From Microcaldota archaeon (GTDB taxonomy: Archaea; Micrarchaeota; Micrarchaeia; Micrarchaeales; CABMGC01), in NCBI GenBank assembly GCA_028866835.1, contig JAGWHJ010000006.1, positions 1 to 51,536 of the forward strand: a DNA stretch of 51,536 nt, given 5' to 3'. This document shows positions 1 to 51,536 of this stretch, piece by piece. Within the stretch, counting starts at the first letter, position 1, and each line of letters starts with the position of its first letter. Made by a program: the position numbers and the translations under genes. A model generated the notes under the pieces. The model saw only the letters and a program-made list of their open reading frames with translations, had not been told where the DNA came from and ran no database searches.

Positions 1-3
1 CAA

Positions 4-354
4 TCACTTTGCCTTTTTTATGGCAATGTCAGGCATGTAGTTTGCAAGGGAGACAAGATACAGGAGCCCAAGGAAGAGCAGGGCCACCGCAAAGGTAGAG
101 ATCTGGAACGATATGAGAACGACGAATATCAGGAACAGCAGGCCTATGCCCATGTAGAGCCTCTGCCTGTTGACGAACCTCGAGCGCAGCTTCTTGTAAT
201 CTGGATAGCATGCCTTGCATACGTCGAGAGCGTTCCCCTGCTCGTTGTGGGTGATGTTCCTCTTGAACCATCTCATTGTGTCTATCACGTAATCCTCCCG
301 CACGGGTATGCCCGCCTTGGCCTTGCCGCAGATTATGCAGTATTCCTTAGCCAT
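4..354 (-). CDS. Small zinc-ribbon membrane protein, last gene of T4SS-like operon
   Basis: A 116-residue protein of unknown function. Two CxxC knuckles (C6/C9 and C46/C49) suggest a small cytoplasmic zinc ribbon, followed by two closely spaced hydrophobic helices (about residues 67-105) and a short basic tail. It follows the preceding minus-strand gene with only 7 bases between, so it is probably co-transcribed with the VirB4-like ATPase cluster. The family was not recognised. A structural or assembly role at the membrane is only inferred from position. The ATG at 354 is the only sensible start. Confidence 0.75.
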   Translation of the reverse strand: MAKEYCIICGKAKAGIPVREDYVIDTMRWFKRNITHNEQGNALDVCKACYPDYKKLRSRFVNRQRLYMGIGLLFLIFVVLISFQISTFAVALLFLGLLYLVSLANYMPDIAIKKAK

Positions 355-361
355 GCGACCA

Positions 362-658
362 CTAATCTATGACCAGCTCGACCGCCTTCCCGAAGGCGTT
401 CCTTATCTTCTCCTGGTCCAGCGAATCGAATATGTTCGTTATCGAGATGTCGTCTATCCCTATCCTCCGCAGTACGTTCGTTATCTCCTTCTCGCGAAGC
501 CCGTACCCCTGCAGCATGCCTGCAAAGGCCACCGCGTTCACGTGCTTGTGGGTCTTGTCCATGTTGGTGAGTATCGCCTCGACGTTCTTGTCGCTGATGC
601 CGAACGAGCCGAGCATACGCTTGAGCTCAACCTTGCTTATTATGAAGGTTCCTGCCAT
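362..658 (-). CDS. Small helical protein next to VirB4-like ATPase
   Basis: A 98-residue, predicted all-helical soluble protein with no recognised family. It follows the ATPase gene by a few bases. The ATG at 658 is chosen over the in-frame TTG at 664 because an AGGGG Shine-Dalgarno-like stretch lies about 9 bases upstream of it. The sequence has short repeated units of the type LKRMLGSFGISDKNVEAIL and VLRRIGIDDISITNIF. These resemble the C-terminal tail of the ATPase encoded just upstream (NTLLKNGANRDSVIGFMRSL), so it may be an adaptor related to that tail. This similarity was judged by eye only. Confidence 0.7.
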   Translation of the reverse strand: MAGTFIISKVELKRMLGSFGISDKNVEAILTNMDKTHKHVNAVAFAGMLQGYGLREKEITNVLRRIGIDDISITNIFDSLDQEKIRNAFGKAVELVID

Positions 659-664
659 TGCCAA

Positions 665-2173
665 CTACCCCTTGACGTTGATGAACGTCCTGCTTATGAT
701 CTCGTCTGCGAGCCCGAGGCTCCTCATGAAGCCTATCACCGAATCGCGGTTCGCGCCGTTCTTGAGGAGCGTGTTCACCAGCTCCTTTATCTCCATCATC
801 CTGCTCCTCGCATCGAGCTCGGCGAAAGTGGCGTTTATCGTCGTTGCGGTTAAGTTGTTGCTCACGAGCTTCGAGCTGAGGTCTATTTTCTTGAAGTAGT
901 ACTCCTTGGTTATGTTGACGTCGCGCATCTCGTTCTCGGTGAGCAGGTCGGCCATAGTGATCGTGTACACGTCAAGCGGCACCTCCCCTATTATTCTCTC
1001 AAGCACGAAGACCGACGGGAACTTAACGGACGTCTGGAAGGAGAGCTCGATGGCGGCCTGGCCCACTCCGAACCTGCTTATCTCGCCCCTGATGAACTGC
1101 GAGAAGTTGAGCGACCCCTGGAGATAGTCCATGAACTTCTCGAACTTTATCTTCATCATTATGTTCGTGCCGACGTTGGAGAATATGGCCTCGTTGATGT
1201 CTGTCGGGTTCTGCGACGCCACTATCAGCCCGAACTGGTACTTCCTCCCCTCTCTTACTATGGTGACCGCGTCGCTCCTCTCGTCGCTCGCCACCTTCCA
1301 GGCCTCGTCGAGCACTATTATCGCCTTGAGCCCCTTGCTTGCGCTCCATCCCTCCATCCGCATCTTCTCCTTAGTTGTCTGGAGTATGAAGAGCGCTGCG
1401 AGTGCCCTGAACTTCTCGTCAGGAAGGCCGGAAAGGTTAATGTCGACAAGCCCTGACGAGAGCAGGACGCCTATGTCCACTGTGCTCTTCCTCGCGAAGT
1501 AGTCCTGCCCCTCCCTTGAGAACTGCCTGAGCCTGTAGACCGCATTCTCGAGCTCCGCAGGGTACTCATAAGTTCCTTCCTGCAGCTTCTCCTCAAGCAG
1601 CCTGGTAACATCCTTGAGCGTGGGCGCCTCCTTCCTCGGATCGGGCGCACCAGACAGGTTGAAGCCCGCGTTGAGGTACGACTGCTCGATGGCCTCCTCA
1701 GTGAGCCTGCGCTGGTCCGGGAAATCTGATATGTCCGTAAGGATCTCGAGCGCGGTCATTATCTGCTTTGAACGGTCAAGCGGCTTCATGCCGGAGAGGT
1801 CCATGAGGTTTATGTAGTCGCCCTTTCCCAGGGAGACCACCCTGCCGCCGCTCTGGGTCACCCATCCAAGGTATTCCCCCGCCCAGTCTATTATCAGCGC
1901 ATTGGTGTTCCATATGTAGCTGGCCCTTATCAGGAACGTCTTCACGAAAAAGCTCTTTCCCGAGCCTGTTATCCCCACAACCGATATGTGCGGGTTTGTG
2001 AGCGTGGCGAACGTCCACGTGAAGGGGACGGAGAAACGCCTCGTTATGCCTATGAATATCGATTCCGTCGGGTCGTTGAGCAGGTACTCGTACGGAGGCT
2101 CAGGCGGCCTCCCAAGGCATGCCCTCTTGGCCAGTTCATTGCTCATTACGCTCTGCACTTTTATTAGTCCCAT
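665..2173 (-). CDS. VirB4/HerA-type secretion ATPase
   Basis: A 502-residue P-loop ATPase of the VirB4/TraC/HerA-FtsK group, expected to power substrate or pilin movement at the inner face of the membrane. Visible motifs are a lead-in typical of VirB4 C-terminal domains (NPHISVV), Walker A GITGSGKS (residues 67-74), LIIDWAGEY just after it (about 93-101), Walker B IIVLDEAW (285-292), and IVASQNPTDI (about 317-326), the conserved glutamine-bearing segment of this family. The usual VirB4 N-terminal domain is absent; it seems to be encoded separately by the two genes upstream. The last 100 residues form a helical tail. Start: AGAGGTGA lies just before ATG 2173, overlapping the upstream stop region. 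Homologs elsewhere are annotated DUF87 or type IV secretion ATPase; a HerA DNA-repair role is less likely given the neighbours. Confidence 0.85.
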   Translation of the reverse strand: MGLIKVQSVMSNELAKRACLGRPPEPPYEYLLNDPTESIFIGITRRFSVPFTWTFATLTNPHISVVGITGSGKSFFVKTFLIRASYIWNTNALIIDWAGEYLGWVTQSGGRVVSLGKGDYINLMDLSGMKPLDRSKQIMTALEILTDISDFPDQRRLTEEAIEQSYLNAGFNLSGAPDPRKEAPTLKDVTRLLEEKLQEGTYEYPAELENAVYRLRQFSREGQDYFARKSTVDIGVLLSSGLVDINLSGLPDEKFRALAALFILQTTKEKMRMEGWSASKGLKAIIVLDEAWKVASDERSDAVTIVREGRKYQFGLIVASQNPTDINEAIFSNVGTNIMMKIKFEKFMDYLQGSLNFSQFIRGEISRFGVGQAAIELSFQTSVKFPSVFVLERIIGEVPLDVYTITMADLLTENEMRDVNITKEYYFKKIDLSSKLVSNNLTATTINATFAELDARSRMMEIKELVNTLLKNGANRDSVIGFMRSLGLADEIISRTFINVKG

Positions 2174-2177
2174 CTCT

Positions 2178-3002
2178 TCACCTCTGCGTCTGGAATGTGG
2201 CCTTGAGCTGCTCTACGTCCGGCAGCGAGTAGTTGAGCTTGTGCAGCAGGTACATCTCCCTGCCCACCACTCTGACTATGCTGAGGTCAAAGCCGTTGAA
2301 TATCGTCTGTATCTTGTCGAGCTGTGTCGTCAGCGCGTCCATCGCGTCCTTCTCGCTGACGCCTACGGCAGTGGATTCGAAGTACAGCATCGTGTCTATG
2401 GGGCGCTCGCCGCCTCCAAGCCTGTCTATCCTCGCCTGGACGACGTTCATGCGCCTCTCTATGTCGCGCAGCGTCATGGGGTTTGCGTTGCTGTTGCTCA
2501 CCTCCTTCGAGTACTGGAACTGCAGGAGGCCTCGCTTCCCCTCAAGCTCATCCCTGTACTTCTGTATCTCCTGCGATGTCGATACGATGTTGAACTTGAA
2601 AGGGAAATTCAGGTTCATGACGGCGCGCTCCCACTTGTCAGGCGCAGCCGTTATGTTCGCCTTCTCCTCCTCGGAGATCTCCTCCTGCGCGAAGACGTAG
2701 TTGTATATGTTCGCGGTCAGGTACCCTGTGGCGTAGTATATGCCGCCGCTGAACTTTATGATTGCGTCCTCAGACGGCGGTATGGAATAGTCCTTGCCTG
2801 GTATTATCGTTATCCTTGCGATCTTCGTGAATATGGGAAAGACGAGGAAGTCCGCGAAATATATCACAAGTATCAGGACCATGCCCAAGATGGCTATGAT
2901 CACCACCCCCAGCTCGAGGAAGCCGGATTCTGGGGCGCCTATCAGCACTAGCGCCCCTGAAATGAGCGTTACCCCGATATATATCAATGCCTCGTTGTCC
3001 AT
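2178..3002 (-). CDS. VirB3/VirB4-N-terminal-like membrane protein, copy 1
   Basis: A 274-residue protein with two N-terminal transmembrane helices (about residues 5-22 and 29-52) and a cytoplasmic domain of about 200 residues. The cytoplasmic part has the layout of the N-terminal domain of VirB4-family ATPases: a strand with a GG turn (IIKFSGGIYYATGY), an amphipathic stretch WERAVMNLNFPFKFNI, a YRDEL helix, a middle strand PIDTMLYFES, and a final helix-loop ending MYLLHKLNYSLP. That domain is missing from the ATPase encoded immediately downstream (4 bases away). I infer a split VirB3-VirB4 arrangement. The assignment rests on pattern recognition, not a profile search. ATG 3002 directly follows the upstream stop. 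Confidence 0.6.
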   Translation of the reverse strand: MDNEALIYIGVTLISGALVLIGAPESGFLELGVVIIAILGMVLILVIYFADFLVFPIFTKIARITIIPGKDYSIPPSEDAIIKFSGGIYYATGYLTANIYNYVFAQEEISEEEKANITAAPDKWERAVMNLNFPFKFNIVSTSQEIQKYRDELEGKRGLLQFQYSKEVSNSNANPMTLRDIERRMNVVQARIDRLGGGERPIDTMLYFESTAVGVSEKDAMDALTTQLDKIQTIFNGFDLSIVRVVGREMYLLHKLNYSLPDVEQLKATFQTQR

Positions 3003-3005
3003 TGC

Positions 3006-3848
3006 TCACACCGTAGTCTGTTCCGAAGACTTGTACTGCATCATCTCGTCCACCGTCCTGCTCGGTATCATGTGGTCCGGCTCCAGCATCACGAGTATCT
3101 CCTCCTCCCTGGCAACAGAGGCCGTTATCCCGAGTACCGAGCTTATTCCGGCAGCTATCTCCTCCGCCCTTATTACCGCGATGTTTATGGCCTCCTCCTC
3201 AGTGCCGCCGACTGCGCTGACCATCGCGTAGGCCGCTAGCGTCTGCGACCTGGTCTTGTTGACGCTGTCGTAGAGGTTGTGCCACATCGTTACCTCTCCG
3301 TTTATGCGCTCCGTCTTGTCCGCAGGGGTTCCAGGCTGGTTGCTCAACTGGTTGTACACCTCCTGCACCTGGTTCAGCTTGTCGGTTATCTTCCTTATGT
3401 AGTCGTCCTTGTTTATTATGTACAGCTGCACGGAGAGCTTCATCGGCGTCTTGCTGATGGTCGCGACCTTCGCGAAGAGCGACGCGAACTCGAACTTGTC
3501 CTCGGGCTGCATCTCCGAAGCAGATTCGTATATCGGTATCCTGACGAAGGCGCTGGCATAGACGAGCGTCTCCCCCCTCACGACAACCGCATTGCCGTTC
3601 GGAGCCATGTAGAACGGGTCGTCGCTGCTCACCACTGCCGTGCCCTTCTTCATGTGCACGAATGAGAGCACGAGGTAGTCATAATACTTGACGGAAAATG
3701 CAAGGATTGCGAAGATGACAGCAACCAGCGCAAAGACGAAGGACCCGAAAGGACCCACGGCGTACCCGATTATCAACGGCAGTATCGCGAAGACAAGCGA
3801 GACAAGGACAAGGATACCAAAGGTAAACATCTTTGTGTTCTTGTCCAT
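3006..3848 (-). CDS. VirB3/VirB4-N-terminal-like membrane protein, copy 2
   Basis: A 280-residue protein with two or three N-terminal membrane helices (residues about 7-30 and 34-62) and a cytoplasmic domain of the same general plan as the next gene. The plan is a strand region with MAPNGNAVVVRGETLVYASA, a segment TPMKLSVQLYIINKDDYI, a long helical middle, and a final LSSVLG/REEEILVMLEPD stretch. It is the first gene of the transcription unit running to position 4. A TATA element lies at 3888-3897, giving a predicted leader of about 18 bases. Its likely partner is the VirB4-like ATPase two genes downstream. Function is inferred from architecture and context; the two copies may form a heteromeric scaffold. 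Confidence 0.55.
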   Translation of the reverse strand: MDKNTKMFTFGILVLVSLVFAILPLIIGYAVGPFGSFVFALVAVIFAILAFSVKYYDYLVLSFVHMKKGTAVVSSDDPFYMAPNGNAVVVRGETLVYASAFVRIPIYESASEMQPEDKFEFASLFAKVATISKTPMKLSVQLYIINKDDYIRKITDKLNQVQEVYNQLSNQPGTPADKTERINGEVTMWHNLYDSVNKTRSQTLAAYAMVSAVGGTEEEAINIAVIRAEEIAAGISSVLGITASVAREEEILVMLEPDHMIPSRTVDEMMQYKSSEQTTV

Positions 3849-3887
3849 CGGATCGCCAGTAAGACGATATACTATGTAAAGGAATAG

Positions 3888-3897
3888 ATTTATATTT
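3888..3897 (-). promoter_or_regulatory. TATA box for the ATPase sub-operon
   Basis: On the minus strand the sequence reads AAATATAAAT. Transcription would start near 3866, about 18 bases before ATG 3848. It separates the ATPase-side genes (3848 to 4) from the gene at 3930-5984, which has its own TATA element. Confidence 0.6.
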
Positions 3898-3929
3898 AGC
3901 TGTTTAGCCCTGGACGCTATGTGCCGGTG

Positions 3930-5984
3930 CTATACCAAGCCCTTGTCGCGCAGGTCCTGGACCCTCCTCCTTATCCTCTGGGTCTGCAGAGAGTTTAGGT
4001 ACTCAACCCTTGCCTTCCTTCCGGCCATTGCGATCTTCCCCGGCGTGAACGAGCTTGTGACATCCGCTTGAGGTGTGGGATTATCGCCGAAGTTATGTAT
4101 GGCATTCGACCTGAAGAAGCTGTTTGTGTGCGACTTCTCAATCCTGACACGGCCCGACTCTAGCACCTCTTTTCCAAGCTCATAATTATCTGGGTTTCCA
4201 AAGATCCTTGTATAAGCCCTGCGTTCATGCTCCTGTCTCCTCTGCTGGTCGAGGATATCTGTACGTATGTCATCAAGATGCTGCTCTACGTGCTCTCCCC
4301 TGAGCCTGTCCGCCCTTTCCATCCCCGCCCGCGAAGGCCCGAAGCTAGGCTTGTAAGCCCTTGCCCTTGTTGCGACCTGGCTTGCGTAATCTTTCATCGG
4401 CTCTGTCACGATGACCCTTCCGGCGGCCCTTGCCGTTGCCCTGAATCCCGTATCCGCGCCGCGCTCGGCCCTTATCTCCTCTCCCGCGCCTGCAAATGTC
4501 TGTATCATGGATCTTGCGCCGCCTACGGTAGCGTAGGCGAATGCATTGGTCTCCCTGCTGACACCTATCCTGTCGATGCCTGCGCCCCTTGCAGCGGCAA
4601 TGCCTCTGTCGAGTGCCCTCCTGAATGCGGAGTTGTCGCTGCTCTCGTTCCCCCTCTGCTCCCTGTAAGCGTTAACCCCTGCCCTTATGTTCTGCGGCGC
4701 ACTGTAAACCGCGTGAATGGCAGAGCCTGCAACCGTCCTTCTCAGCATGTCCGGCTCATGGCCCTTATTATAGGTGTGCTGCTCGTTCGCAGCCATGTAC
4801 GTCCTGTACTCCTTCCTCAGATCAGACTCGCTCATCTCGCCATTATGGAAGCTTTCTACTGCATTGCCGAGCCTTGTCGCGCTGTTAATCCTGGTATTTG
4901 CTCTCTCTATGAGCTGGTTTGCCGCATCTCTGCTACCGCCCATGACCTTCGCAAGCCTCCCCGGATCCCTGCTAGCTGCGCTTATATCACCTACATTATT
5001 GTACCCTGCTTCATTCAGGGCAGTGGTTAAGCGTTTGTTGACTCCTAGCGTTTCAACGTCTTGGGCTTCCATATGACTTCTTACGCCACTCTTCATGTTG
5101 ATTATCGGTTTAGTCTCTCCCATCACACGTTCTTTGAATGAAGAGTAGGTGGCCCAGTTCTTGAATATAGCCTTGGCATAGCCTCCTGCCGTCCTCTCCC
5201 CACCAGGCGTATCCATCCTGTACCTGTACGAACGCCAGAGCCTGCTGCCTATAGGATAGGCAGGAAACATCGGCGTTGTGAGCACGCGCCCGATCTTCAT
5301 GCCCGGTCCCGCAAGCTCGTTTGCCATTGAACTTTGATAACCACCGCCCTGTGTGCTCCTTCCAAGCTTTGAGAACTTGAAGGTTCCGTACAAAAGCGCG
5401 CCTTGCGGCACAACTACAGCTGCCGCAATCTTTGCATTCCTTGTAAACGTCCTGAACCCCTCCGAGTTTGCGGTCCTTCTAGCGAACCCGGTAGCCCTGC
5501 TGTAACCAGCACCTACTCGTCCAGCGGCACGCCTTGCAAGAACCCCCCCTCTGCTGGCGGTCACTCGGTTGACCACAGCACGCCCTCTGTTGAAGTTTAT
5601 CCTCCTTGGAGTAGCCATCGCCGTTGCGGCTCCCGCCGCCCCGGCTCTTCCCGCAGCCCCCGAAAAGATGCGTGCGCCTCCACGATTCCGCATTGCCATG
5701 CTCGCCCTCCTCTTGAGCCGTGCGCCTGCATTCATTCCCATCTTGCTTGAGAAAGGCAGCGCGTAGAAAGGCAGGGACAGCGCGGTCTTTCCAGTTATCG
5801 AGCCCTTCGCCCCTGTTCCTATCCCGAGCAGGGTTCCTATTCCGAAGAGGTTGAAGACGCTGAAGCCCCTCGTTGCGCCTGCAGCTGCCGCTATGAGAAT
5901 CAGGATGATGAATAACGGTATAAGGGCGTCTATCGATCCCAACGACAGAAGCGCGTACACGAGCAGGAACGTCGCCATCATCAT
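3930..5984 (-). CDS. Large basic membrane-anchored protein with helix-hairpin-helix segment
   Basis: A 684-residue protein. Residues 4-36 form one or two membrane helices. The rest is strongly basic, rich in Arg, Ala and Gly, and largely low complexity (about 85-185: repeated RR, GRAG and ATR patterns). Residues about 309-367 read like a Rad51/HhH-type DNA- or protein-binding motif (LNEAGYNNVGDISAA, then LAKVMGG, then ANQLIERA). The C-terminal 100 residues are charged and helical. Net positive charge plus HhH on a membrane anchor suggests a nucleic-acid contact on the cytoplasmic side of the T4SS-like machine, but this is inference. The start MMM at 5984 fits a TATA box at 6008-6017 and a near-leaderless transcript. 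No family recognised. Composition is atypical but GC is like the neighbours. Confidence 0.75.
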   Translation of the reverse strand: MMMATFLLVYALLSLGSIDALIPLFIILILIAAAAGATRGFSVFNLFGIGTLLGIGTGAKGSITGKTALSLPFYALPFSSKMGMNAGARLKRRASMAMRNRGGARIFSGAAGRAGAAGAATAMATPRRINFNRGRAVVNRVTASRGGVLARRAAGRVGAGYSRATGFARRTANSEGFRTFTRNAKIAAAVVVPQGALLYGTFKFSKLGRSTQGGGYQSSMANELAGPGMKIGRVLTTPMFPAYPIGSRLWRSYRYRMDTPGGERTAGGYAKAIFKNWATYSSFKERVMGETKPIINMKSGVRSHMEAQDVETLGVNKRLTTALNEAGYNNVGDISAASRDPGRLAKVMGGSRDAANQLIERANTRINSATRLGNAVESFHNGEMSESDLRKEYRTYMAANEQHTYNKGHEPDMLRRTVAGSAIHAVYSAPQNIRAGVNAYREQRGNESSDNSAFRRALDRGIAAARGAGIDRIGVSRETNAFAYATVGGARSMIQTFAGAGEEIRAERGADTGFRATARAAGRVIVTEPMKDYASQVATRARAYKPSFGPSRAGMERADRLRGEHVEQHLDDIRTDILDQQRRQEHERRAYTRIFGNPDNYELGKEVLESGRVRIEKSHTNSFFRSNAIHNFGDNPTPQADVTSSFTPGKIAMAGRKARVEYLNSLQTQRIRRRVQDLRDKGLV

Positions 5985-6007
5985 AATATTAGATAAAGCA
6001 GCTTCTC

Positions 6008-6017
6008 ATTTATATAC
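6008..6017 (-). promoter_or_regulatory. TATA box for the basic HhH protein
   Basis: Minus-strand GTATATAAAT is centred about 29 bases from ATG 5984, predicting a transcript starting within a few bases of the start codon. Confidence 0.65.
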
Positions 6018-6029
6018 TTGCCGAGATGA

Positions 6030-7106
6030 CTAAACAAGAGACCTCAGCCTTGACGACGTCCTTGCCATGCCCCCGATGAACTCGGCTATCTGTATGATGA
6101 ACGCGTACGTCAGCGCCACGATCAGCGTCGGGAAGAAGAGTATGGAGAGCCAGAACGTCCCGAACGTGGTCTGGACGTTGGTCAGCTGGCTCACGAGAGG
6201 TGAACCGGGGTTTATCGCGTCGGTGACTATCTGCTGGGTATTGCCATTGTACCTGTTGATAACTGCAGTGGAGGCCGCAAGTGTCGACGACACTGGAGAC
6301 GTGAAGTAATACGCTATCGAGAATAGTATGGGCATGATGAAGTAGAAGCCTATGGCGATGGCCATCAGCATGCCGCCCACGTGCCGCGTGGGTATGAACG
6401 CCCTGAATATTACCCCCGGTATCAGGAACGCCGGTATCGCAGCGTAGAGCATGAACAGCACAAGGTAGTACTGCACGTATACCGAGAAGAGGCCGTCGAA
6501 AAGGAAGACCATTATGCCGAAGCCGGGGTAGAAGAAGATGTAGTCCATTACCGCGGTGAATATCCCGAGGGCGTTCTCGCACTCGAGGGGCGTGCAGGTC
6601 GAGAGGCTGAAGGAGGCGTAGTACTTCGCCGTGCTCGTTGTTATGAAAAGGCTCGTGGCAAGGTTGCTGGTCGCGTTCAGCGTGTGGGCCATGTACGTCA
6701 GCGATGCATCGAACGGATCGAGGGAGCCTGCCGTGAGCCCGGGCAGCAGACCGAACATTATCGCCGCTATGAAAAGGAACATGAGGACTATTAGCGCGGT
6801 AGCTAGCGCCTCGTACATCTCCGCTACGCCGTACGTCCTGAGGCGCTCGTTCTTGAATGCTATGCCCGACATGAATATGATCACCGCTATGAGGAACGAG
6901 ACGGTTATCGAGGCTATTGCAACCGGCTCCCAGGCGCTCCAATTCGCGGCAACCGCAAGGTTTATGTGCGAGCAGTACCAGGGCGCGACCACCTCAACAA
7001 TCCCGGAAGGCGGGCTGCAGTACGTGGTGAGCGGCGACTGCGCGTACAGTATCGTAACTGCTACCGAGAGCACCGCCAGCGCTATGAGCTTGAATTTCAT
7101 GATCAT
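6030..7106 (-). CDS. VirB6-like polytopic membrane protein, paralog 6
   Basis: A protein of about 358 residues with an N-terminal signal-anchor ending near ILYAQS and about six further membrane helices. The membrane core carries IFRAFIPTRHVGGMLMAIA followed by GFYFIMP. The pattern R-(A/S)-F, then TR/VR, then GG, an LIA-type helix and a Pro recurs in its upstream neighbours. This topology is what VirB6/TrbL/CedA channel proteins look like. It is the last gene of a six-gene run; its start touches the stop of the previous gene. Start is ambiguous among GTG 7109, ATG 7106 and ATG 7100; an AGTGA before 7100 could be its ribosome site. An external loop holds Cys residues (TCTPLEC) that may form a disulfide. 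Confidence 0.7.
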   Translation of the reverse strand: MIMKFKLIALAVLSVAVTILYAQSPLTTYCSPPSGIVEVVAPWYCSHINLAVAANWSAWEPVAIASITVSFLIAVIIFMSGIAFKNERLRTYGVAEMYEALATALIVLMFLFIAAIMFGLLPGLTAGSLDPFDASLTYMAHTLNATSNLATSLFITTSTAKYYASFSLSTCTPLECENALGIFTAVMDYIFFYPGFGIMVFLFDGLFSVYVQYYLVLFMLYAAIPAFLIPGVIFRAFIPTRHVGGMLMAIAIGFYFIMPILFSIAYYFTSPVSSTLAASTAVINRYNGNTQQIVTDAINPGSPLVSQLTNVQTTFGTFWLSILFFPTLIVALTYAFIIQIAEFIGGMARTSSRLRSLV

Positions 7107-7108
7107 CA

Positions 7109-8239
7109 CTACAATATCCTTGTCAGGAGCGAGAGGAGGTCCATCTTCTCCCCAACAGCTTTCGAGAAGTCAACTATGAATGCATCCGCTATCACTAGGT
7201 TGATGAGCGGTATCAGCGTGAGGCCCAGGGCTATGAACCCGCTGTAGAGTATCGTCTCCCTGAAGGGCGCGAGGAAGACGGGAACAGCGGCCGGTATGCC
7301 TCCGGTAAGCAGGGCTACCGGTATCTTGATGAATTCCCCCGTGCTGAAGAAGTAGCCTACGACGTGCAGGCCGTTCCCGAAGAAGGTGCTGTATCCGTTT
7401 ATACCTATCTGCTGTATTGTAAAAGTGAGGAAGCCGTACGTTATCACCACCATCAGGGGGTAGACAAAGCCGATGCCCAATCCAAACGCTATCATCGCGC
7501 CCCCGAACGACCTCGTAACTCCGAATGCCCGTGCCACGAGCCCCAGTACCATGAACGTCGCGAAGAGCGGCAGCGCCGCATTTATGAGTATCTGCTGCAC
7601 GAAGGAGGCGATGACCAGGGTGAAGAAGCCCTGCATCAGCGGTACTATGTAGTGGTGTATGAGCTGTATGGGAAGCAGGCTTATCGAGAACGAGATCCCG
7701 GTTCCCATCACGCTGACGTCTCCAGTGGCTCCGGAGGCCACATGCACCGCAGGGAAGAAGGTCACCGCGGGGCTTGCGGAGAGCACTATCGATGTCCAGT
7801 AGACGTTGTTGCTGAAGCTGATCACGTCCTGGTTGAAGGTGTAGATGTCGCAGTCGGCGAGCCCGAAGAGGTTGTCCTGCGTTCCCGTGAGCAGCGATCC
7901 GCTCCCTCCAGGCGTGCACACCTGCGGCAGCAATCCTACTGAAGAAAGCAGCGGAGAAGGAGTCACCGTGCACAGTAGCGTCGCGAAGCTCATGAAGATG
8001 AGGACGAATATTATGTTGAGCAGGCCGTCGTATATCTTTACCTTCGCCCAGACCCTGATGTCGCTCCTTCCGGCAAGCGGGCTCAGCATATATATGAATG
8101 CCGCTACCACGATCACCGCCATCGTCGCCGTCAGGACTATGGGCATCCATACCGCGAATGGCGTCAGGAAGAAGCTGCCTATGTTGGTGGCGCATGCACC
8201 GAGCAGTATAAGGACCATCGACAGTGTCAACATGCTCAT
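7109..8239 (-). CDS. VirB6-like polytopic membrane protein, paralog 5
   Basis: A 376-residue protein with about seven hydrophobic helices. The shared core reads VARAFGVTRSFGGAMIAFG followed by IGFVYP. The extracytoplasmic loop after the second helix holds paired cysteines (VCTPGG and LADCDIYTF). Overlap of ATGA type with the upstream gene (8236-8239) and 1-base contact with the downstream gene show translational coupling. By family analogy it is a VirB6/TrbL-type inner-membrane channel subunit. The exact substrate is unknown. Confidence 0.7.
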   Translation of the reverse strand: MSMLTLSMVLILLGACATNIGSFFLTPFAVWMPIVLTATMAVIVVAAFIYMLSPLAGRSDIRVWAKVKIYDGLLNIIFVLIFMSFATLLCTVTPSPLLSSVGLLPQVCTPGGSGSLLTGTQDNLFGLADCDIYTFNQDVISFSNNVYWTSIVLSASPAVTFFPAVHVASGATGDVSVMGTGISFSISLLPIQLIHHYIVPLMQGFFTLVIASFVQQILINAALPLFATFMVLGLVARAFGVTRSFGGAMIAFGLGIGFVYPLMVVITYGFLTFTIQQIGINGYSTFFGNGLHVVGYFFSTGEFIKIPVALLTGGIPAAVPVFLAPFRETILYSGFIALGLTLIPLINLVIADAFIVDFSKAVGEKMDLLSLLTRIL

Positions 8240-9399
8240 ACCACCCTGCTGAATATCCTCCTTCCCTGCACGCTCGGCGCGCCCAGGATGCTTGCCAATT
8301 GTTCTACAATGTCATAAGATATAAGCAGCGCTATTATGAAGCCTATCAGCTGCAGCCCGATGTACGCCATCGCCTGCACGTAGTCCACCATGTTGTAGAA
8401 TGCGACCTGGCCCAGAGGCGTGGTGAGCGGCGACAGAATGTCGGTGAACGTCGCCACAGAGAGGAAGGTGTGGGTGTCGCACAGCCCTCCGTGGCTTGTT
8501 GCATAGGTCCTGCTCGTCGGGCTGCAGATGTACGAGCTTGGGGTGTAAGCAACGGTGAACGGGTACACCAGCGCGGGGAAGACTATGTAGAACGCTATGA
8601 ACAGGGCTATGAAGGAGCCTCCGGCGGCCCTGGTCCACGGGAATGACCTCAGCACTATCCCGGCGTAAAGGAAGATCGGGAACAGCGCGTAGATTATGAA
8701 CAGGGTTATTATGACGAAGATGCCGAACTCCATCCCCACGAGGAAGGAGGTCTGCTCCAGCCAGAAGACCTCCTGGTGCGCGGTGTACCCCCATAGCGGG
8801 TGCACGCCGACGCCGAAGCCCTCCGGTGCGAACGCGATGCTGAAAGATGTTATGACCTGGTTTATGAAAAGTCCCACGAAGACACCCAGCCAGTTCTCAA
8901 TGCTCTGCACTATTATGTAGCTCTGCAGGCTGCTGCATATGCTCTGGTAGAGGTTGCCTGTGCTCGCGAGGTTCGCCGCGTTCTGCGCGCCGGTTATCGC
9001 CGCTCCAGTGTTGAAGATTGAGCCTACGCTGGCAAGGAAGATTATTGCTGGCTGGAACAGGTCTATCCCGGATAGGATGACGACCAGGATTATGAGGTTC
9101 ATGAAGCTCTCGAATATCTCCGATTTCACGAAGGTCGTGAGCTTCTCTATGCCGAAGGCCGTCCCTATGGCATAGAGCATCCCCATAAGGGTGAGTATCG
9201 TTGTGATCACAAGCAGGCCCAGGCCTAACACGCCGCCCCACTGCGCGGGGTTCAGGCTGGCCGCCCCAAGGCTTCCACCTGTCGCTGTTCCGCTGAAGAG
9301 CGCAGAGCAGTCTATCACCTCGTTGCCGCTCGGGATGGCGTACGCAAGCTGCGTGCTAGCCAGAAGGGCGGCCATGAAGAGCAAGATCATAATTCTCAT
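8236..9399 (-). CDS. VirB6-like polytopic membrane protein, paralog 4
   Basis: A 387-residue protein with a clear signal peptide (residues 1-21, LASTQLAYA) and about six membrane helices. The shared core reads VLRSFPWTRAAGGSFIALF followed by FYIVFP. A large extracytoplasmic loop has several Cys residues (SSYICSPTSRTYAT, GGLCDTHTF). Start: the upstream gene's TAG runs straight into AGGTG, an ideal Shine-Dalgarno, 5 bases before ATG 9399. It is likely part of the same membrane complex as the five neighbours. Confidence 0.7.
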   Translation of the reverse strand: MRIMILLFMAALLASTQLAYAIPSGNEVIDCSALFSGTATGGSLGAASLNPAQWGGVLGLGLLVITTILTLMGMLYAIGTAFGIEKLTTFVKSEIFESFMNLIILVVILSGIDLFQPAIIFLASVGSIFNTGAAITGAQNAANLASTGNLYQSICSSLQSYIIVQSIENWLGVFVGLFINQVITSFSIAFAPEGFGVGVHPLWGYTAHQEVFWLEQTSFLVGMEFGIFVIITLFIIYALFPIFLYAGIVLRSFPWTRAAGGSFIALFIAFYIVFPALVYPFTVAYTPSSYICSPTSRTYATSHGGLCDTHTFLSVATFTDILSPLTTPLGQVAFYNMVDYVQAMAYIGLQLIGFIIALLISYDIVEQLASILGAPSVQGRRIFSRVV

Positions 9400-9407
9400 T
9401 ATTGCAC

Positions 9408-11048
9408 CTATAGGAACCTGCTCAGCCCGAGCAGCGTGGTCTCGCCTCCCAGAACTGATGAAAGCCCGGTCGTCGCGGAGACGAGTATCATCATGTCGAG
9501 TATCGGTATTATGAAGCCGGAAACGGCAAGCATGCCGTAGAGGTTCTCCATCGTTGTGTAAGTGTTTATTATGTAGTGCGGCCCGATGTCGTACGAGTTC
9601 ACGAGGCCGGTGTAGACCTCTGGTATGCCTGAATTGAAGTTCCTGTCGAGCAGCGCGTAGAATATCCTGAATAGGCTCTGTATGCCGCCGTTGAGCGGTA
9701 TCGTGTCATGGAACGTCAGGTCCAGCTCCATCGGCACGAGGTTGGGCCCGGGCCAGTACGAATAAAGGTTCGGTATGTCAGCAAGCCTCGGGAAGACATA
9801 GAAGTTTATGGTCTTCTTGACGTAGCAGTTCTGGCTGCTTGAGAAGCTCGTTCCTGAGCAGGCCGGTATATTCTTGTTGCCGCTCCAAGGGAAGCCCTGC
9901 GGTATTATGCCCTTGAAGATGTACGATGTGGGCAGCGAGGTCTCTTCCGTATAGCAGTAGACGCCGCTGAGCCCTGCGCCGCTGTGCGAGCTAGTCCACT
10001 GCACGGACCTGCCGCAGAGGGCGAGGGACGGCGTCTGCCCGGTCCCTATCGGCTGCAGGTTCTGCACGTTGCTGAGTGTATTGTACTGGAAGAGGATTAT
10101 CGTGGGATATACCAGCAGGCTGACCAGCACTATGGCTATCAGAAGCCCTCCTGCGCGCTGCGTGTACGAGAACGCCCTCAGCACTATGCCTGCTGCAAGC
10201 ACGTAGGGCCACATCAGGAGCATCATTATTATGATGACCAGCTGCATCATGTAGAGATAGAACATCAGGTTCATCTCCACGGTAACAGCGGGCGTTATGA
10301 GCCTTCCCTGCACGTACCCCGAGAAGTACCTGAAGGAAACCTGCGTGCTTTCAAGGAAGTCGCCGGTAGTCTCGGGCGGGCTCGGCAGCGGTATTGCGCA
10401 TTCGACCGGTATGCAGAAGGAATAGGTCACTACGTAGCTCCTAAGCCAGTAGACCATGCTCTCCCAGTCGTACATGTCGTTCATCTCGCGCAGCGACTGG
10501 TTCGTGAGGTTGTCCTCTATCATGTAGGTTGACGCAAGGCCGTAGTCGAGGTTCGTTGTCAGGCTCCCTCCGCCGCCTGCGGGAGCTATGACATCGGCGC
10601 ACAGGGTCTGCCCCGGCTCCGGTATGGGATTGCCGTTTACGGTAAGGGTCTTCCCGGCGTTAAGGAAGTCCACAGCAGGCCCGCCGCTGCCGCCATAGCC
10701 CAGCTGGTGGCACAGCGTCATGATGGTGCTTGGCGGAAGGAGTTGCGGTATAGTAAGCACCGTGCCGAAGTAGTTCAGCACCATCACCACCGCAACGAGT
10801 ATTATCAGCGTCCCCAGCACCTGCAGGAACTGCGATATGGCGCCGCTCTTGACCTTCTGGTTGTTGAGCAGCGCGCCTACCATATAGTAGACGCCGGCTA
10901 TAACAAAGCCAAGAGAGATGGCTCCTCCGACAACAGGAAGCCAGTTGTTAAATGCAGAATAGTTCGTGAGGAAGGACTGCGCGCCTGCGCCGCCGGCCAG
11001 CGCTAGGAACGCGACGACAGCTGCGTACAATGCAAACCTCTTGTTCAT
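9408..11048 (-). CDS. VirB6-like polytopic membrane protein, paralog 3 (large ectodomain)
   Basis: A 546-residue protein, the largest of the six paralogs. It has a signal peptide (about residues 1-24, ending GGAGAQS), two helices, an extracytoplasmic loop with several Cys, then the shared core VLRAFSYTQRAGGLLIAIV and a helix ending VYP. A second large ectodomain of about 200 residues with CYTEETS, IPACSGTS and NCYVKK follows. Extra ectodomain mass suggests the surface-facing or cell-contact part. Start: ATG 11048 is preferred to GTG 11057; GGAG lies 8 bases upstream and the previous stop ends two bases before. Function assigned from architecture. Confidence 0.68.
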   Translation of the reverse strand: MNKRFALYAAVVAFLALAGGAGAQSFLTNYSAFNNWLPVVGGAISLGFVIAGVYYMVGALLNNQKVKSGAISQFLQVLGTLIILVAVVMVLNYFGTVLTIPQLLPPSTIMTLCHQLGYGGSGGPAVDFLNAGKTLTVNGNPIPEPGQTLCADVIAPAGGGGSLTTNLDYGLASTYMIEDNLTNQSLREMNDMYDWESMVYWLRSYVVTYSFCIPVECAIPLPSPPETTGDFLESTQVSFRYFSGYVQGRLITPAVTVEMNLMFYLYMMQLVIIIMMLLMWPYVLAAGIVLRAFSYTQRAGGLLIAIVLVSLLVYPTIILFQYNTLSNVQNLQPIGTGQTPSLALCGRSVQWTSSHSGAGLSGVYCYTEETSLPTSYIFKGIIPQGFPWSGNKNIPACSGTSFSSSQNCYVKKTINFYVFPRLADIPNLYSYWPGPNLVPMELDLTFHDTIPLNGGIQSLFRIFYALLDRNFNSGIPEVYTGLVNSYDIGPHYIINTYTTMENLYGMLAVSGFIIPILDMMILVSATTGLSSVLGGETTLLGLSRFL

Positions 11049-11049
11049 C

Positions 11050-12255
11050 TCATGCACTCCATACCGGGCCTACGGCCATAAGCCTTGATATCGAGCCCAG
11101 CGCCTTTGCCAGGCCCGTCGCGAAACCTATCGTTATAGCGGTGTCGAGCGCGAGCAGGACTATCGTCTCGAAAAGGTACTGCGCAAGGTCTCCGGCGAAC
11201 CTGACCATCACGCTCGGAAGCGTCGCAAGCGTGGAAAGGCCCTGGTTGATGGCGTTGAAGCCGCCGCCGAGGCCCCCGAGGGCGCCGCCGAAGAACGTGA
11301 GCGGTATGCCCACGTTGAACGGCCCTCCTACGTGAACTGTGCTGCTCGCGAACATCGAGCTTATCGGCAGGTTGTTGAGGCTGTAAGGCGTCAGGAAGTT
11401 GTAGTTTGGATTGCAGAACATGTCCGAGGGGGAGAGGCACTGCGCGTACATCCAGTTTATCATCAGGTTGTCGAAAAGTATCGTTAGCGGGAAGATGAAG
11501 TACATCGCGATCGCAAGAGCCAGGAACGAATCAGACGCTTCCCTCAGCCTAGGGCCTGCGAACGGGATGCTGCGCATGACCAGAGAGACAGGCACCATGA
11601 CAGTGAGCGCAAGGGTAGCTATGAGCGGGAGCAGGGCGTAGTAGATGAAGACCACTCCGAAGGTAACCGCGATCAGCGCGGAATATGTGGTGGTCAGCGT
11701 GCTGGAGAAGCCGAAGAATATCCCTACGAGGCTTGCGCCGAGCTCGAAGCCGACGAAAGGCGTGCTCGCGAAGTTGTTGAACACAGTCTCGAGCTCATCC
11801 ATCACGTTGCCCCAGAACGTCAGCGCCACCGATTCCGAGTATATCTCGGTGAACAGGGCCGTGCTCTTCTGGAACAGCAGCTGGCTCAGGTATATCTGCG
11901 AGTACTGCATGGGATTCTGGTATCCCACCACGGACATCGTCATCTGCTGCCCGAGCTGGCATGTGAAGAGGGCGAATGCCACGAGTATGAGTATTATGAT
12001 TATGCTGACTATGGCCTGTATCATCTCGTACCTTGCGGCGCCCCTGAGCCTCTCCCTCCACAGGGTTGGGAAGAGGCTGGCCATCGCGTAGATGAAACCG
12101 CCTATGACGATGACCATCGTCACCACGAGCGTGTTTATGTTTATCCATGCGTTTTGATTAAGACCACCGAAGGTGCACGCGCATACCGTGCTGATCGTGC
12201 CTGTGGTGCACGTGGGCGGCCCGGACTGGAACAAGAATGGTATGAGCTCGAACAT
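11050..12255 (-). CDS. VirB6-like polytopic membrane protein, paralog 2
   Basis: A protein of about 401 residues. An upstream in-frame extension to 12345 is rejected because it would overlap the preceding gene; ATG 12255 comes 5 bases after that gene's TGA. Helices alternate with Cys-containing loops (TCTTGTISTVCACTF near the N terminus). The core is a variant, LVMRSIPFAGPRLREASDS then ALAIAMYFIFP, keeping R-S-x-P-F and the final Pro but losing GG. This makes it the most divergent of the six. It is probably a distinct subunit of the same channel. Confidence 0.68.
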   Translation of the reverse strand: MFELIPFLFQSGPPTCTTGTISTVCACTFGGLNQNAWININTLVVTMVIVIGGFIYAMASLFPTLWRERLRGAARYEMIQAIVSIIIILILVAFALFTCQLGQQMTMSVVGYQNPMQYSQIYLSQLLFQKSTALFTEIYSESVALTFWGNVMDELETVFNNFASTPFVGFELGASLVGIFFGFSSTLTTTYSALIAVTFGVVFIYYALLPLIATLALTVMVPVSLVMRSIPFAGPRLREASDSFLALAIAMYFIFPLTILFDNLMINWMYAQCLSPSDMFCNPNYNFLTPYSLNNLPISSMFASSTVHVGGPFNVGIPLTFFGGALGGLGGGFNAINQGLSTLATLPSVMVRFAGDLAQYLFETIVLLALDTAITIGFATGLAKALGSISRLMAVGPVWSA

Positions 12256-12260
12256 GCCTA

Positions 12261-13466
12261 TCACGTAGCAAGCTTCAGCTTGCCTCCAAGCTGCAGCCTT
12301 ATGGAGCCTCCAAGGGACTTTGCAAGGCTGTCTGTTATCGACCATATGATGAGCAGGTCCAGCACGTAGAGCAGGAGCTGCATTATTATGAACACGCCGT
12401 AGTTGAGCATGTAGTTGATGTAGGTGGAGAGGGTGCCGAAGAGCGTCTCCCAGGCGAAGTAGACGGCCATGCCGTTGTTGGGTATCAGCGCAAAGAGGTC
12501 CTTTATCTGGTTATTGAGGAAGCCGCAGAGGAAGTTGCCGCTGCATATCGTCAGGCCCGGCGAATGCCCGAGCGTCCATTCCGGCAGCGGGATGTCCTGC
12601 TGCATCAGCGTTATTATCGGGTAATCGAGCAGCGAGAGCACAGCGGGATAGATAAGCGCGAACGCAACGCCTATCGCTATGAGAGTGCCGCCCACCCCCC
12701 TCACGAACGGGAATGCCCGGAACACCAGCCCGAGGGGTATGAAGAAGCTGAGGCCGACAGCCATCAGCGATGGAAGCAGAAGAAGCTGCGCAAGCGTCAT
12801 CATTGTCACCGGGAACAGAAGGAACTGGATGAAGTCGTTGAGTATGGACTGGTAGAATGCGACGATGAAGTTTCCTGTGTCTAGCATGAGGTTCTGGTAG
12901 GGCCCGAACTGCACCCCGAACGTGAAGGCGCCTATGTAAACGGGCAGCGGCACGAAGTAGCCCACAACAAGCGATTTCATGAAGCCGATGCCTAGGAACA
13001 TGTCGCCCACGAGCGTCCATGTGCCGAAGAGGTAGCTGCAGACGCCGCCAAGGTAGCCCTCTGAGGTGAAGAGCAGCCCGCCAAGATACTGCGTGAGCTG
13101 CGATGCCCCGGGCTCTGGGGTGGGATTTGACTGCAGGAGGTAGGCGATGTTGCTCACAAAGAGCATGGAGCCGTATATGCCAACGATGAGCAGTATGGAT
13201 TTCGCCAGCTCCCAGTACTCGTTCTGCAGCCACTGCCTTAGGCCTAGGTGCGGGAAGATCCTGGAGATCATGTAGCCTATTGCAATGACGTCGAACGATA
13301 TCGTCAGCGCCAGCGCCGCGACTCCGATGCCTACCAGAGGTATGTCGGGAAGGGTGCCTGCCGTTATCGTGCTCAATGGCTGGCAGTCGGGAAGGCTTAT
13401 GGCGAATGCCGGGCTGCTCAGAAATAACAACCCAAACAGGACAGCAGCTAAGACGGCAAGGCGCAT
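12261..13466 (-). CDS. VirB6-like polytopic membrane protein, paralog 1 (first gene of operon)
   Basis: A 401-residue protein with signal peptide (residues 1-23) and about seven membrane helices. The shared core reads LVFRAFPFVRGVGGTLIAI followed by ALIYP. Ectodomain cysteines occur (LTICSGNFLCGF). It opens the six-gene run. A strong TATA at 13487-13497 lies exactly 26 bases from ATG 13466, so the message is predicted to be leaderless. Established for VirB6/TrbL/CedA: polytopic inner-membrane proteins forming the translocation channel or pilus base. Assignment here is by topology and neighbours. Confidence 0.7.
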   Translation of the reverse strand: MRLAVLAAVLFGLLFLSSPAFAISLPDCQPLSTITAGTLPDIPLVGIGVAALALTISFDVIAIGYMISRIFPHLGLRQWLQNEYWELAKSILLIVGIYGSMLFVSNIAYLLQSNPTPEPGASQLTQYLGGLLFTSEGYLGGVCSYLFGTWTLVGDMFLGIGFMKSLVVGYFVPLPVYIGAFTFGVQFGPYQNLMLDTGNFIVAFYQSILNDFIQFLLFPVTMMTLAQLLLLPSLMAVGLSFFIPLGLVFRAFPFVRGVGGTLIAIGVAFALIYPAVLSLLDYPIITLMQQDIPLPEWTLGHSPGLTICSGNFLCGFLNNQIKDLFALIPNNGMAVYFAWETLFGTLSTYINYMLNYGVFIIMQLLLYVLDLLIIWSITDSLAKSLGGSIRLQLGGKLKLAT

Positions 13467-13486
13467 AAATCCTATTGGATACGCTA

Positions 13487-13497
13487 ATTTATATAAA
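13487..13497 (-). promoter_or_regulatory. TATA box for six-gene VirB6-like operon
   Basis: Minus-strand GTTTATATAAAT is centred near 13492, 26 bases upstream of ATG 13466. A textbook archaeal box A giving a leaderless transcript. No other good box is seen between this point and 6030. Confidence 0.75.
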
Positions 13498-13526
13498 CCA
13501 TTTATAAAAAAACGAGGAAGAAGCGG

Positions 13527-14270
13527 TCAGTGGCTCAGCAGCTTGAACCTTCTCGTGTAAGATTCAACGGCGAGTATGACAAAGTACGGCGTGATGAAAA
13601 GCGAGTTCACGACAAGCATTATGTACCTTGACCAGAATGTGCCTGTAGCGAATATTATGACAAGGTCTGCAAGCGAGATTATCACGAATGCCAGCACGAG
13701 CCAGAGCACGAAGTACTTCGGCTGTCCGACAACCAGCCTTATGCTCTCCTTTATGGAGCGCACTATGCTCTTGTTGTCTATGACTATGGCAGCAGGTGCG
13801 TAGAAGATGAGCGTGAAGATGATGAACTCTATGACAGGAGTAAGGAAGGCGCTCCCTCCGGAGATGTATCCCAAAAGATTGACCATGAGCACTATGAACA
13901 TCGCAGGAGCGAAGATTATGAATACCTTCCCAACGTACTTCTCTATGTCGTTGAACGCCCGGTTGCTTATGTTAACGTGCGTCTTCCTTGCCTTGACTAT
14001 GAGGCTTATCGCGACGAACGCGAAGCTCAGGAAGAGCATCGAGAAGATTGTAGACAGCGTTATTACGACCAGAGCTATGGCGCTTACGTTACCGTTGGAG
14101 AAGATGCTGGCGTTCCTGAGGAATATGGCGCCAGCGCTTATGTAGGTCGGGAGCGGCGCGAGCAGGGGTATCGCAAAGGCTATGACGAAGGAGATCGAGA
14201 AGAGCACTATCAGCTTCAGGTTCTCCCTGTACGTTTCATACGATTCCGCAAGTATGTTCGACAACAGCAC
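13527..14270 (-). CDS. Six-helix integral membrane protein
   Basis: A 247-residue protein with six hydrophobic helices and short loops, resembling the archaeal six-helix families often annotated as DUF membrane domains near secretion or glycosylation genes (DUF7847/DUF4013 type, by appearance only). N terminus LAESYETYRENLKLIVL and central KSIVRSIKESIRLVVGQPKYF are the typical amphipathic linkers of that group. Start is GTG 14270 or TTG 14264; GGAGAGGG lies just upstream and spacing favours the TTG slightly. It lies between the VirB2-like gene and the VirB6 run. A T-rich tract and its own TATA-like element precede it. Confidence 0.7.
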   Translation of the reverse strand: MLLSNILAESYETYRENLKLIVLFSISFVIAFAIPLLAPLPTYISAGAIFLRNASIFSNGNVSAIALVVITLSTIFSMLFLSFAFVAISLIVKARKTHVNISNRAFNDIEKYVGKVFIIFAPAMFIVLMVNLLGYISGGSAFLTPVIEFIIFTLIFYAPAAIVIDNKSIVRSIKESIRLVVGQPKYFVLWLVLAFVIISLADLVIIFATGTFWSRYIMLVVNSLFITPYFVILAVESYTRRFKLLSH

Positions 14271-14307
14271 ACCCTCTCCGCATCAACAACGTTCAACTAA
14301 CCTATAT

Positions 14308-14326
14308 TAAAAAGAAAAGGATAAAA
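14308..14326 (-). terminator. T-rich tract after VirB2-like gene
   Basis: On the minus strand the gap after the VirB2-like stop contains runs of five, four and five T residues, as in archaeal oligo-T terminators. The last run also merges into a TATA-like element (TTTTTAATATAGG) that could serve the downstream membrane protein. Confidence 0.45.
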
Positions 14327-14335
14327 ATCCCCTTC

Positions 14336-14734
14336 TCAGCAGGTTGTTGGGGAAACTCCAACTACCGAACCGCCGACGTCGCCGCTTATGATGCCTATCA
14401 GAGGCCCTGCAATCAGAACCAAGATGAGCCCCACGACGCCTCCCATGATCATGCCTAGCGACCATCCCTGCAGGTTACCTCTTATGTTGCCCGCAGCAGG
14501 GAGCATGTGCGCCACTGCATACAGCGTGCCTCCTAGAATGAATAGTATGACTGCTATCGTAGCGATTGCGCCCTTGATCGTGCTGCACACGCTAGCCAAA
14601 GGTGTGGTTATGTTTGTAGATGCCTGTGAAAATATCGGCATCGCTATTGCACCCAAGACTATGCTTGAGATGTATAGGTAGTATAATGCACTCCTCAAGT
14701 TCATCCATATCATGTTGTGGTTCTTCGCTTTCAT
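14336..14734 (-). CDS. VirB2/CedA1-like pilin subunit
   Basis: A 132-residue protein with an N-terminal signal-like helix (about residues 12-35, ending IFSQAS), a short polar segment with one Cys, then two hydrophobic helices joined by a small basic loop (AAGNIRGNLQGW). The second helix is Gly-rich (GMIMGGVVGLILVLIAGPLI). This two-helix hairpin with a positively charged cytoplasmic turn is the hallmark of VirB2/TrbC-type conjugative pilins and archaeal CedA1. Start: ATG 14734 is preferred to the longer frame reaching 14803, because the TATA at 14771-14779 puts transcription start near 14749 and AGAAGG sits 8 bases upstream of 14734. It has its own promoter, fitting a highly expressed structural subunit. 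Confidence 0.75.
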   Translation of the reverse strand: MKAKNHNMIWMNLRSALYYLYISSIVLGAIAMPIFSQASTNITTPLASVCSTIKGAIATIAVILFILGGTLYAVAHMLPAAGNIRGNLQGWSLGMIMGGVVGLILVLIAGPLIGIISGDVGGSVVGVSPTTC

Positions 14735-14770
14735 GTACATTACCTTCTCACTATCTCTATAGTATGGTTG

Positions 14771-14779
14771 ATTTAAATA
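14771..14779 (-). promoter_or_regulatory. TATA box for VirB2-like pilin
   Basis: Minus-strand TATTTAAAT; start of transcription predicted near 14749, about 15 bases before ATG 14734. This rules out the upstream in-frame start at 14803. Confidence 0.65.
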
Positions 14780-14931
14780 CCTTTCGTTGGGTTTAGGATG
14801 CAATTTGCGCTTTTAGGCATTTACGTCAAGCCACACCTACGACCAGCACGCTATATTACATACTAATAATGGAACGCGCACCATTTTCATATCCGGCAGG
14901 GGAATACTGGAGCGTTTTCCACCGCTAGGTA

Positions 14932-14939
14932 TTTATAAG
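14932..14939 (+). promoter_or_regulatory. TATA box for Tad-type motor operon
   Basis: TTTATAAG, with predicted transcription start near 14962. This favours ATG 14970 over ATG 14958 for the first gene. The divergent stretch 14780-14931 between this box and the VirB2 promoter holds no other recognisable feature. Confidence 0.6.
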
Positions 14940-14969
14940 CTTAAACTTAACTAATTGATGCTGATAGAG

Positions 14970-16169
14970 ATGGCTGAGGCAGAGATAAAGACCACCATCG
15001 ATGCGCTCGTCTCATACGTAAACGAGCATGGCGAGACTAACGTTACAAGTGTCTCTGCTGCATTGGGGGTGGGGGAGCAGACCATAGTCGAATGGGCCAA
15101 CATACTCGAGAAGGCGAACATCCTCAAGATTGTCTACAAGTCGGGCAAGATGTTCCTCCTGCCCGTCTCTATATCTGGACAGACCCTTGAGGAGATGAAG
15201 CAGGAGGCTCAGGCCGAGAAGTCCCATCTCGATACAGAGATATCGTCGCAGCTCGCGATCGTGAACCAGGTAGCAACGAAGATGGTCGAGTTCGACAAGT
15301 CCGTGCAGGAGATAGAGAACATCTTCAAGACCAAGTACAAGGACGTTAAGGTGATACTAGACAGGATGAATGCGATAGAGAGCCAGCTCAGCGAAGCTAA
15401 CAAGAGGATAAAGGCGAAGAGCGACGCCATAGCGAACATACACACCAAGCTCAAGGAGGACTTCGACGGGATGGAGAGGTACTCCGTGGACCTCAACAAG
15501 TTCAACTTCGACACTAACAACGCGCGCACCATCTCCACTGACATAAGGAACAGGATCCAGTCGTACAAGGAGAACCTCAACGCCATGCAGAACCAGTTCG
15601 ACAAGGTAATAAAAGAGCACAGGAACAACGCGCTTACTCTGGTAAACAGCATGAAGGAGGACGTGAAGGAGCTTGAGCAGGTCTCCCTATACGATGACAA
15701 GCAGATACGCGAGTACGAGAACAACGAGCGCGTCTTCAAGAGGGACGCTGAGGCGCTGCTGAAGAAGGTTAAGAAGGAGCGCACGGCAGCCATGGACGAG
15801 ATAGTCAAGAGCAGTCAGACCGTCCAGAGGCTCCTCGAGCTCTCCAGCAAGCAGACCTTCGACATACACGCAAGGCTTGATACGCTCAAGAAGGACATAG
15901 GCTTCACCGCCAACCTGAACGACGGCATAACCACGATAAGGAAGCAGCTGGATACCTCCATGCAGGACAAGGAGAAGCTAATCAAGGAGCTCAATTCGTT
16001 GCAGCTCCAGGTCCGCGCTCTGAATGCGCTTCCGGGGGGGAGGAGCGGCGACAAGGCCGTCACCACTGAGAAGCTGACCAAGAAGGTCAACAAGACCGCG
16101 CAGCAGACGAAGGAGCTGGAGGAATCGCTCAATGCTATAGACAAGGGCGTACGCGATCTGGGCAAGTAG
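14970..16169 (+). CDS. Winged-helix plus long coiled-coil protein of pilus motor operon
   Basis: A protein of about 399 residues. Residues 1-65 form a winged-helix-like domain (IKTTIDALVSYVNEHGETN, then VSAALGVGEQTIVEW, then ILKIVYKSGKMFL). The remaining 320 residues are almost continuous heptad-rich coiled coil with abundant Lys/Glu. It opens the operon with the GspE-type ATPase 11 bases downstream. A winged helix at the head of a pilus operon could be a regulator, or an assembly-ATPase partner as in archaellum systems; the sequence does not decide. ATG 14970 is preferred because the TATA at 14932-14939 predicts initiation near 14962; ATG 14958 and TTG 14955 are in frame upstream. Confidence 0.75.
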   Translation: MAEAEIKTTIDALVSYVNEHGETNVTSVSAALGVGEQTIVEWANILEKANILKIVYKSGKMFLLPVSISGQTLEEMKQEAQAEKSHLDTEISSQLAIVNQVATKMVEFDKSVQEIENIFKTKYKDVKVILDRMNAIESQLSEANKRIKAKSDAIANIHTKLKEDFDGMERYSVDLNKFNFDTNNARTISTDIRNRIQSYKENLNAMQNQFDKVIKEHRNNALTLVNSMKEDVKELEQVSLYDDKQIREYENNERVFKRDAEALLKKVKKERTAAMDEIVKSSQTVQRLLELSSKQTFDIHARLDTLKKDIGFTANLNDGITTIRKQLDTSMQDKEKLIKELNSLQLQVRALNALPGGRSGDKAVTTEKLTKKVNKTAQQTKELEESLNAIDKGVRDLGK

Positions 16170-16180
16170 GTGTAACTTTA

Positions 16181-17686
16181 ATGCCTGAACAGCCGACTAA
16201 CGAGAACAAACTTGATTCTTACGACGTAAATGCACACGGCATAACCGCCCACATAAAGATCATCGACAGGGGGGAGTTCGTTCCGAACTACGACGTCCTT
16301 GTGCCTGGGCTCGGAGAGGCAACGAAGATACTGCTCACCTCGCTCAGGCAGGAGCTGCTCGTCCTCGTCCCCGTCGACACCACCAAGATAACCGATGCCG
16401 ATTACCTTCGCGAGCTGAACAAGAAGTACGAGAGCGCATCCGGCCTGATAATAGACAAGTACCTGCCCGGCACGAAGCGCGAGGTCAAGGACATACTTGT
16501 CGCGTACATGATAAACGTGATGCTGGGCCTTGGGGACCTGGAGGTCCTGCTCGCCGATGACGCCCTCGAGGAGGTCGCCGTGAACTCGTCAAAGGAGCCC
16601 GTATGGGTCTTCCACAAGAAGTTCGGCTGGTGCAAGACCAACATAAAGCTCTACAACGAGGAGGTCATATACGACGATTCGGAGCAGATAGGCCGCAGGA
16701 TAGGGAGGCAGATAAACAACCTCGCGCCGCTCATGGACGCGGAGCTGCCCGACGGATCAAGGGTTAACGCGACGATGTTCCCCGTGTCGCAGAAGGGAAA
16801 CACCATAACGATAAGAAAGTTCTCCAAGAACCCGTGGACGATGCCCGCGCTCATAAGCGCCAAGAGCGTCTCACTCGAGATCGCATCGCTGATATGGCTC
16901 TGCGTGCAGAGCGAGATAAGCCTCATAATATCGGGAGGGACGGCAAGCGGAAAGACGAGCTTCCTGAACGCCATGAGCATCTTCATGCCGGCGAACCACA
17001 GGGTGCTCTCCATCGAGGAGACCAGGGAGCTCACGCTGCCCGACTTCCTGCAGTGGGTGCCGATGCTCACGAGGCAGCCGAACCCCGAAGGAAAGGGGGA
17101 GATAACGCTTTACAACCTGATGATCAATGCGCTGAGGCAGAGGCCTGACATCATACTCGTCGGAGAGATCAGGACGAAGAGCGATGCGCAGACCATGTTC
17201 GAGGCAATACACACGGGGCACGCGGTCTACGGCACGATCCACGCTGACAATGCAGACGACACGATAGTCAGGATGACCAACCCGCCCATAGACATACCGA
17301 AGATAATGCTCAACTCCATAGGCGGCGTGGTGAGCCTTTTCAGGCACAGGCGTCTCGGAATAAGGAGGGTGCTCGAGTTCGGAGAGATCGAGAGGAGCGG
17401 AGACGCCACCGTGCTCTACAGGTGGAACCTCAGGACAGATTCGTTCACGCAGGTCTCGGAGGTGTCCAGGCTCTCGGAGGTCATCTCACTGTACGGCGGC
17501 TACACAAGGAGCGAGCTGCTTGATGACGTAAAGGAGAAGTCGAAGGTACTTTCATGGATGGTGAAGAACAAGGTCGTCGAGGTCAACTCCGCCGGCTTTG
17601 TCATAGCGAACTATTACAAGGACAAGGAGCGTGTGATGAAGATCGTGAACAGCGACATACCTTACACCCCTGAACTGCTCAAGTAG
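16181..17686 (+). CDS. GspE/TadA-family secretion ATPase
   Basis: A 501-residue hexameric motor ATPase of the type II secretion/type IV pilus/archaellum (GspE, TadA, ArlI) family. It drives pilin polymerisation at the cytoplasmic membrane. Motifs: N-terminal regulatory half, then Walker A GGTASGKT (252-259), Asp box LSIEETREL (about 276-284), Walker B RPDIILVGEIR (321-331), and His box HTGHAVYGTIHAD (344-356). The C-terminal 100 residues vary. It is followed by the linker protein and two TadC-type platform proteins, the standard archaeal pair. An ATG preceded by TAGGTGT defines the start. It could also energise the T4SS-like machine as a VirB11 analogue, since no other VirB11-like ATPase is present in the window. 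Confidence 0.92.
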   Translation: MPEQPTNENKLDSYDVNAHGITAHIKIIDRGEFVPNYDVLVPGLGEATKILLTSLRQELLVLVPVDTTKITDADYLRELNKKYESASGLIIDKYLPGTKREVKDILVAYMINVMLGLGDLEVLLADDALEEVAVNSSKEPVWVFHKKFGWCKTNIKLYNEEVIYDDSEQIGRRIGRQINNLAPLMDAELPDGSRVNATMFPVSQKGNTITIRKFSKNPWTMPALISAKSVSLEIASLIWLCVQSEISLIISGGTASGKTSFLNAMSIFMPANHRVLSIEETRELTLPDFLQWVPMLTRQPNPEGKGEITLYNLMINALRQRPDIILVGEIRTKSDAQTMFEAIHTGHAVYGTIHADNADDTIVRMTNPPIDIPKIMLNSIGGVVSLFRHRRLGIRRVLEFGEIERSGDATVLYRWNLRTDSFTQVSEVSRLSEVISLYGGYTRSELLDDVKEKSKVLSWMVKNKVVEVNSAGFVIANYYKDKERVMKIVNSDIPYTPELLK

Positions 17687-17695
17687 GTGATTGAT

Positions 17696-18655
17696 ATGGA
17701 CTACGAAGAGGCTGAGACGCTGATAAAAAGCATCGAGGAAGGCACGAGCGAGCAGCGCGTAGTCACCATAAACCTCAACAAGGTCTTCGAATCGCCGATA
17801 GTGATAACCGAGTACGATACAAAAGAGATACAGAAGACGGTTGACAACATCGACAGCATGACGGGATTCGAGCTGCAAAAGCCCGGGGCCCAGGCACAGG
17901 GGAAGGGCGCCGCAAAGCAGAAGCAACAGTCGCCGCTGCAATTCATGCAGAAGGCTTCACCCAAACCGCCTACGCGGCAGCCACAGCCGCAGGAGGCGCA
18001 ATTCCAGGCTGCCCCTGCCGCTGCAACGCCAAAAGCCACGGGAAATGCGCTGGGGGACGTTATGGGATTCTCCAAGAAGGAGCTCGGCGGCGTTGCAGGA
18101 GAGCTAAGGGCAAAGTTCAAGCCGATGCACCAGCAGAACAAGACGCAGGTAGTAGAGCCGACGCCACAGCCGCAGCAAAGCAAGCCGCAGCCTCCGCAGG
18201 CAGCGCCGGCTGCACAGAAGCCCGTCCAGCAGGCACCCGCTCCAAAGCCCCAGCAGCCGAGACCGCAGCCTCAGGCATCGCAGCAGGCGCCTCCCGCCCC
18301 GCCACCTCCGAAGCCGCAGGCGAGCGGCCCTTCGTTCTTCAGGGCTATGCCACCGCAGGAGAGCAAGCCACAGACGCCAGCTCCGAAGCCGCAGCCGCCC
18401 CCAAAAAGCATTGACATAGAAGACATGGTGCTTCCGAAGCTCTCCCTGAGCGACCAGCTCTCCGAGCTGGAGAAGATAGAGGTGGGGATCGACAGCGGCT
18501 CCTTCTCCAAGGAGGAGCTCAACATAATATCAAGCGAGATCAGGTACCTCTATGCTTCGGAGAGCCTTGGCAGCAGGGTTGCAGGCGCCGATAGCGGGCT
18601 TCTAGAACTTAGAGATAAAAGATTAAAAGAAATCATTAATAAGTTAACACTGTGA
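17696..18655 (+). CDS. Pro/Gln-rich linker protein between pilus ATPase and TadC genes
   Basis: A 319-residue protein of unknown family. Residues 1-60 are acidic and helical; about 60-235 are a disordered Pro/Gln/Ala/Lys-rich linker; about 236-319 are a compact helical domain (LSLSDQLSELEKIEVGIDSG, then YLYASESLGSR). The two ordered ends on a flexible tether suggest an adaptor between motor and another complex. AGGTGA overlaps the ATPase stop and lies 5 bases before ATG 17696, so this start is preferred to GTG 17687. The last 15 codons are noticeably more AT-rich than the rest, and a transposable element begins right after the stop. Confidence 0.75.
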   Translation: MDYEEAETLIKSIEEGTSEQRVVTINLNKVFESPIVITEYDTKEIQKTVDNIDSMTGFELQKPGAQAQGKGAAKQKQQSPLQFMQKASPKPPTRQPQPQEAQFQAAPAAATPKATGNALGDVMGFSKKELGGVAGELRAKFKPMHQQNKTQVVEPTPQPQQSKPQPPQAAPAAQKPVQQAPAPKPQQPRPQPQASQQAPPAPPPPKPQASGPSFFRAMPPQESKPQTPAPKPQPPPKSIDIEDMVLPKLSLSDQLSELEKIEVGIDSGSFSKEELNIISSEIRYLYASESLGSRVAGADSGLLELRDKRLKEIINKLTL

Positions 18656-18661
18656 GCGGGA

Positions 18662-18686
18662 AATCCCACATGCTTTAGCTATGGGA
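18662..18686 (+). repeat. Left-end hairpin of IS605-type element
   Basis: Arms ATCCCA (18662-18667) and TGGGAT (18681-18686) with a 13-base loop. It sits 6 bases after the upstream gene's stop, where TnpA-type transposases would bind single-stranded DNA. Confidence 0.6.
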
Positions 18687-18790
18687 TGAGAGCGAACCGC
18701 AGTCGCAATTATATGCAGATATGTATATATAAATTCATTGGCATAATAATGCTCATAGTGGCATTTATTTTATCGAGAGAGACGATTGTA

Positions 18791-20017
18791 ATGAAATGCA
18801 CAAGAGCCTATAAATTCAGAATCTATCCAGACACAGTCAGGCGGGAAGAAATAGATGAAAGGCTAATCCTTGCGCAGCGGTTCTACAATAAACTTCTCGA
18901 GAAATCAATCCAATCATACAAGAACGACAATCACAAAGTATCAATGGCGCAATTCAACAGATTCGTAAAGGAGACAATCGCAGAGGACAAGAAATTCCTG
19001 AAACTCTATTCACAGACAAGATGCGAGATAGAATACAGACTTATGAAGGCGTACCAGAACTTCTTCAGAAGAGTAAAGGAGAAGAAGCAAGGAAAGAGAC
19101 AGGAAGTCGGATTTCCAAGATTCAAGTCGAAAGACAGATACAAGTCAATAACATATCCGCAGGACAACGGTTCCTTCTCAATTCATAAAGGAAGACTCAG
19201 GGTTTCAAGGATAGGGACCATGCCGATAGAACTGCACAGGGCAATCGAAGGCAAAATCAAGACACTTTCAATAAAGAAGGATGCTGACAGGTATTATGCC
19301 GTTTTCACTGCGATAACAGACATCAAGATTCCAGAAGTGGAAAATTCAAATCCAGTAGGAATAGACTTAGGGCTGAACTCATTCATCGCACTTTCTGAAG
19401 GAACAAAGATGGAGAAGCCAAAGTTCATGCAGCAAAAGAGAAAGAGGATTGCCATCTGGCAAAAAAGAGTTGCAAGAAGAGATAAGGGTTCAAAGAGAAG
19501 GGAGAAGGCGAAGGCGGGTCTCCAGAAGACATACGAACACATGGCAAACCAATCAGATGACTATCTGCACAAGTTGTCAAAAACACTGGTAACCTCGGGA
19601 TACACCTCATTCGCAGTTGAAGACCTTCAAATTCAGAATATGGTAAAGAATCACAGGCTCGCTGGTGCGATTCATAATGCTTCATGGAACAGATTCATCC
19701 AACTGCTCTCATACAAGGCTGAAAGTGCTGGTTTGAGAATAGGAAAAGTGGATGCAAGAAACACCTCAAAGACATGCAGTAATTGCGGCAACATCCAAGA
19801 TATGCCACTTTCGGATAGGACATACCACTGCCAGAGATGCGGAATGTCAAAGGACAGGGACATCAATGCATCAATAAATATATTGCATAGGGCAACTACC
19901 CTCGGACAGAGGGGAAGTCACGCTCAGGGAGAGAATGCAAGACCTCATCAGGAGGCAGTCCTCGACGAACTGAGAACCGCTAAAACACATTCTCTGCGGG
20001 ATGCAGTGATTGCATGA
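18791..20017 (+). CDS. tnpB: TnpB RNA-guided nuclease (IS605 OrfB)
   Basis: A 408-residue TnpB, the RNA-guided DNA nuclease family ancestral to Cas12. N-terminal OrfB helix-turn-helix region starts MKCTRAYKFRIYPD. The RuvC catalytic triad looks complete: D192 in VGIDLGLN, E277 in FAVEDLQ, and D357 in KDRDINAS. The zinc ribbon has C329/C332 and C347/C350 (CSNCG and CQRCG). The C-terminal tail is about 50 residues. The longer in-frame extension to 18686 is rejected because it crosses the left end and lacks family similarity; ATG 18791 gives the family start. The gene appears intact and therefore likely active, with its guide RNA expected to overlap the 3' end and right end. No tnpA is present, so movement would need help in trans. 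Confidence 0.93.
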   Translation: MKCTRAYKFRIYPDTVRREEIDERLILAQRFYNKLLEKSIQSYKNDNHKVSMAQFNRFVKETIAEDKKFLKLYSQTRCEIEYRLMKAYQNFFRRVKEKKQGKRQEVGFPRFKSKDRYKSITYPQDNGSFSIHKGRLRVSRIGTMPIELHRAIEGKIKTLSIKKDADRYYAVFTAITDIKIPEVENSNPVGIDLGLNSFIALSEGTKMEKPKFMQQKRKRIAIWQKRVARRDKGSKRREKAKAGLQKTYEHMANQSDDYLHKLSKTLVTSGYTSFAVEDLQIQNMVKNHRLAGAIHNASWNRFIQLLSYKAESAGLRIGKVDARNTSKTCSNCGNIQDMPLSDRTYHCQRCGMSKDRDINASINILHRATTLGQRGSHAQGENARPHQEAVLDELRTAKTHSLRDAVIA

Positions 20018-20064
20018 ATGCAGAGGAAGCCCACACCGTTCACGGGTGGGAGGATGTCACCAGT
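19900..20064 (+). ncRNA. Candidate omega RNA (reRNA) of the TnpB element
   Basis: In IS605-type elements the TnpB guide RNA overlaps the 3' end of tnpB and runs to the right end, with the guide taken from flanking DNA. This stretch contains the tnpB 3' end and the strong right-end hairpin at 20030-20050. Boundaries are a guess based on family behaviour. Confidence 0.4.
20030..20050 (+). repeat. Right-end hairpin of IS605-type element
   Basis: A stem of eight pairs with one bulged A and loop TTCA (arms 20030-20038 and 20043-20050). Lies 13 bases past the tnpB stop and probably forms the scaffold-proximal stem of the omega RNA. Confidence 0.6.
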
Positions 20065-20083
20065 AATGTAGTATGTTGGTAGC

Positions 20084-21112
20084 ATGGCGCAAAAGAAGGG
20101 CAAACCCCAAATGAAGAAGGAAATCGTCGGCTTCACGAAGCCCGGCAAGTTCCTTTTCTTCAAGACGAAGCCAAAGCCAATCTACAAGGAGGTGCCCGTC
20201 TCAGGCGAGATGAGCACCGTCGAGGTGAAGACGGAGGGCGAGGAGCAGATATACGAGATCAAGGAGGGCCATAAGAACGAGACCGGTTTCGAGAAGTATC
20301 TGACAAAAGCCATATCTGGCCACAAGGGCCTGGACATCGCCCTCAAGGAGCAGGGCGTTGTCGATCCGCTGCCGTTCGCAAAGAGGATGTTCATGCTTTC
20401 ATTGATCATAGCGATCGCGGTCTCCGCAGGCTCCGCGATACTGATGATCTCTTTCCAGATAGAGCCCGCGCTGATAATAATCATGGCGCCGGTCCTTGCG
20501 ATTGCGGGATACATGGGCGCGTTCAACAACCTTCTTGTCACGCCGATAAACAAGACCAAGAGCGTGGGCAAGGAGATAGAGAAGGACGTGCTCTTCGCGG
20601 CAAGGGACATGATAGTCAGCATGAGGTCCGGAATGCCGCTCTTCAACGCAATGGCCACGATAAGCGAGGGCTACGGCGCGGCGAGCGCGGAGTTCGGCAA
20701 GATAATACGCCTGATACAGGTCGGCACGCCGACCGAGCAGGCGATAGAGGAGGTAAGCAGCAAGAGCGGCTCGCGCACCTTCCAGAGACTCATGCTCCAG
20801 GCGAGCACGAGCATAAAGGTCGGCGCCGATGTGGTCAATTCCATACAGGAGGTCATAAACGACGTCAGCCAGGAGAGGGTCATAGAGCTCAGGAGATACG
20901 GGCAGAGGCTCAACGCGATCGCCATGTTCTACATGCTCTTCGGGGTCATCTTCCCGAGCATGGGCATAGCTGTGGCGGCAATCATGTCGACCTTCATATC
21001 CATATTCACCATAAACAACACAACGCTAATATTCGCGCTTGTCGGCCTGGGCTTCCTCCAGTTCATATTCCTGAACATGATCGTGTCTTCAAGGCCGGCG
21101 TTCAGCACGTGA
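20084..21112 (+). CDS. TadC/GspF-type pilus platform protein, copy 1
   Basis: A 342-residue inner-membrane platform protein of the T2SSF (GspF/TadB/TadC/ArlJ) family, which works with the GspE-type ATPase in pilus assembly. About 100 N-terminal residues are a cytoplasmic extension with Lys-rich start (KKGKPQMKKE) and KTEGEEQIYEIKEG. Two membrane helices (about 103-125, 129-150) precede the cytoplasmic T2SSF helical domain (MRSGMPLFNAMATISEGYG, then TEQAIEEVSSKSGS), with two more helices at the C terminus. It now lies behind the TnpB element, so its transcription may depend on readthrough or on a promoter at the element's right end. Confidence 0.88.
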   Translation: MAQKKGKPQMKKEIVGFTKPGKFLFFKTKPKPIYKEVPVSGEMSTVEVKTEGEEQIYEIKEGHKNETGFEKYLTKAISGHKGLDIALKEQGVVDPLPFAKRMFMLSLIIAIAVSAGSAILMISFQIEPALIIIMAPVLAIAGYMGAFNNLLVTPINKTKSVGKEIEKDVLFAARDMIVSMRSGMPLFNAMATISEGYGAASAEFGKIIRLIQVGTPTEQAIEEVSSKSGSRTFQRLMLQASTSIKVGADVVNSIQEVINDVSQERVIELRRYGQRLNAIAMFYMLFGVIFPSMGIAVAAIMSTFISIFTINNTTLIFALVGLGFLQFIFLNMIVSSRPAFST

Positions 21113-21116
21113 TAAC

Positions 21117-22109
21117 ATGGCTATAGTATTCGAGAGGCTCGTAGGAAGGGACGTTGCAAGGTTCCTGTCTGAGGAGCTTGACCTGGCGGGCACAAGGATG
21201 AGCGTTGAGGCGCTCATCAGGCTTGTCATCATCAGCTGGATAGCCATACTCATAGGGGTATCGTTCCCGCTCGTCATTGTACTGCAACTCAATCCGATCC
21301 TGGCCTTCCTGGCCGCCCTCGGAATAAGCGCCATCTTCGGCGTCTTCGTCTTCGCGATACTCGAGTTCAGGATCGAGCAGAGGAAGGAGTTCATAGAGAA
21401 CGCGCTGCCCGACTTCCTGCAGCTCACATCAGCGAACATGAGGAGCGGCGTGGCGCTCTCGAAGGCCATGATAATGGCCGTGCGCCCGGAATTCAAGTAC
21501 TTCGGCGATGACGTGAGCATGATGGGCAAGCAGCTCTATGCCGGTGACACCATCGAGCACTCGCTCAAGCAGCTTGCTAGCCGCTACAGGAGCCAGCAGT
21601 TCAAGAGGACCGTGCGCATGATCATAGAGGCCCAGCAGTACGGGGGAGGCATGACCGACCTGCTGAACCAGATAGGAAAGGACATGCGCTCGCAGAGGAT
21701 AATCCAGAAGGAGGTCGCAGGGCAGCTCTTCATGTACACGATATTCATCGCCTTCGCCGCGCTTGTCGGCGCACCAGCACTCTACGCCCTCACCAACCAG
21801 ATGGTGGGTGTCACTGCGACCATATGGTCGCAGATCTCGCTCGGCAACATAAGCAAGCTGCCTTCCCTGGGCGTCTCGTTCCTCAAGCTGAGCAAGCCGC
21901 AGATTACTCCAGACGGCTACTTCTGGTTCTCTATCTTCGCGATAATGATAATCACGGGCTGCGGCGCATTCATAATATCCGCCATAACCACGGGCAATGC
22001 GCTGAAGGGAATAAGGTTCATGCCGGTCTTCATTGTCATAGGATTCGGCATCTTCTACATCGTGTCCCTGGTCATAGGCTCCGTCTTCGCGTCCCTGGGC
22101 AAGACCTAG
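21117..22109 (+). CDS. TadC/GspF-type pilus platform protein, copy 2
   Basis: A 330-residue T2SSF-family protein, partner of the previous one. Two N-terminal helices (about 32-52, 57-80), then the cytoplasmic domain (NALPDFLQLTSANMRSGVAL, EHSLKQLASRYRS, IIEAQQYGGGM), then three helices. Archaeal pili and archaella often use two platform paralogs or one fused protein. Spacing of 4 bases shows co-transcription with copy 1. Its 3' end overlaps the convergent GT-C gene by 4 bases. Confidence 0.9.
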   Translation: MAIVFERLVGRDVARFLSEELDLAGTRMSVEALIRLVIISWIAILIGVSFPLVIVLQLNPILAFLAALGISAIFGVFVFAILEFRIEQRKEFIENALPDFLQLTSANMRSGVALSKAMIMAVRPEFKYFGDDVSMMGKQLYAGDTIEHSLKQLASRYRSQQFKRTVRMIIEAQQYGGGMTDLLNQIGKDMRSQRIIQKEVAGQLFMYTIFIAFAALVGAPALYALTNQMVGVTATIWSQISLGNISKLPSLGVSFLKLSKPQITPDGYFWFSIFAIMIITGCGAFIISAITTGNALKGIRFMPVFIVIGFGIFYIVSLVIGSVFASLGKT

Positions 22110-23791
22110 CTGTAGTTCTGTATCAGATACAGGCTGTCGTTCGAGCCTAGGCCTGAGCTGTTTGTAGCCAGGACAGTCAGCTTGTACCTTGACAGGTCCG
22201 ATTTGCACGTGCTGTTCACGTACGGTGGCACCTGGCACCAGTATCCATAGTCAAGCACATGGCAGCTGAAGCCCGAGATGGTGCTGTTGTTCGCACCCAG
22301 CTCCCATATCTGCGCCGAGCTTCTGTTCAGTTCGTACCACATGTCAGGGGTGAATGAGAAGACAAGGCAGTTTGTTGGCACCTTCTGGTAGTTCTGGTAG
22401 ATGAAGTTCACGGCGTTAGATATGCCGTGCTGCTGCGGCATCTGCGACACTGGAAGGGTTATCAGGTGCCCCAGAGTTATGAATGGGGCGAAGACTATGA
22501 CGGCCACGGCCGCTATGTAAGCAACCGCTGCGATCAACGGGCCCAGCCTTGCCTTCGATATCGCGTGTATGCGGTGTATCCCTGCAGCGGCCAGCACGGC
22601 CAGCGGCGGCAGCAGCTGCAGCATGAACCTCGCGTCCACTCCGTATATCGCCGAGCCTGCGTAGAAACTGGCATAGAAGACGAAGTATGCGATGAACCAT
22701 ATGCCTATCATGGCGATGGTGCCGAACTTCTCGCGGTTCTTCCCCTCGATGGCGAGAAGTACCACGCCAAGCACCGCAGCGGCGGCAACGGACCATGAGA
22801 ATATCGAGGGGAAATAACTGAGCGTGTCATAGCCTCCGGTCAGGAAGACGAGGTTCGCCTTTCCATTCGAGATGAGGTTGTTCGAGGAGAACAGCTGCTG
22901 CGACTGCTGCCCGTAGTCCGCGTTCTTGGACTGCAGGCTTATGTAGTACAGCTGCACCGACATGAGGAGCATGAAGATCACGAATATGGCTATCGCCATC
23001 GCGCTCGAATCTATCTTCGACCTTATCATCCCCAGCCTTTTCCTCATCCTTTTGATTACCGCCCCCTCCCCGCCGAACAGGAGGTAGAGCAGCGCGAAGA
23101 CCGGGAGCAGCAGCACGCCCTCAATTCTCATGTAGACGGCAAGCACAAGGCACGAGGCGAAGATGCTGAACGTCACCTTGTTCATCCTCCTCATGAAAAG
23201 CACGAAGAAGAAGAACGTGAACACCGTCAGTGTCATGAATGGGAGGTCTATCACCGCCTGCGTCCTCGACCATATGAACAGCGACGGCGAGAGCGCCATG
23301 ACCATCGCCGCAGTCGCAGGAAGGTGCTTCCTGTTGAAGAGCACGCCGCAGAGAAGGAAGACGCCTACGATCGACAGTGCGCCCATTGCCAGCTCAGTAG
23401 CGTAGGCGGTGCCCATGCCTATGCCGAAGATGCCGAACGCTATCGCGAGTAGCACGGGCCAGCCAGCAGGGTCATGGTAGACGAGGTTGCTGAAGCACTG
23501 CCCCAGATGGCCTGTGCCGTACTGGCACCAGAGGGCGTTGCCGTGCGACAGCACGTTGATGGCTATGCCCTGGTAGATGTTCTCGTCGAAATATAGCTGC
23601 TCGGTCGGGGAGACGAAGAGCAGCGAGAACAGCACGAAGAAAGCCAGGAGCACGGCCAGCGCAACCACATCGACGCCCGAGATCCCCTTCGCCAGCGCCT
23701 TGCGTATCTCCTTCCTGTCATACACAACAAGCGTTACAAGGAGCGCAAGGGACAGGCTGATTGCCGTAGTTATCGCATAGCCGATGAGCAT
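22106..23791 (-). CDS. GT-C (PMT/ArnT-type) membrane glycosyltransferase
   Basis: A 561-residue protein with about eleven membrane helices and a C-terminal extracytoplasmic domain of about 130 residues. The first large loop carries the acidic motif YFDENIYQ (D69/E70) followed by YHDPAGWPVLLA, the signature of GT-C glycosyltransferases that use polyprenyl-phosphate sugars (PMT, ArnT, GT39/GT83 types). It is last in the minus-strand operon of LamG pilin-like proteins, which are rich in N-x-S/T sequons, so it may glycosylate them or build their sugar donor lipid. ATG 23791 with a GGTG upstream. Substrate is not determinable. Confidence 0.85.
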   Translation of the reverse strand: MLIGYAITTAISLSLALLVTLVVYDRKEIRKALAKGISGVDVVALAVLLAFFVLFSLLFVSPTEQLYFDENIYQGIAINVLSHGNALWCQYGTGHLGQCFSNLVYHDPAGWPVLLAIAFGIFGIGMGTAYATELAMGALSIVGVFLLCGVLFNRKHLPATAAMVMALSPSLFIWSRTQAVIDLPFMTLTVFTFFFFVLFMRRMNKVTFSIFASCLVLAVYMRIEGVLLLPVFALLYLLFGGEGAVIKRMRKRLGMIRSKIDSSAMAIAIFVIFMLLMSVQLYYISLQSKNADYGQQSQQLFSSNNLISNGKANLVFLTGGYDTLSYFPSIFSWSVAAAAVLGVVLLAIEGKNREKFGTIAMIGIWFIAYFVFYASFYAGSAIYGVDARFMLQLLPPLAVLAAAGIHRIHAISKARLGPLIAAVAYIAAVAVIVFAPFITLGHLITLPVSQMPQQHGISNAVNFIYQNYQKVPTNCLVFSFTPDMWYELNRSSAQIWELGANNSTISGFSCHVLDYGYWCQVPPYVNSTCKSDLSRYKLTVLATNSSGLGSNDSLYLIQNYS

Positions 23792-23803
23792 GATGATGCA
23801 CCA

Positions 23804-25783
23804 TCACGGAACTGCGCCGAACCCGAACCTCTGCCACTGGCTCGCAGGCTCTGTGCCCATGTAGAGATGCGGAAGGTTGTGGCTGTTGCACTCGTTGGGG
23901 TAATCGCAGTTGAGCGCACCAGGAATTGGATAGACTGTGCCAGGTTCCGGGGCGATGTAAACGCTGTCCCTCGTGTAATTGATCAACGCCGCGTTAATGT
24001 TTGGCGTGCCGAATGCAGTGGCGTTGTTGCTGTAGCCGCTGTAATCGTACATGTTGCCGTTCAGGGGCCACCATCCCAACAGCGCGCCATTCGATGCCGG
24101 CACTGCCTCGATGCCCTCCTGATACAGATGGTAGACCTGCGCCGCAGACAGCGATGCATTGTATAGCTGGACATCCGCGATGCTGCCGTTGAGCGGCAGG
24201 CTGTAGGTGCTAGGGGCCGAGAGGTACGAGCCGAATGACAGGTTGTAAGTGCCAGAAGTGGATATGCCGCCGCTGTGAACCCCTGAGCTCACCTGGTTGC
24301 CGTCAACGTACAGCACGAGGAACGTCCCGTTGTATGTTGCGGCAAGCTGGTGCCAAGAGCCGCTGCTCACCGGGGACGGGTCCGTCGCCTTCATCGTCAA
24401 GCCGCCGGCCAGTAGCGCCGCGAACTCCGGATTGTTCCCCAGGCTGCCGCCGCTCTTGTTGAAATCAAGCACCCAGCTGCATGTGCCGTTGCAGTAGGCG
24501 ACCGCCATGGCTTCCTGTATCTCGGTGTTGCCTGGAGGGATGTACACCCATGCCGACACGGTTATGCCGGAGGAGGTTGTCCTGTATATGCCTGTTTTCG
24601 TCCCCACCGGGAGTATCGCGTTGTTCGGCACGCCATTGAACGCTGCAACCTGCCTGTTGTAAAGCGGGAACGAATAGATGCCCTGCGGTGATTGCGCGGT
24701 TATGTTGCCGTTTGTTTTCTGTATGTACGAGGGCGTGAAGTTCGAGGTGAAGTAGTACCCGTTCTGTATGGCATTGCGCAGGTTCTCTATCTTGAGCGTG
24801 AGCATCGAGGGCCCGTAGAGGAGTGCCTTCGTCCCGGTAGGGAGCGAAAGCAGGACATTGGCCCCCACTGCCGGCGAGTAGACGAGCCACGGGACGCTCG
24901 GGGTTGCGGAGCCGTTGACCATCGTCGATATCCAGCCCCCGTACTTGTTGCTGCAGCCTGAGCCTATGCTGTTGGCGCTGTTTGCAGCTATTATTACGGT
25001 ATAATTGTATGGCTTCACCTGCATGGCCGCAGGTACAGCGCTTGCCACCGCAGAGCATGTTGGGTTCGCACCGGCCACGTTTACCACAGTGCCGTACACG
25101 TATCCCGGGTTGCCCGCCGTCGCGCTTGCGTTGCCCACTTGCAGCGTCGCGAGGCTCGCGTTTGCAAATCTTATGTGCCTGAACACTCCCTGCTCTGCGT
25201 AGAAAAGGTCCGGCGAATTGTTAAGCGATATCGAGACGTTGACTGGTATATGGTATATGTAGATGTTGCCGCTGGAGTTCGTCAGCACGTTCTCTATGTA
25301 CCTCACCGACAGCGACTGCGCATTGTTCTGGCTCACAACCGGTGCGGTCTCGTTGATCTTAACTGTGCGGGACGCCAGCCCGGTTATGTTTGCGATCGCG
25401 GCGTTGTACGCGGTGAAGATGTCATTGCCCATTATGGCATTGACCGCCTTCCCGCCGGTGCTGCTCTTTGCGACGCCATTGATGCTGCCGTTCATCATGA
25501 GCGATGCCAGGTTCCCGCTCATGTTCGTTATGAAGTTGCCGCCCCTGTACGATGGGGTGTACTCGTAAGTGAAAAGGGCGTTGTAGGCTGCGGAAAGCGA
25601 TGCGGCAGCGAATGCATTCGCGCTCTGGGACAGCACCGTGCCGTAGTTGTTTGCGCTCGAGGAGAGCGCGGCCGACTGCAGGAGGTTGTCGTACCCTACT
25701 GTTATTATGACGAAGATGAACAGCTCGGTTACCATCAGCGCTACGAGCACGAGTGCCGCGACTGACATGAATTGCGCTTTCAT
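23804..25783 (-). CDS. Pilin-anchored LamG surface protein (659 residues)
   Basis: An N-terminal single hydrophobic helix with MKAQF start and E20 inside (residues about 8-31), as in archaeal type IV pilin-like proteins. About 350 residues of Ser/Thr/Asn-rich ectodomain follow, then one concanavalin/LamG-type domain (about 388-555) with the recurring ending DVQLYNASLSAAQVYHLYQ and GWWPLNGNMYDYSG. Many N-x-S/T sequons. LamG folds bind sugars or proteins, so an adhesin or minor pilin role is likely. GAGGATC precedes ATG 25783. It belongs to the operon 33679-22106 and probably uses the region B motor. Confidence 0.8.
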   Translation of the reverse strand: MKAQFMSVAALVLVALMVTELFIFVIITVGYDNLLQSAALSSSANNYGTVLSQSANAFAAASLSAAYNALFTYEYTPSYRGGNFITNMSGNLASLMMNGSINGVAKSSTGGKAVNAIMGNDIFTAYNAAIANITGLASRTVKINETAPVVSQNNAQSLSVRYIENVLTNSSGNIYIYHIPVNVSISLNNSPDLFYAEQGVFRHIRFANASLATLQVGNASATAGNPGYVYGTVVNVAGANPTCSAVASAVPAAMQVKPYNYTVIIAANSANSIGSGCSNKYGGWISTMVNGSATPSVPWLVYSPAVGANVLLSLPTGTKALLYGPSMLTLKIENLRNAIQNGYYFTSNFTPSYIQKTNGNITAQSPQGIYSFPLYNRQVAAFNGVPNNAILPVGTKTGIYRTTSSGITVSAWVYIPPGNTEIQEAMAVAYCNGTCSWVLDFNKSGGSLGNNPEFAALLAGGLTMKATDPSPVSSGSWHQLAATYNGTFLVLYVDGNQVSSGVHSGGISTSGTYNLSFGSYLSAPSTYSLPLNGSIADVQLYNASLSAAQVYHLYQEGIEAVPASNGALLGWWPLNGNMYDYSGYSNNATAFGTPNINAALINYTRDSVYIAPEPGTVYPIPGALNCDYPNECNSHNLPHLYMGTEPASQWQRFGFGAVP

Positions 25784-25791
25784 AGTGATCC

Positions 25792-28167
25792 TCAGTTGTA
25801 AGAGTAAACGCCCACCTTGTACAGGTTATAGCTCCCTGTCGTGTAATTAAGGAGCGAGAGGTAAGTGTCGGAAACGCTGACCTGCGATGACTTGTTCAGC
25901 AACGGCGGCGTATAATTGACGTTGTTGTAGTAGCCCGCATGGATGCTGCCAACAAGGTAGAGGAACCCTGTCTCGTTGGTTACTGTGCCGTAGTCGTTCG
26001 CGTCGCCCGCAAGCGGATACCATGACAGGTAGTTGCCGGTGACGGGCGCTCCGAAAAGCCCCTCGCCGTACAGCTGATTCACCTGCGTGCGTGTGAGCTG
26101 CGTGTTGTAGGTCTGCAGGTTTGCCATGAAGAACCCGTTGTCGAAGGTGGTGCTCCTCGGGTACATTATGTGTATCTGCCCGACGCCGTTGCAGTTCGAT
26201 ATCGTCCCAGCGTTGCTGGAGTTCAGTGTGCCTACCTGGTTGCCGTTTACGTACACCTGGGCCACTGAATTGCCAAAGCCGTTGTATGTCACGACTATGT
26301 TGTACCATCTGTTCCACCGGTATCCGTTCTTCGGGCCTAGGTACAGGTAAGCAGGCTGCGACGAGAAGTACGCGTCCACAAAGAGGCCGCTATAGGATGT
26401 CCAGTTCTCCAGAAGCCCTATGTTCGTGCACGTGGAGGTGATCACGTTCGCAAAGATCTGTGCCCCTCTTGGGTAGTTCGGGGACGTGGTCTCTATTGCA
26501 GGGAAGACCCACGCGGATATTGACATGCTGTTGCTGCCGAGGTTTATCGCCGGCAGCGGCGCGCTGTTCGAGACGTTTATCATCCAGGGGAAGTTGTGCG
26601 GAGGATTTGGGCCCATGGCGTACTGCGAGACATAGTTGCCGGCGAAGAAGGTGTAGTTGCCCTTCGGGTTAACCTGGTCGAGTATGTAGTTTGCGCAGCC
26701 CTGCTGGTTATTCACGTAAAGCGTCGCTATCGCCACCAGCAGCGATGTCTTCGGATTCACGTAGCATGAGCCGAAGTTGAGGAGGTATCCGAATGGCGAT
26801 CCAGGTTTCATAACGTCAACAAACAGATCGCCATCAACGAGCGCCATGTACGGGTCGGCGTTCAGCTTGTTGCAGTTCCAGAAAGGAACCGAGGTCTGCC
26901 ACACCGTCCTGCCGTTCGTCAGGTTCTGCGAGACTATGGTGGGGCACGTGTTCCCGCCCATCGCCCCTATGGCCTCGGGCCAGATTGTATAGACGGCCGA
27001 TGACGACATGATGGGCGTCGCGTTGTTGTAGCCTGCGCCGCTAGATTCAAAAGTCCTGGTCCAGAGTATCCTGGGCGATCCCGAGGTGATGTTGACCGAT
27101 GCCAATGCGGAGCCGCTCTGGTACATCATTATACTGGCGGGCCCGCTTGAATAGGTTGTTGTCCCGCCGTATGCTGATGCGCTTCCGCCTATGATGCTCT
27201 GGAATATGAGCTTGCCGCTGGTATTCAGGGCTACGGCGGCCGGCCCGTTCATGAAGCCCACTACGTTGCCCGAGACCGCGACGTCCGAAGTGACGCCTGA
27301 GGCCGGGTTTGGCAGGCTCGAGGCCGGCACCACCCATAGCGGCGTCTGCGTAATGCTGTTGTCTATGTCGCTGAGCGCGATCAGGTTGCCCGATGCTCCG
27401 CTGCTGGCCGCATAGACGGTGCCGTTGTTGACCGTTATCCATTTTATCTGCTGCCCTGGAACCGTGTAGCTCCAGTCAAGCGTGCCGTTGCGTGCGTTCA
27501 ATGCAAGTATCTTGGTCGTCGTGGCCAGTATCACGTCGTTCTTGTACACCACCATGTCGGTAACAAGGATGCCTCCGAGGCTGACGTTCCTGTATATGTA
27601 GTTGCCGGAGTATGCGTTCATTGCAGTGAGCCACGAAGGATTGCCTCCGCTGCCGACCAGTATCATGCCCTGGTAAAGCGCCAGGTCCCTTATCGGATAG
27701 AAGTTTCTGAACACCTGTATCGGCTCGACAGGCCAGATCTTCTGCGCATTGTTGAGCGCATTCACCGCGTAGAGGTATGTGGCCCCTGGGCCTGAACTCC
27801 CCTCATAGTATATGTTCCCGTAGTCCCCGACTATTGTGCCGTTCTGCGTCTCATACGGGATCTCGAATGCAACGTACTGCCTTGTCGGGCCGCCAGGGTT
27901 CCCTGCGGCTGCGCCGTAGCCGTTGTAGAGCTGGTCCCACGATTCATTCGCATAGCCCTGCGGCGCAAGCACCCATGACGCATTCCCCGCCTGCAGCGCC
28001 TGCCCTGCGGTCACGCTCGAGAGCTGGTTCATGAACGTTGCCGCTGTGTTGTAGTTGCTCAGCGAAGGCGTCTGGCCGCTGTAGTTGAAGAAGAGCAGCA
28101 CAGATATCCCCGCAGCCGCTATAAGCAGTGCGAACAGTGCATCCAGGCTAAAGGCTATCGCTTTCAT
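25792..28167 (-). CDS. Pilin-anchored beta-propeller plus LamG protein (791 residues)
   Basis: N-terminal helix LDALFALLIAAAGISVLLFF (about residues 8-27) serves as pilin-like anchor. About 160-510 contains PQQ-like propeller blades (repeated units such as ILALNARNGTLDWSYTVPG and ALNTSGKLIFQS), and about 540-700 is a LamG domain (SISAWVFPA, QVYVNGNQVG, YNTQLTRTQVNQLYGEG). Combination of propeller and lectin-like domains on a pilin stem is typical of archaeal adhesins. Its start overlaps the upstream stop by one base. The substrate bound is unknown. Confidence 0.8.
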   Translation of the reverse strand: MKAIAFSLDALFALLIAAAGISVLLFFNYSGQTPSLSNYNTAATFMNQLSSVTAGQALQAGNASWVLAPQGYANESWDQLYNGYGAAAGNPGGPTRQYVAFEIPYETQNGTIVGDYGNIYYEGSSGPGATYLYAVNALNNAQKIWPVEPIQVFRNFYPIRDLALYQGMILVGSGGNPSWLTAMNAYSGNYIYRNVSLGGILVTDMVVYKNDVILATTTKILALNARNGTLDWSYTVPGQQIKWITVNNGTVYAASSGASGNLIALSDIDNSITQTPLWVVPASSLPNPASGVTSDVAVSGNVVGFMNGPAAVALNTSGKLIFQSIIGGSASAYGGTTTYSSGPASIMMYQSGSALASVNITSGSPRILWTRTFESSGAGYNNATPIMSSSAVYTIWPEAIGAMGGNTCPTIVSQNLTNGRTVWQTSVPFWNCNKLNADPYMALVDGDLFVDVMKPGSPFGYLLNFGSCYVNPKTSLLVAIATLYVNNQQGCANYILDQVNPKGNYTFFAGNYVSQYAMGPNPPHNFPWMINVSNSAPLPAINLGSNSMSISAWVFPAIETTSPNYPRGAQIFANVITSTCTNIGLLENWTSYSGLFVDAYFSSQPAYLYLGPKNGYRWNRWYNIVVTYNGFGNSVAQVYVNGNQVGTLNSSNAGTISNCNGVGQIHIMYPRSTTFDNGFFMANLQTYNTQLTRTQVNQLYGEGLFGAPVTGNYLSWYPLAGDANDYGTVTNETGFLYLVGSIHAGYYNNVNYTPPLLNKSSQVSVSDTYLSLLNYTTGSYNLYKVGVYSYN

Positions 28168-28712
28168 TACCCAACACCGAACGATGTATTAGTCCAGACC
28201 TCAATGCTCATGGTCACGGGCTGGCCGCTGTCAAGCACGCCGTGCACGTTGGCTACCTGTATTGCCGTTGCGTTGTTTGCCAGCGGGTTTCTTCCTATCG
28301 TCATATTGTATAGGCCTGGCGATTTAATAATTATATAGTAGTCGTGTCCGGTGCCCAGCATGTATTTCGTTGCCTGGTAGTCCGAGTAGTTGTAGGAGGC
28401 CAGAGCGGAGAGGTAGAGTATCTTCGGCGTCGACAGGACCCCTGCGTTACCGTTCCCCAACCCGATGCTCACCCCGCTCCATGTCGATGGATTCGTTACG
28501 ACGACCTGGCTGTTCCAGTTCGCCGGTGCGCCCTGCGTTGTTATCCTGTTCTGTATGGAGATCAGCTCCTGCTGCATGCTCCCTACGCCGAAGCCGTAAG
28601 CGAGAGAGAGTTGCCTGTTGACGTTGATCCATACCGACGCGAGGAGGAGCATGGCTATGGTGAAGATGGTCATCCCGAAGACCCCGTCAAAAGACCAGAA
28701 TTGCGCTTTCAT
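28167..28712 (-). CDS. Small pilin-like protein
   Basis: A 181-residue protein with N-terminal hydrophobic helix (FDGVFGMTIFTIAMLLLASV, about residues 9-28), then a long amphipathic helix and a compact beta-rich ectodomain with several sequons. The N terminus MKAQFWSFDG resembles its neighbours. ATGA overlap with the upstream 1112-residue gene and one-base overlap with the downstream gene show translational coupling. Likely a minor pilin; no family recognised. Confidence 0.75.
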   Translation of the reverse strand: MKAQFWSFDGVFGMTIFTIAMLLLASVWINVNRQLSLAYGFGVGSMQQELISIQNRITTQGAPANWNSQVVVTNPSTWSGVSIGLGNGNAGVLSTPKILYLSALASYNYSDYQATKYMLGTGHDYYIIIKSPGLYNMTIGRNPLANNATAIQVANVHGVLDSGQPVTMSIEVWTNTSFGVG

Positions 28713-31700
28713 TGGAAGGTCACCATGTTGAGCTGCACCGCCGCGCTCTGCGGCGGGCTGTTATCGTAAAGCTGGTATATCTGCGCCTGCGTCAGATATG
28801 AATCGAAGATCTGCACGTTGGAGATGCTGCCGTTGAATGCCATGTTCCTGGGGCCGCCTATCGTGACTGTGGTTATCGATTTAGCTGCAGGCGCGCCGCT
28901 GCCTCCTGTCGCAACGGGCCACCCGTTCACATAGATGGCGCCTGACTTGCTGGTGTAGTTCCACTCCGCGACTATGTGGTTCCATGTGCCGGTCGTGTTG
29001 TACTTTGCGCTGAGGAAGTATCCCGTATCTGCGGTGTCCGGCCAGAAGTATATCGTGTTGGACGAAACCGACAGCTGCTTCGTGCTTGCGTTGACAACAG
29101 AGCCATGGGCCGTGAAAAGGTTGTTGTTATCGCCGTTGACCCAGGCCGATATGGTAACCGCGCTTGTTACCGGGTCCCTGGATACGGGCGCCACTATGGT
29201 GCTCTTAAAGCCGTTGAGCGCCACCCCTGTGGAGTGGAAGGAGTTGATGTTCGGCGGATTCACGATGGGGTTGAGCGCGAAAGTGACCTCAGAGAATGTG
29301 TTCCCCCCGCTTATGTAATAAGGCGAACTGAGCGCACCGCTCACGCCGCTGAAGTCGCTGAAGTTAGCGGCAAGGGGCCACCATCCCACCAGGCCGCGGT
29401 TCGGCACCGGAGGGCTGGTAACGCCCTGCGTGTACATCTTATATTCCTGCGAGGCATTGACTATCCCGTTGTATATCTGCACGTCTGATATGTTGCCGGG
29501 GAAGTACGCTCCGCTTCCGGTGGCGTTGCCTCCCACGGTCCAGTACTGCCATGTACTTAGGATGCCTGCGGGCGTTATGGGAATGGCCTGGCGCTGCTCA
29601 TTGAGGTACACAGTCGCAGATGTGGCGTTCATCGTAAGCCCGACAAGGCTCCAGCGCTGGAGCGGCAGAACTAAATTGCTTGCTATGTAGCTTGTGGCCC
29701 CGTTCTCAACAACTATGTTTCCGCCAGTATTCAGTACCCCAAGCCCGTACGTTGAGAGCTCTGGTATCCCTCCGTCTACGCCAAGCAGCTGCCACTGCCC
29801 TGCACCTCCGGGGAAGGAGGCGCCGTTGGGTCTTACCCATTCAAATGCGGAGAACGGGAATACGTATGCACGCGATACTCCCAACTGCTCAGTCGAAGGG
29901 TTATACCTGTTCGATCCGTAAAGGAAAGCGTTTGCCCCGTTCAACGAAGCAGAATATATGTTGGTTATGTTGTTGCCCTGCGGGAGGTTTGACGCAGGCA
30001 CGAATCCTGCCGAATACGAAGGCAGTGTAACACCGTTCACTATGAAATTACCGATGTTCCCATAGCCGCTGTGGTCCATGGCATCTCCATCGAGCGGCCA
30101 CCACCCCACCAGGAATGAACCTGAGAGCGTAATGGGCGGCGCCGCAAGTCCGCCTTGATACAGGGTGTTTATCTGTGCCTGGGCGAGTACCGTATCGTAA
30201 AGCTGTATGTTCGAGAGATATTCTGGGACGTACGTTCGCGTCGAGCTGTTTGCGCCGTAGAAGAAAGAAGGCCCATTGATGCCTGGCTGCATTGCGGTGC
30301 ACGAGGAGAGCGTTGCCTCAAGCACCGTATCGACATAGAAATTGCAGCTGCTCCCTGTCCATTCGAAAGCTACAAAGGTCCATCTGCCTGTAGGTGTGTA
30401 TCTCCCACCAGAGGAAAGGCCCGCCACCGTGTAGTTGCTCGGCGCAAGCGTCTTTATCCAGTACGTGAGCACATAGTGCGACTTTGCCATCGTGTACTGC
30501 GCGGCGTTTGCCGCGGATATGTTGATGTAGAGCAGGTTGTTCTTCCCGTTGAGGTACGCATAGTAATTAGGCCTGTCCCATGATGAGTTGTACATGTTTG
30601 CAGTGTTGTTGTTGCCGCTGATGTCGTATGCGAGGCTGCCCTGCCCGAAGTCGAGCGGCCACCATCCGATTAGGTTGGCGGTAAGCATATTGGCTGCCTG
30701 GAAAGCCGTCGCCCTTACAAAAGCAGATCCGCTCACCGCCGACCCCTGGCCTACTATGACGCTTGCTATGCCTGTGGAGTTGGTGTAGTTGAGGATCTCG
30801 CCGCTCGTGGTTGCGTTGCCGAGATTGTAGGTAAAGCCGACCAGGGTGTTAGCTATGGGCGTGCCGCTGAGGTTCGCCGCCTTCGCGTAGAACTGCGCCA
30901 CTGCGGTGTAGGCTACGGATCCCTGCGGCTGACCGGCATTGCCTATGCCGCTCCAGTCCTGTCCGTTTCCGTTGAGCGGCCACCAGCCGACAAGGCTGTT
31001 TGATACGGGCTGGCCTGTTATTCCTTCGTAATACAGGTTCTTCACCTGAGAGGCCGTCAGCGTGGTGTTGTACAGCTGGAAGTTCATTACCGCTCCATTG
31101 AATGGAAAGTTCAGAGGAGGGTAGCTCTCAGCGCCTATCACGATGTTTCCTGCGCTTGCTCCGGTGCCGAAGCTTATCGCGCTTGAATTGTCAATGGTGC
31201 CGTTTATGTAGAGCTTTCCCGTGCCGCTGCTCCATGTGCCGCAAGCAAGATACCACCTGTTCGGGTATATCCTTGAGACCGAGAAGAAGTTGCTTCCGGG
31301 GCTGGTCTCCCAGCGCAGATGGGTGTAAGAAAGCGTCGGTGTCACGGATCCCGCATTAGGGAGGTAGAAGTCAATCCCGCTGCCCCCTAGTATCGGTACC
31401 TCGCCGAACGGCGACTGCGAGTTCACCACGTTCGCGGTGTTGAACCACATGCACGCTGACACGCCGCCTGCAGCGGTGTAAGTTATTCCGTGCGGCGCCG
31501 ATGCATCTAGGTACGTGGAACCCGAGCCCGTGAATGTGGCCGCGTGGGATACCGCGGAGGTCATCGCGAGCATCGTCGACTGGTTGATCGGGGGCGGGCA
31601 GTTGTAGTCTATGCATATGTTGCCGAAAGAGTTCTGCAGCTCCAGCGAGCCGTTCGTGGTAGGTATGTTGTACAGGTTCGGGTTGTTGACCCATTGATAG

Positions 31701-32047
31701 GACGTGTTGGACAGGACGCGGTTTACCATGCTGTACGCCAGTGCCTGGATCACCTGCCCGTTCGTGTTCACTGACACTATCACCAGCCCGGTGTTGCTTA
31801 TCGATAGGTTGTAGCTTATTATGCTTATGGAGCCGGGGAGCACTATGTGCGAGGCGAAGCCGTTGCCGGATGCGGAAGCGATGTTTATCTGCGCTGCGAC
31901 CGTCTGCGCGATTATCTGCAGCTGCGAGAAGGTCTCCTGGTTAGTCGCCTGCCCTCTCTGGTAGGCGACGGCTATGAAGACGATGAGGAATAGGAAGATG
32001 ACGAAGTTGAAGATTATCAAGTAGTCTAAGGCTATCTGTATCTTCAT
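28709..32047 (-). CDS. Giant pilin-anchored protein with four LamG domains
   Basis: A 1112-residue protein. Residues 1-30 are a pilin-like anchor (IQIALDYLIIFNFVIFLFLI), and 31-160 a pilin-like head with possible disulfide (ICIDYNC). LamG domains lie at about 170-345, 480-635, 700-875 and 940-1095, each ending with a helix such as LYNTTLTASQVKNLYYEG followed by LVGWWPL. Between the first two is an Ig-like (Big_1-type) insert at about 380-450 (TPIANTLVGFTYN, NSTGIASVIV). Dozens of N-x-S/T sites suggest heavy N-glycosylation. It has no C-terminal archaeosortase signal. Likely the tip adhesin of a pilus built by the GspE/TadC motor. ATG 32047 lies 4 bases after the previous stop. Confidence 0.85.
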   Translation of the reverse strand: MKIQIALDYLIIFNFVIFLFLIVFIAVAYQRGQATNQETFSQLQIIAQTVAAQINIASASGNGFASHIVLPGSISIISYNLSISNTGLVIVSVNTNGQVIQALAYSMVNRVLSNTSYQWVNNPNLYNIPTTNGSLELQNSFGNICIDYNCPPPINQSTMLAMTSAVSHAATFTGSGSTYLDASAPHGITYTAAGGVSACMWFNTANVVNSQSPFGEVPILGGSGIDFYLPNAGSVTPTLSYTHLRWETSPGSNFFSVSRIYPNRWYLACGTWSSGTGKLYINGTIDNSSAISFGTGASAGNIVIGAESYPPLNFPFNGAVMNFQLYNTTLTASQVKNLYYEGITGQPVSNSLVGWWPLNGNGQDWSGIGNAGQPQGSVAYTAVAQFYAKAANLSGTPIANTLVGFTYNLGNATTSGEILNYTNSTGIASVIVGQGSAVSGSAFVRATAFQAANMLTANLIGWWPLDFGQGSLAYDISGNNNTANMYNSSWDRPNYYAYLNGKNNLLYINISAANAAQYTMAKSHYVLTYWIKTLAPSNYTVAGLSSGGRYTPTGRWTFVAFEWTGSSCNFYVDTVLEATLSSCTAMQPGINGPSFFYGANSSTRTYVPEYLSNIQLYDTVLAQAQINTLYQGGLAAPPITLSGSFLVGWWPLDGDAMDHSGYGNIGNFIVNGVTLPSYSAGFVPASNLPQGNNITNIYSASLNGANAFLYGSNRYNPSTEQLGVSRAYVFPFSAFEWVRPNGASFPGGAGQWQLLGVDGGIPELSTYGLGVLNTGGNIVVENGATSYIASNLVLPLQRWSLVGLTMNATSATVYLNEQRQAIPITPAGILSTWQYWTVGGNATGSGAYFPGNISDVQIYNGIVNASQEYKMYTQGVTSPPVPNRGLVGWWPLAANFSDFSGVSGALSSPYYISGGNTFSEVTFALNPIVNPPNINSFHSTGVALNGFKSTIVAPVSRDPVTSAVTISAWVNGDNNNLFTAHGSVVNASTKQLSVSSNTIYFWPDTADTGYFLSAKYNTTGTWNHIVAEWNYTSKSGAIYVNGWPVATGGSGAPAAKSITTVTIGGPRNMAFNGSISNVQIFDSYLTQAQIYQLYDNSPPQSAAVQLNMVTFQ

Positions 32048-32051
32048 TAGA

Positions 32052-32528
32052 TCACGTTACCGGGCTTAGGTATACGCATGACAGGTTCAGGTTGCTCTGG
32101 CACTGTCCCGTTGCGGTCACGTTTATCAGGTATGTGCCCTGCGATGTAAGGGTCGAGAGGTTGCCGCTGACGTTGACCGGCGTGTACGCGGTTATGTAGC
32201 TGAGGTTTATCGGCGCGACTATCACGAATATGATCTCATGCCCCACGCCGTTGTTGGTGTTGCCTATGTATATGGACTTGACCCCCTCAGGCACGCTTAC
32301 CTGCACGAGCTGCCTCGCAGGAGGACCCTCGCTCCCTATCAGCGTCGCCACGCTGGAGAGCTTGTTCGCCGCCTGCTGCGCCTCGACAGATGCGAGCGAT
32401 GCGTTGGAATTGGCTATCTGCACGAACGCGATGACGACGATGGGTATGAGTATGACGAGGCCGAATGCGAGAGTTATCAGTAGCTCAAAGCTCGACTGAG
32501 CCTTCTCGCCCGTTTTGTTGCCCTCCAT
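32052..32528 (-). CDS. Archaeal class III-like pilin with QSSFE motif
   Basis: A 158-residue protein: short basic leader (EGNKTGEKA) then QSSFELLITLAFGLVILIPI, matching the archaeal pilin layout with a charged residue before Q-x-S-x-E and a hydrophobic helix. Glu at position +5 of this motif is the pilin subunit-interaction residue in such families. The ectodomain is small, beta-rich, with Cys pair QCQSNLNLSC. Probably a core pilin of the structure decorated by the LamG proteins. ATG 32528 is preferred to GTG 32531. It lies 8 bases after the CBS gene, so it is co-transcribed with it. Confidence 0.8.
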   Translation of the reverse strand: MEGNKTGEKAQSSFELLITLAFGLVILIPIVVIAFVQIANSNASLASVEAQQAANKLSSVATLIGSEGPPARQLVQVSVPEGVKSIYIGNTNNGVGHEIIFVIVAPINLSYITAYTPVNVSGNLSTLTSQGTYLINVTATGQCQSNLNLSCVYLSPVT

Positions 32529-32536
32529 CACAAATC

Positions 32537-33679
32537 CTATTCGCTAGTATACTCCCTTTCCTCCTCCTTCCTATTGGTCACTATGATCTCTTTCTTCCTC
32601 TCTACAGCGTTATAAAGCTTGTCGGTAAGCTCTTTTAGCGTGTTATCAAGCAGGAAGCCTGTCGAGTGCATGGATATGGTGCCGCGCCCGGCGAGGCCGA
32701 GCCTTGCGCTGAGCTCATAGCTCCTGGTCTTTACGCCCTTTATGTTGAGGGAGATGTAATCGACTTCCACCTTCTTCAGCTTCCCTATTCGCGCGGCAAG
32801 AGCATCCAGCTCGCCCATGACCTCTTGCTCGTATTCACGCGTGCTGTCGTCTATACCGGAGATTATTATCCTGCTCTTCATCCTCCTGGCTTTCCTAACG
32901 GAGAGCTCGAGGACGTCCCTTATGGTCACGATGCCGGCGGGCTTCCCGCGCTTTACAACAAGCAGCGATGATATGTTGTTCTTGATGAAGCTCCTTATAA
33001 CAGCGTTTATGTCATCGTCAGCATCTATGGAGAACACGTTCTTCTGGCATATGTCGCTGACCTTGTCCTTCGTCAGCCTGTCCATCGCCGTGAACTTCGG
33101 TATCCTCTCCTTCGTGACCATGCCGTAGCGCATGAGGTCCCTGTAGCTGAGTATGCCGAAAAGCACGCCCTTCTCAACGACGACGAGCCGGTTGACCTTG
33201 TGCTGCTTCATCGCGTTCACTGCCTGGTCTACGGTGGCGTTGTGGTCTATCGCTATCACAGGCACGGACATCGCATCCCTGACCTTATCCGATGCCAGCA
33301 GGTTGAGCGACAGCATCACCTTCAGCATGTCGGTTCGCCTCACCATGCCCGAGACCTCCTCGCCGTCATAGTACGGCAGCGCCTTCGCCGAGGCGCTGTA
33401 GAAGTCGAAGATAGCCGTCTCAATGCTCGATTCCGGGCTGAGCCTCGGAGTGTGCTTCGCGATCTTCCCTATGGCAAAGCCCTTCTCCACCTTTGTCATG
33501 CCCATCTTTGAGATTGTCCTCTGGTCCGCGATCCCGTAATACTTCCCGTCCTTTGTTACTATTACAGCGCCAAGCTTGTTTATGTCGGTAAGGGCGCTTG
33601 ATAGAGGATCCTTGTAGTCATAGTACTCTGTCTTTGCGATCAGTTCTTTCGGTATCGGAGCAAAAGCTGCTTGCATCAT
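32537..33679 (-). CDS. Four-CBS-domain protein with HPF-like C-terminal domain
   Basis: A 380-residue soluble protein. CBS motifs lie at about 25-75, 80-130, 145-195 (DHNATVDQAVNAMKQHKVN then GILSYRDLM) and 215-265 (NNISSLLVVKRGKPAGIVTI); such pairs usually bind adenine nucleotides. The last 105 residues have a strand-helix-strand-strand-strand-helix order (RIIISGI, YEQEVMGELDALAARIGKL, VEVDYISLNI, SYELSARLGL, TISMHSTG, NTLKELTDKLYNAVERKK). That order matches the ribosome hibernation factor (HPF/RaiA, S30AE) fold. If right, the protein could sense adenylate charge and bind ribosomes. It heads the pilin operon. ATG 33679 or 33676; GGTGA lies just upstream and overlaps the palindrome at 33681-33704. 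Confidence 0.75.
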   Translation of the reverse strand: MMQAAFAPIPKELIAKTEYYDYKDPLSSALTDINKLGAVIVTKDGKYYGIADQRTISKMGMTKVEKGFAIGKIAKHTPRLSPESSIETAIFDFYSASAKALPYYDGEEVSGMVRRTDMLKVMLSLNLLASDKVRDAMSVPVIAIDHNATVDQAVNAMKQHKVNRLVVVEKGVLFGILSYRDLMRYGMVTKERIPKFTAMDRLTKDKVSDICQKNVFSIDADDDINAVIRSFIKNNISSLLVVKRGKPAGIVTIRDVLELSVRKARRMKSRIIISGIDDSTREYEQEVMGELDALAARIGKLKKVEVDYISLNIKGVKTRSYELSARLGLAGRGTISMHSTGFLLDNTLKELTDKLYNAVERKKEIIVTNRKEEEREYTSE

Positions 33680-33680
33680 A

Positions 33681-33704
33681 TCACCAATAATAATAAATTG
33701 GTGA
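33681..33704. promoter_or_regulatory. Perfect 8-bp inverted repeat at the CBS/pilin operon start
   Basis: TCACCAAT (33681-33688) and ATTGGTGA (33697-33704) flank an 8-base AT-only spacer. The TATA at 33711-33719 puts initiation near 33688, inside the palindrome, so a dimeric repressor bound here would block the operon. One arm also supplies the GGTGA next to the start codon. Confidence 0.6.
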
Positions 33705-33710
33705 CATCCT

Positions 33711-33719
33711 ATTTATAAA
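33711..33719 (-). promoter_or_regulatory. TATA box for CBS/pilin operon
   Basis: Minus-strand CTTTATAAAT; only strong box A seen upstream of the 11 kb gene run ending at 22106. Confidence 0.65.
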
Positions 33720-33738
33720 GCATTATATCTTCCTTATT

Positions 33739-33809
33739 GCCAGGATGGCAGATCGGCCATGCGTCCGCCTGCAGAGCGGAAAAAGGGGGTTCAACTCCCT
33801 CTCCTGGCT
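33739..33809 (+). tRNA. tRNA-Cys (GCA)
   Basis: Full cloverleaf by hand: acceptor GCCAGGA/TCCTGGC, three-pair D stem GCA/TGC, anticodon stem TCCGC/GCGGA with loop CTGCAGA (anticodon GCA), T stem GGGGG/CCCTC with loop TTCAACT, discriminator T as expected for tRNA-Cys. CCA not encoded; no intron. The 3' end is duplicated at 34489-34503. Confidence 0.93.
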
Positions 33810-33810
33810 T
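33796..33810 (+). repeat. attachment-like direct repeat, proximal copy (tRNA-Cys 3' end)
   Basis: Fifteen bases (TCCCTCTCCTGGCTT) covering the last T-arm base, T stem and acceptor 3' strand, repeated exactly at 34489-34503. Confidence 0.65.
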
Positions 33811-33824
33811 TCCGCTAAGTTTGC

Positions 33825-33848
33825 GACGACAAAATCCATTTTGTCGTC
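33825..33848 (+). terminator. Perfect hairpin downstream of tRNA-Cys
   Basis: Ten-pair stem GACGACAAAA/TTTTGTCGTC with a TCCA loop. Lies 15 bases past the tRNA inside the island. It could end the tRNA transcript, protect RNA ends, or be a binding or recombination site; archaea do not need such a hairpin to terminate. Confidence 0.5.
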
Positions 33849-33893
33849 TAGAGTAAGGCTAGATTAGTCCAACTCGGTTGTGGAACACAAGCC

Positions 33894-33919
33894 TTAAATA
33901 TCAGTAAGAATATCTTACT
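33894..33919 (+). promoter_or_regulatory. TATA box and operator of toxin-antitoxin pair
   Basis: TTAAATA (33894-33900) lies about 26 bases before ATG 33923, predicting a leaderless message. Immediately downstream a palindrome AGTAAGA-ATA-TCTTACT (33903-33919) covers the initiation region, fitting autorepression by the AbrB-type antitoxin. Confidence 0.65.
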
Positions 33920-33922
33920 ATT

Positions 33923-34198
33923 ATGGAAACTGAAATGGTTGAGATAGCAAAAGCAAGTTCTAAGGGCCAGGTCGTAATACCTACCGATATCAGAAAGAAA
34001 CTACATATACAGAAGGGCAGTCTTTTTGTAGTAACTTCTAAAAAAGAGATGATAGTGATGAAAAAGATAAGTGCCAAGATTAGCAAGGCCGATTTAAAGA
34101 CTTTGAAGGCGGTGGAGGAAGCGTGGAAGGACATAGAACATGGACGATATAAGGTACTTAATGCCGACGATTTCTCCAAAGAGCTGGCTAAATGGTAA
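33923..34198 (+). CDS. AbrB/SpoVT-family antitoxin
   Basis: A 91-residue protein with an N-terminal AbrB/MazE-type swapped-hairpin DNA-binding domain (residues about 6-50: EIAKASSKGQVVIPTDIRKK, then KGSLFVVT) and a helical C-terminal tail that would wrap the toxin. Overlaps the toxin gene by 7 bases. The palindrome over its promoter is the probable binding site. Gene is AT-rich compared with neighbours, in line with horizontal acquisition. Confidence 0.88.
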   Translation: METEMVEIAKASSKGQVVIPTDIRKKLHIQKGSLFVVTSKKEMIVMKKISAKISKADLKTLKAVEEAWKDIEHGRYKVLNADDFSKELAKW

Positions 34199-34449
34199 TA
34201 GAGCGCATAGTAGTAACTGAAAAATTTGAAAGAGACATCAATAAATTAAGAGACAAAAAAGTTAAGGAAAGAATAGATTCAGAAGTAAAGAGAATCCGTG
34301 AAAATCCCGATGTTGGGAAGCCGTTGGGATATGGATTAAAAGGTGAAAGAACGGTTAGAATTAAACCATATAGACTAATCTATACTGTTGAAAGAAATAT
34401 TTTGATACTATTGAGATTTGAGCATAGAAAAGACGTTTATGGTGAGTAA
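34192..34449 (+). CDS. RelE/ParE-superfamily toxin
   Basis: An 85-residue protein with the RelE/ParE layout: N-terminal TEKFERDINKLRDKKVKE helix pair, KPLGYGLKGERTVRIKPYRL strand region, then ILILLRFEHRKDVY. In RelE-type mRNA interferases the C-terminal R-x-H-R-x-x-Y region contributes to catalysis, and here FEHRKDVYG fits that position. Partner antitoxin precedes it with overlapping frames, so the two are translationally coupled. A ParE-type gyrase toxin is the alternative. Confidence 0.88.
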   Translation: MVIERIVVTEKFERDINKLRDKKVKERIDSEVKRIRENPDVGKPLGYGLKGERTVRIKPYRLIYTVERNILILLRFEHRKDVYGE

Positions 34450-34488
34450 ATGAAAAATAACCGTTATGATACGAACAAAACACCAAAT

Positions 34489-34503
34489 TCCCTCTCCTGG
34501 CTT
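34489..34503 (+). repeat. attachment-like direct repeat, distal copy
   Basis: Exact 15-base copy of the tRNA-Cys 3' end about 690 bp away; bases preceding it (CCAAAT against TCAACT) are partly similar too. Confidence 0.65.
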
Positions 34504-34522
34504 CTTAGCTTCTATGGCTCTT

Positions 34523-34804
34523 TCATGCAAGCTTGCTGCCATCGTTGGGGCAGAACTTGGTGCCGAGCGTATAGTCGTTCTTGCACTTAGGGCAGGTGAC
34601 GGCGAGCTTTGTTCCGCACCTCGGGCAGAACTTAGGAGGCGGATCGGACAACTGAGCCTTGCATTTGGGGCAGACGGGCGCCTTGTTTGATGGGCCGCCG
34701 CCAACCCTGCCGAAACCGCTGGAAATCGCATTCCTTACCTTACTCTCGGCTTCGGACTGTATCTGGTTCTCCCCGCTCTGAATTATGTTGTCCAGAATTC
34801 CCAT
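34523..34804 (-). CDS. Double zinc-ribbon protein
   Basis: A 93-residue protein. N-terminal amphipathic helix (NIIQSGENQIQSEAESKVRN) and a Gly-rich linker precede two zinc ribbons: CPKCK...FCPRCG and CPKCK...FCPNDG, the second with Asp where the last Cys would be, a common variant. Such proteins usually mediate protein contacts. ATG 34804 is preferred to TTG 34819. Unknown function; no operon partner, as the neighbour on the right is on the other strand. Confidence 0.8.
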   Translation of the reverse strand: MGILDNIIQSGENQIQSEAESKVRNAISSGFGRVGGGPSNKAPVCPKCKAQLSDPPPKFCPRCGTKLAVTCPKCKNDYTLGTKFCPNDGSKLA

Positions 34805-34864
34805 GCCAATAATGGGCAAGCAACTCTTTTACTGGTTGGGATTCCTTCGGCCATCCAAGCACTG

Positions 34865-34873
34865 TTATATAAG
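34865..34873 (+). promoter_or_regulatory. TATA box for flavodoxin-like gene
   Basis: TTATATAAG, predicting initiation near 34894, which favours ATG 34896 as a leaderless start; an alternative ATG 34890 has AAGGT five bases upstream. Confidence 0.6.
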
Positions 34874-34895
34874 CGCAATAAGGTAGTGTATGAAT

Positions 34896-35429
34896 ATGAA
34901 GAAGGTACTTGTCGCCTTCAAGACCAAATACGGCAGCACCAAGCAGTACGCTGAGTGGATATCAGAGGAGCTGAACTGCAGTGCGCTCCCGTTAGACCAG
35001 GTAAAGAGCGAGGACATAAAGCAGTGCGATGTGGTGGTCTTCGGAGGCTATCTGTATGCAGGCAAGATAATGGGAGCAGAGTTCATAAACAATAACTGGC
35101 CCCTGCTCCAAGGCAAGGAAGTTATATTATTTACCGCATCCGGATCGCCCCCTGAATCCCAAGGGCTCAAGGATGCCTTCAATAAGGGCTTTCCAGAACC
35201 TGTGAGGGCGAAGATAAGGTATTTCCCCATGCCCGGAAGAATGGGCAAGCTGGACCTGAAAGACAATATCCTCATGCTCTTCCCAAGGACCGGCGCATAC
35301 CTCTCATGGCTGGTGAAAAGAGACGAGCGAAGTAAGTTCATAGCGGAGAGCCTCGGCAAGCCCTTCGACCACGTCAAGAAGGAGAACATAGAGCCATTGG
35401 TTAGGGAAGTCGAAAGCATACGGAACTGA
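34896..35429 (+). CDS. Flavodoxin-domain protein
   Basis: A 177-residue protein with flavodoxin fold signatures: KTKYGSTKQYAEWI forms the FMN phosphate loop near the N terminus, followed by CDVVVFGGYLYAGKI and VILFTASGSPPES around the isoalloxazine-binding loops. It resembles the flavodoxin_5/HemG-like group (menaquinone-dependent protoporphyrinogen oxidase type), but haem genes are not nearby, so a general electron carrier is equally likely. Convergent with the acyltransferase gene, 6 bases apart. Confidence 0.85.
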   Translation: MKKVLVAFKTKYGSTKQYAEWISEELNCSALPLDQVKSEDIKQCDVVVFGGYLYAGKIMGAEFINNNWPLLQGKEVILFTASGSPPESQGLKDAFNKGFPEPVRAKIRYFPMPGRMGKLDLKDNILMLFPRTGAYLSWLVKRDERSKFIAESLGKPFDHVKKENIEPLVREVESIRN

Positions 35430-35435
35430 TTGCCC

Positions 35436-36572
35436 CTAGCCATCCTTGGGCTGGGTCCCCTGCGTATCTTCGCTGGCTTCGATCTGTGTCTCCGGCATCT
35501 GCCGCTCCAAAATTTCCTTTTTTATCTCTGCGGTTGCGGCCGAAGGCGCAAGGACCAGCATCGATTCCAGCTTCCTCCCAAGGCTTATGAATGGCTTTTC
35601 TATAAGCACATTGATCACGTATGCGATTGCTATCGTAAGCATTATAGTAAGCGGTATCCACAGTGGGTCCGGCCTGCCGAGATAGACCATAAGCAGGAAC
35701 TGGATCGGAAGGCCGAAAAGGTAGATCGGATATGCGAGCTTTCCGAGGAACACGGAGGCCCCGTTTGTGAAGAGCCTGGAACTGTCGAGGTTGCAGACGA
35801 CGAGGAAGTATATGCCGGAGAAGAATATCACCGGCACGAAAGCGAAGGCACCCTCGGTGAACAGGTTGCTGAAAACAAATGATGCCAGCACCCAGGCCGC
35901 GAGTATCAGTATCCAGTTTACCTTGACCTTCCTGTTGTACGCTATCAGCGTGCCGAGCGCAAAGGTGAAGGCAAAGGCTGGGAACTGGGCGAAGCTGTAC
36001 GCCGATGTCTGCAGCAGCACAAACCTGACAACGGCCATGTAGCCAATAGTGAACGCAGCAGTCCCGAGCAGCGCGATCTTCCAGTTCCTTCTGAAAAGTA
36101 TTATCCAGACCGGGAGGAAGAGATAGAATACCTCCTCAACAATCAGGGTCCACGTCGGATTGTTGACAAAAGTCGAAGGGAAGAAATTCTGCACGAAGAA
36201 GAAGCTCTGCCATACTATCGGTATCAGCGTACCGGTGTTGATGAAGGCGAATACGGGTATGACAAGGAAGTAAAGCGGCCAGGTCCGGAATATCCTTCTC
36301 ATGTAATATTTCGCCCTGCTGAACCTCTGGTCAACGTTGTAATCTCCGGATTCGTACTTCTTCACCAGTATGTAGCCGCTGATTATGAAGAAGAGGTAAA
36401 CGCCAGAGTAGCCCGCGAAGAGTATTATGATAGCAAGGGTGGAGACCACCTGCACGAGATAGTTTGAGGATACCTGCGTTGGCGAGAACGGCGAATACAG
36501 TATTATGTGGAATGCCACGACCAGCAGCGCCGCAATGCCCCTCATCCCCATAAGCCCTAAGTCCTGTTGCAC
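35436..36572 (-). CDS. Acyltransferase-3 family membrane enzyme
   Basis: A protein of about 378 residues with about ten membrane helices. Near the N terminus GMRGIAALLVVAFHI carries the conserved Arg and the catalytic-type His of the OafA/acyltransferase-3 family, which transfers acyl groups to sugars or lipids at the membrane surface. KYYMRRIFRTWPLYFLVIP is the second family motif (R-R-x-x-R-x-x-P). A cytoplasmic Gln/Glu-rich tail of about 40 residues ends the protein. Start GTG 36572: AGGT lies 7 bases upstream and a TATA-like ATAATATATC sits near 36610; the longer TTG frame to 36647 is rejected. Likely modifies cell-envelope glycans. Confidence 0.82.
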   Translation of the reverse strand: MQQDLGLMGMRGIAALLVVAFHIILYSPFSPTQVSSNYLVQVVSTLAIIILFAGYSGVYLFFIISGYILVKKYESGDYNVDQRFSRAKYYMRRIFRTWPLYFLVIPVFAFINTGTLIPIVWQSFFFVQNFFPSTFVNNPTWTLIVEEVFYLFLPVWIILFRRNWKIALLGTAAFTIGYMAVVRFVLLQTSAYSFAQFPAFAFTFALGTLIAYNRKVKVNWILILAAWVLASFVFSNLFTEGAFAFVPVIFFSGIYFLVVCNLDSSRLFTNGASVFLGKLAYPIYLFGLPIQFLLMVYLGRPDPLWIPLTIMLTIAIAYVINVLIEKPFISLGRKLESMLVLAPSAATAEIKKEILERQMPETQIEASEDTQGTQPKDG

Positions 36573-36650
36573 GAAATGACCTGATTCAATCAGGGCCAAG
36601 TGATATATTATCCTACCGTTTATTGGCTGCCATAATAAATGGGCCAATCG

Positions 36651-37160
36651 CTATACTGGAGGGAGTATGGAGCAGTAAAGGCCATTTGGATACGGGAGCG
36701 TATTGACGAAGCCCGCAAGAATAGGCGTGCCCATGAAGAAACTGAAGACGTTGTTTATGATGCTCATGGCAAGTGCGTCTTTCAAAGCCAACCCGTCCTT
36801 GTTGAAGCCGCGAATCCTGTTCAGCAGGTACATTATTGCGGTGTCCACCGCAATCACAAGGACCTCGTCGTACGCCACCGAGCCTACGCCGAAACTCGGC
36901 AACAGCACGTACCAAAGCATTGTCAACGAGAAGACCGTCGCGATCAAGACGCTGGCGAGGATGCTGCCCATGCCCGGCAGCTTCTTCAGCCTCACGTAAG
37001 CAAACGATGACGCAAGCTTCAGCAGTATGTCGAGGAAGAGCCCCAGGCCGAATAGCGACAGCGGCGCGCTGTATGCGGGTGTTATGCAAACTGCAAGGTC
37101 TGCGCCGGCGATGCCCGTAAAGCACAGCGCAACAACCGCTGCGAGAGCCTTGCCCCTCAT
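36651..37160 (-). CDS. Small polytopic membrane protein
   Basis: A 169-residue protein with N-terminal signal-type helix (GKALAAVVALCFTGIAGADL) and four further helices. No family recognised. ATG 37160 lies 26 bases from the centre of the TATA at 37181-37190, so the longer in-frame extension to 37295 is rejected. It is divergent from the membrane protein upstream of cydA and shares that promoter element, hinting at co-expression with the bd oxidase genes. Confidence 0.7.
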   Translation of the reverse strand: MRGKALAAVVALCFTGIAGADLAVCITPAYSAPLSLFGLGLFLDILLKLASSFAYVRLKKLPGMGSILASVLIATVFSLTMLWYVLLPSFGVGSVAYDEVLVIAVDTAIMYLLNRIRGFNKDGLALKDALAMSIINNVFSFFMGTPILAGFVNTLPYPNGLYCSILPPV

Positions 37161-37180
37161 GGTTCTAACTTGGTGTCCTG

Positions 37181-37190
37181 TATTTATATA
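37181..37190. promoter_or_regulatory. Bidirectional TATA element
   Basis: TATTTATATA reads as a good box A on both strands. Its centre is 26-27 bases from ATG 37160 on the minus strand and from ATG 37213 on the plus strand, so both messages would be leaderless from one element. Confidence 0.65.
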
Positions 37191-37212
37191 GTTTCCAACT
37201 TCAGACAGATGC

Positions 37213-37848
37213 ATGCAGGATCTTCTCGTATCGCAGATATCCGTGCAGGCGGTAACGATGGCTACACTGCTCCTGACGATACCCCTTGCCATCATAATGA
37301 CAAACAGGTATTACAGGAAGAGGAGCAAAAGCCTCCTTTTCTGGTCCATAGGGCTCTGGCTTTTTGTCCTTGGCGTTTGGATGGAGGTCATGTTCGCATT
37401 CAACATATACTCGGAAGCGATGATAGCCACATATCTATTCATCGTCGCGCTTCTTGTAAATTCATTGGCCCTGGGATCCATTCAGTTCGTCAGGTCCATC
37501 AGCATAAGGAGGCTATACTATCTGTTCTCGGCGGCCTCCGGCGCGGCGCTGCTCTACTCCCTGGCTGTTATCCCCACGGGCTACATACTTGTCAATTACG
37601 TGGTCGCGCAGCTCCCCCCGCTCCAGATAATAGCCCTATCCTCGGCAATAACGTTCCCCGCAGCGGTTGCGATAGTTCTGATAGCGCTGAGGTCCTACAG
37701 GGAGAGGCCGAACCGCAAGCTGCTGAGCATAATATCTGGCGTGGTCATAGTAAGCGTTGCAGGAAGCCTTTACATCGTGCAGTTCCCTGCGTTCCTCTAC
37801 GTATCGGAATTCATCGGCATACTCCTGCTCTGGTATGGGTTCATTTAA
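37213..37848 (+). CDS. Seven-helix membrane protein upstream of cydA
   Basis: A 211-residue protein with about seven hydrophobic helices, short loops and basic turns (NRYYRKRSKS, RSISIRRLYY, SYRERPNRK). No recognised motif. Resembles the membrane-sensing N-terminal regions of some archaeal kinases but has no kinase domain. It lies 31 bases before cydA, whose TATA overlaps its stop codon, so an accessory role with the oxidase is possible but unproven. Confidence 0.7.
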   Translation: MQDLLVSQISVQAVTMATLLLTIPLAIIMTNRYYRKRSKSLLFWSIGLWLFVLGVWMEVMFAFNIYSEAMIATYLFIVALLVNSLALGSIQFVRSISIRRLYYLFSAASGAALLYSLAVIPTGYILVNYVVAQLPPLQIIALSSAITFPAAVAIVLIALRSYRERPNRKLLSIISGVVIVSVAGSLYIVQFPAFLYVSEFIGILLLWYGFI

Positions 37849-37879
37849 ATTAATCAACACCATATAAAATCATGATTCC

Positions 37880-39205
37880 GTGCTAGATCCCACACTGTTC
37901 GACAGGTTTACGATGGGCTTCTCCCTCAGCGTGCATATAGTCATAGCTGTGATAGGCGTTGTCCTTCCCGTACTCATTATCATTTCAGACTATCTTTGGC
38001 TAAGGAACAACGACAACTACTACAAGGTGCTATCCGGCAGGCTCACGACGGCTTTCGTCATACTATTCGCGATAGGAACCGCATCCGGCATGCTCGTTGC
38101 GATAAACCTGCTCTTCCTTTGGCCTAACTTCATGGCACTTGTGGGGCAGGTGGCAATGTCTCCTGTGTACCTGGAGGTGTTCGCGTTCTTCACGGAATCA
38201 ATATTCCTTACAGTATACATCTTCTACAGGGACGTGTTTCGCAGCAGATACGCCCGCATCATAGTGATGATACCTGTGGCAATAGGCGCGGCCATGTCTG
38301 CCGTGCTGATAACGGTGCTTAATTCCTTCATGAACACGCCAGTCGGCTTCAACATCCCAGTATATCTGCAGAACGGCACCATAACTAATGTCGATCCGTT
38401 CGCCGCCTTCTCCGCGCCCGCTGTCGGCATCGAGGTGTCCCATGTGCTCGCCACATCGTACTTCGCGGGGGCCGGGATCTTCGTGGCCTTCTTCGCGCTC
38501 ATGCTCCTTTACGACAGGGACAAGAAGTTAAGGATATACCACACCAAGGCGCTGAAGGTCTCGTTCATTGTTATGGTCATCGGCGTGGTACTGTCGCTGA
38601 TCACCGGGGTGTTGTCGATAGAGGGGCTGTACAGCATACAACCCGAGAAATTCGCGGCTATAGAGATGAATCTCAATTCGACCGCCCACGCCCCCGAGAT
38701 AATAGGCGGCATCTACCAGAACGGCAGCATTTCCTATGCCCTGCTCGTGCCGGATCTCCAGAGCATACTTGCCACGGGAAGCCCAAGCGGCGCGGTCCCC
38801 GGCCTGAACCAGTTCCCAAGGAACACCTGGCCCCCGCTGATAATACACGTGCTGTTCGATTTCATGGTCATTGCCGGCGCATGCACCGGCCTATTCCTGT
38901 CAATTGTATTCCTTCTCTTCGCGCTCAAGAGGAAGGTCTTCGAGAACGGATTCACCCTTAAGCTCCTGGTACTCTCCGGAATCATCTCCGTGGTACTTCT
39001 TGAAAACGGGTGGATGGTGGACGAGATAGGGAGGCAGCCGTGGATAATATACAACGTCATGACCGTATCGCAGGCTGCAAACACCTCCCTGTCGATAGTG
39101 CCGATAGCCACGCTTATAGTCGCCATCTACCTGCTCGTGATCCCATTGACGTACCTCGCGCTGACAAGGGTATTCAAGGAAAGGAGGCTTGACAAGGAGT
39201 TGTGA
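37880..39205 (+). CDS. cydA: Cytochrome bd quinol oxidase subunit I
   Basis: A 441-residue protein with nine membrane helices, reducing O2 to water with quinol electrons. Visible family residues: the haem b595/d-side His in LSVHIVIAVIG, the FFTES glutamate, the b558 ligand His in EVSHVLATSYFAGAG, and GRQPW before the last helices. The quinol loop between is shorter than in Escherichia coli. Starts GTG 37880; TTTAAATTAA at about 37845 gives a short leader. Its partner cydB overlaps the ribosome site. The only terminal oxidase in the window; supports microaerobic respiration. Confidence 0.95.
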   Translation: MLDPTLFDRFTMGFSLSVHIVIAVIGVVLPVLIIISDYLWLRNNDNYYKVLSGRLTTAFVILFAIGTASGMLVAINLLFLWPNFMALVGQVAMSPVYLEVFAFFTESIFLTVYIFYRDVFRSRYARIIVMIPVAIGAAMSAVLITVLNSFMNTPVGFNIPVYLQNGTITNVDPFAAFSAPAVGIEVSHVLATSYFAGAGIFVAFFALMLLYDRDKKLRIYHTKALKVSFIVMVIGVVLSLITGVLSIEGLYSIQPEKFAAIEMNLNSTAHAPEIIGGIYQNGSISYALLVPDLQSILATGSPSGAVPGLNQFPRNTWPPLIIHVLFDFMVIAGACTGLFLSIVFLLFALKRKVFENGFTLKLLVLSGIISVVLLENGWMVDEIGRQPWIIYNVMTVSQAANTSLSIVPIATLIVAIYLLVIPLTYLALTRVFKERRLDKEL

Positions 39206-39207
39206 TC

Positions 39208-40161
39208 ATGGACGCGCTGCTGATAATAAACATGGCAATATTCGCCATACTGTTCCCGCTCTTCGCTATGGAGGCGGGGGCGGCGGGCCTGTATCTCCTG
39301 GATTATGCAAAGTACAAAAAGATCCTGACAAACTACATCGGGCTCACATGGGAGATAAGCGGCACATTCCTTGTCTTCTTTCTCGTTGACTTCGAGGCTA
39401 CATTCCCCAAGATGCTGCCAATTTTGGGCACGATATACCTCGCCCCAATCCTCCTCGGAAGCGCTTTCGTGATCTTCAGGAATGCGTTCCTGGTGTATTC
39501 GGAATACGCAAGCAAGTCTTCCATACAGAAGAGCGAAGCAAAGGTCTATGCATTTTCGACGATAACCGCGGCATTCTTCTTCATCTCCATAATGAGCTCC
39601 ACTGTCACTGGCACAGGGGTAGACCTCAATACGCAGTCGCTGGACCTTCCGATCATATTGTTAAACCCATACAGCATAGCCATCTTTATCGGCCTTGCCG
39701 CGATATCACTGCTCTGCGTGCTCGTCTTCTTTGACATATATACGAACGGATACTTCATTGTGGCAGTGCCGGTAGCCACGTTCTCATTCCTGTACGCGCT
39801 TCCGGCAGTACCATACCTGTTCAATTCTGCCATAACAGATCTATGGTACCTGAACATCCCGCCTGCGATACTCTTCATGAGCATGATAGTGCTCCACACG
39901 AAGCGCAGCAAGTTGGCCAAGCTCTTCGTATTCCCATGGCTTGCAATGAGCTCCGTAATATTCCAGCTCCTGGAGTATCCGTTCCTGTTCGGCGGAGCGG
40001 TAAACATAGCCGATTACCTGCCCTCCCAGGCAAGCTCGTCTTACATCGCGCCGCTGACGATAATTGGCGCAGCGATACTGTTGATAGGCCTTGCGGTGCT
40101 GCTTTACGCAAGGAATCTGTCAAATAAGAAGAAACATGTAGGCTACAGGAATTACGCCTAG
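39208..40161 (+). CDS. cydB: Cytochrome bd quinol oxidase subunit II
   Basis: A 317-residue protein with eight or nine helices, forming the second subunit of the bd oxidase. N-terminal region FPLFAMEAGAAGLYLLDY corresponds to the conserved start of CydB. The sequence is divergent and partly identified by its position 2 bases after cydA. AAGGAG lies 8 bases upstream of ATG 39208, so this start is preferred to GTG 39202. Its end overlaps the convergent ParA gene by 4 bases. Confidence 0.85.
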   Translation: MDALLIINMAIFAILFPLFAMEAGAAGLYLLDYAKYKKILTNYIGLTWEISGTFLVFFLVDFEATFPKMLPILGTIYLAPILLGSAFVIFRNAFLVYSEYASKSSIQKSEAKVYAFSTITAAFFFISIMSSTVTGTGVDLNTQSLDLPIILLNPYSIAIFIGLAAISLLCVLVFFDIYTNGYFIVAVPVATFSFLYALPAVPYLFNSAITDLWYLNIPPAILFMSMIVLHTKRSKLAKLFVFPWLAMSSVIFQLLEYPFLFGGAVNIADYLPSQASSSYIAPLTIIGAAILLIGLAVLLYARNLSNKKKHVGYRNYA

Positions 40162-40892
40162 TACTTCCTGTTTACAACGTCGTCCGCAAGCTTCACGATC
40201 TTCTTGCTGAACTCTGCATCCTTATTCAGGAGTATCGCGGGCATGTGCTCGCCTATGCTCTTCGGGACTACCTTGTCCTCGGGCAATGTCTCAAGTATGT
40301 CCATATTGTAGCCGTTCTTTATCTGCTCGATCGGCATCTCGTATGAATTGGCGCCTACCCTGTTGAGTACCACGCCGTATCTCAATGTGTTCTCCTGATA
40401 TAGCTGCACCAGCTTGTTGTTGCTCTTGATTGTAGGCTCGTCTGGTGTCGACACTATTATGCTCTCGCTCACGAATTGCGGCAGCGTTGTGGTTATCTCT
40501 GGTATAAGTATGCCGGGCGCAGTGTCCATGATTATGTACTCGTAATCCAGGGTGTCTGCCTGCTGCGTCAGGTACAGTATCTGGTCAGGGGACAGGTTCA
40601 AAGTTCCCGTTTCGTCGACCCCGGGCAGCACGTCTATGTTCCCCGGGGTGTACTTTATTATCGCGTCGTTAAGCGGCCTTGCAAGGAAAGCCACGTCCTC
40701 CCAGCTCATGTAGGGCTCCTGAATCCCCAGATGGTCCGCGACGCTCGCGTTGGAGGGATCTCCATCTATAAGTATTACCTCCTTGCCCAGGCTTGCAAGG
40801 GCTATGGCAAGGTTTATCGATACGGTCGTCTTGCCCGCCCCTCCCTTGGTAGATGCAATCCTTATGATTCTTGTTGTACTGTATTTAGGCAT
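40158..40892 (-). CDS. ParA/MinD-family ATPase, copy 1
   Basis: A 244-residue deviant-Walker-A ATPase: STKGGAGKTT at residues about 14-23, IDGDPSN (about 42-48), and switch region MDTAPGI. Family members polymerise on DNA or membranes and position DNA, chemoreceptors or surface machines. It is the most divergent copy of six and the only one on the minus strand. Divergent from copy 2 across a 154-base gap with TTTAAA-type boxes. No ParB or centromere-binding protein is seen. Confidence 0.88.
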   Translation of the reverse strand: MPKYSTTRIIRIASTKGGAGKTTVSINLAIALASLGKEVILIDGDPSNASVADHLGIQEPYMSWEDVAFLARPLNDAIIKYTPGNIDVLPGVDETGTLNLSPDQILYLTQQADTLDYEYIIMDTAPGILIPEITTTLPQFVSESIIVSTPDEPTIKSNNKLVQLYQENTLRYGVVLNRVGANSYEMPIEQIKNGYNMDILETLPEDKVVPKSIGEHMPAILLNKDAEFSKKIVKLADDVVNRKY

Positions 40893-41046
40893 CTCCCATT
40901 ACCACATACAAACTAATGCGCACAATCCTTCAATAATTCAATTACACAAAAGAATTTAAAGTCTTACCGGGCTTGATATTCAATGCCATAAATGGTCTCG
41001 AATACAATAAAGGACAGGCAGCCCAATAAAAAAGCCAGGTATTTCC

Positions 41047-41766
41047 ATGACACCATACCTAATAAGGATATCCTCGCAGAAAGGAGGCGTCGGCAAGACC
41101 ACCGTGGCAATCAACCTGGCCGCTGCTTTCGCGTGGCATGGCAAGGATGTCCTCCTGGCTGATTCAGATGTGATAATAGCCAGCATAGCGGACTTCCTCG
41201 GCATGGAGGAACCGAAGGTGGGCTTCAACGAGGTACTATTCAAACAGCTGGAAGCAAAGCAATATTTCGTGCGCTACGAGCCCGGCAACTTCGACGTCCT
41301 TCCAAATACCAAGATAGTGGGCAAGTATGAGCCTACGCTTGAGATGTTCAAGCACATAAAGGCACAGATAGACGATCTAAAGTACGACTTCATAGTGGCC
41401 GACTCGCCTCCTGGGGTTTTCTCTCCCGCTGCTTCTGCAATAGCTGGCTTTTTCAACCAGGGCGTCATGGTATCGACGCCGCAGGAAACAACCTTGCACA
41501 GCAACGAGAAGCTCATGGAGATATATAAAGATAAGACCATAGAGAACGTCATGGTCCTGAACAGGGTAGGCAGCTCAACATACGAGTTGGGCATCGATGC
41601 AATAAAGGAACAGTACGGTTTTGATATTGCAGCAGTGCTGCCGGAAGACCCAATAGTGCCGAGAAGCATATTCGAGAAGAAGCCCGCCTATATACTGGAC
41701 AGGCAGTCAAGGTTCTCGCAAGCAATGGACCTATTGGCAAAGCGTTGGATAGACAACCGGTACTGA
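41047..41766 (+). CDS. ParA/MinD-family ATPase, copy 2
   Basis: A 239-residue ATPase with [17 protein letters not shown] at the N terminus, ADSDVIIA and ADSPPGVF motifs. Shares YVIRISS/YLIRISS N terminus and RPxxxLD-type C-terminal segments (PRSIFEKKPAYILDRQSRF) with copies 3-6. Gene lies alone with 280 bases between it and copy 1 on the other strand and its own AT-rich upstream. Positioning function is inferred from family. Confidence 0.88.
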   Translation: MTPYLIRISSQKGGVGKTTVAINLAAAFAWHGKDVLLADSDVIIASIADFLGMEEPKVGFNEVLFKQLEAKQYFVRYEPGNFDVLPNTKIVGKYEPTLEMFKHIKAQIDDLKYDFIVADSPPGVFSPAASAIAGFFNQGVMVSTPQETTLHSNEKLMEIYKDKTIENVMVLNRVGSSTYELGIDAIKEQYGFDIAAVLPEDPIVPRSIFEKKPAYILDRQSRFSQAMDLLAKRWIDNRY

Positions 41767-41835
41767 TCTGCAACTTATATCTCTCTATTGGCACCCAATT
41801 ATGCGCGGTTCAGGCTAACCGTCCCTATCACAAGT

Positions 41836-41880
41836 TATAAAGATATTTTATAAATTTATTCTATAAGTATAAGATAAAAG
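41836..41880. other. Very AT-rich stretch upstream of ParA copy 3
   Basis: About 45 bases made almost only of A and T, with several TATAA-type motifs in both orientations, in the 144-base gap between ParA copies 2 and 3. It surely contains the promoter. A centromere-like or DNA-unwinding role is possible because ParA genes flank it, but no repeated unit is evident. Confidence 0.4.
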
Positions 41881-41910
41881 AGCCTTTGGTTCTCTTATAA
41901 TGTGGCCTTT

Positions 41911-42630
41911 ATGAAACTGCCGTATGTAATAAGAATCTCCTCGAAGAAGGGCGGCGTCGGCAAGACCACGGTTGCAGTTAACCTTGCTGCAGGGCTTTCG
42001 GAATTGGGCAGGGATGTGCTCCTTATAGACGCAGATCCCACCAACGCCAACGTCGTGGATTTCCTTGGGCTTCCAGAGCCACGCGTCGGATACAAGGATG
42101 TGCTGTTCGACATGCTTGAGGCGAAGCCTTACTTTGTCCGCTATGAGCAAGGCAACTTCGACGTCCTTCCAGGCACCGACTACATAGGCGTTTATGCACC
42201 AAATCCCAATCAGATAATAAATCTCGGAAAGCAGATAAAGTACCAGAAACACGATTTCATAATACTCGATACTGCTCCTGGGTTTTTCTCGGCAACAATC
42301 CGTGACTTTTACAATCTTTCTCTCATTGTTTCCACGCCCCAGGAACCTGCATTGAACAGCAACAAGAGGCTTACCGAGATCTATAATAGCAATACGATTA
42401 AAAACGCCGTTGTTCTCAACAGGGTCGGCGGCTCTGTCTACGAGATCGACATCAATGCCATAAAGGACGAGTACGGCTTTGAAATCGTCGCCATCCTGCC
42501 CGAGGACCCAATAGTGCCGAGAAGCATCGCGGAGAAGAAGCCCGCCTTCCTGCTCGACAGGAGCTCTAAATTCTCGAATGCTGTGGCCGAGCTCTCCAAG
42601 AACATCAGCGCGAGGAATCCCAAAGATTAA
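41911..42630 (+). CDS. ParA/MinD-family ATPase, copy 3
   Basis: A 239-residue ATPase: [17 protein letters not shown] at the start, [18 protein letters not shown] and ILDTAPGFF motifs, C-terminal [19 protein letters not shown]. It is closest in sequence to copy 6 (shared FDVLPGTDY and GVYAP). ATG 41911 is preferred to GTG 41902. Likely self-dimerising; partner proteins not in the window. Confidence 0.9.
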
Positions 42631-42661
42631 TTATTTATTAGGCCAAAGTGTATACGTGTCA

Positions 42662-43360
42662 ATGCCTTATGTGATAAGGATTTCATCCAAGAAGGGCGGC
42701 GTCGGCAAGACCACCGTGTCAGTAAACCTGTCCGCTGCATTGGCTTCTTTGGGTAAAAAGGTCATCCTTGTAGACGGGGACCCGACAAATGCCAATGTTG
42801 CAGACTTCCTTGGTCTTGAGGATCCGAAAGTCGGGTTCAAGGACATACTTTTCAACAAGCTCGATGCGGAACTGGGCATAATGCCTTATAAGGCGCTGCC
42901 GAAGCTGGACCTCCTCTTGGGTTCAGACAACGTAGGCACATACGCCCCAAACTCCGAGCAGATCGTCCACTTCGGCCAGCAGGTGGCAAAGTTCGATTAC
43001 GATTACATAATCGTGGACACCCCTCCGGGTTTCTTTGTGCACGACCTCGCGCCAATATACAAGGAATCATTGATAATATCGACTCCTCAGGAGCCCACGA
43101 TAGCCAGCAACAAGAAGCTGTCAGAGATGTACAGCGGCGACGCCCTGCAAAACCACCTTGTCCTAAACAGGGTAGGCAGCAACAGCTACGAGCTCAGGCC
43201 CGACGCGATAAGGGAGATGTACGGATTCGATGTCATGGCCGTGCTGCCTGAGGATGAGATAGTGCCCAGAAGCATAGCCGCGAAGATGCCGGCATACCTG
43301 CTTGACAAAACGGCCAGGTTCTGCGTCGCGATAGAGGCCCTGGCAAAACGGTACATGTAA
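42662..43360 (+). CDS. ParA/MinD-family ATPase, copy 4
   Basis: A 232-residue ATPase with [31 protein letters not shown] and VDTPPGFFV motifs. ATG 42662 lies 26 bases after a TATTTATTA box, so the longer frame reaching 42578 inside copy 3 is rejected. Pairs with copy 5: both have LDAE, LLLGSD and YAP/EQI-HFG features. The first 41 bases after the initial codons are identical to copy 5. Confidence 0.9.
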   Translation: MPYVIRISSKKGGVGKTTVSVNLSAALASLGKKVILVDGDPTNANVADFLGLEDPKVGFKDILFNKLDAELGIMPYKALPKLDLLLGSDNVGTYAPNSEQIVHFGQQVAKFDYDYIIVDTPPGFFVHDLAPIYKESLIISTPQEPTIASNKKLSEMYSGDALQNHLVLNRVGSNSYELRPDAIREMYGFDVMAVLPEDEIVPRSIAAKMPAYLLDKTARFCVAIEALAKRYM

Positions 43361-43389
43361 AAATCATCTGCGTCAATGCTCTTGCTAAA

Positions 43390-43464
43390 TGGGCCCGATG
43401 AGATTTGAACTCATGACCTTTCGATTATCAGTCGAACGCTCTAACCAAACTGAGCTACGAGCCC
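43390..43464 (-). tRNA. tRNA-Ile (GAU)
   Basis: Cloverleaf by hand on the minus strand: acceptor GGGCTCG/CGGGCCC, anticodon stem TTCGA/TCGAA with loop CTGATAA (anticodon GAT), T loop TTCAAAT, discriminator A. No intron, CCA not encoded. It lies between ParA copies 4 and 5, opposite in direction. Confidence 0.92.
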
Positions 43465-43481
43465 CTGGGCGCATGATTCGT

Positions 43482-43500
43482 TATAGTAAAGTTTACTATA
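43482..43500. promoter_or_regulatory. 19-base palindrome at the tRNA-Ile promoter position
   Basis: TATAGTAAA-G-TTTACTATA is a perfect 9-bp inverted repeat with a one-base centre at 43491, which is 26-27 bases upstream of the tRNA 5' end. It therefore covers the TATA position and could be a repressor site or simply a symmetrical box A. Confidence 0.5.
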
Positions 43501-43598
43501 TTTAATGCTTTTCAGGCTGCTGGTGTGTGCATAGGCAGGGAACCCTTAGGAAAAGCTATTAAATTACTGTATATTAGATCTATCAAGGGATTGATAGG

Positions 43599-44303
43599 TT
43601 GTCAAATCCATATGTCATAAGGATTTCATCCAAGAAGGGCGGCGTCGGCAAGACCACGGTGGCTGTTAATCTATCTACGGCATTGGCAGTACTGGGTAAA
43701 AGGGTACTGCTTGTTGATGGAGACCCCACAAATGCCAATATCTCTGATTTTTTGGGCCTTGAAGACCCCAAAATAGGATTCGCAGATATATTATTCAATG
43801 AACTTGACGCCGAATCTGGGATTGTTAATTACAAAGAGCTTGGGAATATGGATCTACTGCTCGGTTCTGATAGAATAGGCATCTATGCACCTACAAAGGA
43901 GCAAATCATACATTTCGGATACCAGGCGGGGAAATTTAATTACGACTATATAATAGTTGACACCGCTCCAGGGTTCTTTTTGCATGATTTAGTGCCTATA
44001 TACAAGGAATCGCTTATAGTATCAATCCCGCAAGGTCCCACGATGGACAGCAACAAAAAACTATCTGACCTGTACAATCAGGACATACTTCGAAATCATG
44101 TCGTTCTCAACCGCGTCGGTAGCAGCGCATACGAACTCAATGTAGATACCATAAAGCAGGATTACGGATTGGACATAGCGGCCGTTCTGCCTGAAGATCC
44201 CATAATACCCCAGAGCATAGCAAAAAGGGAGCCTGCCTACCTGCTGGACAGGACCTCCAAATTCTGTGTTGCGATAGAAAATCTGGCACGGGCGTACACA
44301 TAG
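43599..44303 (+). CDS. ParA/MinD-family ATPase, copy 5
   Basis: A 234-residue ATPase beginning with TTG 43599 ([14 protein letters not shown]); TGTATATTAG near 43568-43577 lies about 26 bases upstream, supporting a leaderless TTG start. Motifs VDGDPTNANISDFLGL and VDTAPGFF are intact. Most of the gene is more AT-rich than copies 2-4 and 6, except the P-loop segment, which is identical to copy 4. This suggests gene conversion or recent shuffling. Confidence 0.88.
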   Translation: MSNPYVIRISSKKGGVGKTTVAVNLSTALAVLGKRVLLVDGDPTNANISDFLGLEDPKIGFADILFNELDAESGIVNYKELGNMDLLLGSDRIGIYAPTKEQIIHFGYQAGKFNYDYIIVDTAPGFFLHDLVPIYKESLIVSIPQGPTMDSNKKLSDLYNQDILRNHVVLNRVGSSAYELNVDTIKQDYGLDIAAVLPEDPIIPQSIAKREPAYLLDRTSKFCVAIENLARAYT

Positions 44304-44337
44304 TTAAGAACGTCCTGCCATGCATTGGATTGAATCC

Positions 44338-45060
44338 ATGAAAACACCATACGTCGTGGCGGTGGTCTCCAAGAAGGGCGGCGTCGGCAAGACCAGCATC
44401 TCGGTCAACATGGCTGCGGTGCTTGCGTCTTTAGGCAGCGGTGTCCTTCTGATTGATGCAGACCCTGGAAACGCCAACATAATCGACTTCCTCGGCATGG
44501 AACAGCCAAAGAAGGGTTTCAAGGATGTGCTGTTCGACATGCTTGAGGCGAAGCCGTACATCGTTCACTACCAACAGGGGAAGTTCGACGTCCTCCCCGG
44601 CACGGATTATGTGGGTGTGTATGCACCAACTACGGAGCAGGTAATCCATCTCGGCGCACAGGCAAAGTATCAGGATTATGACTTTATAATAGTCGACAAC
44701 TCACCAACCCTCTCGTTCTTCGCAGCTGCAGGGCCCTTATTCAACATGCAATTCATAGTATCCACTCCACAGGCGCCTGCCTTGAATGCCAGCAAGAGAC
44801 TTAAGGAATTATATGAAAGCAATGCGCGCAAAAACTCTATAGTACTAAACAGGGTAGGCGCCTCCCCGTATGACCTAAAGCCTGACGAGATAAAGGAGAA
44901 GTACGGTTTTGACATTGCTGCAATACTTCCTGAAGACCCCATAGTGCCCCAGAGCGTCGCTGTGAAGCTGCCTGCATTCCTCTTGGATAGGGAGTCTAAG
45001 TATTCAAAGGCAATCTATGAGCTTTCCAGGGTGGTTTATGCGGGCAGGGCCACCCAGTAA
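44338..45060 (+). CDS. ParA/MinD-family ATPase, copy 6
   Basis: A 240-residue ATPase with [15 protein letters not shown] and LIDADPGNANIIDFLGM. The switch region reads VDNSPTLSFF instead of the D-T/S-x-P-G seen in the other copies, so nucleotide switching might differ. The rest is closest to copy 3 ([14 protein letters not shown]). ATG 44338 aligns with the other copies' N termini and is preferred to ATG 44320. Confidence 0.88.
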   Translation: MKTPYVVAVVSKKGGVGKTSISVNMAAVLASLGSGVLLIDADPGNANIIDFLGMEQPKKGFKDVLFDMLEAKPYIVHYQQGKFDVLPGTDYVGVYAPTTEQVIHLGAQAKYQDYDFIIVDNSPTLSFFAAAGPLFNMQFIVSTPQAPALNASKRLKELYESNARKNSIVLNRVGASPYDLKPDEIKEKYGFDIAAILPEDPIVPQSVAVKLPAFLLDRESKYSKAIYELSRVVYAGRATQ

Positions 45061-45077
45061 TAAGCCGTGCCCCCAAC

Positions 45078-46055
45078 TTAATTGGCTCCTGAATCCCCTG
45101 GTTCCTCGAGGCTCCGACTCAATGACATGAAGTCCTGCTCCATTAGCGCATGCGTATCCTTGAACCTGAGCGCTGCCGCTGGATGGAAGGTTATGAAGTA
45201 GTCTACGCCATCCTTTTTGACTGTCCTGCCGTGGTTCTGGTTGACCTCGCTCATGCCAAGCATCGCACCGCACGCAACGTTACCGAGAAGCACCACGATT
45301 CGTGGTTTTATCACTTCAAGTTGCCTGATCAGGAACGGATGGCACAGCTCTATCTCATCATCTGTGGGTATCCTGTTTTCAGGAGGGAAGAACTGCACTG
45401 CACTGGTTATGTAGAGGTTTTCTCGCCTGAGCCCAGCTTTCTTCAGCAGTGCTGTAAGAAGCATTCCGCTCCTTCCGACGAATGGCCTTCCCGTGCTATC
45501 CTCCGTCCTGCCAGGAGCCTGCCCGAGCAGGACGATCTGTGCATCTAGCCTGCCCTCCCCCGGGACCAGCCTCTTGCTGAGGTTCCAGGAACCTGACTTT
45601 GAAGGCAGCATTGCGTACTCGCCGTTTATCACCTTAATCGCCTCCAGTCTAGCTATGTACTCCCGCACGACCGGCATCAGCCTAACGAGGTCCTTGAACT
45701 TCAGTTTTATCACTGCTTCATCGTAATTCGCCCATTCATAGCCCTTGTGCTCATAGGATATGACTACCTTCTCGGTATCCGTTTCGGCGAGGAAGAACTT
45801 GACGCGCTTAAGGACCTTCTTCTTCCTCTCATAGAAGAAGTACTGCGTCTGGGCCCTGAAGAACGGGACGAGCGAGACTGTGAGCCCCGTCTCCTCCTTT
45901 ATCTCCCGGATCGCTGCGGCCTCTGCGCTCTCCCCCTTCTCTATGTGCCCTTTCGGAAGGTCGTACTCGCCGTTGCTCTTCAGAAGAAGCAGGAAGCGCA
46001 GCTCACTCCCTTTCTTCATGTAAACGAAGGCCCCTGCAGAGAATTGGAACTCCAT
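45078..46055 (-). CDS. Nudix hydrolase fused to family 4-like uracil-DNA glycosylase
   Basis: A 325-residue fusion. Residues 1-140 form a Nudix domain with a complete Nudix box (G36 to L58: GHIEKGE, REIKEETGL) and PKGH as in Ap4A hydrolases. About 150-320 match family 4 uracil-DNA glycosylases: GQAPGRTED (178-186), GRPFVGRSG, PPENRIP, HPAAAL (291-296). However three of the four iron-sulfur Cys positions are changed: the first CxxC is WNLS (157-160) and the third Cys is F222; only C238 remains. The first domain would clean nucleotide pools, the second remove uracil from DNA. ATG 46055 follows the archaeosortase stop by 2 bases with GGTGG upstream. The longer frame to 46088 is rejected. Confidence 0.85.
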   Translation of the reverse strand: MEFQFSAGAFVYMKKGSELRFLLLLKSNGEYDLPKGHIEKGESAEAAAIREIKEETGLTVSLVPFFRAQTQYFFYERKKKVLKRVKFFLAETDTEKVVISYEHKGYEWANYDEAVIKLKFKDLVRLMPVVREYIARLEAIKVINGEYAMLPSKSGSWNLSKRLVPGEGRLDAQIVLLGQAPGRTEDSTGRPFVGRSGMLLTALLKKAGLRRENLYITSAVQFFPPENRIPTDDEIELCHPFLIRQLEVIKPRIVVLLGNVACGAMLGMSEVNQNHGRTVKKDGVDYFITFHPAAALRFKDTHALMEQDFMSLSRSLEEPGDSGAN

Positions 46056-46057
46056 CT

Positions 46058-47572
46058 TCAGCCACCAAGAATGCCCTCCGCAAAGCAATACGCATTGTAC
46101 GCATGGGCCCTGAATGTCGCGCTGTACGCGTACGGGTTGGCGGCGTTCGCAAGGTCGGTATATATCTTATCGTACGAGTTGCACGTGAGGTTGCTGCCGA
46201 TTATGTAGGACGGCATTATTATGTACACGCCCATAGACGAGAACGGCCGCGTGTCGGAAACGTAAGGCAGCACTGTGCGGAACACGTATTCCTGGCTGTT
46301 CTGGTAATTTGCAAGATACACCTGGCCGCTTATGCCTGTATTGCTCATGAAGAGGTAGTATCCACTTATCGACGCGTTCCCTGCCAGTATGGGCCTGGAG
46401 CTGATATTCTCGTTGTTGAAGAATGCGACAACCGGGTCCGAGCTTGGTATTGTGTTGTTGAACAGTATGAACACTTCCCCAGTGCCGTTGTTGAGGGTAG
46501 TGGCCGATTCGTTCGCATCAAGCATGTTAAGCAGCGATCCTGTATAGCCTATGAAGTACTGGTTGCTGTAATTCACTGGCGTGTACGTCGCGAGATAGGT
46601 TGGAGATACGACAATGGCATTCACGTAATCTATGGAGGCCGCAAGGCAGATCAGCGCAAACACAGCCGAAAGGGCAAGTCCGTATCCGTAGTAGCTGTGT
46701 TTGATCTGGAACCTCTCGTTCTTCAGAGTTGGTATGTCAAGGCCGTACTTTCCCGCGATAAGCACCATCACTATTATCGTGATGTAGAATATCAGGACGC
46801 CTGCAAAGACATGGATCACGAGTATGGCATTGCTAGGCCCGTAGAACAGCCACCCCATGGATATCATCAGCATCCTCAGCAGGTTGAGCGCGAGCAGCAT
46901 AAGGAATCCGCTGCCGATCCAGGCAAGCTTCCTTACGGTCCTGCCATTGTAGAAGTAGGCGAGCGGGATGAGGAACATGACAAGGCCGATGAGCGCGCCG
47001 ACCCCTACGCAGGTCTCGCCTATGCTGACGTTGTACCCGTTCGCGCTTATCGTTATCGCCGAATCGTAGGCCATGTTCGCTATGAAGAGCCTTGCTATGT
47101 TGTATATGACTACCGTGTTTGCCACCGCGAAGTTCTGATTCTGGCCTATTAACGGCATGAAGAGTATGGGCGACCCGAGAAGAAGATAGAGAAGCAGCAC
47201 CTTGAACCTGCCGATGTTCCTGGAGCCGAACATAAGAAACGCCATGGCTGCGACCAGGAATGGCAGCAGCAGGAACTCAACGCCGTAGCCTAGGAACTCA
47301 TAGGACAGGTACAGCCTGAGCCATATGGTTGCGAGGAGGAACACCACGAACGCGGCAACGCCGAGAAGCACGTCCCTGCGTTTTATCGAAACGTCGAACC
47401 TGTCCTTGAAGGCAAAGGCCGCAAGGACAGGCGCCATCACCAGCGGCACTATTACATATGTGGCCGGGTCCGTGTCCAGTATGCTGGGCTGCGTGACAAA
47501 GGCAATGCTGGCCATTGCCGCCACAACGAGCAGGACAAAAAGAGCGCCAACCGTTTTCTTGTCATACCTCAC
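46058..47572 (-). CDS. Archaeosortase/exosortase-family protein
   Basis: A protein of about 504 residues with eight or more helices and a C-terminal extracytoplasmic domain of about 200 residues. The transpeptidase triad is visible: Cys in GETCVGVGAL, Arg in LNLLRMLMI, His in VIHVFAGVLIFY, in the order and spacing typical of archaeosortases. Such enzymes cut C-terminal PGF-type sorting tails and attach surface proteins to lipid. No protein in the window shows such a tail, so its substrates lie elsewhere. GTG 47572 follows AAAGGTGG by 5 bases and is preferred to GTG 47581. Confidence 0.87.
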   Translation of the reverse strand: MRYDKKTVGALFVLLVVAAMASIAFVTQPSILDTDPATYVIVPLVMAPVLAAFAFKDRFDVSIKRRDVLLGVAAFVVFLLATIWLRLYLSYEFLGYGVEFLLLPFLVAAMAFLMFGSRNIGRFKVLLLYLLLGSPILFMPLIGQNQNFAVANTVVIYNIARLFIANMAYDSAITISANGYNVSIGETCVGVGALIGLVMFLIPLAYFYNGRTVRKLAWIGSGFLMLLALNLLRMLMISMGWLFYGPSNAILVIHVFAGVLIFYITIIVMVLIAGKYGLDIPTLKNERFQIKHSYYGYGLALSAVFALICLAASIDYVNAIVVSPTYLATYTPVNYSNQYFIGYTGSLLNMLDANESATTLNNGTGEVFILFNNTIPSSDPVVAFFNNENISSRPILAGNASISGYYLFMSNTGISGQVYLANYQNSQEYVFRTVLPYVSDTRPFSSMGVYIIMPSYIIGSNLTCNSYDKIYTDLANAANPYAYSATFRAHAYNAYCFAEGILGG

Positions 47573-47665
47573 CGCAACCACCTTTGTCCTCAGCCGATAT
47601 GGACTTCATCACCTTTCAGTAGTTACTCTTGTCTTCACAGGACAGTCTATAGCTTGGTTTTATGC

Positions 47666-47674
47666 ATATAAATA
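47666..47674. promoter_or_regulatory. TATA element between archaeosortase and archease
   Basis: ATATAAATA on the plus strand lies about 27 bases before ATG 47698 (leaderless archease). On the minus strand the same bases read TATTTATAT and could start the archaeosortase message near 47644. Confidence 0.6.
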
Positions 47675-47697
47675 GGTTTGTTGGCCTACAATCTTTG

Positions 47698-48135
47698 ATG
47701 AAAGGCAAAGCGTACAGGTACCTGCCGCACACCGCCGACATGGCGTTCGTAGGGTACGGCACTTCCCTCGAGGAGGCGATAGAGAACTCGGCGCTAGCGC
47801 TTCTCTGCATAATGCTGGATACGAAAAGGATAGGCAGGGCCAAGGCCAGGCCCCTGCACCTAAGGATATCGGAGAAGGCGGATACCGTCGAGGATCTTGT
47901 ATGGTTCTCTCTTCAGGACATAGTCTCGGTGGTCGATTCAAGGAACCTGAAGGCTTACGGGTTCGTGGTCGACAAGATGAATTCGGGAAGGAAATTCTCG
48001 ATGAGCGGAAGGCTCCTTTACAAGAGGCTGGATGGCGACTACGCGCTCAACAGCGTCAAGGCGGTAACGCCGCACGACCTGCGCGTCGCAAAATCAGGAA
48101 GGAGGTTCTCGGTAAACGTCACCGTTGATGTTTAG
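47698..48135 (+). CDS. Archease
   Basis: A 145-residue archease, the cofactor that activates the RNA ligase RtcB in tRNA splicing and repair. Family signature YLPHTADMAFVGYG at the N terminus, then SLEEAIENSALALL, DTVEDLVWFSLQDIVS and VKAVTPHDLRV. The ATG 47698 is chosen because it sits at leaderless distance from the TATA; a frame to 47662 exists upstream. Overlaps the convergent rpiB gene by 17 bases. Confidence 0.93.
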   Translation: MKGKAYRYLPHTADMAFVGYGTSLEEAIENSALALLCIMLDTKRIGRAKARPLHLRISEKADTVEDLVWFSLQDIVSVVDSRNLKAYGFVVDKMNSGRKFSMSGRLLYKRLDGDYALNSVKAVTPHDLRVAKSGRRFSVNVTVDV

Positions 48136-48583
48136 CCCTTTGCCCCTCGATCCCCCTCACCTTCCCGAGCCGCCTCATATGGCGCTCCTCCCCATTGAAA
48201 GGCGTGTCGAGCCATGCCAGCACCGTCCTTTCGGCGTCCTCCGGCCCTATGAAATCGGCGGGAAGAGAAATGACATTGAGGTTCTCGTCCCTCTTCGCCC
48301 TTGCAGCCGCATCGGGGCTCCAGCACACAGACGCATAGACGCCCTTGAACTTGTTCGCCGTAACCGCCATGCCGTGCCCGGAGCGGCAGATGAGTATGCC
48401 CTTGCCTTTCCTTGCCACGTTCTCGCACAGCTTCTGCGCGTAATCAGGGTAATCGTCATCCTTGTCGTAAGAGAACGGGCCCACATCAACCACGCTGTAG
48501 CCTTTGGCCTTGAGAAATTCTATGACGTGCTTCTTCAGCTCGAATCCGCCGTGGTCGCTCCCTACGTATATTACCTCCTCCAC
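48119..48583 (-). CDS. rpiB: Ribose-5-phosphate isomerase B
   Basis: A 154-residue RpiB/LacAB-family isomerase interconverting ribose-5-phosphate and ribulose-5-phosphate. VGSDHGGFELK at the N terminus holds the substrate-binding loop, and CRSGHGMAVTANKFKGVYA the catalytic segment. A GTG start at 48583 fits the TTTTTAAA box at about 48606-48615, giving a leaderless message. The C-terminal tail of about 20 basic residues overlaps archease. Confidence 0.9.
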   Translation of the reverse strand: MEEVIYVGSDHGGFELKKHVIEFLKAKGYSVVDVGPFSYDKDDDYPDYAQKLCENVARKGKGILICRSGHGMAVTANKFKGVYASVCWSPDAAARAKRDENLNVISLPADFIGPEDAERTVLAWLDTPFNGEERHMRRLGKVRGIEGQRAKHQR

Positions 48584-48605
48584 GCTTAAGCCATAGCCGA
48601 GAGAA

Positions 48606-48615
48606 TGTTTAAAAA
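48606..48615. promoter_or_regulatory. Shared TATA element between rpiB and lemA
   Basis: The run reads TTTAAAAAT on the plus strand and ATTTTTAAA on the minus. Predicted starts near 48585 (minus, 2 bases from GTG 48583) and 48637 (plus, before TTG 48646). This makes the ATG at 48622 an unlikely start for lemA. Confidence 0.5.
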
Positions 48616-48645
48616 TGTTCTATGCACCATAGGATATGTGATTAT

Positions 48646-49287
48646 TTGTCCGCTCTAGATCTAATACTAGAAGCCATAGTAGCGATAGTCGTAGTCCTGC
48701 TTTTAGTGATAGTCTTCATGTACAATGGCTTCATCTCGAAGAGGAACAGGGTCCAGGATGCCTGGGCACAGATAGACGTGCAGCTGAAAAGGAGGGCAGA
48801 CCTGATACCTAACCTCATAAGCACGGTCAAGGGCTATGCCGGATACGAGAGGAGCGTCCTTACAAAGGTCACGGAGCTCAGGAGCTCGATAGTAAGCGGA
48901 AGCGTGCAGCAGAAGGCGGATGCGAACAACCAGCTCTCCCAGGCGCTCAAGAGCATCTTCGCGGTGGCCGAGAACTATCCCGACCTGAAGGCATCCCAGA
49001 ACTTCCAGATGCTCCAGCAGGAGCTTGAGGGCACCGAGGATAAGATAGCCTTCGTCAGGACCTCGTACAACGACTACGTCCTAGATTACAATAACGCTAT
49101 ACAGACCTTCCCCGGCAACGTCTTCGCTAACACCTTCCACTTCGCAAGGCAGGACTTCTTCCAGGCGCCTGACGAGGCCAGGGAGCCAGTCAAGGCCGAC
49201 TTCAGCGACCTCAACGCCCCCGATGCGCCTGCTCCATCCGCACCGGCGCCCAAGGCTCCAAGGCAGCAGCCCAAAGGCCCCAGGTAG
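48646..49287 (+). CDS. lemA: LemA-family membrane protein
   Basis: A 213-residue LemA protein: one N-terminal membrane helix (ILEAIVAIVVVLLLVIVFMY), then the long helical bundle (RNRVQDAWAQIDVQLKRRADLIPNL is the family signature, followed by LTKVTELRSSIVSG), then a Pro/Ala-rich tail. Start TTG 48646 is favoured by the TATA at 48606-48615; ATG 48622 is the alternative. LemA is commonly paired with HtpX, as here (19 bases apart), but its role remains unclear. Confidence 0.88.
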   Translation: MSALDLILEAIVAIVVVLLLVIVFMYNGFISKRNRVQDAWAQIDVQLKRRADLIPNLISTVKGYAGYERSVLTKVTELRSSIVSGSVQQKADANNQLSQALKSIFAVAENYPDLKASQNFQMLQQELEGTEDKIAFVRTSYNDYVLDYNNAIQTFPGNVFANTFHFARQDFFQAPDEAREPVKADFSDLNAPDAPAPSAPAPKAPRQQPKGPR

Positions 49288-49306
49288 GTTCAAGCGGTCT
49301 TAGAAC

Positions 49307-50203
49307 ATGGCAAGCTTTTTCGATGAGATAGCGAGGAACAGACTAAAGTCGATTCTGCTGATGTGCATCTTCTCGGCGATATTCTTCGCTGTTGTGTACG
49401 TCCTTGTGCTATTTTTCGGTGGAGGGCTTCTGGGCATAGGGATAGGCGCAGTCATAATCCTCTTCTATGCGGCATTCTCCTACTTCGCTGGCAGCGCTGT
49501 AGTGCTTAGGGTCTCCGGCGCACAGCCTGCGGAAAAGGGCAAGTATCCCGTACTCTACGCTGCTGTCGAGGGCCTTGCGTCGGCCACCCAGATACCTATG
49601 CCCCAGGTTTACGTGATAAACGACCCTAACCCGAACGCATTCGCTACAGGAAGGAACAAGAAGCATGCTTCGGTTGCCGTCACGACGGGCCTTCTCTCGA
49701 TGATGAACAAGGACGAGCTCCAGGGCGTCATAGGCCATGAGATATCGCACATAGCCGACAACGACATACAGTTCATGATGATTGCGGTGATCTTCGCCGG
49801 CGCTATAGGGCTCATCGCCGCAATAATACGCAACTCCCTTTTCTTCGGCTTCGGCGGCGGCAACAACCGCAACGGCGGATACATAATGATAATCGCAATC
49901 GTGCTAAGCATAATAGCGCCCCTCATCGCCCTGCTCATCAGGCTGGCGATCTCGAGGAGGAGGGAGTACATGGCTGACGCGAACGGCGCAAGGATCACGA
50001 GGAGCCCGCAGTCCCTCGCAAGCGCGCTGAAGAAGATAGAGAGCTACATGAAGGACCCCAATGCCACTCCAGTCCAGAAGGCAAACGAGATGACGGCGTC
50101 GCTCTACTTCTCGAATCCTCTCAGCGTGAAGTCCGTGATGAATCTGTTCTCCACGCACCCTCCGATCGACGAGCGCATAAAGAGACTGCAGGCAATGTAC
50201 TGA
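49307..50203 (+). CDS. htpX: HtpX-family zinc metalloprotease
   Basis: A 298-residue membrane protease (M48 family) for quality control of membrane proteins. Two N-terminal helices (about 16-38, 42-66), DPNPNAFATGR, the zinc site HEISH (H144, E145, H148), two more helices and REYMADANGA with the third zinc ligand Glu. Follows lemA in the same direction with AGGTT spacing. A T-rich (on the other strand) run follows its stop. Confidence 0.95.
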   Translation: MASFFDEIARNRLKSILLMCIFSAIFFAVVYVLVLFFGGGLLGIGIGAVIILFYAAFSYFAGSAVVLRVSGAQPAEKGKYPVLYAAVEGLASATQIPMPQVYVINDPNPNAFATGRNKKHASVAVTTGLLSMMNKDELQGVIGHEISHIADNDIQFMMIAVIFAGAIGLIAAIIRNSLFFGFGGGNNRNGGYIMIIAIVLSIIAPLIALLIRLAISRRREYMADANGARITRSPQSLASALKKIESYMKDPNATPVQKANEMTASLYFSNPLSVKSVMNLFSTHPPIDERIKRLQAMY

Positions 50204-50213
50204 CTGCAAGGAT

Positions 50214-50220
50214 AAAAAAA
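50214..50220 (-). terminator. Oligo-T tract after VOC gene
   Basis: Seven T residues on the minus strand about 52 bases past the stop of the VOC gene, in the convergent gap with htpX; a plausible archaeal terminator. Confidence 0.4.
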
Positions 50221-50271
50221 TTAGAACGCCAAACCGATAGGTTCGGCGCCCGGAAAGAGCAATGCCCCTCC

Positions 50272-50658
50272 CTACATCTTTCTCGTGCTCTGCCACACTC
50301 CGATGATGTTCCCTTCCGTGTCCTGAACATAGGCGTTCCATCCCATGTCCATGACCTTCTGCTTCTCCACGATGACCTTCCCGCCAGCCTTCACGACCTT
50401 CTGCATCGCCTTGTCTATGTCATCCACGTTTATGGTTATGACAGGCGACTTTATCGCCGGCATCCTCTTCATCATGCCTCCGTTTATTGCCCCTGGCTCC
50501 TTCGGCATCCTCGTTTCCTTGTCTACAGCCACGGTGTGCACCATGGTGTACTCGATGTCCGGCACATCCTCGGTCTTCCATCCGAAAACCGAGCTGTAGA
50601 ACTTCTTCGCCCTCGGCAGGTCCTCTGCGGGTATCTCAAAGTGTACTACCTTATCCAT
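50272..50658 (-). CDS. VOC-fold (glyoxalase/bleomycin-resistance-like) protein
   Basis: A 128-residue protein with two beta-alpha-beta-beta-beta units: VVHFEIPAEDLPRAKKFYSS then GMMKRMP, and SPVITINVDDIDKAMQKV then DTEGNIIGVWQ. The first-strand His and final-strand Glu are in the usual metal-ligand positions. Superfamily substrates vary widely, so the reaction cannot be named. ATG 50658; stands alone. Confidence 0.88.
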   Translation of the reverse strand: MDKVVHFEIPAEDLPRAKKFYSSVFGWKTEDVPDIEYTMVHTVAVDKETRMPKEPGAINGGMMKRMPAIKSPVITINVDDIDKAMQKVVKAGGKVIVEKQKVMDMGWNAYVQDTEGNIIGVWQSTRKM

Positions 50659-50707
50659 AATTCCACCAAGCAGAATCTGCTGATTGCAGGCTTATATGGC
50701 TTCCGGC

Positions 50708-51448
50708 CTACTTCCCGCTGTTCCTCTCGGAAAGCAGAAGCACGTTTATGCCCGCCGGAGTTATCTCGTAAGGGACGGTGGTGAAGCTATGCTTGGATCC
50801 TCGCATCTTCACGATCTCCATCGTAAGGGTCCTGTTGGATCCCTCGTCGCCGCTCGAGTACATGCTTATTATTCCATCGTAGATGAAGAATTCCGGCTGG
50901 AACAGCACCCTGCCCTTGTCGGCAACGTCCATCTCTATAGTTATGAGGGCGGTTACCTTGAGCCTCCTCAGCGCCGATACGAGGTCTATGGAGATGTTCC
51001 TGTACTCGAAAGGATCTCGTATGAGCAGCTTAAGTATCGAAATCGAATCTATGACAATCCTTGTGGCATGGGATGATTCTATGGCGGATTCGAGCTCCGT
51101 TATCATCTCTCCGAAGGCGTACTTGGAGCCCTCACCCTCTCCTCTGAAGTAAGATCTTATGTCACCTGAACCGTACAGTATTAGCTTCTTCTCCGCGACG
51201 AGCTTGTCCACGTCTGCAAGGTCGCCAAAGGCCTCCTTTGCGTTGTCAAGTATCATCTCCGGCTTCTCTTCAAGGGAGAAGAGTATGCCCACCTCGCCCT
51301 TCAGCGCACCCCTGTAAAGGAATTCGAAGGCAAAGAGCGTCTTGCCGGAACCAGGGCCTCCCGAGAGTATGACCTGATTGCCGCTAGGTATGCCGCCAAA
51401 GAGCATCTTGTCTATCCCGTATATGCCTATGCCGATTTTGTCTCTCAT
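50708..51448 (-). CDS. KaiC-like RecA-fold ATPase
   Basis: A 246-residue single KaiC domain: GIYGIDKMLFGGIPSGNQVI lead-in, Walker A GGPGSGKT (30-37), FSLEEKPEM catalytic glutamates, Walker B TRIVIDSIS, and KMRGSKHSF near the C terminus. Such archaeal proteins often regulate signalling or motility (ArlH is a relative), but ArlH partners are not adjacent, so the role stays open. TATA at 51479-51488. Confidence 0.9.
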   Translation of the reverse strand: MRDKIGIGIYGIDKMLFGGIPSGNQVILSGGPGSGKTLFAFEFLYRGALKGEVGILFSLEEKPEMILDNAKEAFGDLADVDKLVAEKKLILYGSGDIRSYFRGEGEGSKYAFGEMITELESAIESSHATRIVIDSISILKLLIRDPFEYRNISIDLVSALRRLKVTALITIEMDVADKGRVLFQPEFFIYDGIISMYSSGDEGSNRTLTMEIVKMRGSKHSFTTVPYEITPAGINVLLLSERNSGK

Positions 51449-51478
51449 GCCATCCCGTATCCTATCTAGAATGATAAA

Positions 51479-51488
51479 TATTTATATA
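51479..51488 (-). promoter_or_regulatory. TATA box for KaiC-like gene
   Basis: TATTTATATA, the same ten bases as the element at 37181-37190; initiation expected near 51458, 10 bases before ATG 51448. Nothing else is seen in the remaining bases to the window end. Confidence 0.6.
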
Positions 51489-51536
51489 GTATCGTGAGTG
51501 CACAATCGGCCATTGCACTCATGCGGAATGCGATTT

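Follow-up and report, generated by a model that had tools for sequence, protein, structure and literature searches.

Results

Layout of the gene cluster

What kind of envelope machine is encoded by a compact set of membrane protein genes next to an ATPase gene in a small archaeal genome, and what could it carry? The window, that is, the whole stretch of 51,536 nucleotides analysed here, is an entire contig, number 40 in an assembly of 40 contigs and 1.09 Mb, whose small size and archaeal genes are in keeping with a DPANN archaeon. In the minus-strand cluster at 14803-4, reading of the open frames gives fourteen co-directional genes, named A, B, C-H, I, J, K, L, M and N. Among their products are a VirB2-like pilin, a VirB4-type ATPase, a pair of related proteins with two transmembrane helices (2-TM) and a set of six polytopic membrane proteins that are all homologous to one another. 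All the frames described in an earlier reading of the sequence alone (the sequence-only reading) were found again in place and co-directional on this strand. As judged from orthologue length, the starts of pilin A (around 14713) and of protein D (around 12255) each lie probably 90 bases later than that of the longest ORF. The features are:

14336..14713, minus strand: A, VirB2/TrbC-like pilin; it has two TM helices, a signal peptide that looks cleavable and an invariant Cys at the C-terminus (the longest ORF reaches 14803)
13527..14270, minus strand: B, conserved neighbour with 7 TM, not VirB6-like, present in 15 of 20 relatives' loci
12261..13466, minus strand: C, VirB6-like channel protein, array position 1 (hhalign to D-H 98.5-99.5; positional clade in the tree)
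11050..12255, minus strand: D, VirB6-like, array position 2, with the most pilin-like N-terminus (longest ORF to 12345)
9408..11057, minus strand: E, VirB6-like, array position 3, often longer than the other five (one clade in the tree for 41 of 42 arrays)
8236..9399, minus strand: F, VirB6-like, array position 4 (from hhalign homology, locus reading and tree)
7109..8239, minus strand: G, VirB6-like, array position 5 (clade of 42 of 42 arrays)
6030..7109, minus strand: H, VirB6-like, array position 6 (clade of 42 of 42 arrays, low support; AlphaFold2 model)
3930..5984, minus strand: I, strongly basic protein, net charge +48
3006..3848, minus strand: J, 2-TM protein, paralogue of K
2178..3002, minus strand: K, 2-TM protein with an alpha/beta domain, possible VirB3/VirB4-N analogue
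665..2173, minus strand: L, VirB4-type ATPase that lacks the usual N-terminal domain
362..664, minus strand: M, small soluble protein, kept downstream of L within the source's family and order
4..354, minus strand: N, protein of 116 aa that contains a membrane helix and, in its N-terminal part, a cysteine motif; it adjoins L across the class

Since the window is the whole contig, the operon is cut at base 1. The contig ends directly after N, and in relatives the operon runs on with a coiled-coil/winged-helix (wHTH) protein, followed by a protein that combines a single membrane anchor with a large second domain.

Gene B gave no hhalign match to the pilin and VirB6-like profiles, and profile searches revealed weak similarity to DUF7847/BPSS1780. 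Gene I, already noticed as a basic, DNA-binding-looking membrane protein, has indeed an N-terminal hydrophobic anchor and a weak helix-hairpin-helix match (HHH_5, E 0.0012), and its position is variable: among 20 relatives' loci it lies between J and H in three and upstream of C in three, being unseen in most others. A type IV pilus locus neighbouring the cluster was also considered as part of the machine, an idea left unsupported, as the adjoining arrangement was detected only in the closest relatives.

Identity of the ATPase and the pilin

The sequence-only reading had proposed a VirB4/HerA ATPase and a VirB2-like two-helix pilin, and both assignments were borne out. Protein L carries a Walker A motif GITGSGKS (residues 67-74) and a VirB4-style Walker B, LDEAWK, and matches the Pfam families AAA_10 (2.6e-12), DUF87 and TraG P-loop. 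Its comparison with monoderm conjugative VirB4 proteins gave an hhalign value of 97.9%, higher than the 91.9% found between those same VirB4 proteins and VirB4 of R388. In a single-sequence PDB search HerA scores best among solved structures, as expected because HerA and VirB4 share a superfamily. Judging from motifs and profiles, L is a VirB4-type ATPase.

Pilin A could be assigned through its family: half of its orthologues match Pfam TrbC (7 of 14) and the same proportion T4SS_pilin (7 of 14), with a best E of 4.5e-6, the window pilin alone scoring below the Pfam curated cut-off (14.2 vs 27.9 bits). When a profile built solely from these archaea was run against all ORFs of seven plasmids, R388 TrwL/VirB2 ranked first (5.5e-6), followed by a 112-aa Natrinema plasmid protein (9e-5). 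By this sequence comparison, A is a VirB2-like pilin.

These identities bear on whether the cluster is a type IV secretion system at all. A HerA-like ATPase could drive some other membrane complex, for example in surface-layer export or in cell-cell junctions, and the top score of HerA among solved structures, together with the lack of any database family or significant fold match for C-H and K, would fit such a machine. We consider it improbable in view of the DEAW motif, of a similarity of L to conjugative VirB4 that exceeds that between monoderm and R388 VirB4 proteins, of the VirB2-like pilin in the same operon, and of the minimal machines described below, which group a pilin, a channel gene, a K-like gene and an ATPase.

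The 2-TM proteins J and K

Proteins J and K are paralogues (hhalign 97.2) and consist of two N-terminal helices and an alpha/beta domain (pLDDT 80 for the K model). The K gene adjoins the ATPase gene in nearly all loci class-wide, minimal machines included. The earlier proposal of two VirB3/VirB4-N-like membrane proteins holds as far as the presence of two related 2-TM proteins is concerned, but the VirB3/VirB4-N identity was not established: K against a VirB4-N profile reached a probability of 6%, in a comparison in which the positive control also failed (16%), and a Foldseek search with the K model gave no significant match. As L lacks the N-terminal domain, it is plausible that K and J are the VirB3/VirB4-N counterparts.

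The putative channel proteins C-H

The six polytopic proteins are all mutually homologous (hhalign probability 96-99.5), and they are homologous as well to the single-copy protein of the minimal machines (99.6-100%). Searches of Pfam, NCBIfam and PDB profiles with C-H, J and K produced only chance matches and no database family. The N-terminus of D aligns with the pilins at an hhalign value of 89%, with other-protein controls below 3%; D is atypical also in being short in many arrays and in its altered core motif. The AlphaFold2 model of H (pLDDT 80, pTM 0.70) retrieved TrwI/VirB6 by Foldseek at rank 7, with a non-significant E of 0.46. Profile comparison of C-H with bacterial VirB6 (a seven-member monoderm set and single plasmid proteins) gave no match, the positive control failing as well, and no VirB6-like matches were found on pNOB8 and a haloarchaeal plasmid. 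A genome scan with the pNOB8 ATPase, for its part, returned matches only in CPR bacteria. Of the six VirB6-like proteins proposed at first, the number and the topology stand, and that C-H are of the VirB6/CedA type is supported only indirectly, by the pilin-like N-terminal hairpin, the neighbourhood and the topology.

A fixed number and order of channel genes

With channel-protein profiles built from the source's own family, arrays were found class-wide, four genomes giving no match in this search. All the intact arrays (57 of 57, across 16 families) hold exactly six channel genes; 42 of them were checked ORF by ORF and with profiles, and 15 were counted from match coordinates and open-frame lengths. 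Fewer than six genes appeared only where arrays were cut by contig ends or by the ends of the sequence examined. The sequence-only reading had seen the six genes in this cluster, not that six is the fixed number across the group.

Besides these arrays, a minimal machine was detected in which pilin, one VirB6-like gene, a K-like gene and an ATPase lie together, the single channel gene being located between the pilin and K. The genomes examined from the source lineage (families f1, f2 and f11) have just one six-gene array, as a rule accompanied by one minimal machine, and the source genome itself has a minimal machine on contig 31 (locus L109), with pilin, VirB6-like, K-like and ATPase genes. 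Most other families have two six-gene arrays, often plus a single; one genome (G098) has the single-copy machine only. Some arrays are directly followed by proteins of 962-1731 aa, mostly acidic and with lipobox-like starts. Protein I had been considered as their equivalent in the window, an idea that was dropped, I being basic.

The order of the six genes is conserved as well. A tree built from 252 array members can be labelled by position with 10 changes, whereas within-array shuffles take 161 on average and at least 149. The genes at position 5 form a single clade that covers all 42 arrays (support 0.84), as do those at position 6 (support 0.33), and position 3 is monophyletic over 41. In an independent profile-assignment test the observed order ranks 1 of 720 with the mean matrix, with a single-array median rank of 16, position 4 being unresolved there. 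The coupled overlaps noticed earlier in the window proved general, adjacent channel genes having a median intergenic gap of 0, with 84.5% of 200 pairs at 10 bp or less, and sequence identity between positions falls to about 20%. Therefore, from the tree and the fixed order, the arrays most likely go back to one early six-fold duplication, after which number and order would have stayed unchanged despite sequence divergence. The retention of all six genes points to a requirement for every one of them in a single defined complex, and the fixed set points to a channel assembled from six distinct subunits.

This arrangement could also be explained without a single six-part channel, if the paralogues formed six separate homo-oligomers, or a pentamer of five plus one accessory protein. 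Pentamers are known for VirB6-type proteins, namely TrwI (PMC9259494) and DotA (PMC12857230), so that a six-fold symmetry would be unexpected; in Rickettsia the VirB6 paralogues number five (PMC2653234), and position 2 (D) is atypical in its frequently short length, its pilin-like N-terminus and its altered core motif. Yet none of the 57 arrays has fewer than six genes, their order is the same and coupling occurs at almost every junction, and we regard these two arrangements, taken together, as less likely than not. We favour an obligate hetero-oligomer of the six subunits. A more specific and tentative form of it is a hetero-hexamer of the six paralogues, one obligate complex with pseudo-six-fold symmetry matched to the six-fold VirB4 ring, on which we would place somewhat less than even weight.

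Conservation and chromosomal residence

High-scoring L homologs were detected in nearly all of 60 related genomes; inside two families the identity is 60-75%, and over most of the remaining class it drops to about 50-58%. When gene order was compared, as the sequence-only reading had suggested, N-M-L-K-J-[I]-H-G-F-E-D-C-B was found to be kept in 18 of 20 relatives' loci, with B undetected in some. Of the other two loci, L036 breaks off within C, and in L050 only N-M-L lie beside the ATPase, its six-gene array being about 80 kb away. Outside the source lineage the ATPase-K locus is often not adjacent to the six-gene arrays, and for this reason the physical partnership of the two is a presumed one.

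No close relative of the cluster was found in the plasmid collection (best, about 30% identity over part of the ATPase) or in the phage collection (one record at 23%), and viral contigs gave no match. The absence of relaxase and VirD4 from the window, pointed out before, extends to the related genomes: with positive controls in both searches, none of 26 had a relaxase of PF03432, the sole relaxase family searched, and none had a VirD4 (PF02534) over the cut-off, which speaks against classic conjugation. VirB2 and VirB4 parts are typical of mobile elements, and a degenerate conjugative plasmid or integrated element would provide them, but such an origin is very hard to reconcile with an ATPase that is strongly matched almost throughout the genomes sampled from two families and across most of the class, with the lack of close relatives in plasmid, phage and viral collections, and with the missing relaxase and VirD4. 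Because the ATPase is near-universal in the class, the mobile collections show no close relatives and both conjugation genes are missing from the 26 genomes, the system is, on this genomic evidence, a domesticated chromosomal resident and not a conjugative element.

Discussion

We class the cluster with the type IV secretion superfamily, as a variant similar in gene content to Ced (Sulfolobales) and Ted (Thermoproteales), a likeness that does not prove it to be a Ced system. As these, it is chromosomal, domesticated and relaxase-free, and it combines a VirB2-like pilin, VirB6-like protein(s) and a VirB4-like ATPase. Also as in Ced, the N-terminus of a channel protein resembles the pilin (CedA/CedA1, PMC9905601; D here, at 89%), and the N-terminal parts of VirB4 are split among proteins (CedB/CedD, PMC11868833), possibly here K and J apart from L. 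By contrast, Ced has one CedA, plus its paralogue CedE in Saccharolobus, whereas six channel paralogues in a frozen order are present here. The original view of an expanded Ced relative holds for the VirB2 and VirB4 parts, the chromosomal location, the conservation and the lack of a relaxase; its use in DNA uptake, DNA exchange or host contact stands as a proposal.

In the Rickettsiales Rvh system, too, VirB6-like genes are multiple, and only a short core of them is conserved (PMC2653234), but five copies are present in most Rickettsia, with one missing or split in some strains, against always six here, in an archaeon and with no outer-membrane parts found. Patescibacteria (CPR) are streamlined, host-dependent lineages with a chromosomal VirB4/VirB6/VirB2 system, in this case bacterial and derived from the monoderm conjugation class; the available text of that source (PMC12102498) does not describe six-gene VirB6 arrays. 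In R388, VirB2 and VirB4 are homologous to those of the cluster, six-fold arrangements are seen in its VirB3, which forms a hexamer, and in its VirB4, a hexamer of dimers (PMC9259494), but its VirB6 is a homopentamer from one gene, and it has a relaxase, VirD4 and VirB8-11, none of which were found in this cluster.

The explanation that we find most convincing, and rate as fairly probable, is a domesticated chromosomal T4SS-like machine of the Ced/Ted kind in which six different VirB6/CedA-type subunits make up the channel as an obligate hetero-oligomer. In such a machine the channel or pilus base would no longer be a homo-oligomer, its six paralogous subunits coming from translationally coupled genes in fixed order, and pilin A, the ring of ATPase L and the membrane adaptors K and J would work with it. 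K and J would tie the ATPase ring to the membrane, and the ring would power the assembly of the pilin filament and the passage of cargo through the C-H channel. The outcome would be envelope transport of macromolecules where the cell touches a host or a neighbour, with DNA or another nucleic acid as the most likely cargo. We infer that the six proteins are probably VirB6/CedA-type subunits of one complex, just as we infer its ring stoichiometry, cargo and direction.

The same machine could export proteins, such as effectors or adhesins, to a host instead of moving DNA. Relaxase (PF03432) and VirD4 are missing in the 26 genomes, the group is expected to be host-dependent, and large proteins with lipobox-like starts directly follow some arrays; moreover, protein export has been proposed for nanohaloarchaea, with VirB4 giants (PMC10266531), and may occur in Patescibacteria, whose systems are linked to living on a host and whose epibiotic members have essential T4SS genes (PMC12102498). 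Against this, no effector or signal was identified, Ced, the archaeal parallel with a tested function, transports DNA (PMC11868833), and most protein-secreting T4SSs have a coupling protein (PMC12102498), while none was found here. Protein export is therefore possible, at less than even weight, and nucleic acid transport by the six-subunit machine stays our preferred reading.

In the open-access literature, with subscription papers and preprints outside the search, no earlier description of a machine of this kind turned up for Micrarchaeota-like archaea. For one major class of archaea, small and probably dependent on hosts, a T4SS/Ced-like machine belongs to the near-core gene set, in parallel to Patescibacteria among bacteria. 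The six-gene set makes the symmetry and composition of a VirB6 channel readable from gene content, with six genes in these archaea, five paralogues in Rickettsia and pentamers among the solved VirB6-type proteins, and a genome with two machines, one with a single and one with six channel genes, offers a built-in comparison. If the hetero-hexamer is true, it would break the pentamer of the solved VirB6-type proteins, and it would be the secretion-channel counterpart of the conversion from homo- to hetero-oligomer in the style of MCM2-7, fixed before the archaeal class radiated. The machine is a testable candidate for how such cells may link to their hosts or take up DNA.

Pilin and minimal machine

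A cysteine at or near the C-terminus is invariant in 14 of 14 VirB2-like pilins (that of the window, 14336-14803, and its orthologues; A1). The source genome, G000, also carries a second, minimal machine, whose genes overlap one another and whose layout was found as well at L110 and L111:

contig 31, locus L109:4979-8260: pilin, one VirB6-like protein, a protein like K (the two-TM protein encoded beside the ATPase of the machine) and a 374-aa ATPase

Neighbourhood of the machine

The following features were located in the window:

14955-22109, plus strand: type IV pilus-like locus, transcribed divergently from the pilin gene, which it abuts back to back
18686-20017: gene for a TnpB-like RNA-guided nuclease, inserted into the pilus-like locus
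23804-32531, minus strand: run of proteins with pilin-like N-termini
40158-45060, one gene on the minus and five on the plus strand: tandem set of six genes for MinD/ParA-like ATPases
46058-47581: exosortase/archaeosortase-like protein, with a match to Pfam Exosortase_EpsH at 3.9e-10

The pilus-like locus encodes a coiled-coil/HTH protein, a PilB-type ATPase, a Pro/Gln-rich protein and two TadC-like proteins, and its position adjoining the machine was detected in the closest relatives only (L035, L038). As a comparison, Ups works with the crenarchaeal Ced system. No TnpA partner was noticed in the vicinity of the TnpB-like gene.

Of the six MinD/ParA-like genes, two of which are separated by a tRNA-Ile, Pfam confirmed only a single one; crenarchaeal Ted loci are likewise accompanied by MinD/ParA genes. 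An apparent fusion, with a Nudix-like N-terminus and a C-terminus resembling uracil-DNA glycosylases, was read from the sequence alone at 45078-46088.

Large proteins and candidate surface adhesins

Proteins of 962-1731 aa directly follow six-gene arrays of VirB6-like channel genes of one type at L113, L114, L115, L118, L120, L122, L126 and L128, and at L125 a large protein also follows such an array, with one extra gene between them. These large proteins are mostly strongly acidic, with lipobox-like starts, and are often Cys-rich near the N-terminus. In the run at 23804-32531, three proteins have laminin-G/concanavalin-like lectin domains, and the one of 1112 aa contains four of them; the proteins of this run are candidate surface adhesins.
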